From assembly GCA_023135195.1 (NCBI GenBank), contig JAGLTQ010000059.1:1-32675 (forward strand): a stretch of 32,675 nt of DNA, written 5' to 3'. The DNA is from Gammaproteobacteria bacterium. GTDB lineage: Bacteria; Pseudomonadota; Gammaproteobacteria; UBA6429; Thiohalophilaceae. This document shows, one piece after another, positions 1-32,675 of the stretch (within the stretch, counting starts at the first letter, position 1; each line of letters begins with the position of its first letter). The notes under the pieces were generated by a model. That model did not search any database, was not told the origin of the DNA, and saw only the letters and a program-made list of their open reading frames with translations. The position numbers and the translations under genes were made by a program.

Positions 1-1281
1 CGTAAACATCTTATGCAAATTATGGGTGAAGATGCGGTGGCGATTTTACCTGCGGCCTTGGTGCGCATGCGTAATCGTGATGCAGAGTTTCAATACCGTC
101 AGGATAGTGATTTTCACTACATTACCGGTTTTGATGAACCTGAAGCGGTTGTGATTTTGGTTCCTGGTCGTGAGCATGGCGAATATATTTTGTTTTGTCG
201 TGAAAATGATAAAAAAATGGAAACCTGGAATGGGCTACGTGCAGGCCAGGATGGTGCTATTGAAAAATACGCTGCGGATGATTCATTTCCGATTGATGAT
301 ATCGATGATATTTTGCCAGGCTTGCTGGAAAACAAAGAAAAGGTATATTACACCATGGGCGTGCACCCTGATTTTGATCAGCGCGTCATTAAATGGGTGA
401 ATCGCTTGCGTGAGCAATCGCGTATGGGGATTCATACGCCGAGTGAGTTTGTATCCTTAGATCACCAGCTGCATGATATGCGTTTATATAAGAGTGCTGC
501 TGAAATCAAACTAATGCGTAAAGCCGCAGAAATTTCTGCAAAAGCGCATATTAAAGCTATGCAGTTCTGCAAACCGGGTGTATATGAATATCAGCTTGAG
601 GCTGAGTTATTGCATACCTTTATGCACGAAGGTGCGCGTTTCCCTGCCTATTCTTCTATTGTGGGCGGTGGTAAGAACGGCTGTATTTTGCATTATGTGG
701 AAAACAGTGACATCTTAAAAAATGGTGACTTAGTGCTGATTGATGCGGGTGCAGAGGTAGATTGTTATGCCGCCGATGTTTCACGAACTTTTCCGGTTAA
801 TGGAAAATACTCTAAAGAACAACGCGCTTTGTATGATATCGTTTTAGCAGCACAACTTGCAGCAATCGAGCAGGTTAAACCAGGCAATCACTGGAATGAT
901 CCGCATGAAGCGGCCATTAAAGTGATGACGCAGGGCTTGATTGATGTTGGTATATTAAAAGGTAAACTTGAAACCAATATTAAAAAAGAAACCTATAAAG
1001 ATTTTTACATGCATCGCACTGGACATTGGTTAGGCATGGATGTGCATGATGTTGGAGATTACAAGGTTGAGGATGAATGGCGCGTACTTGAACCGGGTAT
1101 GGTGCTCACCGTAGAGCCGGGACTTTATATTTCAGCAGATCATGACAAAGTTGCTAAAAAATGGCACAACATAGGCATTCGCATTGAAGATGATGTGTTG
1201 GTAACTAAAGATGGTCACGAAGTATTAAGTAAAGATGTGCCGAAAGACGCAGATGAAATCGAAGCCTTAATGTCGAAATAA
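1..1281 (+). CDS. pepP: Xaa-Pro aminopeptidase P, 5' partial
   Basis: Cytosolic M24B metallopeptidase that removes an N-terminal residue preceding proline. The reading frame is open from base 1, where the first codons read RKHLMQIMG. Family members begin with an Arg-rich helix just before this point, so probably only about 10-20 residues lie outside the window. Family landmarks are present: YRQDSDFHYITGF near the N-terminus, and the pita-bread metal ligands in LIDAGAEVDCYAADVSRTFP (two Asp), HRTGHWLGMDVHDVG (His), TVEPGLY (Glu) and GIRIEDDV (Glu). The order pepP-ubiH-ubiI matches the Escherichia coli arrangement, although a 619-bp repeat-rich gap separates pepP from ubiH here. The in-frame ATG at 13 is internal, not the true start. 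Confidence 0.95.
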   Translation, partial: RKHLMQIMGEDAVAILPAALVRMRNRDAEFQYRQDSDFHYITGFDEPEAVVILVPGREHGEYILFCRENDKKMETWNGLRAGQDGAIEKYAADDSFPIDDIDDILPGLLENKEKVYYTMGVHPDFDQRVIKWVNRLREQSRMGIHTPSEFVSLDHQLHDMRLYKSAAEIKLMRKAAEISAKAHIKAMQFCKPGVYEYQLEAELLHTFMHEGARFPAYSSIVGGGKNGCILHYVENSDILKNGDLVLIDAGAEVDCYAADVSRTFPVNGKYSKEQRALYDIVLAAQLAAIEQVKPGNHWNDPHEAAIKVMTQGLIDVGILKGKLETNIKKETYKDFYMHRTGHWLGMDVHDVGDYKVEDEWRVLEPGMVLTVEPGLYISADHDKVAKKWHNIGIRIEDDVLVTKDGHEVLSKDVPKDADEIEALMSK

Positions 1282-1293
1282 AGAAACAATATA

Positions 1294-1323
1294 AACCACG
1301 GGGAACACTGGGTACACAGGGTG
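1294..1323 (+). repeat. Short CCACGGGGAACAC repeat
   Basis: The sequence AACCACGGGGAACACTGGG follows the pepP stop by 12 bases. The same motif recurs as two inverted arms between ubiH and ubiI (3195-3282). It is a GC-rich block in an AT-rich spacer, so probably a dispersed intergenic element. Its function is unknown. Confidence 0.6.
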
Positions 1324-1364
1324 TTATTTTTATTAAAGTACGTGAAGTTTATTGTTTTGATTTT

Positions 1365-1465
1365 GTAGGTTGGATTAAACGCAGTGAATCCAGCAATCTT
1401 AATGTTATAGTGCAAAGGATGCTATTTAGATTTTTGTAGGTTGGATCAAGCGCAGCGGATCCAAT
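1365..1465. repeat. Two copies of a GTAGGTTGGAT palindromic repeat
   Basis: Two units start at 1365 and 1436. Each begins GTAGGTTGGAT and ends GAATCCA or GGATCCA, so each can fold on itself around a core like AAGCGCAGCG. This design, GTAGGTTGG...AAGCGCAGCG...CCAAC, is a widespread REP-like intergenic palindrome of Gammaproteobacteria. No ORF crosses it convincingly. Confidence 0.7.
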
Positions 1466-1477
1466 AATTTTAATGCT

Positions 1478-1569
1478 GTTGGGTTCGTCGTGGACGACCT
1501 AAGCAAAGCGAAGAAGTGCTGAATGAAACGCGTAGCGGTTCTACAGTGCTCCTTAACCCAACCTACAAC
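1478..1569. repeat. ~92-bp repeat with GTTGGGTT/AACCCAAC ends
   Basis: The element is bounded by GTTGGGTT (1478-1485) and AACCCAAC (1555-1562), followed by CTACAAC. The interior GACGACCTAAGCAAAGCGAA and the CGTAGCGGTTCTACAGTGCT block recur at 4826-4915, and the right half recurs at 1641-1691. It looks like a larger derivative of the GTAGGTTGG palindromes next to it. No coding capacity is apparent. Confidence 0.7.
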
Positions 1570-1640
1570 TGCTGTAAAAAGTAGGTTCGAATTCATTCGA
1601 ACAACGAGTAAGAATTTACCTCCGAGGTGTTTTAATACAC

Positions 1641-1691
1641 CTGAATGAAACGCGTAGCGGTTCTATAGTGCTCCTTAACCTAACCTGCAAC
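1641..1691. repeat. Right-half copy of the 92-bp repeat
   Basis: The stretch from CTGAATGAAACGCGTAGCGG to the degenerate end AACCTAACCTGCAAC repeats the right half of 1478-1569 with few changes. Just upstream, 1585-1602 holds a separate small palindrome, GTTCGAA-TTCA-TTCGAAC. Together with the preceding entries this accounts for most of the pepP-ubiH spacer; the rest is AT-rich with no evident gene. Confidence 0.65.
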
Positions 1692-1774
1692 GATGCTCTG
1701 TTAGTAAGCTGAAATTTAATACAATGGCACTTTGATGAAAAATAATATTTTAAGATTTTCCTTAGCGTTCTCCC

Positions 1775-1848
1775 GGCAACTGTTCGGTCTTCGTTCCCGA
1801 CGCGACTCTACAAATTCCATCCATGGAATTGTCCTGCGTTGCTCTACT
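1775..1848 (-). repeat. Dispersed CATGGATGG repeat, copy 1
   Basis: Centred on the palindrome ATTCCATCCATGGAAT (1814-1829), flanked by CGGTCTTCGTTCC, GACGCGACTCTAC and GTCCTGCGTTGCTCTAC. The same string of blocks occurs at 24068-24138 and, in opposite orientation, at 32642-32675. It ends 52 bases before the ubiH start, so it forms much of the ubiH leader. An ORF extension of UbiH into this repeat is an artefact. Confidence 0.75.
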
Positions 1849-1900
1849 TACGGGCGTCCGTGCCCTAATGCGCTTCTGCGTCCGTAGCGTTAAAAAGCCC

Positions 1901-3184
1901 ATGCCAAATAAAACCATAAACACAGATTTTGATCTAATAATCATCGGCGGCGGTTTAGTCGGTGCGAGTCTCGCCTGTGCGCTGTCTCTATCACAACCAG
2001 AATCATCACTGCGTATTGCTATTGTTGAAGCGTTTCCTTTTAAGTCGGATGACTCGGAATACCAGCCTGCTTTTGATGCGCGCAGCGTGGCTTTGTCGTA
2101 TACCTCTAAACAAGTATTTGAAGGGATAGATTTGTGGTCATCGATTAATAAGTTAGGTGTTGCTGCCATAAAAAAAATTCATATTTCTGATCGTGGTCAT
2201 GCAGGCGTTACCCGTTTAAATGCCGAAGATGAAAATGTCGATGCTTTGGGCTACGTGGTTGAAACACGGGTTATCGGAAAAGCCTTGTTTAAAGCATTAG
2301 AAAAACAAAAAAATGTCACATTGATTGCGCCTGCTAAATTAAAAAACTTTGAACTAGGTTTAAACTCTGCCAGCGTCATTATTGAAACTGGTAAAGAAAA
2401 GAAAGAAAAAACATTAACCGCTAAATTACTGGTTGCAGCAGATGGCGGTGATTCAATAGTACGTCGTTTAAGTGGTGTAAGAATTAAGCAACGTAACTAC
2501 GAACAAAGCGCAGTGATTGCAAATGTTGCGACCGATCAGCCTCATAATAATCGAGCCTTTGAACGTTTTACCGACAGTGGTCCATTAGCCTTGCTACCGA
2601 TGGCGGCTACAAAAAAGGAAGCGAACCGTTATTCACTTGTCTGGACAGTTAAGAGTTCAGAACAGGAAGAAATGATGCGCTGGGATGATGAAACTTTCCT
2701 GCTGAAATTAAAAGAACGCTTCGGAGAAAGAGCCGGACAGTTTATAAATGTAAGCAAACGCCATGTTTACCCCTTAAGCTTAATGCGAGCAACAGAACAT
2801 GTACGTGAACGTTTAGCGATTATTGGTAACGCTGCACATAGCTTACATCCCGTAGCCGGACAGGGCTTTAATTTAGGTTTGCGCGATGTTGCTGCATTGT
2901 CACAAGTTATTATTGATGCTGAACGAGATGGAAATAAAGATATTGGTCAGTTATCAACGTTAGAAATATATGAGGCTTGGCGTCGGCGGGATCATATTCA
3001 AACCGCAATGGCGACAGATAGTCTGGTTAGAATTTTTTCTAATAAGTTTTTACCTTTAGCCGCTTTACGTAACCTGGGATTATTAGTGGTCGATATAGTG
3101 CCTCCACTTAAAAAAGTTTTTGCACGTCACGCGATGGGTTTTGTTGGTAAGTTACCGCGTTTAGGCAGAGGTCTAAAGTTATGA
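1901..3184 (+). CDS. ubiH: 2-octaprenyl-6-methoxyphenol hydroxylase (UbiH)
   Basis: FAD-dependent aromatic hydroxylase of ubiquinone synthesis, about 427 residues. The Rossmann motif IIIGGGLVGASLACAL lies about 12 residues after the chosen start, the DG motif reads LLVAADGGDSIVRR, and the second FAD motif reads GNAAHSLHPVAGQGFNLGLRD. The Asn in GNAA and the FNLG form resemble E. coli UbiH, whereas the next gene has GDAAHTIHPLAGQGVNLG as in UbiI. I chose ATG 1901 because the frame is open upstream to 1823 only through the CATGGATGG repeat, and homologues start just before the dinucleotide fold. No good Shine-Dalgarno precedes 1901, so the start is less certain than the function. Confidence 0.9.
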   Translation: MPNKTINTDFDLIIIGGGLVGASLACALSLSQPESSLRIAIVEAFPFKSDDSEYQPAFDARSVALSYTSKQVFEGIDLWSSINKLGVAAIKKIHISDRGHAGVTRLNAEDENVDALGYVVETRVIGKALFKALEKQKNVTLIAPAKLKNFELGLNSASVIIETGKEKKEKTLTAKLLVAADGGDSIVRRLSGVRIKQRNYEQSAVIANVATDQPHNNRAFERFTDSGPLALLPMAATKKEANRYSLVWTVKSSEQEEMMRWDDETFLLKLKERFGERAGQFINVSKRHVYPLSLMRATEHVRERLAIIGNAAHSLHPVAGQGFNLGLRDVAALSQVIIDAERDGNKDIGQLSTLEIYEAWRRRDHIQTAMATDSLVRIFSNKFLPLAALRNLGLLVVDIVPPLKKVFARHAMGFVGKLPRLGRGLKL

Positions 3185-3194
3185 AAAAATCTTT

Positions 3195-3282
3195 AACCAC
3201 GGGGAGCACAGGGAACACTGGGAGAACAACTATCGGCACTTCCATAATATACCTCCCCGTGCACCCAGTGTTCCCCGTGGTT
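3195..3282. repeat. Inverted pair of CCACGGGGAACAC repeats
   Basis: The left arm AACCACGGGGAGCACAGGG runs into AACACTGGG (3195-3222); the right arm CACCCAGTGTTCCCCGTGGTT is at 3262-3282. Together they can form a long, GC-rich, imperfect hairpin across the ubiH-ubiI junction. The right arm ends 10 bases before the ubiI ATG. It is followed by AAAAAAA rather than a T-tract, so it does not look like a + strand terminator. Confidence 0.7.
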
Positions 3283-3292
3283 CAAAAAAATT

Positions 3293-4513
3293 ATGATTAA
3301 GATTAAAACAGATTTCGATATTATTATTGTCGGCGCCGGTATGGTCGGTGCAACGCTTGCTTGTGGTCTCGCCGAAGAAGCTGAAAACCTCAGTATTGCC
3401 ATCATTGATGCAAATGAACCTAAAGACTGGGAAAAAGACAGTTACGATATGCGTGTCAGCGCCATTACACGTGCATCGCAAACACTATTTAAGAACATTG
3501 ATGTTTGGGAAAAAATAGTCGAACAAAGAGTGACGCCTTATCAGAATATGTTTGTTTGGGATGCCGAAGGAAAAGGTAAGGTGCATTTTGATAGTGCTGA
3601 CATGGGCGAAGCAGACCTTGGACATATCATTGAAAACCGGGTCATAGTAAAAGCATTACATCAACGCGTTGCAGAAATTTCAAACATCGAATTTCTTTGT
3701 CCTGTGAAAATTAAAAGCATCAACTTTAAGGATGATAAAACAGAGTTGGTATTAGACGATAAAACGATACTCTCTACAAAACTTGTCGTGGGTGCAGATG
3801 GAACACGTTCCTGGATAAGACAACAAGCCGATATCGCAGTGAAGGGCTGGGACTTTGATCAAGCCGCCCTGGTGACGACCGTTAAAACAGAAAAACACCA
3901 TCAAAACACAGCCTGGCAGCGTTTTTTAAAGACCGGCCCATTGGCTTTTTTACCTTTAACGGATGGTTATAGTTCAATTGTCTGGTCGACTTCACCGGAT
4001 GAAGCAAAACGTTTAACCGAAATTTCAGAAGACGATTTTGCCAAAGAATTAGAACAGGCCTTCGAAAGTAAACTGGGTAAAATTGAGTCTGTTGCCGGGC
4101 GTGCCGTTTTCCCTTTACGATTATTTGAAACTTTAAATTACGTTAAACCTCGTCTCGCTTTAGTCGGGGATGCGGCGCATACGATTCATCCATTAGCAGG
4201 GCAGGGTGTTAATCTGGGTTTAGCGGATGTAGCAAGTTTAATGACAGTTATTGTTGAAGCCCTGAATGATAAAAAAGACATCGGTGATTTAAAAGTATTA
4301 CGTCGTTATGAACGTTGGCGTCGAGCAGAGAATCGATCCATGTTAGTTGCGATGGATGGAATAAAAAGATTGTTTGGCAGTGAGTTATCTGTCATTAAAG
4401 ATTTACGCAATGCAGGTTTAAATCTGACGGATCGTATAACTCCGTTAAAAAACCTTCTCATGCAGCAGGCAATGGGCTTGAATGCATTAAAAGAGAATTC
4501 TAATTCAAAATGA
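3293..4513 (+). CDS. ubiI: UbiI-type ubiquinone hydroxylase (UbiH/UbiF/VisC family)
   Basis: Second FAD-dependent monooxygenase of ubiquinone synthesis, 406 residues; UbiI acts at C5 of the ring in E. coli. Visible motifs are IIIVGAGMVGATLACGL at the N-terminus, VVGADGTRSWIRQQ in the middle, and VGDAAHTIHPLAGQGVNLGL near residue 300. The GDAAHT and GVNLG forms fit UbiI better than UbiH. The gene is about 30% identical-looking to its upstream neighbour, as expected of paralogues. No Shine-Dalgarno precedes ATG 3293, because the sequence up to 3282 is a repeat arm. Its TGA overlaps the ATG of the next ORF (ATGA at 4510), so the two are translationally coupled. UbiF cannot be excluded. Confidence 0.88.
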   Translation: MIKIKTDFDIIIVGAGMVGATLACGLAEEAENLSIAIIDANEPKDWEKDSYDMRVSAITRASQTLFKNIDVWEKIVEQRVTPYQNMFVWDAEGKGKVHFDSADMGEADLGHIIENRVIVKALHQRVAEISNIEFLCPVKIKSINFKDDKTELVLDDKTILSTKLVVGADGTRSWIRQQADIAVKGWDFDQAALVTTVKTEKHHQNTAWQRFLKTGPLAFLPLTDGYSSIVWSTSPDEAKRLTEISEDDFAKELEQAFESKLGKIESVAGRAVFPLRLFETLNYVKPRLALVGDAAHTIHPLAGQGVNLGLADVASLMTVIVEALNDKKDIGDLKVLRRYERWRRAENRSMLVAMDGIKRLFGSELSVIKDLRNAGLNLTDRITPLKNLLMQQAMGLNALKENSNSK

Positions 4514-4770
4514 AAAAACTCAAGCATGAAAAAGAACTGGTAAAACTTGCTGTTGATATGGTGATGACAATCGCAGAGAAAAAGGGTGTGGTGAAATTTG
4601 ATGCCACTGATTCATCAAAAGAAAAAGTAGAGTATGTTTATCGTCTGCTTGTACACGATAAAGTTTTGCAACCTCTTGTTAAAGGGCAGGTAGATCAACC
4701 GAGTATGAAACATAAATTAGCCTGCTGGATGCAAAAACAACTGCCCGCGGATCACCCACTCAAAATGTAA
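4510..4770 (+). CDS. Small conserved-looking protein of unknown function
   Basis: An 86-residue, basic, soluble protein with no signal peptide or membrane segment. Its start overlaps the ubiI stop (ATGA), which argues strongly that it is translated. The C-terminal part, with YRLLVHDKVLQPL and MKHKLACWMQKQLPADHPL, looks like a compact helical domain. From memory it recalls the small DUF5062-type proteins of Gammaproteobacteria, but I could not verify this. Its place at the end of the ubi operon does not itself show a role in ubiquinone synthesis. Confidence 0.75.
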   Translation: MKKLKHEKELVKLAVDMVMTIAEKKGVVKFDATDSSKEKVEYVYRLLVHDKVLQPLVKGQVDQPSMKHKLACWMQKQLPADHPLKM

Positions 4771-4825
4771 AAGGTGTCTTTAGTTAAATACATATGGGTA
4801 TAGTCTCCTGCTTCATCATTTTTTT

Positions 4826-4915
4826 GTTGGTTCCGTTATGGACGACCTAAGTAAAGCGAAGAAGTGCTGAATAAAATGCATAGCGGTTCTACAGTGCTTC
4901 TTGAATCAACCTACG
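4826..4915. repeat. Diverged copy of the 92-bp GTTGG repeat
   Basis: Begins GTTGGTTCCGTTATGGACG and ends CAACCTACGCTG. It carries the same GACGACCTAAG-AAAGCGAAGAAGTGCTGAAT and TAGCGGTTCTACAGTGCT blocks as 1478-1569, with scattered substitutions. It fills part of the 258-bp gap after the ubi operon. Confidence 0.7.
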
Positions 4916-4992
4916 CTGAATAATCAGAATGACCTAAGTGCTTTTTCAAGTATTTCATTTATAAAAATAGTAAATTTTTTCTCAAAATAGCC

Positions 4993-5018
4993 GATATACA
5001 TATTAGTGGGTGTATATC
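4993..5018. promoter_or_regulatory. Perfect inverted repeat before the HELLH gene
   Basis: GATATACA (4993-5000) and TGTATATC (5011-5018) form a perfect 8-bp inverted repeat with a 10-bp spacer. The right arm abuts the ribosome-binding site AGAGG and ends 10 bases before the ATG at 5029. The size and position fit an operator for a dimeric regulator or an RNA hairpin that masks the ribosome site. The regulator is unknown. Confidence 0.45.
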
Positions 5019-5028
5019 AGAGGTTTGC

Positions 5029-6045
5029 ATGAGAAAGACATACGTTTTTAAGCGGTTGAATTCAGAAGAAAAAAAAGGGCATGTAACACCCTCTGGCTTA
5101 CATACCTATATTCATCCCTGTGTTATCAATAATCAGCCACATATTGTTTATCCCCGAGGATTACAGGAAAAGTCTCCCTGTTTATTTTCTCAACTTACGC
5201 AGCATTATCAGAATCAAGGGTACGTTTTAAAAGAAGATCAACGCTCAGCAAGATTTTCCAACAAATATAAAAATCAAAGGAAAAAATGGGCGCCTGTTTT
5301 GTTATTCACCGCCAGCCTGATTTTTGAAAGCAGTGCTTTTGCAGATATTGAAATTAATGTTAATGAAGATGCGTCATTTCAGAAACAGCAAAATATAGAG
5401 TTACAGTTGATTTCTAATAATAAGATTCGAGAACAAGTTCAATATGCAGTGAAACCTGCAAGTACTTTAAAAGATGTAATACAGATTAAATCTGAATTAG
5501 CACAGAGACTATTTGGTGAGCTGAAGGATCGTTATAAAAAGAAAAACTCTGATCCAGAGTATATTATTGAAGACCTGAAAGAAATTGCAAATTATTACAG
5601 TGATTTTCCAGAGTCCGTCGCGTTAATTGACGCATTAAAAGATAAAAACTGGATGTTATCTTTTGATGAACATAACTGGGTAACAACGGGTAGCGGTAAT
5701 ATGTTTCAGGTTGATAAAGCAGTTATTCATTTCAACACACGATCTGCAGCACAACTTCGTTTAAATAATGGTTGTGCTGATAACCCGGTGTGTATCGTTT
5801 CGCCTGCCGATGCCTTGCTTCATGAATTACTGCATACCCATAGCATGTTAGTAAAAGGTGAAGAGTTTATAGTGCAAGGTGGCATGAATAATGTGCTTTA
5901 CCCCTATAAACATGAGTATGCTGTTATTGATGCAGAACGTGAACTATATGCAAGGATGAGTACGCAAGATAAAATTAAGCGTCCTCAGCGACGTGAACAT
6001 ACTGGTCGCACAGTAAAAGCAAATTGCCCTACCTGCATTAAATAA
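5029..6045 (+). CDS. Membrane-anchored protein with HELLH metalloprotease motif
   Basis: 338 residues; family not recognised with confidence. Residues 1-85 form a hydrophilic N-terminal part, then a basic stretch (NKYKNQRKK) leads into one hydrophobic segment, WAPVLLFTASLIFESSAFA, at about 86-104. This resembles a signal anchor or an unusually late signal peptide ending AFA. The remainder is therefore probably periplasmic. It holds the zinc-binding motif HELLH in ALLHELLHTHSMLVKGEEF at about residues 264-282, then HEYAVIDAERELYARMS and a final RREHTG. HEXXH followed by an acidic ligand region and EHTG loosely recalls M91/NleD-like proteases. Four cysteines, including CPTCIK at the end, may form disulfides. 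The RBS AGAGG supports ATG 5029; an internal start nearer the signal-like segment is possible. Confidence 0.72.
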   Translation: MRKTYVFKRLNSEEKKGHVTPSGLHTYIHPCVINNQPHIVYPRGLQEKSPCLFSQLTQHYQNQGYVLKEDQRSARFSNKYKNQRKKWAPVLLFTASLIFESSAFADIEINVNEDASFQKQQNIELQLISNNKIREQVQYAVKPASTLKDVIQIKSELAQRLFGELKDRYKKKNSDPEYIIEDLKEIANYYSDFPESVALIDALKDKNWMLSFDEHNWVTTGSGNMFQVDKAVIHFNTRSAAQLRLNNGCADNPVCIVSPADALLHELLHTHSMLVKGEEFIVQGGMNNVLYPYKHEYAVIDAERELYARMSTQDKIKRPQRREHTGRTVKANCPTCIK

Positions 6046-6157
6046 TCCTGTTATATTCTAAAGATTTCTTATCATAGAGTTGTTTTAAACAATTAGATTA
6101 TGAGTTTTATATGTATTATGATTTCAGGAAAAAATAATTAATAAGGGAGAGTTAACG

Positions 6158-6763
6158 ATGAAGAAACTATCAGTTTTAATTGCATTTTTATTTTTATTTT
6201 TAGTTGGGTGCGGAGGCAGCTCTGCATTAATGAAACCAAGTGCAAACCAAAACATAACACCTGCGAGTAAAAAGAAAGCTAAAATTGTATTTATGCGAAC
6301 TTCTTTTGTTGCAGGTGCAATCAATGCTGAATTATTTGAAATTAAAAAAGGCAAAGTAAAATTTATTGGTTCAATTCCAATGGGCAGTAAAATTATTCAT
6401 GAAACTACACCAGGAAAAAAAGTGTATATGGCTTATGGGAGCGCAGCAGATTTTATGATTGCCGATGTGAGAGCAGGTAAAACCTATTATGCAGTTGTAC
6501 GACCTAACTGGGGTACAGGTGGTTTCGCACCAACTCCAGTACGTACAGATGGAACAACCGATTTCAATACAGATAGTCCAGACTTTAAAGGTTGGGTGTC
6601 TGGTACAGAGTTGCTTGAACCTATCCCCGCTGATGCGAAAAAATGGTTTGCAAAAGAGAAGAAAAATATTCTAGTGGTATATAAAGAATATTGGAAACGT
6701 TTCCAAACCAAAAATATGAATGAAAAAGCTCAAAGAACGTTAACACCTAAGGATGGTATGTGA
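6158..6763 (+). CDS. Predicted lipoprotein, DUF2846-like
   Basis: 201 residues preceded by a good ribosome site (GGGAGAG). The N-terminus is a lipoprotein signal peptide: MKKL, a hydrophobic core, then lipobox LVGC with the lipidated Cys at about residue 18. No Asp follows the Cys (+2 is Gly), so outer-membrane sorting is likely. The mature part contains KIVFMRTSFV, GSIPMGSKIIHETTPGKKVYMAYG and GKTYYAVVRPNWG. This pattern of a PGK-VYMAYG strand followed by KTYYAVV resembles DUF2846-type lipoproteins, a match made from memory. The C-terminus is basic and ends RTLTPKDGM. Its function is unknown. Confidence 0.8.
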   Translation: MKKLSVLIAFLFLFLVGCGGSSALMKPSANQNITPASKKKAKIVFMRTSFVAGAINAELFEIKKGKVKFIGSIPMGSKIIHETTPGKKVYMAYGSAADFMIADVRAGKTYYAVVRPNWGTGGFAPTPVRTDGTTDFNTDSPDFKGWVSGTELLEPIPADAKKWFAKEKKNILVVYKEYWKRFQTKNMNEKAQRTLTPKDGM

Positions 6764-6840
6764 AGTAATATTCTTTCTGCTAATTAAAATGTGGTAAATC
6801 CGGGGCAAACCTGGTCATATAATGTCTATATTATAAATTC

Positions 6841-6920
6841 ATATTCCCCTTTTTCCTTGTATTCGTCTGGTTATTAATAAGCACAAAATACTCTGATGTT
6901 ATTGTTAATAATATGCGGAG
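6841..6920. repeat. Duplicated upstream box, copy 1
   Basis: This stretch resembles 7650-7732. Shared blocks are CGTCT-G-TATTAA, GCA-AAAAT, CTGAT-TT and TTGTTAATAA, and both copies are bounded by the inverted ends TTATTAA/TTAATAA. It lies about 100 bases before the gene at 7021, in a spacer with no other recognisable feature. It may be a duplicated promoter or operator. Confidence 0.5.
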
Positions 6921-7020
6921 AAAATCTTTAAATGTGAAATGGTTTGTGTTTTAAAACCAGTCCCTGGGCTATACTTTTTGAATATTAAAATTCACCATTT
7001 TTGTTGTTTAGGAGTAGAGC

Positions 7021-7509
7021 ATCACCGTTAAAAAAGTTTTCTCATTAATATTGTTTTTTCAATTTGTTTTTATTAACCCCGTTCAAGCTGGAGATGCTGA
7101 CTGGCTGAGAAATCTATCAATTCAAGCTAAAGCTGATGGTTCTGGAATCAAAGCAAAACTCGCCACGCGATTTAATTTAGGTGGTGTAAAAGTAAATGCA
7201 GTATTAAGCAATGTTAATGGTGTAGAAAATGCTTATATGGTGCTGCGCATGGCTGAGATGTCGGGACATGATACCGATTATGTTGTAGAGCAATACCAGG
7301 CTAATAAAGGTAAAGGTTGGGGAGTGCTGGCAAAGCGGCTTGGCATTAAGCCGGGGTCACGCGAATTCCATAACCTTAAAAGTGCTCATGCGCGCTCCAA
7401 TTCAGGTAATGATGAAGGTAATTCTAAACGAGGAAAGGGTAAATCTCGTGGTCAGGGTAAGAATAAGAACAAAGGTAAAGGCAGGGGGAAAGGAAAAGCT
7501 GATTTTTAG
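7021..7509 (+). CDS. Secreted protein with basic tail, probable ATC start
   Basis: About 162 residues, function unknown. The frame opens after TAG at 7015. The first ordinary alternative start is TTG 7051, which falls inside the signal peptide. Starting at ATC 7021 gives TVKKVFSLILFFQFVFINP ending VQA, a textbook signal peptide with basic n-region and AXA-like site, and places GGAG (7011-7014) 6 bases upstream. A rare non-AUG initiation, a start-codon mutation or a sequence error could explain this. The mature protein has AKLATRFNLGGVKVNAVL, then GWGVLAKRLGIKPGSREFH, then a Gly/Lys-rich tail (GKGKSRGQGKNKNKGKGRGK) that is probably disordered. A terminator follows. Confidence 0.65.
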   Translation: MTVKKVFSLILFFQFVFINPVQAGDADWLRNLSIQAKADGSGIKAKLATRFNLGGVKVNAVLSNVNGVENAYMVLRMAEMSGHDTDYVVEQYQANKGKGWGVLAKRLGIKPGSREFHNLKSAHARSNSGNDEGNSKRGKGKSRGQGKNKNKGKGRGKGKADF

Positions 7510-7547
7510 GACGATGCTAAATTAGCGCCAGTGTTAAACGATTTTTT

Positions 7548-7580
7548 GAGAACCGGGCTAATCTGGTTCTCATCTTATTT
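7548..7580 (+). terminator. Rho-independent terminator
   Basis: GAGAACC (7548-7554) pairs with GGTTCTC (7565-7571) around a 10-base loop, followed by ATCTTATTTT. It sits 39 bases after the stop of the basic-tailed gene and is probably its terminator. Confidence 0.7.
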
Positions 7581-7649
7581 TAAGTATGAAATTCTGAATT
7601 CAATTATCTCTTTGTAAAAAATAATTTGTTTTTTACTTTTCTGTAATCA

Positions 7650-7732
7650 AATTCCTCTTTCACTCGTCTAGCTATTAACAGGCATAAAATGCACTGATAT
7701 TTTGTGTTTTTGTTAATAAAAATTAATGGAGG
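7650..7732. repeat. Duplicated upstream box, copy 2
   Basis: Second copy of the 6841-6920 element, with TATTAAC...GTTAATA arms. It leads into GGAGG (7729-7733) followed by AATTATAAAA, where an ATG would be expected. The duplicated control region therefore now precedes no intact gene. Confidence 0.5.
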
Positions 7733-7750
7733 AATTATAAAAAAAAATAA

Positions 7751-7783
7751 AAAACCACGTTCTAAGAACATGGTTTTATTTTT
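7751..7783 (+). terminator. Hairpin with T-rich tail before a decayed gene
   Basis: AAAACCA-C-GTTC (7751-7762) and GAAC-A-TGGTTTT (7766-7777) form an 11-bp stem with one mismatch and a 3-base loop, followed by ATTTTT. It has the form of a Rho-independent terminator but precedes gene remnants. It may be a leftover, or attenuate read-through from the duplicated upstream box. Confidence 0.55.
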
Positions 7784-7953
7784 AATAAAGCGATCCAATC
7801 GACAGTCGCGGGAATCCTGGCATTAGGTGGAACGATGGCGAGTAGTTCAGCATCCGTAGTTACCGATTAACCCATGTTTGGGAAAAGTTCGCAGGTATTG
7901 CAACAGCATGTATGAATCGTTCATTTTTATTTTCTTCAGCAGGTTATCCTTAA
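7784..7953 (+). pseudogene. Remnant resembling BufA/DUF2282 (bufferin)
   Basis: Two frames together resemble a BufA1-type periplasmic metal-binding peptide. The first (7784-7870) reads NKAIQSTVAGILALGGTMAS, like the family's signal peptide, with no start codon and a stop at 7868. The second frame (about 7864-7953) reads THVWEKFAGIATACMNRS and later SSAG. These align by eye with the family pattern W-E-K-C-Y-G-I-x-K-A-G-x-N-D-C ... S-C-A-G. The cysteines expected in KC, NDC and SCAG are all replaced. Loss of start, a frameshift, a stop and loss of cysteines all point to decay. The family match is from memory of the motif only. Confidence 0.4.
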
Positions 7954-8038
7954 CTCAGTTAACTGAATTTTATTTTATCGCTACAGGTGATTTTCAAAGT
8001 GAGTTAATGCTATTTATTCAAAATGGTTGGGGTGCTAG

Positions 8039-8284
8039 TTTTCAGCTGTTGAATCTGTCCTGCTAAAAGGGAGTTCTAAAACTTTGATAGGTGGGCGTTA
8101 TTGCTCTATACAAGGTGTAAGGGCGGCGCAACTTCGACTTAAAGACAGTGAAACGGGGCAAATACAATCTTTGTATCAAACGGTTTATGATAAAAATGTA
8201 TTTTATGATTTACCTGAGCTTAAAGAAAATCAGAAATTATTTAGCAGATCTCTGGATTTACTGACAACAGGCATCGCAATATAA
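8039..8284 (+). pseudogene. Gene remnant with GGRYCSIQG motif
   Basis: The frame is open from a TAG at 8036 to TAA at 8282 and reads ESVLLKGSSKTLIGGRYCSI, then QGVRAAQLRLKD and LYQTVYDKN. There is no plausible ATG or ribosome site; TTG 8084 falls inside the conserved-looking part. It looks like the 3' part of a gene whose beginning was lost. I vaguely associate the RYCSIQG-AAQLRL pattern with small proteins near envelope-stress regulators, but do not assign it. Its last 55 bases overlap the 3' end of the convergent methyltransferase gene. Confidence 0.4.
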
Positions 8285-9123
8285 TCCAAGAGTGGATGTG
8301 ACTTTCCATAATGTATTATTTTTATATTAAGATCGTTATCAGCTTTTTTAAAAATATAACTAAAATCATTAAGCGAAATAGGGTAGTCACGCATATTCAC
8401 ATGTTTATACGTTGAATCAGCGCATTCAAGTCCTGCATGTTGTTCAATTAAACTCTGACGCAGAAGTTTGCTATAAGTTAGTCGCCATTTTACATCAGGT
8501 GCGTTCCATGCCAGTTCATTTTTTGTAATATCAGGTAGTGCGATACCATTAATAAGCGCAGGCTCCAATAAACTGAAAGATTCATTTATATTATCAGGGT
8601 GGTGGTCAGGTCTTCTTTGATAGGGCTGATCATTTGGCCGATAAACATCATGATTAATATATACGCCTTGAGGGCTTAATGTTGTGCTGATTTGCGTGGC
8701 CAGATAATAGACTTCTTCAGGTGTACCATGATGAAGGTTGAGTCCCATAAAAATAATGTCATATTCTTCTTGCAGCAAACATGATTTTGGATCCCATGCG
8801 TTGCCTTCATAAATATTTATCTGCTGAATATTTTCAGGAAACTGAAACTGATAACGGGCAAAGTTGACTTGATCCGGATTTATATCTATGCCGGTATAAT
8901 CGAAATTTCTATCAGGAAAATTGCTTATCATCCGGGTAATAGATACGGGCTCAGCACCACAGGCAAGATCAAGCACTTTAATGGTTTGAGTCGAATCATG
9001 GTTTTCAAGTAATGCCTTAATAATACGTGAACCATAGATAATAGCTTCACGGTGAAATAAAGCATTACTCTCAACGACGCGAGAGTAGCAACCATCTTTA
9101 CTAAAGAGTTTTTCTTTACGCAT
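8230..9123 (-). CDS. Class I SAM-dependent methyltransferase
   Basis: 297 residues. The SAM-binding motif I reads VLDLACGAEP at about residue 50, the acidic loop after strand 2 reads YTGIDINPDQVNFA, and the post-motif region reads DIIFMGLNLHHGTPEEVY. The following strand reads GVYINHDVYRP. This is a Rossmann-fold class I methyltransferase; the substrate is not evident. CmoA-like enzymes share the overall pattern, but I see nothing specific. The ATG follows the mmsA stop (TAG) by 6 bases with no clear ribosome site, so translation is probably coupled to mmsA. That makes it the last gene of the glc-garR-mmsA unit, an unusual place for a methyltransferase. Confidence 0.82.
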   Translation of the reverse strand: MRKEKLFSKDGCYSRVVESNALFHREAIIYGSRIIKALLENHDSTQTIKVLDLACGAEPVSITRMISNFPDRNFDYTGIDINPDQVNFARYQFQFPENIQQINIYEGNAWDPKSCLLQEEYDIIFMGLNLHHGTPEEVYYLATQISTTLSPQGVYINHDVYRPNDQPYQRRPDHHPDNINESFSLLEPALINGIALPDITKNELAWNAPDVKWRLTYSKLLRQSLIEQHAGLECADSTYKHVNMRDYPISLNDFSYIFKKADNDLNIKIIHYGKSHPLLDYIAMPVVSKSRDLLNNF

Positions 9124-9129
9124 AATGAA

Positions 9130-10608
9130 CTAAAATGTTCTTGACCATTCTTTTGGCCATCGTTCGGCGATAACTTTTGTTTGTGTATAAAATTCGATTG
9201 CGTGAGCACCTTGTGCATGAAGATCACCATAGAAACTTTCATTCCAGCCGCTGAATGGAAAGAAGGCCATTGGTGCAGCAACACCAATATTGATTCCAAT
9301 ATTACCGGCATCAACCTGATTACGAAATTTACGCGCTGCGGGGCCACTGTTTGTAAAAATACAACCCATATTGCCATATCTTCCTTTATTCACCATTGCG
9401 ATGGCTTCTTCCAATGTGTTGGCATGCATTAAGCCAAGAACAGGACCAAAGATTTCTGAGGTTGCAATATTTCCTTCCGGGTTAACGTTATCAATAACGG
9501 TTGGAGCAACAAAGTTACCTTGTTCATAATCTTTAACGGAAACGGCATGGCCACCTGCGATAACTTTTGCATTTTCAGTATGAGCATTATTTATAAACGA
9601 TTGAATACGTTCTTTACTGTCAGCATTGATAACAGGGCCAACCTGAACACCTTTATCAAAACCGGAACCGAGTACACGATTAGTAGCAGCTTCACAGATT
9701 GCTTCTGAAAATGTATTTTTAGCTTCAGCTACTGTAATAACTAATGAGTTAGCAAGGCAGCGTTGACCAGCACAACCAAAGGCACTGTCTGCAATAATTT
9801 GTGTTGTCATTTCAGGATCTGCATCGGGCATAATTACTACCGGGTTTTTAGCCCCTCCCTGTGCCTGTACACGTTTACCATTGGCCGCACCACGACTGTA
9901 AATATATTTGGCGACTTCTGATGAGCCAACAAAACTAATTGCTTTTATCTGGGGATGATCCAACATCGCGTCAACGGTTTCCTTGCCACCATTTACGAGA
10001 TTAACAATTCCTTTTGGTAAGCCAGTTTTTTCTAACAAACGTATGGCGAATACCATTGTTAAGGGGACTTTTTCAGAGGGTTTAATAATGCAGCTATTAC
10101 CACAGGCAATGGCATAAGGTAAAAACCAAAAAGGGATCATGCCAGGAAAGTTAAATGGCGTAATAATACCCACCACACCAATTGGCTGGCGGATCATATG
10201 TTCATCAATACCACGAGCGATATTTTCAAGATTACTGCCCATCAGCATTGAGGGTATACCGCAGGCGACTTCAATATTTTCAATTGCGCGTTGAAGTTCA
10301 CCTTTAGACTCTGCCAGTGTTTTTCCGCATTCAAGCGTTATTGTACGAGCGAGTTCATCGAGGTTTTCTTCGAACAATGTTTTAAGTTTAAATAAATATT
10401 GTACACGTTCAGTCGCGGGTGTATCTCTCCAGTCAATAAGCGCAGTTGATGCCGCTTCGACAGCGTGATTGATTTCGTTTTTAGTTGAAAGCGGGACTTT
10501 AGCAAGAACATCTTGATTAGCAGGGTTGATAACATCCTGAATTTCTGTGGATGTGCTTGCGATCCATTTTCCATCGATATAATTTTCAATAAGCCTGGCT
10601 TTAGTCAC
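9130..10608 (-). CDS. mmsA: CoA-acylating (methyl)malonate-semialdehyde dehydrogenase
   Basis: 492 residues, aldehyde dehydrogenase superfamily, MmsA/IolA type, which makes propionyl-CoA or acetyl-CoA from methylmalonate or malonate semialdehyde with loss of CO2. Family marks include [54 protein letters not shown], the catalytic Cys in [12 protein letters not shown] (about residue 285) and [11 protein letters not shown]. The start is GTG 10608, with AGGT 9-12 bases upstream. It lies 38 bases after a GarR/GlxR-type reductase and downstream of glcDEF. Here it may oxidise malonate semialdehyde or a related C3 aldehyde to acetyl-CoA for malate synthase, which is an inference. Valine degradation is the alternative, but no other valine genes are nearby. 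Confidence 0.85.
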
Positions 10609-10646
10609 GTTGTATTACCTATTCATGTTCTTGAGATTAAAATTGT

Positions 10647-11537
10647 TTAGTTATCTTTTTTTACGGTAATGCCGGATAACAGTTCTTGTAATTCGAGAAT
10701 GGAGATAGAATCATTTTCGCCTTTGCCCTGGCCAACGATAGCATTAAGATATTGAGTGACCTGTGAAGCACCGGGTAGTGCGATACCTAACTCATGAGCC
10801 GCTTCCATCACTATGCGCATGTCTTTATGGTGTAAACTGGATTTAAAGCCGGGTTTGAAATTTCTATCCAGCATTCGTTGGCCGTGTGATTCAAGTGCAC
10901 GACTACCTGCAAAGCCACCGAGTAATGCCTGACGTACTTTTACCGGATCAACACCTGAAGCACTGGCGAGAATATACGCTTCACCAATGGCCGCAATGGT
11001 TTGACCGATCAGAACTTGGTTACATGCTTTTGTTACCTGACCGGCACCATTGTCACCTATATGCACAATGTTTTTTCCCATAGCATTAAACAAAGGCAAT
11101 ACACGGTTAAAGATTTCTTCTTCACCACCAACCATAATAGACAGTGCGCCATCAATTGCGCCTTGCTCTCCACCTGATACAGGTGCATCTAACATGTGGC
11201 ATTCATTATCAGACAATGTTTTTGCTAAGGCTCTTGTTGCGGAAGGGGATATGGTACTCATGTCAACAACGACACTGTCTTTTTTAATACTCTTAAGGAT
11301 ACCTTCTTCACCTAAGATCACTTTTTCAACATCCTGAGTATCTGAAACACAGATAAAAATAATATCGGTATTAGCTGCAACCTCGGTTGAAGAGGAACAT
11401 GCTGTTGCGCCGGCATCAGTAAGTGGTTTCATCATTGCGGGTCGTCGTGCATACACCCACACAGAGTGACCTGAATTTAATATGTTTAGAGCCATCGGTT
11501 GGCCCATTATTCCTAATCCGATAAAACCAATTTTCAT
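10647..11537 (-). CDS. garR: Tartronate-semialdehyde reductase-like (GarR/GlxR)
   Basis: 296 residues, 3-hydroxyisobutyrate dehydrogenase superfamily. The N-terminal NAD(P) motif reads GFIGLGIMGQPMALNIL, the substrate loop reads LDAPVSGGEQGAIDGALS, and the catalytic Lys is in GAGQVTKACNQV (about residue 170). The C-terminal DRNFKPGFKSSLHHKDM closely resembles GarR of E. coli. GarR/GlxR reduces 2-hydroxy-3-oxopropionate to glycerate in glyoxylate metabolism. No glyoxylate carboligase is present in the window, so the substrate may instead be 3-hydroxypropionate, 3-hydroxyisobutyrate or L-threonate (LtnD is in the same superfamily). It lies between glcF and mmsA with short spacers, so it is co-transcribed. 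Confidence 0.82.
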   Translation of the reverse strand: MKIGFIGLGIMGQPMALNILNSGHSVWVYARRPAMMKPLTDAGATACSSSTEVAANTDIIFICVSDTQDVEKVILGEEGILKSIKKDSVVVDMSTISPSATRALAKTLSDNECHMLDAPVSGGEQGAIDGALSIMVGGEEEIFNRVLPLFNAMGKNIVHIGDNGAGQVTKACNQVLIGQTIAAIGEAYILASASGVDPVKVRQALLGGFAGSRALESHGQRMLDRNFKPGFKSSLHHKDMRIVMEAAHELGIALPGASQVTQYLNAIVGQGKGENDSISILELQELLSGITVKKDN

Positions 11538-11579
11538 TGATGCGTTATCCTTTATTAATAGATGTAAATTGAAGTTGTT

Positions 11580-12800
11580 TTAAGCTTCATCTAATAATTC
11601 AATCCAGTGTTTAACAGGAACAGTTGCTTTAGATTCGATATGTAACTGGCAACCAATATTTGCAGTGACGATGTAGTCAGGCTCACCGTTTTGTAATGAG
11701 GAAACTTTGTTTGTGAGTAGCTGTTGTGACAGTTTGGGTTGTAAGATGGAATATGTTCCCGCTGAGCCACAACAAAGGTGGCTATCAACAACGACGGTTA
11801 AAGTATAACCGGCTTGTTGTATGATTTTTTCAACCGTACCGGTAATTTGCTGGGCGTGTTGTAAAGTGCAGGGCGAATGAAAAGCCACATTTTTAATTTC
11901 GCTTGAGTTATTTGTAGATAACGTTGATAAATCTTCTTCTATTAATATTTCGCTAATGTCTTTACATAATACGCTGACCTGTTTTGCTTTTTCTGCATAA
12001 ATAGTGTCGTGTGCGAGTAGTTCAGCATACTCTTTAACCATGGCTCCGCAACCACTTGCTGTCATAACAATAGCTTCAGCGCCACCTTCAATATATGGCC
12101 ACCATGCATCAATGTTTTTACGCATTGCGGTAAGACCTTCATTATGGGCAGATAAATGATAACTTACTGCGCCACAACAACCTGCTTGTGGTGCACGAAC
12201 TAATGAGATGCCTAATCGGCTTAACACTCTTGCAGTTGCTGCATTGGTATTGGGTGATGTAGCCGGTTGTACGCAACCATCTAAAACTAACATTGTGCGT
12301 GTAGCGTTAGTGTCGGCAGGCCATTGTGTTACCGGTTTACGTTGAGGAATTTTTTTCTTCAGTGCCGAAGGTAATAATGGCGCAAAAGCCTGAGCTATTC
12401 GTAATAAAAATGTAAATGGTTTTGTGTAAGGTAATATTTTCCGTAATAGCCAACGTAATGATATTTCGGTAATGGGTCTGGGGACTTCTTTTTCAAGCAT
12501 ACCTCGTCCGATATCGAGTAGTCGTGAATAATGTACGCCAGATGGACAGGTCGTTTCACAAGAGCGACAGGTTAAACAACGATCGAGATGCTGTTGTGTT
12601 TTTCGGCTAACGTGTTGTCCTTCCAGAACTTGTTTTATAAGATAAATACGGCCACGCGGGCTATCTAGTTCATCGCCCAGTAGTTGATAGGTTGGGCAAG
12701 TGGCAGTACAAAAACCGCAATGTACACAGCTGCGAAGAATTGAATATGCTTCTTTACCGTCTGCTGTGTTTTTATATTTTTCGCTAATTGATGTTTGCAT
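11580..12800 (-). CDS. glcF: Glycolate oxidase iron-sulfur subunit
   Basis: 406 residues, the length usual for GlcF. Two 4Fe-4S motifs lie in the first 90 residues: CVHCGFCTATCPTYQ and CLTCRSCETTCPSGVHY. Two CCG-type cysteine-rich domains follow, with GCCGAVSYH at about residue 210 and HLCCGSAGTY at about residue 345. The subunit passes electrons from the GlcD/GlcE flavins towards the quinone pool at the membrane. It starts 6 bases after the glcE stop and is followed by the GarR-like gene after 42 bases. Gene order glcD-glcE-glcF is the standard one. Confidence 0.95.
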   Translation of the reverse strand: MQTSISEKYKNTADGKEAYSILRSCVHCGFCTATCPTYQLLGDELDSPRGRIYLIKQVLEGQHVSRKTQQHLDRCLTCRSCETTCPSGVHYSRLLDIGRGMLEKEVPRPITEISLRWLLRKILPYTKPFTFLLRIAQAFAPLLPSALKKKIPQRKPVTQWPADTNATRTMLVLDGCVQPATSPNTNAATARVLSRLGISLVRAPQAGCCGAVSYHLSAHNEGLTAMRKNIDAWWPYIEGGAEAIVMTASGCGAMVKEYAELLAHDTIYAEKAKQVSVLCKDISEILIEEDLSTLSTNNSSEIKNVAFHSPCTLQHAQQITGTVEKIIQQAGYTLTVVVDSHLCCGSAGTYSILQPKLSQQLLTNKVSSLQNGEPDYIVTANIGCQLHIESKATVPVKHWIELLDEA

Positions 12801-12806
12801 AATATT

Positions 12807-13874
12807 TTATAATTCTTTATACATTCGACCGGGATTAAAAATTCCTTTAGGGTCAAAGGCATTTTTAAGATTACGATGTAGTTCCATCATCTTCGGATGT
12901 AAAGGATGAAAGACTTCCTGATTATGATCACCATTTCTAAATAAACAGGCATGTCCACCAGCTTGTTGAGTGACTGCTCGAATTTTTTCTGCAGGTTCTT
13001 CACTGAGTAACCAGCGTTGTGCACCACCCCAGTCCAACATCCATTTACCTTCTAATTCCAATGGTTGAGTGAAGGGCGCTAAAGACAAGCGCCATAAAGG
13101 TAACGTTGAATCAAAGAAGGGATGTGTATGTTCATTAATTTTATGCCAAAAATTATCGTTTGCTGAAAGTTCATCTCCACCAATTTTTTGTTTTGCTGTT
13201 GCGACACTGCTTGGTGTGCCACATAAGCGTAAATAGAGACGCGAACCATCATAAAGAGCGGCTGAAATTGGGAGTGATGTTCGTGAGCGTCGTGCAATAG
13301 CATCAATTGCTGTTTGTTCGTCAATCTCTTTAATGAGTGTGATTTCTTTTTCGGTTTTAGGTAAAACTTTTAAAGAAACTTCAAGTAAAATTCCCATACT
13401 ACCTAACGCACCACACATTAAACGTGAAACATCATAACCAGCAACATTTTTCATAACCTCACCGCCAAAGTGGAGGATTTCACCTTTACCGTTAAGTAGT
13501 TTTATACCGAGTACATAGTCGCGTGCAGCTCCTGCATAAGGACGACGGTTACCGGATAAGTTGCATGCGACAGTGCCCCCCAGTGTTGCTGTATCACCAT
13601 AATGAGGGGGGTCAAAAGGTAATATCTGATTATTTTCAGCAAGTATCGTTTCTATTTCACTTAGTAAAGTGCCTCCACGTGCGGTGATGATTAATTCAGT
13701 GGGTTCATAATTAATAATACCGGAATTTCCATTAACCTCGAGTGTTTCACCAGAGGGAGTACGCCCATAGAAGGCTTTACTGTTGCCACCAATTATTTGC
13801 AAAGAATGATTATTCTCATAGGCATCAATAATATTTTTCTGCAATGTTAAAGATAGATCGGTCATGGTATTCAA
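12807..13874 (-). CDS. glcE: Glycolate oxidase FAD-binding subunit
   Basis: 355 residues, close to E. coli GlcE (350). It has a PCMH-type FAD domain with DTATLGGTVACNLSGNRRPY and VMKNVAGYDVSRLMCGALGS, both hallmarks of GlcE. The C-terminal AFDPKGIFNPGRMY is the conserved end of the FAD-linked oxidase family. It works with GlcD and GlcF to oxidise glycolate (and often D-lactate) to the 2-oxo acid. It lies 17 bases after glcD and 6 bases before glcF. Confidence 0.95.
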   Translation of the reverse strand: MNTMTDLSLTLQKNIIDAYENNHSLQIIGGNSKAFYGRTPSGETLEVNGNSGIINYEPTELIITARGGTLLSEIETILAENNQILPFDPPHYGDTATLGGTVACNLSGNRRPYAGAARDYVLGIKLLNGKGEILHFGGEVMKNVAGYDVSRLMCGALGSMGILLEVSLKVLPKTEKEITLIKEIDEQTAIDAIARRSRTSLPISAALYDGSRLYLRLCGTPSSVATAKQKIGGDELSANDNFWHKINEHTHPFFDSTLPLWRLSLAPFTQPLELEGKWMLDWGGAQRWLLSEEPAEKIRAVTQQAGGHACLFRNGDHNQEVFHPLHPKMMELHRNLKNAFDPKGIFNPGRMYKEL

Positions 13875-13891
13875 TAAGCCTGTGAATATTA

Positions 13892-15403
13892 TTAAAAACG
13901 TTCAAGTTCAGGGAAAGGGAGTTCACTATTGTGTACATGCATGGCACCAAACTCAGCACAGCGATGTAAAGTGGGTACAGCTTTGCCTGGATTGAGTAAT
14001 CCTTTTTCATCAAATGCAGCTTTTACAGCATGGAATTGTTGTAGCTCCATAGCTTTGAATTGCACACACATTTGATCTATTTTTTCTATACCAACACCAT
14101 GCTCACCTGTAATGGTGCCGCCAACTTTTACACAAAGCTCCAGGATTTTACCGCCAAATTCTTCAGTACGTTCCAGTTCACCGGGGATATTTGCATCGTA
14201 TAAAATCAGTGGGTGAAGGTTACCATCGCCTGCATGAAATACATTTGCCACTGGCAGATCATATTCTTTTGACATGTTAGTAATACTTTTTAAAACATCC
14301 GGCAAAGACTTTCTCGGAATAGTACCATCCATACAGTAATAATCTGGCGATATACGTCCGACTGCAGGGAAAGCGGCTTTACGGCCTTTCCAGAATAGCA
14401 TGCGTTCCTGTTCATCTTTTGCCGTTCGTATTTCGCTGGCATCACTTTGAATCAGAATCTCACGAACAATTAACACATGTTCGGATACGTCTTCATTGGT
14501 TCCATCAAGTTCACAAAGTAAAATTGCAGCAGCATCAAGTGGGTAACCTGCATGTACAAAATCCTCAGCTGCTTTAATGGCCAGTGTGTCCATCATTTCC
14601 AGACCTGCTGGAATAATACCTGCTGAAATAATATTGCCGACAGCTTCACCCGCTTTTTCAATATCTTTAAATGCGGCCAGAATAACTTGTGCGCGTTGAG
14701 GAATCGCCAATAACTTTACGGTCACTTCTACAATAATGCCTAACATACCTTCAGAGCCGGTCATTAATGCAAGTAAGTCAAAGCCCGGTGAATCAAGACC
14801 ACTGCTGCCAATGGTGACAAGTTCGCCATCCATTGTAATGATTTTAAGTTGCTGGATATTATGAACAGTTAATCCATACTTAAGACAATGTACGCCACCG
14901 GAATTCTCTGCGACATTACCGCCAATGGTGCAGGCGATTTGTGAAGATGGGTCTGGTGCATAATACAAATTATATTCTGCACACGCTTCTGAGATTGCAA
15001 GGTTACGTACACCGGGTTGTACACGAGCTACTCTGTTATTCGGATCAATATCAATAATGTCTTTAAACTTAGCGAGGCTTAATAGAATCCCGTTATCTAA
15101 TGGTAAGGCTCCACCCGATAGGCCTGTTCCTGCACCACGAGCAACAACAGGTACTTCATGTTCGTAACATAATTTAATAATGGACTGAACTTGTTCAACG
15201 GTATCCGGTAAACAAACAATCATCGGTAAATGTCGATAAGCCGATAGACCATCACATTCATATGGATGTAAATCTTCTGCTTCATGTAACACAGAATCTT
15301 TTGGTAATAGTTGAAATAATTTGTTTAGCAGAGATACTTTATCGAATGACAGCTGAGTTTTCTCTGTTTTTAATAATTTTTTATGGTCATCATTAATATT
15401 CAT
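13892..15403 (-). CDS. glcD: Glycolate oxidase catalytic subunit
   Basis: 503 residues. The FAD-binding PCMH domain includes VVARGAGTGLSGGALPLDNG and CTIGGNVAENSGGVHCLKYG. The C-terminal catalytic region carries NVFHAGDGNLHPLILYD and TGEHGVGIEKI, as expected for GlcD and related D-2-hydroxyacid dehydrogenases. It is the first gene after the TRAP operon terminator, so it probably has its own promoter in the AT-rich 15404-15463 stretch, where no strong -10/-35 pair is evident. Substrate is probably glycolate given malate synthase G in the same locus; D-lactate is also likely. Confidence 0.95.
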   Translation of the reverse strand: MNINDDHKKLLKTEKTQLSFDKVSLLNKLFQLLPKDSVLHEAEDLHPYECDGLSAYRHLPMIVCLPDTVEQVQSIIKLCYEHEVPVVARGAGTGLSGGALPLDNGILLSLAKFKDIIDIDPNNRVARVQPGVRNLAISEACAEYNLYYAPDPSSQIACTIGGNVAENSGGVHCLKYGLTVHNIQQLKIITMDGELVTIGSSGLDSPGFDLLALMTGSEGMLGIIVEVTVKLLAIPQRAQVILAAFKDIEKAGEAVGNIISAGIIPAGLEMMDTLAIKAAEDFVHAGYPLDAAAILLCELDGTNEDVSEHVLIVREILIQSDASEIRTAKDEQERMLFWKGRKAAFPAVGRISPDYYCMDGTIPRKSLPDVLKSITNMSKEYDLPVANVFHAGDGNLHPLILYDANIPGELERTEEFGGKILELCVKVGGTITGEHGVGIEKIDQMCVQFKAMELQQFHAVKAAFDEKGLLNPGKAVPTLHRCAEFGAMHVHNSELPFPELERF

Positions 15404-15451
15404 TTTATATTTTATCGGTTGTAAAATTATGATGTTGGAAAAATTATGTTT

Positions 15452-15496
15452 GAAAAAAGATAAAACTCTCTACTGGATTATCCAGCAGAGAGAGTT
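15452..15496 (-). terminator. Rho-independent terminator of the TRAP operon
   Basis: On the minus strand, AACTCTCT...CTGGA pairs with TCCAG...AGAGAGTT (8-bp and 5-bp stems separated by a small internal loop, arms 15464-15477 and 15481-15496), followed by TTATCTTTTTT. It lies just after the dctM stop and before glcD, so it separates the TRAP operon from the glc unit. Confidence 0.85.
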
Positions 15497-15509
15497 CACA
15501 TCTTAATAG

Positions 15510-17036
15510 TTAGCCATAGACCAAACCTGGTAACCAGGTAACGATTCCCGGTAAAAGAATACAAAGTATTAAGCCTACTGTTTGTAATCCCAGGAAGATC
15601 AATGCTGATCTGAATATCGTTGCCATGCTGATTTCTGGTGGACAAACTCCACGCAAGTAGAAAAGAGCATAACCAAAGGGCGGGCTGATAAATGACATCT
15701 GCATGTTCACTAAATAAAGTACACCAAACCATAAAACAACTTTATCTCCCGGAACTGGCGGTAAACCAAATAAACCATCAAAGGTTAATGATTTAATGAT
15801 GGGTACAAAGATAGGCACGGCGAGTAATAAAATACCTACCCAGTCCAGGAACATTCCCAGAACGACAAGAATAACCATCATTAAGAATAAAATGCCATAC
15901 GAAGACAACCCGGTACTAAGAATTGTTTCAGTAATGAAGTCCTGTCCACCTTGTAAGATATAAAAACCAACAAAGATTGATGCACCAAAAATAATCCACA
16001 AGACCATAGCGGAAGCTTTTGCGGTACTGGCTGAAGCATCTTGCAGACCTTTAAAAGTAAAACGTTTATGTAACATGGCGACAAGGATAGCGCCAAAGGA
16101 ACCTATTCCCGCTGCTTCGACCGGTGTAGCGATACCACCAAAAAGTAGACCTAAAACGGTAAAGACTAACAGTAAAGGTGCAATTAACTGGCGTAATAAG
16201 AGTAGTTTCTCGATTAAAGTGAGACGTTCTTCTTCCGGAATGGCCGGGCCTAATGATGGGTCTCTCCATGAGCGAAATAATATATAGGCAACGTACATAC
16301 TGGATAACATTATTCCTGGCACGATTGAGCCCAGATAAAGTTCACCAACAGATTGTTGTGCAACGACCGCATAAAGAATTGCAAGAATAGAAGGCGGAAT
16401 TAAGATACCCAATGTACCACCAGCCATAATCGAGCCTAATGCAATTTCATGATTGTAGCCACGCTTTAACATAGCAGGTAATGCGATGATTCCCATGGTA
16501 ACAATAGCGGCACCGATAACACCGACCATTGCTGCAAGAATGGTTGATGCCAGAATAGTTGCAGCAGCAAGACCACCATTGAGTCCGCCCATCCATTTGT
16601 AGACAACATCAAACATTTCTTCAATTAAGCCAGCACGCTCCAGCATTGAAGCCATGAATATAAACAAAGGTATGGCAGCCAGATCTGAGTTGGTCATCAT
16701 CGGGAAAATACGACTAGGAATGATGTTTAACATGGTCTGGTCACCGACCAGGTAAATGAAAACAACACCCAACCCACCTGTGACAAAGGCAAGCGGCAGT
16801 CCCATCATTAGTGCAACAAATAAGGTACCAAACATTAGCCAGGTTAAATCACTGATATGCACATCTTCCAGCATTCCGGCAGTACTGAACAGGAAGTTTT
16901 CCTCTTCATAAGGATCGTAAAATAGAATATTAATCAACTCGACAAGAACAACAAAGCTCAAGCTCGCTGTTGCGAGAATCATTAACCACGTCCAAAATTG
17001 ACTTGACGAGATTTTTGTATACTTAAAAGAATTCAT
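15510..17036 (-). CDS. dctM: TRAP transporter large permease subunit (DctM)
   Basis: 508 residues with many hydrophobic segments. This is the longer DctM type (about 500 rather than 430 residues) that pairs with large DctQ subunits. Family features include LAAIPLFIFMASMLERAGL, VGVIGAAIVTMGIIALPAML, GGTLGILIPPSI and the C-terminal MSFISPPFGYALFYLRG. It forms the sodium-driven channel with DctQ and receives ligand from DctP. The ATG follows the dctQ stop directly, with GAGGAG about 10 bases upstream inside the end of dctQ. Confidence 0.93.
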   Translation of the reverse strand: MNSFKYTKISSSQFWTWLMILATASLSFVVLVELINILFYDPYEEENFLFSTAGMLEDVHISDLTWLMFGTLFVALMMGLPLAFVTGGLGVVFIYLVGDQTMLNIIPSRIFPMMTNSDLAAIPLFIFMASMLERAGLIEEMFDVVYKWMGGLNGGLAAATILASTILAAMVGVIGAAIVTMGIIALPAMLKRGYNHEIALGSIMAGGTLGILIPPSILAILYAVVAQQSVGELYLGSIVPGIMLSSMYVAYILFRSWRDPSLGPAIPEEERLTLIEKLLLLRQLIAPLLLVFTVLGLLFGGIATPVEAAGIGSFGAILVAMLHKRFTFKGLQDASASTAKASAMVLWIIFGASIFVGFYILQGGQDFITETILSTGLSSYGILFLMMVILVVLGMFLDWVGILLLAVPIFVPIIKSLTFDGLFGLPPVPGDKVVLWFGVLYLVNMQMSFISPPFGYALFYLRGVCPPEISMATIFRSALIFLGLQTVGLILCILLPGIVTWLPGLVYG

Positions 17037-17735
17037 TTATTTTTTCTCCTCGCCCAAAAGACGGAACAACATAATATCTTTAATGAGTTTAGAGATGCCG
17101 GCGAGTGTGAGTAAAATCGCACCGGTGAACATCAGTAATTTAACCGGCCAGTACTGGATACCCCAGGTTTCCAGTGTGATTTCATTCATTCCATATGAAC
17201 TTACGAAGAACGTCCATGACGTCCCCATCAGTGCCAAAACAAAAATAAAGAAAAATACAGAGGTAAAAATATCCATACCGGCACGGCCACGTGGCGGTAA
17301 CTTCACATACAGAATATCAACGCGAACATGAGCACCATGCAACATCGCATAAGCGCCCGTCATAAGGTATTGCATGCCAAATAACAAGAAAGAGGCTTCA
17401 TGAACCCATATGGTTGGCATATTAAATATATAACGCATTACTACTTCATAAAAATAAAAGACCACGGCATTAACAGTCCATAAAGCAATAAAGATACCGG
17501 TGAAATCACTGACTTTATCAATAAATTTAGTGACGCGGTTGCCTTTTACATGAAGTGCAGGGTCTTCTTCAGCTAAAATGTCAAGCGCAAGCTCTTCATC
17601 TGGAGTAAGGATTGGTTCTTTTTCACTGGTTGCTTTGCGTTTAACCATATACATAAACACTAACGGCATAATCGTAAGCCAACCCCAGTATGCCCAGTGT
17701 GGCAGGACGAAACCGAAGCCTTGTAAATCATTCAT
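17037..17735 (-). CDS. dctQ: TRAP transporter small permease subunit (DctQ)
   Basis: 232 residues, at the long end for DctQ. Membrane segments occur at about residues 14-30, 80-100, 120-140, 160-180 and 205-222. The short motif RVDILYVKLPPRGRAGMD matches the conserved DctQ loop. An acidic insert (LTPDEELALDILAEEDPAL) lies between the first two segments. It is joined end-to-start with dctM, so they are made as a pair. Confidence 0.9.
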   Translation of the reverse strand: MNDLQGFGFVLPHWAYWGWLTIMPLVFMYMVKRKATSEKEPILTPDEELALDILAEEDPALHVKGNRVTKFIDKVSDFTGIFIALWTVNAVVFYFYEVVMRYIFNMPTIWVHEASFLLFGMQYLMTGAYAMLHGAHVRVDILYVKLPPRGRAGMDIFTSVFFFIFVLALMGTSWTFFVSSYGMNEITLETWGIQYWPVKLLMFTGAILLTLAGISKLIKDIMLFRLLGEEKK

Positions 17736-17772
17736 ATTGCAATCTCCAACACGACTTAATATTTAGATGAGA

Positions 17773-17802
17773 GTTGAAGATGGCATCTTCGCCATCCTCA
17801 AC
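17773..17802 (-). other. Intra-operonic hairpin between dctP and dctQ
   Basis: GTTGAAGATGGC (17773-17784) and GCCATCCTCAAC (17791-17802) form a 12-bp stem with one mismatch (a G-U pair in the RNA is possible) and a 6-base loop. There is no T-tract in the direction of transcription. Such hairpins commonly protect the dctP message so that binding protein is made in excess over the permease. Confidence 0.65.
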
Positions 17803-17822
17803 TTCATTTTCAGGTGACAAAA

Positions 17823-18965
17823 TTATTTAAGTTTATAACCTTTGATATCTTCTTTGGTTACATAACCCATGATGTCATTTTGCATATAGTCAAGTTGCAG
17901 TTTGAAAACACGTTTCGCATCTACATTTTTGTTTGCCCATTTGAACCAGATAGGAATAGCCGCACGACGGAACTTAGCCACATCTTCTGTACTTAAACGA
18001 GAAACCTTACTGCCTGATTTTTTGAACTTCTCAAGGGCTTCAACATTACGCTTCTGAATAGCAGTGTAATGCTCAAGTGAGTAAGCTTTAACTTGCTCTT
18101 CAACCAGTGCTTGTAATTCAGGAGATAGACGATCCCATGCGCGTTGGTTTACTGTTAGATCCATCAAATCTACAGGTTGATAAATAGACATCATGCCTGG
18201 AGGTCCAAACAAAATATTTTTAGTTACCTGACCAAAACCAAGATCCCAGTTTACGGCAGGACCTACATAATCTGCCGCATCAATCGTGCCTTTTTCCAGC
18301 GCAGGGAAAATATCTGAGCCTGGTAAACTAACAGTACTGGCACCGAATGATTGGAACACTTCAGAAACCATGCCACCTGGTACTCGTAGTTTCAAACCTT
18401 TAAAATCAGCTAAGCTTTTAACGGGTTTTTTAGAGTGAATGATATTAGCGTCATGATGAATAGGGCCGACATACACAAGGCCTTGTTTCGCGTAAATTTC
18501 ACGTGCCATTTCCAACATACCTAAGCTGTAGAACATAGTGTCCCATTGTGCTGGTTGATCAGGGCCTGCTGGGTAAGATGATAAAAATACTGAAGCTGGA
18601 ATCTTACCTGCCCAGTACAAGGTAAATGGATTCATTCCTTGTAATACACCTGTTTTTACAGCTTCAAAAAGGGCATTGTTATCTGCTGCAACTGATTTTG
18701 CAGGGAAGGCTTTAACGATTAACTGGCCATTTGATTTTTCAGCAAAACCATCGCACCATTTTTTGAATAATGTATAACCTGTCGTACCCGCATCCCACGT
18801 AGTCTGGATTTTCCATTTATGAACTTTACCTTTTGCACTAGCAATCATCGGGGCACCTAATATCGCGGTACCACCAATTGCAGCAGCAGATTTTATGAAA
18901 CTACGACGGCTAGTAGTTTTGTCCACCTTGTCAGTTACAATAGTAGGTTTTTTATTATCTTTCAT
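17823..18965 (-). CDS. dctP: TRAP substrate-binding protein, Tat-exported (DctP/TakP-like)
   Basis: 380 residues from ATG 18965, chosen because GAGGAG lies 9-14 bases upstream; the frame extends 20 codons further without support. The N-terminus has a twin-arginine motif, SRRSFIKS, followed by a hydrophobic segment and SAKG cleavage region. The mature protein has GGMVSEVFQSFGASTVSLPG, then ALEKGTIDAADYVGP, like the TakP/lactate-binding branch of TRAP proteins that bind 2-oxo or 2-hydroxy acids. This suggests a small hydroxy- or oxo-carboxylate ligand, as inference only. The gene follows the DUF1537 kinase after 144 bases and precedes dctQM. Confidence 0.92.
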   Translation of the reverse strand: MKDNKKPTIVTDKVDKTTSRRSFIKSAAAIGGTAILGAPMIASAKGKVHKWKIQTTWDAGTTGYTLFKKWCDGFAEKSNGQLIVKAFPAKSVAADNNALFEAVKTGVLQGMNPFTLYWAGKIPASVFLSSYPAGPDQPAQWDTMFYSLGMLEMAREIYAKQGLVYVGPIHHDANIIHSKKPVKSLADFKGLKLRVPGGMVSEVFQSFGASTVSLPGSDIFPALEKGTIDAADYVGPAVNWDLGFGQVTKNILFGPPGMMSIYQPVDLMDLTVNQRAWDRLSPELQALVEEQVKAYSLEHYTAIQKRNVEALEKFKKSGSKVSRLSTEDVAKFRRAAIPIWFKWANKNVDAKRVFKLQLDYMQNDIMGYVTKEDIKGYKLK

Positions 18966-18995
18966 TTTTGACTCCTCTTTTGTTGTCGATATACA

Positions 18996-19053
18996 TCGAT
19001 CATCGATTAGGGGGTTACCCCCCATGTCGAGCTTATAATTATGAATTATTCAT
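18996..19053 (-). promoter_or_regulatory. Palindrome-rich leader of dctP
   Basis: The 144-bp gap between the kinase gene and dctP holds two ATCGAT sites, a G/C palindrome GGGGGT-T-ACCCCC (19010-19022) and ATGAAT-T-ATTCAT (19041-19053). The last could be an operator or part of an internal promoter, letting dctPQM be expressed apart from the upstream genes. No promoter consensus is convincing. Confidence 0.3.
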
Positions 19054-19109
19054 TATTAAGGTATGTTTATACTTATTTATTGTTAAGTTAGCAATCGTCT
19101 AGATAATAT

Positions 19110-20444
19110 TTAAGTTACAGGTTTCGTATTTTTTGATAGATATATATAAGCAGTAGCTAATGCATCTTCATCGCCAACGTTACCTGGAAAAATAACGACA
19201 GGCATATCAGGAAAACGGGGGTGATCAGCAGGACAACAGACCACCGAACAACCCGGTAATATTTGTCCAACAACACGTGAAGTGCGTAGTGATAAACCAC
19301 TACTCAAAACATCATTTGAAGTGATTCCTCCTTTACTAATGAGGTAACCCAGCGTTTCAGGTAAGTTGCGAACAACATCCATAAGAAATTCAGATACCTG
19401 TTCACCAAAGGCTAAACGCGTTTGCTGGTCTGAAAATACTTTTTCAACACGACTAGTGTAAATAACGGGGGTTAAATTTTTCGCATGTGCTTCTTCAGCA
19501 CGTTTCAATACATCTTTTAATAGTGAATCACGTTCAGTTGGAATACGCTGAACATCCACTTCCAGAGAAACGACATCATCTTGCTTGAGTAGTTGTTCCA
19601 GTTGTTGAGTTGTCTTTTTAACGTGTGATCCAACAATGATTGCACCGGCTTTACCATTACGGACATAGTTAGACATGGCCTCAGCTGCAACAGGTTGAGG
19701 AGGCAAATTGGCTAATGAGGTTAATAAACTGGCGCCGCTACGGAATAAGAAACGTTTACCTTGCCTGGTTGCTTCGGTTAATTGTAAAGAAAAATTATTT
19801 AGATCATCCTGAGTTTCACAATCCACTGCACAACAGACATTGTTTTTTAGATTTAATAAACGATCTTTGCTGTTGCCTCGTACATCGCTTAATAAAAATC
19901 GTTCAACTTGATCTGCCTTTATACGTCCAGATGTTTTTTCTTCAACATAATCAGGAAGGTAACTGTGCGAGTAACCGAATACAGAATCGTTTGCGAATTC
20001 AGTTTCGTGAACAGGTATTTCTTTTCCATCAACTACCAGATAGTGAATGCTGTCACGTGTAATACGTCCACCTTCAAAAAATGCAGGGACAAGAAAATGT
20101 GCATCAAAGGGACCAAGTTCTTCGGCAATGACATCGGTTTCAACAGGATAGTGTCCGCGTAATGTTGAATCAGAACGGCTAACCAGAATAGGGTTAATGA
20201 TATGTTCTTCCTGCTTTAGTTCATCAAGAATTTGATTGATGTTTTGACATACTTCATGAGTTATATCGGCAGCACGATTCGCATTCATACCGCGGGTATT
20301 TGTAAGAATAAAAAATAGCGGGGCAGGGTCAAGCATTGCTTCACGTAATGTCTCAACATCCCAACGGGTTAATAACAAACAGCTATGTACTGTTTGTGAG
20401 CCGGTTGGATCATCATCAAGAACAATAATTTTTGTATATTTCAT
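19110..20444 (-). CDS. Four-carbon acid sugar kinase family (DUF1537/OtnK-like)
   Basis: 444 residues. The two-domain DUF1537 architecture is clear: an N-terminal substrate domain with LDDDPTGSQTVHS and SRSDSTLRGHYPVETDV, and a C-terminal nucleotide-binding domain with GAIIVGSHVKKTTQQL and SKGGITSNDVLSSGL. Characterised relatives phosphorylate 3-oxo-tetronate, D-threonate or 3-oxo-isoapionate with ATP. The usual partners (OtnC aldolase/decarboxylase, OtnI isomerase, PdxA2 or a RuBisCO-like protein) are absent here. Instead the gene follows a phosphoketolase-like enzyme after a 99-bp gap containing a long hairpin, and precedes a TRAP transporter. The ribosome site is weak. The kinase family is secure; the substrate is not. 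Confidence 0.9.
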   Translation of the reverse strand: MKYTKIIVLDDDPTGSQTVHSCLLLTRWDVETLREAMLDPAPLFFILTNTRGMNANRAADITHEVCQNINQILDELKQEEHIINPILVSRSDSTLRGHYPVETDVIAEELGPFDAHFLVPAFFEGGRITRDSIHYLVVDGKEIPVHETEFANDSVFGYSHSYLPDYVEEKTSGRIKADQVERFLLSDVRGNSKDRLLNLKNNVCCAVDCETQDDLNNFSLQLTEATRQGKRFLFRSGASLLTSLANLPPQPVAAEAMSNYVRNGKAGAIIVGSHVKKTTQQLEQLLKQDDVVSLEVDVQRIPTERDSLLKDVLKRAEEAHAKNLTPVIYTSRVEKVFSDQQTRLAFGEQVSEFLMDVVRNLPETLGYLISKGGITSNDVLSSGLSLRTSRVVGQILPGCSVVCCPADHPRFPDMPVVIFPGNVGDEDALATAYIYLSKNTKPVT

Positions 20445-20467
20445 TGTTACTTATTTCTCAAAATAAA

Positions 20468-20537
20468 TATCGTGCAAAGGATTAATGAGTAACACCTAAA
20501 GTGTTAGTGGGGGGTGACAGGCCTCCTTTGCACGATA
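20468..20537 (-). promoter_or_regulatory. Long nested hairpin in the kinase leader
   Basis: TATCGTGCAAAGGA (20468-20481) and TCCTTTGCACGATA (20524-20537) are perfect 14-bp inverted repeats. The 42-base interior contains a second hairpin, TAACAC-CTAAA-GTGTTA (20490-20506), and a run of Gs. It begins 6 bases after the stop of the phosphoketolase-like gene and ends 23 bases before the kinase start. The following sequence is ATTTATTTT on the transcript, only weakly terminator-like. It could be an attenuator, a processing site or a structured RNA. Confidence 0.6.
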
Positions 20538-20543
20538 AAAAAG

Positions 20544-22763
20544 TTACTTGGTTAAATTTACTACACGATCAGCCATTGCATCAGGTGTAATACCGTTGAA
20601 CTCCATAACTTCAGTTGGCGAAGCAGTGGTTTCACCTCGTTTCCAACAGAAAGTGTCACGTTTGTTTGCGCGTGTACGTAACAATACGGGCTCTAATGGA
20701 GCACTTGGGCCACCACTCACTGCAAGTAGTACGTCAGCATCAAACAAAACATTAAAGTGATCATCATCCATAAACTTGTTATCAGGTTCTGATACCGTAT
20801 CCCAGGCAACATCAGTCGGACGATATAAACGACGAGGATTAACAACCGCTACAATACGTACGCGGTAACCTTGTGCTTCAAGTTTATCTTTCGCTTCAAA
20901 CACAGGCAGGAAGACCATGTCGCCTGTTACTGCAAAAACAACCGTGCCTTTATCACCTGCTTCACTTTCATAAATAGTTGCGGCACCTTCTTCGATGGCG
21001 TGCAGTGACTCTTCAACTGTCATGTAAACAGGCAGCGGACTTTTAGATGCAATAATCACCATGCCTTTATTGAACGAATTCGTTGCCCATTCATAAGCCA
21101 CCTGAATTGCATTCGCGTCACAAGGGAAAAGTGGGTAAACATTACCGTTACGCATCATGCCGGCGAAAAAGTTTTCAATTTCAGGACGTTGATGAGTCCA
21201 GCCATTTCGACCTTGTTCTAAAGCACCCGCAGTAAACATGGTAACGATAGAAGGTGTTTTACGACGTAACTCGGCCATAGCCTGAGTCACGGTTTGCACA
21301 ATCGGCCAGCCGTTAATAGCAAAACTCTCATACGATAACCATAAGGCACGTGAACCAAACAATGCCAGACCCGCAGCAAGACCGGCGCAGGCATCTTCAT
21401 TTAAGGGTTCATAAACCTGACCATCAGGTTCCTGGTTATAAAGTGGATCTACTGTGGGGTGACGAATTTTTAATGCATCATTGATGTTCTTCATCGCAGA
21501 GGCTTCGTTACCATCTGCATTAGTGACAATAAAACGTTTATCGGCTTGACCAACAGCCGCCACCAGGGCACCCATTGCAGTTGCAGGAACCGCCTTTTCT
21601 TCTTTATTGAATTCATTAATCGGTAACTTGCCTAATGGAGCAAGATCAAGAACATGTTCTGTTACTGATGTTTTAACAGCAGGTCCGCCGCCAGCACGAG
21701 AGAAGTTATCACGCACAATTTGCCATGCTTCAGGGTTTAACGCACGACGCTGCAGACCAGCAATAATATGCGGTTGATCTAAGGTATCCGTTGGATACAA
21801 GTTATGAGATTTAGAACCAACAGTATGTACACCCGCCCCTTTCATTTGTTTAATGATAAAAACGGTTAAGGTTCCACTCATGGCAGATTTAGCAGCTTTA
21901 TCAACACCCTCAAGAATTGCTTGTGTAAAAGCTAAACGTTTCTCATGTGAGAAATAAGTACTATCGATATAGTCGCCTTCCTGACCGGAGTCATCAAAGT
22001 CTTTAGCATCAATGAGAACAACTTCTTTAAAGCCGTGACCTTTCCAGTAATTCGTCATTTCTTCATTGGTCATACGTGAAACCATTGAATGATGTTCCTG
22101 GCTATAACCATTCCATACCAGGGTAGGCAGGAAGTTCGTTGTCTCTGGATAAGCGGTATTGAAATGCATCATCGACGAGAGGATATATGGTTCGCCCATA
22201 CCACCATCACCCATTGTGAACGGGAATAATTTTTCAGGGTGTAATAATGCACCGGCCATTGCAAAGTGTTGGCCCTGACCTAATGGACCAGCTGGGGATA
22301 AGAGGCCAGGTACTGCTCCTGACAAGTGACCAAGCAGGCCTTCACGCTCACGAAAACGTGTCTGCATATCGGAAACTGTTTTGATGCCCATTTCTTCAAG
22401 CGAGCTATCCAAAAACATCGCGCTATAGAAACCGGGTGCATGGTGCCCCACTTCGGTAACAATATTAGTATGGCCAAGCATAACTAATGCCGCATAAGCA
22501 TCCGCACTTGAGGCAAAACCACCCGGATGGCCTGAGCCTTTTGAACCACAAACTTGCAAAGTGAGATAACGTAATGCGTCTGCCATTAATTGTGATTGAT
22601 ATACAGCCTCAGGGTTTGCTGGGTCAGTGATAGCATTCTGGCCTTCAGTTATAACAGCCGTAGCGGCTTTTTCATTATATTCTGGCCATGCACTGCCATA
22701 ATGTTGGATACCTTCACAAAATGAAGGAGTGTTTTTTGTGTTTAATTCTTCTGCTGAGCTCAT
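20544..22763 (-). CDS. Phosphoketolase/transketolase-like TPP enzyme
   Basis: 739 residues from ATG 22763, chosen because AGGAG lies 10-14 bases upstream; a start 12 codons earlier has no ribosome site. The TPP motif GDG...N is present: GDGGMGEPYILSS, with the Asn of LVWNGY about 31 residues later. The N-terminal GSKGSGHPGGFASSADAYAA looks like transketolase. Other parts look like phosphoketolase: the middle LVWNGYSQEHH, then NGWTHQRPEIENF, DANAIQVAYEW and the C-terminal WKRGETTASPTEVMEFN (phosphoketolases have NGFSHQDP, PPDAN and KEEGTTTTPF). It is shorter than Xfp (about 790) and longer than transketolase (about 660). It probably cleaves a ketose- or oxo-acid phosphate into C2 units. First gene of an operon with a DUF1537 kinase and TRAP importer, divergent from iclR. 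Confidence 0.82.
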   Translation of the reverse strand: MSSAEELNTKNTPSFCEGIQHYGSAWPEYNEKAATAVITEGQNAITDPANPEAVYQSQLMADALRYLTLQVCGSKGSGHPGGFASSADAYAALVMLGHTNIVTEVGHHAPGFYSAMFLDSSLEEMGIKTVSDMQTRFREREGLLGHLSGAVPGLLSPAGPLGQGQHFAMAGALLHPEKLFPFTMGDGGMGEPYILSSMMHFNTAYPETTNFLPTLVWNGYSQEHHSMVSRMTNEEMTNYWKGHGFKEVVLIDAKDFDDSGQEGDYIDSTYFSHEKRLAFTQAILEGVDKAAKSAMSGTLTVFIIKQMKGAGVHTVGSKSHNLYPTDTLDQPHIIAGLQRRALNPEAWQIVRDNFSRAGGGPAVKTSVTEHVLDLAPLGKLPINEFNKEEKAVPATAMGALVAAVGQADKRFIVTNADGNEASAMKNINDALKIRHPTVDPLYNQEPDGQVYEPLNEDACAGLAAGLALFGSRALWLSYESFAINGWPIVQTVTQAMAELRRKTPSIVTMFTAGALEQGRNGWTHQRPEIENFFAGMMRNGNVYPLFPCDANAIQVAYEWATNSFNKGMVIIASKSPLPVYMTVEESLHAIEEGAATIYESEAGDKGTVVFAVTGDMVFLPVFEAKDKLEAQGYRVRIVAVVNPRRLYRPTDVAWDTVSEPDNKFMDDDHFNVLFDADVLLAVSGGPSAPLEPVLLRTRANKRDTFCWKRGETTASPTEVMEFNGITPDAMADRVVNLTK

Positions 22764-22860
22764 TGAGGTAATCTCCTGACAATACGATAGCAATCGCATT
22801 GAGTTAACGGTTTTATGTCATTGCTTACTGGACTGCAATAACCATAGAATAAAAAGTGAG

Positions 22861-22895
22861 TTTTCACAATGTGTAATCGCTTTCATAATGCGAAA
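22861..22895. promoter_or_regulatory. Double operator A for the IclR regulator
   Basis: Contains two half-palindromic sites 19 bp apart: TTTTCACAATGTGTAA (22861-22876) and CTTTCATAATGCGAAA (22880-22895). The general form is TTTCA-yAATGy-GAAA, an inverted repeat typical in size for IclR proteins. The whole 35 bp matches 22971-23005 at 29 positions. It lies about 100 bases upstream of the phosphoketolase-like gene, so it probably controls that operon. Confidence 0.65.
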
Positions 22896-22970
22896 TCCAA
22901 ATAAAGTGAACTCTAATTAAACGAGCTTGTATGGGGGTTAAGCTGGTATATCGATAGGATATGTCTTACT

Positions 22971-23005
22971 ATTTCACAGTAAGTAATCGTTTTCATAATG
23001 TGAAA
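22971..23005. promoter_or_regulatory. Double operator B, overlapping the iclR leader
   Basis: Second copy of the 35-bp double site: ATTTCACAGTAAGTAA (22971-22986) and TTTTCATAATGTGAAA (22990-23005), again 19 bp apart, and 110 bp from copy A. The second site ends one base before the ribosome site GAGG of iclR, so binding here would block iclR expression (autorepression). Confidence 0.65.
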
Positions 23006-23014
23006 GAGGCTAAA

Positions 23015-23776
23015 ATGAGTAAGACTTCTTCAATCCAGGTTATTGATCGAATGGCATTATTACTGAATATCATGGCGCAATATGATGAAGCGGTAAGTCT
23101 GAAAATTCTTTCTGCCGAAAGTGAATTACACCCATCTACGGCTTTCCGTATTCTTTCTTCATTAACCAAACATCAACTTGTTGAACGTGATGATGCCGGT
23201 TATTACCACTTAGGTATCAAATTACTTCATCTCGGAGCCCATGTTCGCCAACGTGTTGGTCTGCGTCAGCAGGCAAAACCTATTATGAGAAAACTTCGTG
23301 ATGAACTGGGTGAAACTATAAATCTGACAATAAGAGAGAATGACGAAGTTGTTTATGTTGAGCGTTCAATTAGCGGCCAGATGATGCGCGTTGAACAGGT
23401 TATTGGTAGTCGTGCCCCTCTTCATGTAACCGCTGTTGGAAAGCTTATGTTGGCAGAATCCGGCGAAGAAGGCTGTCGCAAATATGCAGAGCGAACGGGT
23501 TTACCGGCTTATACAAAAAATACTATTACGGAAATAGATACTTTAATTAGTAAAACCAGGCAGGCACACCGCAATGGTTTTGCTTATGATGATGAAGAAG
23601 CAGAAAAAGGTGTAGGCTGTATTGGTGTATTAATTTATAACAATACAGGTGAAATTGCGGGTGGCTTATCGCTTTCTGCACCGATTGAACGACGCAAAGA
23701 GGAATGGGTACCCATTGTTATAGAGGCTGGCAAACGCATATCAGAAAGCCTTGGCTACTTTGGTTATTACCAATAA
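23015..23776 (+). CDS. IclR-family transcriptional regulator
   Basis: 253 residues from ATG 23015, which has GAGG (23006-23009) at the right distance; the frame extends 18 codons upstream but only through the operator. The N-terminal winged helix-turn-helix includes VSLKILSAESELHPSTAFRI and YYHLGIKLLHLG. The C-terminal effector domain has GSRAPLHVTAVGKLML, EAEKGVGCIGVLIYN and GGLSLSAPIERR. It is divergent from the phosphoketolase-kinase-TRAP operon and flanked by a duplicated operator, so it very likely regulates that operon and itself. IclR proteins often sense small carboxylates, such as glyoxylate, pyruvate or aromatic acids. The stop codon lies inside the target duplication of a MITE-like element. 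Confidence 0.93.
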   Translation: MSKTSSIQVIDRMALLLNIMAQYDEAVSLKILSAESELHPSTAFRILSSLTKHQLVERDDAGYYHLGIKLLHLGAHVRQRVGLRQQAKPIMRKLRDELGETINLTIRENDEVVYVERSISGQMMRVEQVIGSRAPLHVTAVGKLMLAESGEEGCRKYAERTGLPAYTKNTITEIDTLISKTRQAHRNGFAYDDEEAEKGVGCIGVLIYNNTGEIAGGLSLSAPIERRKEEWVPIVIEAGKRISESLGYFGYYQ

Positions 23777-23779
23777 TTT

Positions 23780-23993
23780 CACTGCTGTCCCGTTAACTTT
23801 TCTGAGAGGTCTACAAATCATTGCTTAGCTTTGAATAGTTTAAATTTATACTATCCGAGACATGAAATGGAAGCTGTCGCCTGAGACACGCTGTAAATAC
23901 ATCCATGTACGCTCGGATGTCGCGTCCATGCGACATACGGTCTCAAGCAACAGCTTCCATTCCATGCCTCTAACAGTTAACGGGACAGCAGAG
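23780..23993. mobile_element. MITE-like element with 19-bp inverted ends and 9-bp target duplication
   Basis: The ends CACTGCTGTCCCGTTAACT (23780-23798) and AGTTAACGGGACAGCAGAG (23975-23993) are inverted repeats with one mismatch. They are flanked directly by CAATAATTT at 23771-23779 and 23994-24002, a perfect 9-bp direct repeat. Inside are further inverted pairs: ATGGAAGCTGT/ACAGCTTCCAT, TGAGAC/GTCTCA and ATGTCGC/GCGACAT. There is no transposase. The structure fits a non-autonomous element mobilised by an insertion sequence that makes 9-bp duplications. The left duplication contains the iclR stop codon. Confidence 0.8.
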
Positions 23994-24067
23994 CAATAAT
24001 TTATAAAGTGGGTTCAAGGAAGGAAATGACAGACCAACATACGAGCAATGTTGGCTCCGCTGCGCTC

Positions 24068-24260
24068 GGTAACTGCTCGGTCTTCGTTCCTGACGCGACT
24101 CTACCAATTCCATCCATGGAATTGTCCTGCGTTACTCTCGACAATTGCTCCTGCATTGTTCTCGGCAACTGCGTCCTGCGTTGCTCTACCTCCTCCATCC
24201 ATGGAGTCGTACCTTCAGCCATCCGTGGCTTCGTACCTCCTGCTTCCCTGCAGTCGTTGA
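24068..24260 (-). repeat. Dispersed CATGGATGG repeat, copy 2, with decaying tandem units
   Basis: Positions 24068-24138 repeat the blocks of 1775-1848: CTCGGTCTTCGTTCC, GACGCGACTCTAC, the palindrome ATTCCATCCATGGAAT and GTCCTGCGTT. Downstream to about 24260 are degenerate units built from CCATCCATGGA, CTGCGTTGCTCTACC and CCATCCGTGG. The whole 24003-24287 stretch is GC-rich compared with its neighbours and holds no credible gene; open frames on both strands are repeat artefacts. It follows the lutC stop directly. Confidence 0.75.
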
Positions 24261-24287
24261 GCCCACCTACAAAAATCACAAATAATG

Positions 24288-24944
24288 TTAACGGGGCGGT
24301 GGTGATTCTAAAATTATAATATGCAAACGTCGCGGGCCATGTGCCCCTAGTTGTATTGTTTGCTCAACATCTGCAGTACGAGATGGTCCTGTAATAAAAT
24401 TAATAGAACGTGGCATGGTTTCACCGGCTTTTCTTAATAAGTCCCATGTATCTTCCATGTAAGGATAAATTTTATTTTGCTGAATAATACAGATGTTATT
24501 ATCAGGCATAAAATTTAATGTTGTTGGACTCTCTTTACCTGAGCAAAGAACTAATGAGCCTGTTTCAGCAATACCCGCATAAGCCATAGTCAGAGTGGTA
24601 TTATCATTATCTTGTGCAGCTCTATACTCAACCGTTATTTCTTTTTGCCATTTTACTTGCTTTAATAAATCATCTGGGGCGGAAACCAGCTTTGGCTCTA
24701 TGTTGTAATAAGATATATATTTAAAAACTGCTGTTGATAAGTCAGTTATATTTTTTATTGACTCAACGGTAGCCGCAACACTTTTTGCTTTTGAAATAAA
24801 ACGTTTAACAATATTTTCAGAATAAACAGGAAGTACTCCCCGTTTGTGGGCAGATAAATATTCTTTAATCGTTGCTGTTTTTTGCTCTGTTTTAGATGAT
24901 GCTTGTTGCAAACGTGAAAATATTTCTCTACGTGAATTAGTCAT
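24288..24944 (-). CDS. lutC: L-lactate oxidation protein LutC (LUD domain)
   Basis: 218 residues, somewhat shorter than Bacillus LutC. The LUD-domain signature near the C-terminus, NFITGPSRTADVEQTIQLGA followed by HGPRRLHIII, is unmistakable. AGIAETGSLVL is the family's second marker. Together with LutA and LutB it oxidises L-lactate to pyruvate. Its start overlaps the end of lutB by 8 bases, so it is coupled. The protein ends ESPPPR immediately beside repeat copy 2, so the last residues may be repeat-derived. Confidence 0.92.
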   Translation of the reverse strand: MTNSRREIFSRLQQASSKTEQKTATIKEYLSAHKRGVLPVYSENIVKRFISKAKSVAATVESIKNITDLSTAVFKYISYYNIEPKLVSAPDDLLKQVKWQKEITVEYRAAQDNDNTTLTMAYAGIAETGSLVLCSGKESPTTLNFMPDNNICIIQQNKIYPYMEDTWDLLRKAGETMPRSINFITGPSRTADVEQTIQLGAHGPRRLHIIILESPPPR

Positions 24945-26376
24945 GTTTGCTCATCCTTTTATTTTTTTGTTGTTTTTTCCAGGCAGAAATAAAACTTTGT
25001 CCTTGAGGTGAAGGTAAGTCTCTGGATCGGGTCCATGCGCGGCTAAAAGGGATATGACGAATACTGCCCGTTGTTTTTCCTAACCAGCTAAGTAATTTAA
25101 CAAAAATATTTGTAGCTAATCTGTAAAGACGTGGATGCAGAGCAAATAAAGCCCATAGTTTTAAGGCTAAACGTGAACGTGTCGAATTGATTTTTTCTTT
25201 ATGTGCTTGTATTCGGTGTTGACGTAATAATTGCGGTAAAGGAATTGACATAGGACAAACTTCTTCACAACGCCCACAAAGTGTTGAAGCAAAAGGTAAG
25301 TGCTGGCCCTCTTTAAGTCCTTGCATTAAAGGGGTAAGAACAGAACCCATCGGCCCCGGGTATACCCAGCCGTAAGCATGTCCGCCAATCGTACTATAAA
25401 CAGGACAATGATTAAGGCAGGCACCGCAGTGTATACAGCGTAACATGTCATGAAATTTACCATTCAACATTTCGCTGCGTTTATTATCTACCAGGACGAT
25501 ATGGAAAGACTCGGGGCCATCAAGATCAGATTCATGTTTGGGGCCGTTGAAAAAAGTAGTATAAGACGTTATTTCCTGACCTGTTGCACTTCTTGCCAAT
25601 AAGCGCAGTAATACCGATGTGTCTTCCAGTGTTGGAACTACTTTTTCGATACTTGAAATTACAATATGTGTTTTAGGTAAACTTGCGGTTAAATCACCAT
25701 TACCTTCATTAGTTACAATAACAGTGGAACCGGTTTCAGCAATTAAAAAATTGGCACCGGTAATGCCGACGTCAGCCTGAATAAATTTATCTCGAAGTAC
25801 TTTACGCGCTTCATCGACAATTTCAGGAATTGTTTCAAGCTTACTTTTAAAGTTATATTTTTTGTGGTGTTCTTTAAATAGCTCCGCTATTTGTTGCTGG
25901 CTTTTGTGCACCGCTGGCGCAATGATATGACTGGGTGGCTCTTCGGCAAGCTGAATAATATATTCACCTAAATCGGTTTCTATGGTTTCAAAGCCGGCTT
26001 CTTCCAATGCTTCGTTCAAGGAGATTTCTTCCCCGACCATTGATTTACCTTTAGTGATGCTTCGGGCGTCCACATCTTTACATAGTTTTACAATAATACT
26101 TTGTGCTTCTTTTGCAGTACTGGCCCAATGGATATGGCCACCACTTTTTATCACTTGTTGTTCAAACTGTTCAAGGTAAGCGCTAAGGTTTTTTAGTGTA
26201 TGTTCTTTGATTTTATATGCATTAGTACGTAGCTCTTCAAATTCAGGTAAAGCATCAAGGGCTACCTGGCGTTTATTAATAAAGCCATTTTTTGCATTTT
26301 GTAATGCTTTTTGTAAAGTGGTATCGGCTAATGCTTCAACCGCATTTTTTTTGAAATTACAGGATGTGGATTTCAT
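24937..26376 (-). CDS. lutB: L-lactate oxidation iron-sulfur protein LutB
   Basis: 479 residues, close to Bacillus LutB (476). The N-terminal LUD domain has GITGANFLIAETGSTVIVTN and KTHIVISSIEKVVPTLED. It is followed by two 4Fe-4S motifs, CIHCGACLNHCPVY and CGRCEEVCPMSIPLPQLL, and a basic C-terminal tail (KKQQKNKRMSK). It transfers electrons in the LutABC complex. Start and stop overlap its neighbours: TAATG shared with lutA and an 8-base overlap with lutC. Confidence 0.95.
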   Translation of the reverse strand: MKSTSCNFKKNAVEALADTTLQKALQNAKNGFINKRQVALDALPEFEELRTNAYKIKEHTLKNLSAYLEQFEQQVIKSGGHIHWASTAKEAQSIIVKLCKDVDARSITKGKSMVGEEISLNEALEEAGFETIETDLGEYIIQLAEEPPSHIIAPAVHKSQQQIAELFKEHHKKYNFKSKLETIPEIVDEARKVLRDKFIQADVGITGANFLIAETGSTVIVTNEGNGDLTASLPKTHIVISSIEKVVPTLEDTSVLLRLLARSATGQEITSYTTFFNGPKHESDLDGPESFHIVLVDNKRSEMLNGKFHDMLRCIHCGACLNHCPVYSTIGGHAYGWVYPGPMGSVLTPLMQGLKEGQHLPFASTLCGRCEEVCPMSIPLPQLLRQHRIQAHKEKINSTRSRLALKLWALFALHPRLYRLATNIFVKLLSWLGKTTGSIRHIPFSRAWTRSRDLPSPQGQSFISAWKKQQKNKRMSKHD

Positions 26377-27161
26377 TATTTTCTATCAGCTGTTTTTGAG
26401 TCAACAGACTTGTCAATAACATCACCAATACCCGCCTGATCAGTTTCACCCGCAAGTAATTCGGCAATATGAAAAACCTTTATTGGTTTGTTTAAGCGTT
26501 TTAGCCGGCCGGCAATATTAAGTAAGCAGCCCAGATCAGCTGAAACTAATATTTCTGCACCTGTTGCTATAATATTGGCGACTTTATCATTTACCATTTG
26601 TTCAGATATTTCCGGGTACTTAACACAAAAGGTTCCGCCAAAGCCGCAACAAGTCTCACTGTCTTCTAACTCGATTAAGTTTAAGTTTTTGTTTGAACTA
26701 ATTAAATTACGAGCTTGTTGTTTAGATCCCGTTTCACGTAATGATGAACAAGAATCATGATAGGTTATAGAGCCTTTGTGCTTCACTGGGAACGATGTTT
26801 TTTTTGCGACATCATATAAAAAGTTTGTTAGTTCATAACATCGGCGTGATAAATCCGTTGCTTTACTCTGCCATTCCGGATTATCCTCGAAAAGCTTTGG
26901 GTAATGCTGAATCAGCATTCCGGCGCAAGACCCGGAAGGTATGATGACATATTTATAATTGTTAAATGTTTCAATAGTTTGCTGGGCAATCTTGCGAGCA
27001 TCTTGTAAATCACCATTGTTATAAGCCGGTTGGCCGCAGCAGGTTTGCAGTTCAGGGACGTCTACCTGATAGCCTGCCTGTTCTAGTAATTTAATAACAG
27101 CAAAGCCTGCACTTGGACGAAATGAATCAATCAGGCAGGTAGCAAATAAAGCAATTCGCAT
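26376..27161 (-). CDS. lutA: L-lactate oxidation protein LutA (CCG domains)
   Basis: 261 residues with two cysteine-rich CCG domains, marked by LQTCCGQPAYN (about residue 40) and SETCCGFGGTF (about residue 165). Bacillus LutA is about 238 residues; the extra length is a C-terminal tail (AGIGDVIDKSVDSKTADRK). It is the first gene of lutABC and faces the hydratase-like gene across a 116-bp divergent promoter region. The set serves L-lactate, complementing GlcDEF, which can take glycolate and D-lactate. A glycolate-type role for the same complex cannot be excluded. Confidence 0.93.
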   Translation of the reverse strand: MRIALFATCLIDSFRPSAGFAVIKLLEQAGYQVDVPELQTCCGQPAYNNGDLQDARKIAQQTIETFNNYKYVIIPSGSCAGMLIQHYPKLFEDNPEWQSKATDLSRRCYELTNFLYDVAKKTSFPVKHKGSITYHDSCSSLRETGSKQQARNLISSNKNLNLIELEDSETCCGFGGTFCVKYPEISEQMVNDKVANIIATGAEILVSADLGCLLNIAGRLKRLNKPIKVFHIAELLAGETDQAGIGDVIDKSVDSKTADRK

Positions 27162-27200
27162 ATAGGGCTCGTTTAATAGATGTTAGGTTATAACGCTTAT

Positions 27201-27229
27201 CATTTCATGTTATCAGTTATGGTGAAATG
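27201..27229. promoter_or_regulatory. Inverted repeat in the lutA/hydratase divergent promoter
   Basis: CATTTCA (27201-27207) and TGAAATG (27223-27229) are perfect 7-bp inverted repeats with a 15-bp spacer, in the only gap between lutA and the hydratase-like gene. The TTTCA/TGAAA half-sites resemble the IclR operators at 22861-23005, but the spacing differs. It may be a related operator or the site of another regulator. Confidence 0.4.
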
Positions 27230-27277
27230 CTATATTTAAAAAAATAAAATATTATTAAGTGTTTAGGGGAGATTAAA

Positions 27278-27997
27278 ATGAATGGTTCTACTATGCAACC
27301 GGATGTAATTGAAGACGCTATTCTCATGCAAGGGATGCAGGTGCAACTTGATAAATGGCAAGGTTTGCTTGAATCGGGACATAAACGTGTTGGTTGGAAA
27401 ATTGGTTTTAATGCTCTGGCTGACCAGCAACGTATGAAGTTAGCAATGCCTATTGTTGGCTTTTTAACAAGTGAAAGTATTCTTGATTCGGGAAGTACAT
27501 ACAAAGGTAAAAAGCACGCTAAACTTATGTTGGAGGCTGAAGTTGCCATTCTTATTGGTAAGGATGTTTCTGCCTTTGCTGGTAAGGCTGAACTGCTTGC
27601 TGCCATTGAAGGTTTTGCTCCAGCGATAGAAGTTGTTGATGTGGCAAGGTCGTCTCATGATATAACTTCAATTCTGGAAGATAATATTTTTCATGAAACA
27701 TTTATTTTGGGTGAACTGATTAAGGATATAGCGGAGTTTAAGGTGAAAGATATCATGGGTAATGTCTCTGTGAATAATAAGGTTGTGCAAACAGCCGATC
27801 CTTCACGTTACCCTGATGATATTAGTGAAGTTGTTTCAGTCGTTGCCGATACACTGGCAGAGCAGGGGAAATGTTTACAAGCAGGTGACTGGATAATATC
27901 AGGTTCAATTACCCAACCCGTTGAGGTATTTGCAGGAGATCAAGTTAAAGTTGCTTTATTGCCACTGGGTTCGCTTTCGTTAAATATAGATAAATAA
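27278..27997 (+). CDS. 2-keto-4-pentenoate hydratase-like protein (FAH superfamily)
   Basis: 239 residues; MhpD-type hydratases are about 260-270. Conserved-looking parts are [45 protein letters not shown] and [19 protein letters not shown]. These fit the fumarylacetoacetate-hydrolase fold with the acidic metal ligands of hydratases and oxo-acid decarboxylases. A good ribosome site (GGGGAG) precedes the ATG. It lies 83 bases before malate synthase G and divergent from lutABC, with no other aromatic-ring degradation genes in the window, so classic meta-cleavage is unlikely. It may hydrate or decarboxylate an oxo acid of the local pathway; this is inference. Confidence 0.8.
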
Positions 27998-28080
27998 ATT
28001 TCATAATAAGCTACATTGTGTCTGGATACTTATGTAGTAAATGTTATGTCATCGGCCTAAAAAAATTTGAGGTTAATATT

Positions 28081-30261
28081 ATGACTGAATATATCAATAT
28101 TGCAGGACTTCAAATCGCCAAGCCGCTTTATGAGCTTGTCAAAAATGAAATATCTCCAGGCACCGGGATAAAGTGTGATGATGCCTTGCAAGGCTTTGCT
28201 AAAATTATTGATGATATGAGTGCACAAAATAGTGCTCTGTTATCCCGGCGTGTTGAACTTCAGGCCAGAATTGATGCCTGGCATCTTGAGCATAAAGATC
28301 AAAAAATTGATTATGCTGCGTATAAAAACTACCTTTATGAAATTGGTTATCTGCAAAAAGAAGCAGAAGCATTTACGATTACAACAGATAATGTGGATGA
28401 GGAAATTGCTTCAATAGCCGGGCCACAACTTGTTGTTCCTGTAAGTAATGCACGTTATGCATTAAATGCTGCCAACGCACGATGGGGCAGTTTATTTGAT
28501 GCGCTTTATGGTACGGATGTTATTCCGGAAAAAAATGGTGCAAAGAAGGGGGCTATATTCAATCCTGTGCGTGGTGCGAAAGTGATCGCTTATGCTAAAG
28601 CCTTTCTTGATGAAGCTGTCCCCCTTAAAAATGGCAGTTATATTGATGCCATTGCGTATAGCCTTAAACAAGGTCAACTGTCCGTTACACTTTCCAGTGG
28701 TGAACACACTGAGCTGGTTAATGCCTCTCAGTTTAAGGGCTATCAGGAGAATGAAGGTCAAATATCTTCATTGTTATTAAGTAATAATAATCTTTACATT
28801 GAAATACATTTTAATACCGATCATCCCATTCATGAATTACACCCTACCGGCATACGTGACATCTATCTTGAGTCTGCTATATCAACCATTATGGATTGTG
28901 AAGATTCTGTTGCCGCGGTAGATGCTGATGATAAGGTATTGGTTTATCGTAACTGGCTGGGTTTAATGAAAGGAGAATTATCCTGTTCTTTTGAAAAAAA
29001 AGGAAACAGTATAAAACGTTCCCTGGAACCTGATCGTCGCTACCTATCATCTGATGGAAGTTATTTTGAAGTGCCTGCACGTAGTTTAATGTTAATACGT
29101 AATGTCGGTCATTTGATGACAACCGATGCGGTACTGGATAAAAAGGGTAATGAAATTTATGAAGGCATGCTGGATAGTTTTATTACAAGCTATTGTGCTC
29201 TACATGATCTCAAACAGAACAGTCCTTATCAAAATAGTCGCAAAGGAAATATTTATATCGTTAAACCAAAAATGCATGGTCCGGAGGAAGTGGCTTTTAC
29301 GGTGAATCTTTTTTCACGCATTGAAGAAGTGCTTAAATTAAAACGCAATACCATAAAAGTAGGCATTATGGATGAGGAACGTCGTACAACTTTAAATTTA
29401 AAAGAATGTATTCGTGCGGCAAGTGAACGTGTTATTTTTATTAATACCGGTTTCCTGGATCGAACCGGTGATGAAATTCATACTTCGATGGAAGCGGGAG
29501 CCATGGTGCGTAAAGATGACATGAAATCATCTGCCTGGTTAAAAGCCTATGAAAGCTGGAATGTGGATATTGGTTTATCATGCGGGCTTGCAGGTAAAGC
29601 ACAAATTGGTAAAGGTATGTGGACCATGCCGGACCTTATGCATGCAATGATGAAAAATAAACGTGCACATCCCGAAGCCGGTGCGAATACCGCATGGGTT
29701 CCTTCACCAACAGCGGCTACATTACATGCCATTCACTATCATCAGGTTGATGTTTTTGCTTTGCAAAAAAATATCATGCAACGTGAACGTGCCAGTATTG
29801 ACGATCTTTTGACTATTCCGCTTGCGGAGTCAGCAGACTGGAGCGATAAAGAAATTCAGGAAGAATTAGACAATAACATGCAAGGTTTATTGGGTTATGT
29901 TGTTCGCTGGATTGATCAGGGTATGGGTGCATCCAAAGTACCCGATATTAACAATGTTGGTCTCATGGAAGATCGCGCAACATTACGAATATCAAGTCAA
30001 CATATTGCCAACTGGCTTTATCATGGTGTGGTAAATGAATCACAAGTTATGGCATCACTTAAACGTATGGCAGAGTTTGTTGATCTGCAAAATATTGGCG
30101 TGCCTAATTACATTCCAATGGCGCCCCATTATATCAGTCTGTCTTTCCAGACGGCACAAGATATGATTTTTCATGGACGACGCGTTCCGAATGGATATAC
30201 CGAACCTACCTTGCATCGTCGACGCCGACAATTAAAAAGCGCGTTAAGAGGTGATTACTAA
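28081..30261 (+). CDS. glcB: Malate synthase G
   Basis: 726 residues (E. coli GlcB has 723). It condenses glyoxylate with acetyl-CoA to malate in the cytosol. ATG 28081 is preceded by GAGG at the right distance; a longer frame has no support. The catalytic regions are all visible: [16 protein letters not shown], the Arg in [11 protein letters not shown], the Glu in [13 protein letters not shown], the Asp in [19 protein letters not shown], and the late catalytic Asp in [18 protein letters not shown]. The G form (single large protein, no isocitrate lyase nearby) is the one used with glycolate oxidase. It is probably co-transcribed with the upstream hydratase-like gene. Confidence 0.96.
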
Positions 30262-30478
30262 ATATAAGAATTGCATAATTGTGCAAGCTAAACTCGAAAG
30301 GTATAAAAAAGTAGCATTTCTTTAAATTGGTGATATCGTCATATTAAAAATTTCGCCGGCAAAAAAATGGTTATAAAAACAGTTCAGTTAATTAAAAATA
30401 GAAGAAAGATTTTTCTTGATTATTATGTATACTATAAATTATAGATGTTTTTTTAAATAGTTTTTAAGGTGACATGCC

Positions 30479-31105
30479 ATGAAAAAAGTAATACTTACAC
30501 TCACTCTTTTTATTATTCCTTTTTTTAATGTTTTTGCGACTGAACGAACATTATCACTAAGCTTAACCAGTAATTATGTTTTCCGAGGTGTAACACAGAC
30601 GGATGATAATGCTGCGGTTCAGGTAGACTACCAGTTGTCGCAGTCAGAGGATTCGGGGTTTTACGCCGGTTTTTTTGCATCGAATGTTGCTCAGGGTGCT
30701 GAGGTTGATATCTTTGGTGGTTTCAAATTAGCTTTCGGTAACCAGAATAAATTTATTATTGATCTTGGCGCGGTTGAATATTTATATACTGACGATAATT
30801 TTGCTCCTATTTCCCATGAGTTTTATGCCGGCGTAGAGTATGAAATGTCATACCTGAAATATTATTTCGGTGAGAATGAAACACGTTATCTGGATATTGG
30901 TACCGGCTTTGTTGTTTTAGGTGGCATACAGTTATTACTTCATTATGGAGAAGTTTTTGTGGAGACGGCTCCTGGTGGAAATGATTTTAGCGTGTCATTA
31001 CAAAAAGATTTTGGCCGTACTAAACTAGGTTTAACCGCGACATATGAAGATAAAACGGTAGCAAAAGAATCAGAGTTATTTGCTTTTATTTCCGTTGCTT
31101 TTTAA
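30479..31105 (+). CDS. TorF-family putative outer-membrane porin
   Basis: 208 residues with a clear signal peptide (MKK, hydrophobic core, cut after VFA at about residue 21). The mature protein begins TERTLSLSLTSNYVFRGVTQ, the conserved opening of the TorF (TIGR02001) family, and consists of alternating short strands ending in FISVAF, whose terminal Phe is the usual beta-barrel signal. It probably forms a small outer-membrane barrel. In the family it is often of unknown substrate. The 217-bp spacer before it is AT-rich and contains TATACTATAAATTATA, a possible -10 region. No clear link to the catabolic genes. Confidence 0.85.
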   Translation: MKKVILTLTLFIIPFFNVFATERTLSLSLTSNYVFRGVTQTDDNAAVQVDYQLSQSEDSGFYAGFFASNVAQGAEVDIFGGFKLAFGNQNKFIIDLGAVEYLYTDDNFAPISHEFYAGVEYEMSYLKYYFGENETRYLDIGTGFVVLGGIQLLLHYGEVFVETAPGGNDFSVSLQKDFGRTKLGLTATYEDKTVAKESELFAFISVAF

Positions 31106-31130
31106 TTTTCACATAGGCTCTTAAATTCAC

Positions 31131-31184
31131 CTTAAAGATAAGTGCTATCCCTATTTTGAACGGCTAATTTAGGGTATCTTTAAG
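31131..31184 (+). promoter_or_regulatory. Inverted repeat directly before the antiporter gene
   Basis: CTTAAAGATA (31131-31140) and TATCTTTAAG (31175-31184) are perfect 10-bp arms; a second pair, CCCTA (31149-31153) and TAGGG (31170-31174), lies inside. The right arm ends 3 bases before the antiporter ATG and covers where a ribosome site would be. It may be an operator or an mRNA hairpin controlling translation. Confidence 0.5.
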
Positions 31185-31187
31185 TCT

Positions 31188-32459
31188 ATGGAAATCCTGA
31201 ATACAATCGCAATTCTCCTTACTCTATCTGCTATATTTGCATATCTGAATTTTCGTTTTTTTAAGCTGCCGACAGCCATTGGCATAATGCTTATTTCCCT
31301 GGTCTTATCACTGTTGTTACTTATCATCGGAAAGTTCGGATTTTTAGATATATCGCACCAAGCCAGCAGGCTTATTCTAGGAATAGATTTTCATACCGCA
31401 CTCATTAATGGCATGTTGAGCTTTTTATTATTTGCCGGTGCTCTGCACATTAACCTGAATGAATTAAGTAAACAAAAATGGGTCATTCTCATTTTAGCCT
31501 CGGTCGGTGTGATTACTTCTACCTTTATAATCGGTGGCATGAGTTGGGTGATATTGAATGCCCTGGAACTGAATATTAGTTTTATTTACTGTTTATTATT
31601 TGGCGCGCTGATATCTCCTACCGATCCTATTGCAGTACTTGGAATTTTAAAAACAGTCGGTGTGCCTAAAAGTTTAGAAATAAAAATTTCTGGTGAGTCA
31701 TTATTTAATGATGGTGTTGCGGTTGTCGTTTTTTTAGTTTTACTTGGTATCGCCACAGGACAGGGTGAAGCATCTGTGTCTTCCATCAGTATTTTACTTA
31801 TGCAGGAAGTTATTGGTGGTGCAGTTTACGGTTTGATTATTGGCGGACTGTGTTTCTACATGTTGCGTTCGGTAAATAATTACCAGGTTGAAGTTTTGTT
31901 AACGTTAGCATTAGTGATGGGCGGATATGCTTTAGCATCTGCAATACATGTTTCGGGGCCTATTGCGATGGTGGTTTCAGGTTTATTGATAGGAAACCAT
32001 GGCCGTGTTTTAGCAATGTCAGAAAGTACCCGCGAACATCTGGATATGTTCTGGGAATTAATTGACGAAATTCTAAATGCGGTTCTGTTTGTATTGATTG
32101 GTTTAGAAGTATTAATTCTGGTTTATCACGCAGAATATTTCCTTGCCGCGCTTGCTCTTATTCCTGTTGTTTTATTATCGCGTTTTATTTCGGTCAGTAT
32201 TCCGATTCAGATAATGAAAAATGTACGTGATTTTAGTCCTGGTGTAACACGCTTAATGACCTGGGGTGGACTACGTGGAGGTATCTCAGTGGCCTTGGCT
32301 CTTTCATTACCAAAAGGAATGGAAAGAGAAGTCATTCTTGCCGTGACCTATGCCCTGGTTGTGTTTTCAATTCTGGTGCAAGGTTTAACGCTGGGTTCAT
32401 TGGTGAAGCAAGTGCAGAGAGAAGCCCTAAGAGATCTTGTTAAAAAACACGTTGCCTAA
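31188..32459 (+). CDS. CPA1-type Na+/H+ antiporter (NhaP-like)
   Basis: 423 residues, about 12 membrane segments. The signature regions are clear: GALISPTDPIAVLGILK, the ion-binding GESLFNDGVAVVVFL (Asn-Asp pair), PIAMVVSGLLIGNHGR, and LMTWGGLRGGISVALALSLP. This is the cation:proton antiporter-1 family, which expels Na+ (or K+) in exchange for protons at the inner membrane. There is only a short C-terminal tail and no TrkA-C domain. An inverted repeat covers its ribosome-site region, with no good Shine-Dalgarno outside it. A Na+ cycle would also suit the sodium-driven TRAP transporter. Confidence 0.9.
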   Translation: MEILNTIAILLTLSAIFAYLNFRFFKLPTAIGIMLISLVLSLLLLIIGKFGFLDISHQASRLILGIDFHTALINGMLSFLLFAGALHINLNELSKQKWVILILASVGVITSTFIIGGMSWVILNALELNISFIYCLLFGALISPTDPIAVLGILKTVGVPKSLEIKISGESLFNDGVAVVVFLVLLGIATGQGEASVSSISILLMQEVIGGAVYGLIIGGLCFYMLRSVNNYQVEVLLTLALVMGGYALASAIHVSGPIAMVVSGLLIGNHGRVLAMSESTREHLDMFWELIDEILNAVLFVLIGLEVLILVYHAEYFLAALALIPVVLLSRFISVSIPIQIMKNVRDFSPGVTRLMTWGGLRGGISVALALSLPKGMEREVILAVTYALVVFSILVQGLTLGSLVKQVQREALRDLVKKHVA

Positions 32460-32540
32460 CACACGATGGCTACGAAGCCAGATAACGGCGTTTACCCTAA
32501 ATGTGGGGCACGATGAAAAATCAACTCAAAAGTACCCTGA

Positions 32541-32559
32541 GTATTGTTGCAAACAATAC
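32541..32559. other. Small perfect hairpin in the final spacer
   Basis: GTATTGTT-GCA-AACAATAC is an 8-bp stem with a 3-base loop, 81 bases after the antiporter stop. No T-tract follows, so it is not an obvious terminator. A competing pair GAGTATT/AATACTC overlaps it. It may belong to the repeat block that fills the end of the window. Confidence 0.4.
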
Positions 32560-32641
32560 GAGGAAATACTCTTGGAGTGCTCATGAATTTGAACATGGAT
32601 GTTCTTATGCCGTGAAGCACACGACTACAGGGATGTAGGAG

Positions 32642-32675
32642 GTAGAGTAATGCAGGACAATTCCATGGATGGAAT
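32642..32675 (+). repeat. Dispersed CATGGATGG repeat, copy 3 (cut by window end)
   Basis: GTAGAGTAATGCAGGACAAT followed by TCCATGGATGGAAT is the reverse complement of the core of copies 1 and 2. The preceding 32580-32641 contains looser units (AACATGGATGTTC and ACAGGGATGTAGGAGG), as in copy 2. The repeat continues beyond the window. Confidence 0.7.

Follow-up and report, generated by a model that had tools for sequence, protein, structure and literature searches.

A TTHA0766-type TRAP transporter encoded between a conserved transketolase-like enzyme-kinase module and glycolate dehydrogenase genes, a probable importer of glycolate and/or L-lactate

The window, by which we mean the whole 32,675-nucleotide stretch of gammaproteobacterial DNA that was analyzed, carries the genes for a TRAP transporter (dctPQM) together with those for a transketolase-like enzyme, a kinase, a glycolate dehydrogenase, L-lactate oxidation, and a malate synthase. 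The features assigned were as follows.

8230-9123, minus strand: methyltransferase-like gene (weak), at the end of the run
9130-10608, minus strand: dehydrogenase of the CoA-acylating (methyl)malonate-semialdehyde dehydrogenase family (TIGR01722, 560.7; cutoff, 448.5)
10647-11537, minus strand: tartronate-semialdehyde reductase (TSR)-type dehydrogenase (TIGR01505, 342.3; cutoff, 340.75)
11580-12800, minus strand: GlcF (665.7 bits; cutoff, 333)
12807-13874, minus strand: GlcE (500.2 bits; cutoff, 284)
13892-15403, minus strand: GlcD, glycolate dehydrogenase subunit (870.7 bits, just under the cutoff of 897)
15466-15492, minus strand: terminator-like hairpin between dctM and glcD (consensus match)
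15510-17036, minus strand: DctM, large permease (Pfam PF06808; TIGR00786 above cutoff)
17037-17735, minus strand: DctQ, small permease (Pfam PF04290)
17823-18965, minus strand: DctP, TRAP solute-binding protein of the TTHA0766 (Ca-lactate) type with a Tat signal (sequence search, models, fold)
19110-20444, minus strand: DUF1537 acid-sugar-type kinase, DDDPTGSQ subgroup (Pfam SBD_N and NBD_C)
20544-22799, minus strand: TKL, a ThDP enzyme related to phosphoketolase and transketolase
22961-23776, plus strand: IclR-family regulator, divergent (best NCBIfam match BhcR, below cutoff)
24288-27161, minus strand: lutCBA, L-lactate oxidation genes (lutC, 24288-24944; lutB, 24937-26376; lutA, 26376-27161)
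27278-27997, plus strand: 2-oxopentenoate-hydratase/FAH-like gene beside malate synthase G
28018-30261, plus strand: malate synthase G (over cutoff)

The same-strand run reads TKL, kinase, DctP, DctQ, DctM, GlcD, GlcE, GlcF, TSR-type reductase, semialdehyde dehydrogenase, and methyltransferase-like gene. With the starts used, its intergenic gaps are at most 144 bases, the distance between the kinase gene and dctP; TKL and the kinase gene are 99 bases apart. This arrangement bears out the original prediction, made from the sequence alone, that dctP is grouped with the kinase and a phosphoketolase-like enzyme. The glc genes had been taken to lie apart from the transporter locus, and glcDEF are in fact within the dctP run. 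Terminator-like matches were no more common than expected by chance (15 observed; shuffle mean, 12.1; standard deviation, 3.4), so the hairpin between dctM and glcD is only a hint, and the run could be transcribed as a single unit or as several. A 70% relative of the methyltransferase-like gene stands directly after dctM in another locus (L156). The TSR-type reductase scored 187.4 against the L-threonate dehydrogenase model, below its cutoff of 350. Beyond the IclR gene lie lutABC (5 kb away), the FAH-family gene, and malate synthase G. LutB passes TIGR00273, and LutA matches part of the LdhH model with a score below the cutoff; the reading frame at 24288-24944 had no NCBIfam match and was taken to be lutC from its position.

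The minus-strand translation of 17823-18965 is an intact 380-amino-acid protein that contains, as originally quoted, the regions GGMVSEVFQSFGAST and ALEKGTIDAADYVGP; an alternative upstream start at 19025 is also open and would give 400 amino acids. DctP scored 157 bits against the Pfam DctP model and 94.5 bits against NCBIfam TRAP_S1 (cutoff, 50). Because dctP, dctQ, and dctM are adjacent and their products all exceed Pfam gathering scores, the three encode a TRAP transporter. The Tat signal that had been proposed was recovered by the NCBIfam Tat-signal model (19.5; cutoff, 16.7) and by an RR motif, TSRRSFIK, at the N terminus. A search of annotated plasmids with DctP returned 12 records, the best being a Sinorhizobium plasmid without annotation (51.6% identity) and the remaining 11 matching at 32 to 35% identity.

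Next, we compared DctP with proteins of solved structure. The top chain was TTHA0766 (2zzv, E = 1.8e-129), followed by lactate biosensors derived from it and then by 4pe3 (E = 4.2e-43). TakP (2hzk) was found at E = 1.8e-20, and on this score a TakP-like 2-oxo-acid ligand was rejected. Thus, of the resemblance originally seen to TakP and lactate-binding TRAP proteins, the lactate half held and the TakP half did not. Fold comparison gave the same order, with VIA Z scores of 27.4 for 2zzv_A (271 residues, 2.5 Å), 21.0 for TakP, and 18.3 for DctPAm, which binds a sugar acid. It rests on an AlphaFold model of DctP that is of middling quality (mean pLDDT, 68.4; below 50 at residues 235 to 265), and we therefore claim no pocket geometry.

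DctP and TTHA0766 have in common the motifs WDAGT, FTLYW, D-NIIHSKKP, RVPGGM, DAAD(Y/F)VGPAVN, and QPVDLMD, inside which TTHA0766 deviates with L at A173 and H at Y262 (DctP numbering). In two reports on TTHA0766-based biosensors, Tyr80Phe loses a hydrogen bond to lactate, Asp444Asn abolishes binding, Leu79Ile tunes affinity, and the sensor strictly needs Ca2+ (PMC8648760, PMC10611801). By our own mapping, Tyr80, Leu79, and Asp444 correspond to Y117, L116, and D232 of DctP, all kept, with the Leu79-Tyr80 run falling on the LY of FTLYW. Sequence and gene context together strongly support a small 2-hydroxy acid of the lactate/glycolate class as the predicted ligand; the residues and motifs common to TTHA0766 do not separate glycolate from lactate.

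We turned to gene neighborhoods in three search sets, made up of 58 relatives, 369 genomes of the class, and 398 of the phylum, each set including the window's genome. Genes for GlcDEF, malate synthase A or G, or TKL lay within 8 kb of a TTHA0766-type DctP in 23 of 37 loci, compared with no glyoxylate genes near DctP in 20 control loci with other DctPs (Fisher's test, P = 1.7e-6), the controls having been hand-picked from matches of 28 to 33% identity in the 58 relatives, some on short contigs (L204, 4.4 kb), and 31 of the 37 test loci having come from the wider samples. A Lut gene was near DctP in 5 of the 37 loci and in 0 of the 20 controls. Excluded from these counts were L123 (no full DctP), L124 (no DctP), and L101 (too short a sequence), as were six loci anchored on TKL (L020, L021, L023, L064, L092, and L097), which would favor the glycolate reading by construction. 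All 23 loci with a glyoxylate context are among the 30 from the same class. Because the 37 include near-copies and congeners (the window and L122, three loci each of g129 and g291, and two each of g144 and g172), we also counted genera by hand, which gave 15 of 21 within the same class; a single genome contributed both L157 and L163. Seven of the 30 same-class loci lacked a nearby glyoxylate gene; among these, one carries a gene resembling lutC, another carries one resembling FBA, and L163 is a 4.7-kb contig. None of the genes looked for was near DctP in the 7 loci of another class.

Individual same-class loci show the same company. L176 to L179 have DctPQM, a 141-amino-acid gene, and GlcDEF in a single run, with a malate synthase G match in L176 and L177. 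We take the 141-amino-acid gene to be GlcG; the copy in L178, the sole one scanned, matched PRK09732 under the cutoff. DctPQM stand beside malate synthase A in L118 (above cutoff) and L119 (by BLAST), and L120 has DctPQM, IclR, GlcDEF, and malate synthase G together. In L170, a RuBisCO match (G078:C31:10967-11893) is about 2 kb from dctP (7648-8751). These contents indicate that, in the same-class loci, the DctP transporter goes mostly with glyoxylate-forming and glyoxylate-using enzymes. On the DctP tree, whose labeled rows include some TKL-anchored loci, the glyoxylate-context label required 8 changes, whereas shuffled labels required 11.0 on average (15 of 500 shuffles needed no more than the observed number), and it is therefore only weakly clustered; TTHA0766 itself branches outside the other 39 TTHA0766-type rows.

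The neighborhoods also bear on whether L-lactate is the physiological ligand, with DctPQM feeding LutABC and the adjacency of glcDEF being secondary. The DctP type fits this account, since eLACCO1, made from TTHA0766, has an apparent Kd of 4.1 µM for L-lactate and 120 µM for D-lactate (PMC8648760). The window carries lutABC, L174 and L175 carry both glcDEF and lutABC, and in L164 a LutC-like gene is directly upstream of dctP. However, glyoxylate-type genes accompany DctP far more often than Lut genes do in the 37 loci, and it is established biochemistry that malate synthase needs glyoxylate, which lactate oxidation does not give. We consider this account rather unlikely as a whole. Nevertheless, because lutABC is only 5 kb away and a Lut gene is near DctP in 5 of 37 loci, which count against a glycolate importer, lactate may still be the main ligand.

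We then asked how constant the genes upstream of dctP are. Searching GTDB genomes with aligned TKL sequences found 298 relatives, and the best 80 of the 298 were retained; these are 73 to 97% identical to the window's TKL (69 to 97% in the ten-row alignment A1). Among these best 80 of 298, the kinase adjoins TKL in 74 of 74 testable loci and a divergent IclR gene is present in 71 of 73. TKL, kinase, and divergent IclR are a fixed module, often followed by glcDEF. The gene after the kinase could be read in the 63 of the best 80 of 298 loci that extend at least 1.2 kb past it (3 had no kinase and 14 ended early); it encoded a glycolate dehydrogenase subunit (GlcD, GlcE, or GlcF) in 26, the binding protein of a Liv-type ABC system in 12, a TTHA0766-type DctP in 4, an aldolase resembling FBA in 3 (two of which have DctP next), TSR in 1, and some other protein in 17. 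This variety implies that the transporters are exchangeable additions. The 12 loci in which a Liv-type ABC system stands in the place of TRAP fall within the series L024 to L055, mostly Gallionella-type loci.

The genera among the best 80 of 298 TKL loci include Gallionella, Sideroxydans, Mariprofundus (with the isolate Mariprofundus ferrooxydans PV-1, L076), Thiobacillus, Sulfuriferula, Thiogranum, and Sedimenticola, alongside many further Gammaproteobacteria; we take the TKL-bearing genera to be largely iron and sulfur oxidizers. In the class sample, TKL occurred in 33 of 369 genomes, and RuBisCO, called at E = 1e-60, was found in 31 of these 33 versus 142 of 336 genomes without TKL (P = 2.7e-9), in a hand-counted table in which a few near-limit matches may be fragments or RuBisCO-like proteins. 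The two TKL-positive genomes without a RuBisCO match, G000 and G069, are both 86% complete. G000 is the window's own genome, with no RuBisCO large-subunit match; the same-genus genome G003 has one. TKL was present in 7 of 22 class genomes with a TTHA0766-type DctP versus 26 of 347 without (P = 0.0016), and RuBisCO, again counted by hand, was not significantly associated with that DctP (14/22 versus 159/347, P = 0.12). The best match of the window's IclR protein, still below cutoff, was the BhcR model NF045644 (176.7; cutoff, 350). Paracoccus BhcR is described as an IclR-type activator whose DNA binding is altered by glyoxylate (PMC11323563), and by analogy the window's regulator may respond to glyoxylate as well.

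TKL falls short of the NCBIfam phosphoketolase models (best, 109.4; cutoff, 777) and transketolase models (best, 44; cutoff, 488), and it can be aligned with solved phosphoketolases. In all 81 rows (the best 80 of 298 plus the window), H91, H119, H120, H158, H332, D198 to G200, S434, E468, N532, H536, and K586 are invariant, as is R531, which in our alignment falls on a phosphoketolase His. We take the invariant positions to be active-site residues of ketose-cleaving relatives. The invariant residues and the phosphoketolase alignment place TKL among the ThDP enzymes of the phosphoketolase/transketolase superfamily, and its conservation is strong for an enzyme without a named function.

For the kinase, the sole NCBIfam match was the D-threonate kinase model (67.6 bits; cutoff, 450); the window kinase had no match to OtnK (NF043035), for which a relative in L166 scored 590.7 (cutoff, 350). 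Foldseek returned 8 chains below E = 0.001, drawn from six entries; five of these carry DUF1537 in the title, and the sixth (3dqq) is described as a putative tRNA synthase. These fold matches do not point to a particular substrate. The DDDPTGSQ subgroup is without a close solved relative. An FBA-like class-II aldolase follows the kinase at L020:13663-14508, L064:13699-14538, and L066:13616-14488, 3 of the best 80 of 298 loci, many of which are short. It reads KIN(Y/F)FSG in place of the KINVN of the solved relatives aligned with it, and it keeps the DH and H motifs, presumably the metal site.

Since the kinase adjoins dctP, the ligand could itself be a C4 acid sugar (threonate, erythronate, or an oxo-tetronate) used by the DUF1537 kinase. 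Three loci of one genus, g129 (L166, L167, and L169), agree with this idea: DctPQM-malate synthase G faces away from IclR-OtnK-OtnC there, the IclR being 53 to 54% identical to the window type. OtnK was above cutoff in L166, the sole one scanned, and was found by BLAST in L167 and L169; OtnC was above the NCBIfam cutoff in 3 of 3 g129 genomes, the only ones among 20 genomes tested. Yet a TTHA0766-type DctP occurs in just 6 of the best 80 of 298 TKL/kinase loci, many of them short, and the nearest solved relatives of DctP are lactate binders, not sugar-acid binders. L-Threonate dehydrogenase was above cutoff in 0 of 20 genomes, the window's and the three of g129 included, and threonate catabolism by this enzyme was rejected. 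Taken together, these points make an imported C4 acid sugar very improbable.

A different possibility is that TKL and the kinase form a disguised glycerate pathway, TKL replacing glyoxylate carboligase (Gcl), the DUF1537 kinase replacing glycerate kinase, and TSR acting between them. The reductase of the run is barely above TIGR01505, and Gcl was above the TIGR01504 cutoff in 0 of 58 relatives, including the window's genome (86% complete). However, Gcl is missing from relatives without TKL too and so does not discriminate TKL genomes; the TSR-type reductase is in 10 of the best 80 of 298 TKL loci, many short; TKL retains the residues named above for ketose-cleaving relatives; and the class-II aldolase of three loci is left unexplained. 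We judge the disguised glycerate pathway unlikely.

The reading that we favor, and consider probable, is that DctPQM imports glycolate and/or L-lactate and is joined to a glycolate/phosphoglycolate salvage module. The substrate of DctPQM would be a short 2-hydroxy monocarboxylate; glycolate is the likeliest, and L-lactate may be a second ligand or the main one. It would be bound with a metal (probably Ca2+) as in TTHA0766. GlcDEF of the same run would oxidize imported glycolate to glyoxylate, as well as intracellular glycolate derived from 2-phosphoglycolate. The glyoxylate would then feed both malate synthase G and the TKL-DUF1537 kinase pair, with the IclR regulator, putatively glyoxylate sensing, controlling the pathway and the acid sugar being an internal intermediate. 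Against this reading count, besides the Lut genes, the 7 loci of another class and the 7 same-class loci without a nearby glyoxylate gene, the nonsignificant association of DctP with RuBisCO, the missing RuBisCO match in the window's genome, and the deviations of TTHA0766 inside the shared motifs. The original prediction had posed a choice between a simple glycolate/lactate locus and a new acid-sugar pathway. Because the module of TKL and kinase often includes glycolate dehydrogenase and is found mainly in RuBisCO genomes, a glycolate-type ligand and acid-sugar enzymes are compatible, and both alternatives probably describe a single glycolate salvage locus. The lactate/glycolate class of ligand thus survives from that prediction; TakP does not, and the either/or framing looks mistaken.

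The TKL residues, OtnK/OtnC in g129, and the FBA-like aldolase suggest what the module might do. TKL would move a two-carbon ketol from a Calvin cycle ketose phosphate to glyoxylate, giving 3-oxotetronate (2,4-dihydroxy-3-oxobutanoate), which the kinase would phosphorylate to the 4-phosphate. Decarboxylation would yield CO2 and DHAP, the latter reentering the Calvin cycle. Such a route would dispense with amino-group transfer, carboligase, and reductant, and DctPQM would retrieve leaked or foreign glycolate for it. That TKL and the kinase, together with a decarboxylase that is either class-II-aldolase-like or of the OtnC type, make up an undescribed phosphoglycolate salvage route of chemolithoautotrophs is a tentative possibility. 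Its weak points are that the aldolase is in 3 of the best 80 of 298 loci and that the OtnK/OtnC genomes have no TKL and are absent from the RuBisCO genomes at E = 1e-60, which leaves a gap in the OtnK/OtnC parallel, the source of 3-oxotetronate. Since OtnC was above cutoff only in g129 among the 20 genomes tested, any decarboxylase needed in TKL genomes must be another protein. Literature queries for DUF1537 with phosphoglycolate, or with transketolase and kinase, gave nothing relevant by title; "four-carbon acid sugar kinase" with glycolate gave no paper; and among the matches listed for a wider query, none has tetronate or kinase terms. In 2020, according to PMC7486775, 2-phosphoglycolate handling by CO2-fixing bacteria beyond cyanobacteria and Cupriavidus necator was largely uncharacterized, with other routes left to future work. 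Glycerate-pathway enzymes are discussed in PMC7895386 as not enriched in Calvin-cycle genomes. The regulator-TKL-kinase module supplies a concrete enzyme pair for this question. The transporter is of an already known type, comparable with the TTHA0766 biosensors, and the surrounding TKL-kinase module is the interesting part.

Among known systems, TTHA0766 of Thermus thermophilus (2zzv, 2zzw, and 2zzx) is 54 to 57% identical to DctP in structural alignments and shares an N-terminal RR motif; DctP differs in its intramotif substitutions and its lineage, and its likeness in ligand is a prediction. TakP/SmoM (2hzk and 2hzl) has the same fold and family, at 16 to 19% identity in structural alignments. 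The E. coli-type glc operon consists of glcDEFGB and the permease gene glcA. The window resembles it in GlcDEF and malate synthase G, and L176 to L179 add the GlcG-sized gene beside DctPQM; unlike E. coli, it has TRAP alongside, plus TKL, the DUF1537 kinase, and IclR. With the OtnK/OtnC 3-oxotetronate branch, the window has the DUF1537 family in common, and three relatives have OtnK/OtnC beside the same IclR type, but the window kinase lacks the NF043035 match. Finally, the glycerate pathway and malate cycle of C. necator (PMC7486775) have in common with our loci glycolate dehydrogenase, malate synthase, a TSR-type reductase, and RuBisCO-bearing relatives, whereas here Gcl is absent at its cutoff from all 58 relatives and TKL and the DUF1537 kinase are present instead.

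Follow-up and report, generated by a model that had tools for sequence, protein, structure and literature searches.

The window analysed here, the whole stretch of 32,675 nucleotides, carries two copies of a composite operator upstream of an iclR-family regulator gene; sequence comparison indicates that both are almost certainly binding sites of the protein which that gene encodes. The best explanation as a whole, with a probability of about 0.75, is that both copies are operators of this adjacent IclR protein, copy 2 acting on iclR itself and copy 1 on a divergent operon headed by a phosphoketolase-like gene. Double sites with this geometry are already known from the IclR family, and the operator is of a kind already described. 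What is particular to the window is that the whole tandem unit is duplicated and fitted to two separated promoters. The features concerned are:

8230 to 20444, minus strand: rest of the likely operon (domain and family matches), the core of which is conserved
20544 to 22763, minus strand: phosphoketolase/transketolase-like ThDP enzyme, first gene of the operon; the reading frame is open from 22799
22841 to 22869, minus strand: predicted promoter of the phosphoketolase-like operon, at an offset from the operator that is conserved in relatives
22861 to 22895, plus strand: operator copy 1 (composite, 34-35 bp), 37.5 bits, assigned to the leftward phosphoketolase-like promoter
22862 to 22876, plus strand: site A of copy 1, TTTCACAATGTGTAA, inner half imperfect
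22881 to 22895, plus strand: site B of copy 1, TTTCATAATGCGAAA, palindromic, fitting TTYCRYW3RYGRAA
22943 to 22972, plus strand: predicted iclR promoter; a -10 at operator position -5 is conserved in most relatives
22971 to 23005, plus strand: operator copy 2 (composite), 40.7 bits, at the iclR promoter and leader and abutting the ribosome site
22972 to 22986, plus strand: site A of copy 2, TTTCACAGTAAGTAA, inner half degenerate
22991 to 23005, plus strand: site B of copy 2, TTTCATAATGTGAAA, palindromic
23015 to 23776, plus strand: iclR-family regulator, 253 aa (HTH_IclR and IclR_C), from a domain search

The first-pass annotation described two same-strand copies of 35 bp, identical at 29 of 35 positions and 110 bp apart, each with an inner period of 19 bp; all of this is correct, the 110 bp being the start-to-start offset in this genome. 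The palindromic form given there, TTTCA-yAATGy-GAAA, applies to the second site of each copy (site B) and not to the first. In site A the outer half TTTCACA is kept in both copies and the inner half is degenerate; the class-wide consensus has the same degenerate inner half (TTTCACAATACACAA). Single 15-mers with three mismatches are frequent by chance; the joint pattern of the copies never turns up in shuffled versions of the window (expected count 0). With a matrix built from other lineages only, the two copies score as listed above, compared with 6.0 bits for the next-best separate place in the window and a largest score of 11.7 bits in 100 simulated windows. Copy 2 runs right up to a likely Shine-Dalgarno sequence, AGAGG (23005-23009), which precedes the ATG at 23015. 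An in-frame ATG upstream, at 22961, would place copy 2 inside the gene if it were the iclR start; the point at which similarity to homologues sets in, 23015, makes this less likely.

Orthologues of iclR were collected from whole genomes and named metagenome-assembled genomes and represent 44 distinct loci. At 43 of these (weakly at one) the iclR start has a 34-bp composite operator next to it, always in the same orientation. The operator consensus, TTTCACAATACACAATCGTTTTCATAATGTGAAA, was taken from 36 loci that do not belong to the window's clade; it consists of a palindrome and, 19 bp before it as measured between centres, a site whose inner half is degenerate. Among genomes of the window's family, the composite pattern is found in 15/15 with this iclR and in 0/25 without it, counts which are not a clean probability as the pattern was designed partly from these same genomes and the genomes are related to one another. 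It occurs at the iclR locus only, and a reversed control pattern has a single match over all 40 family genomes. The 0/25 is nevertheless telling. The operator is also kept at loci where the divergent gene is glcD or (weakly) dctP, not the phosphoketolase-like gene. Co-occurrence with iclR and position at its promoter support the proposal that the copies are predicted operators of the adjacent protein. Absence of a copy from relatives that have the operon, which the first-pass annotation named as counting against its reading, is often seen and tells against the two-copy idea; the operator itself is kept. Elsewhere in the window's genome there are single palindromes with one mismatch; a genome-wide regulon was rejected because no further composite operator was found there. 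Within the window, the malate synthase and lactate genes are without the operator.

Tandem IclR sites with centres 18-22 nt apart are recorded for 94 orthologous groups (Suvorova and Gelfand 2021, PMC8222616), and a WTT-11-AAW motif has been described for the family (PMC8222616). The 19-bp distance in both copies and in the class-wide consensus lies within that range. Site B of both copies fits TTYCRYW3RYGRAA at 15/15 inner positions, with the outermost W failing on one side in each; site A fits at 14/15 positions in copy 1 and 12/15 in copy 2. The double site here resembles the WTT-11-AAW tandem sites (PMC8222616) in its fit to TTYCRYW3RYGRAA, its 19-nt centres and the closeness of a site to the gene start, but differs from them in the degenerate inner half of its first site and in the duplication of the whole unit. 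In each copy, two dimers (or one tetramer) would occupy the tandem sites along the same face of the DNA; a pair of dimers at 19-bp spacing would agree with the published tandem IclR sites (PMC8222616). Site B would be the strong palindrome, and site A a weaker site with one good half.

The regulator passes both Pfam cut-offs (HTH_IclR, 40.1 bits against 22; IclR_C, 143.1 bits against 24). Its nearest NCBIfam model is BhcR (NF045644), at 175.1 bits and below the cut-off of 350. The ligand-site residues Asp212, Ser239 and Ser241 of E. coli IclR (residues from PMC11323563) are conserved in the alignment; residues 160/161 differ, being Ala-Val instead of Gly-Ala, and the methyl patch reads Met/Val/Ala/Val when aligned to E. 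coli IclR. These residues together suggest that the effector is probably a small 2-oxo acid. E. coli IclR and AllR are of the same protein family and share part of the ligand pocket (glyoxylate/pyruvate), but the window regulator scores 121 and 108 bits against their cut-offs of 380 and 406, and their targets are different. The regulator is 99.6% like that of one genus mate (G003) and about 63% like those of two others (G002 and G007), and it clusters with species from other families; the iclR locus has likely been horizontally transferred or replaced.

A sigma70 scan of the two genes gives no convincing promoter for either, and both predicted promoters are weak matches to consensus. The leftward promoter has a -35 TTGTGA (22864-22869, within site A of copy 1), a 17-bp spacer and a -10 TATGGT (22841-22846); the iclR promoter has a weak -35 CTGGTA (22943-22948), an 18-bp spacer and a -10 TACTAT (22967-22972) abutting copy 2. 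Transcription is predicted to begin close to 22834 on the leftward side and close to 22979 on the rightward side. Across relatives, the leftward -10 (ACCNTA on the plus strand) is at operator position -21, with a 17-bp spacer to TTGTGA, in 21 operators of ancestral type, and at -22 in two more. This promoter goes with copy 1 in the window's clade and with the iclR-side copy in the other two-copy lineage. The iclR -10 is at operator position -5 in most loci, whether single- or double-copy. Since each promoter sits at the operator, both overlap one and the same operator at single-copy loci. Protein bound at copy 2 would abut the iclR -10 and cover the probable start, shutting off its own gene. 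The autorepression suggested earlier fits the operator's position in most relatives, directly next to the iclR -10 and over the probable point where transcription begins; autorepression by copy 2 is well supported by this geometry.

Because the -35 of the divergent operon lies within copy 1, binding there would control that operon. Most simply this would be repression, with RNA polymerase blocked until binding is loosened by a small 2-oxo acid, glyoxylate for example. The control may instead be activation, because BhcR, the nearest relative to have been characterised, activates its target operon although glyoxylate weakens its binding in vitro (PMC11323563). A dual regulator of the BhcR/PobR/PcaU type, which would repress iclR from copy 2 and activate the phosphoketolase-like operon from copy 1, is accordingly a possible alternative, though on balance a doubtful one. 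Site B of copy 1 lies upstream of the -35, and the leftward promoter, TTGTGA-17-TATGGT, is weak, both as such a regulator would have it; however, the -35 hexamer itself is covered by site A, as in simple repression. The best NCBIfam match is to BhcR, an activator that is needed for growth on glyoxylate and glycolate (PMC11323563), but the match is far under the family cut-off. Like BhcR of Paracoccus denitrificans (PMC11323563), the window protein is a regulator of the IclR family encoded divergently from an operon for using glycolate/glyoxylate, with a proposed site near each promoter and the ligand-site Asp/Ser/Ser kept. Unlike it, the protein falls short of the NF045644 equivalog, which needs at least 350 bits, and differs in the hydrophobic patch and residues 160/161. 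No bhc-type genes are present among the annotated neighbours, and the divergent gene is phosphoketolase-like, not bhcABCD. PcaU-type sites with an extra half-site are also described in the IclR family (PMC8222616); PcaU, PobR and HmgR use a palindrome with an external direct half-site, like sites B and A, but their operators (summarised in PMC8222616) have a GTNCG-type motif and serve aromatic pathways.

The 43 loci with the operator have one copy in 25 cases and two or more in 18. Two or more full copies are present at 17; at L010 the second copy has an 18-bp inner period (read by eye), and one of the 25 single-copy loci (L046) is cut by the contig end. One locus has three copies (L039, positions 5741-5991), arranged as tandem composite operators 106 and 110 bp apart upstream of iclR. 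Spacing between copies in relatives is 74-127 bp: 103-112 and 127 bp in the window's clade, and 114-118 bp in the other main two-copy lineage. Helical phase (modulo 10.5 bp) is scattered, with a resultant of 0.30 for n=18 non-independent loci, and the 110 bp of the window is about 10.5 turns, which puts its copies on opposite faces. The geometry fixed at 110 bp and the DNA looping between copies that the first-pass annotation proposed therefore find no support, as spacing is variable and without a common helical phase and most relatives have a single copy. The duplication and its 110-bp distance are a local variant. An IclR tetramer holding both copies in a loop whose 110-bp length matters is quite unlikely. 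IclR proteins can be tetramers, and the copies have the same orientation at all two-copy loci and are mostly 95-118 bp apart; however, orientation is already fixed by promoter overlap, and 25/43 loci have just one copy. As a looping operator pair the copies were rejected, neither spacing nor helical phase being conserved. A better account of the copy in front of the phosphoketolase-like gene is that it is the operator of that gene's own promoter. That the copies serve a different regulator, or are a functionless chance or recombination repeat, is scarcely credible given their perfect co-occurrence with this iclR, their position at its promoter and a sequence conserved class-wide while the flanks diverge.

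With both copies taken as operators of the adjacent IclR protein, the ancestral state was probably one operator beneath two overlapping divergent promoters. In the window's lineage the promoter-operator unit would have been duplicated, with copy 1 keeping the leftward promoter and losing the rightward -10 and copy 2 keeping the rightward promoter. In the window's clade the rightward -10 is absent from copy 1 in 7/7 loci and kept by copy 2 in 6/7. Copy 2 in several relatives still has a weakened leftward -10, so the split of roles is incomplete. The pooled, ungapped upstream flanks of the two copies in this clade agree best in register (0.43, compared with at most 0.33 in other registers), over about 26 bp; promoter DNA was therefore duplicated together with the operator. 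Gapped within-genome alignments of 70-bp flanks are mostly not significant, and a recent tandem duplication of the whole 110-bp unit was rejected on this account; the duplication is old, as similarity is seen only in the pooled flanks. On the regulator tree, four switches between one copy and two are required, and well-supported branches force at least two of them; operator duplication probably arose at least twice. Duplication separates two promoters which overlap at one operator in single-copy relatives. It is tentatively suggested, at somewhat less than even odds, that a single bidirectional promoter-operator, shared by two divergent genes in most of the class, was duplicated independently in at least two lineages, each promoter gaining its own operator copy; the extra copy of the other lineage would then be the one adjoining the phosphoketolase-like gene. 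If true, this would be a recurrent case, readable from sequence, of a shared regulatory element dividing up its roles, and its regulator would mark an undescribed glycolate module (phosphoketolase-like enzyme, sugar-acid kinase and GlcDEF) without the classical glyoxylate carboligase. In that other lineage (L006-L019) the copies are separated by a terminator-like hairpin (GGCAGTGAGTATGACACTGCCTTTATTT in L008, for example), which looks as though it insulated one promoter from the other; there is no such hairpin between the window's two copies.

The first operon gene more likely starts at the ATG at 22763, behind AGGAG, and encodes a distant relative of phosphoketolase and transketolase. It is followed by genes for a four-carbon acid sugar kinase-like protein, TRAP DctP/Q/M, GlcD, GlcE and GlcF, and the operon also includes a tartronate semialdehyde reductase (GarR), a methylmalonate-semialdehyde-type dehydrogenase and a methyltransferase. 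The core conserved across the class is iclR, the phosphoketolase-like (XFP-like) gene, the kinase and GlcDEF; in the window its pieces are at 20544-22763 (ThDP enzyme) and at 19110-20444 and 11580-15403 (kinase-like, GlcDEF). Glyoxylate carboligase over the family cut-off is found in 0/40 family genomes, and the ThDP enzyme and kinase may form an undescribed route from glyoxylate. A literature search gave nothing relevant on the combination of glycolate, phosphoketolase-like and DUF1537. No RuBisCO large subunit was found in the window's genome (86% complete), so that uptake, and not photorespiration, is the probable source of its glycolate. The operator offers a specific way into an IclR regulon that recurs across the class and would control glycolate oxidase along with two further enzymes, a phosphoketolase-like one and a sugar-acid kinase, for which no joint role was found described in the literature searched; the locus is also a readable case of a duplicated shared divergent promoter-operator. 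On the other side of the regulator there are lactate-utilisation-type genes and malate synthase G. A dispersed intergenic repeat is present at 24050-24270, and also at 1774-1845 and 32621-32675; it consists of modules of 50-220 bases with about 50 matches in the genome, up to 99% identical.
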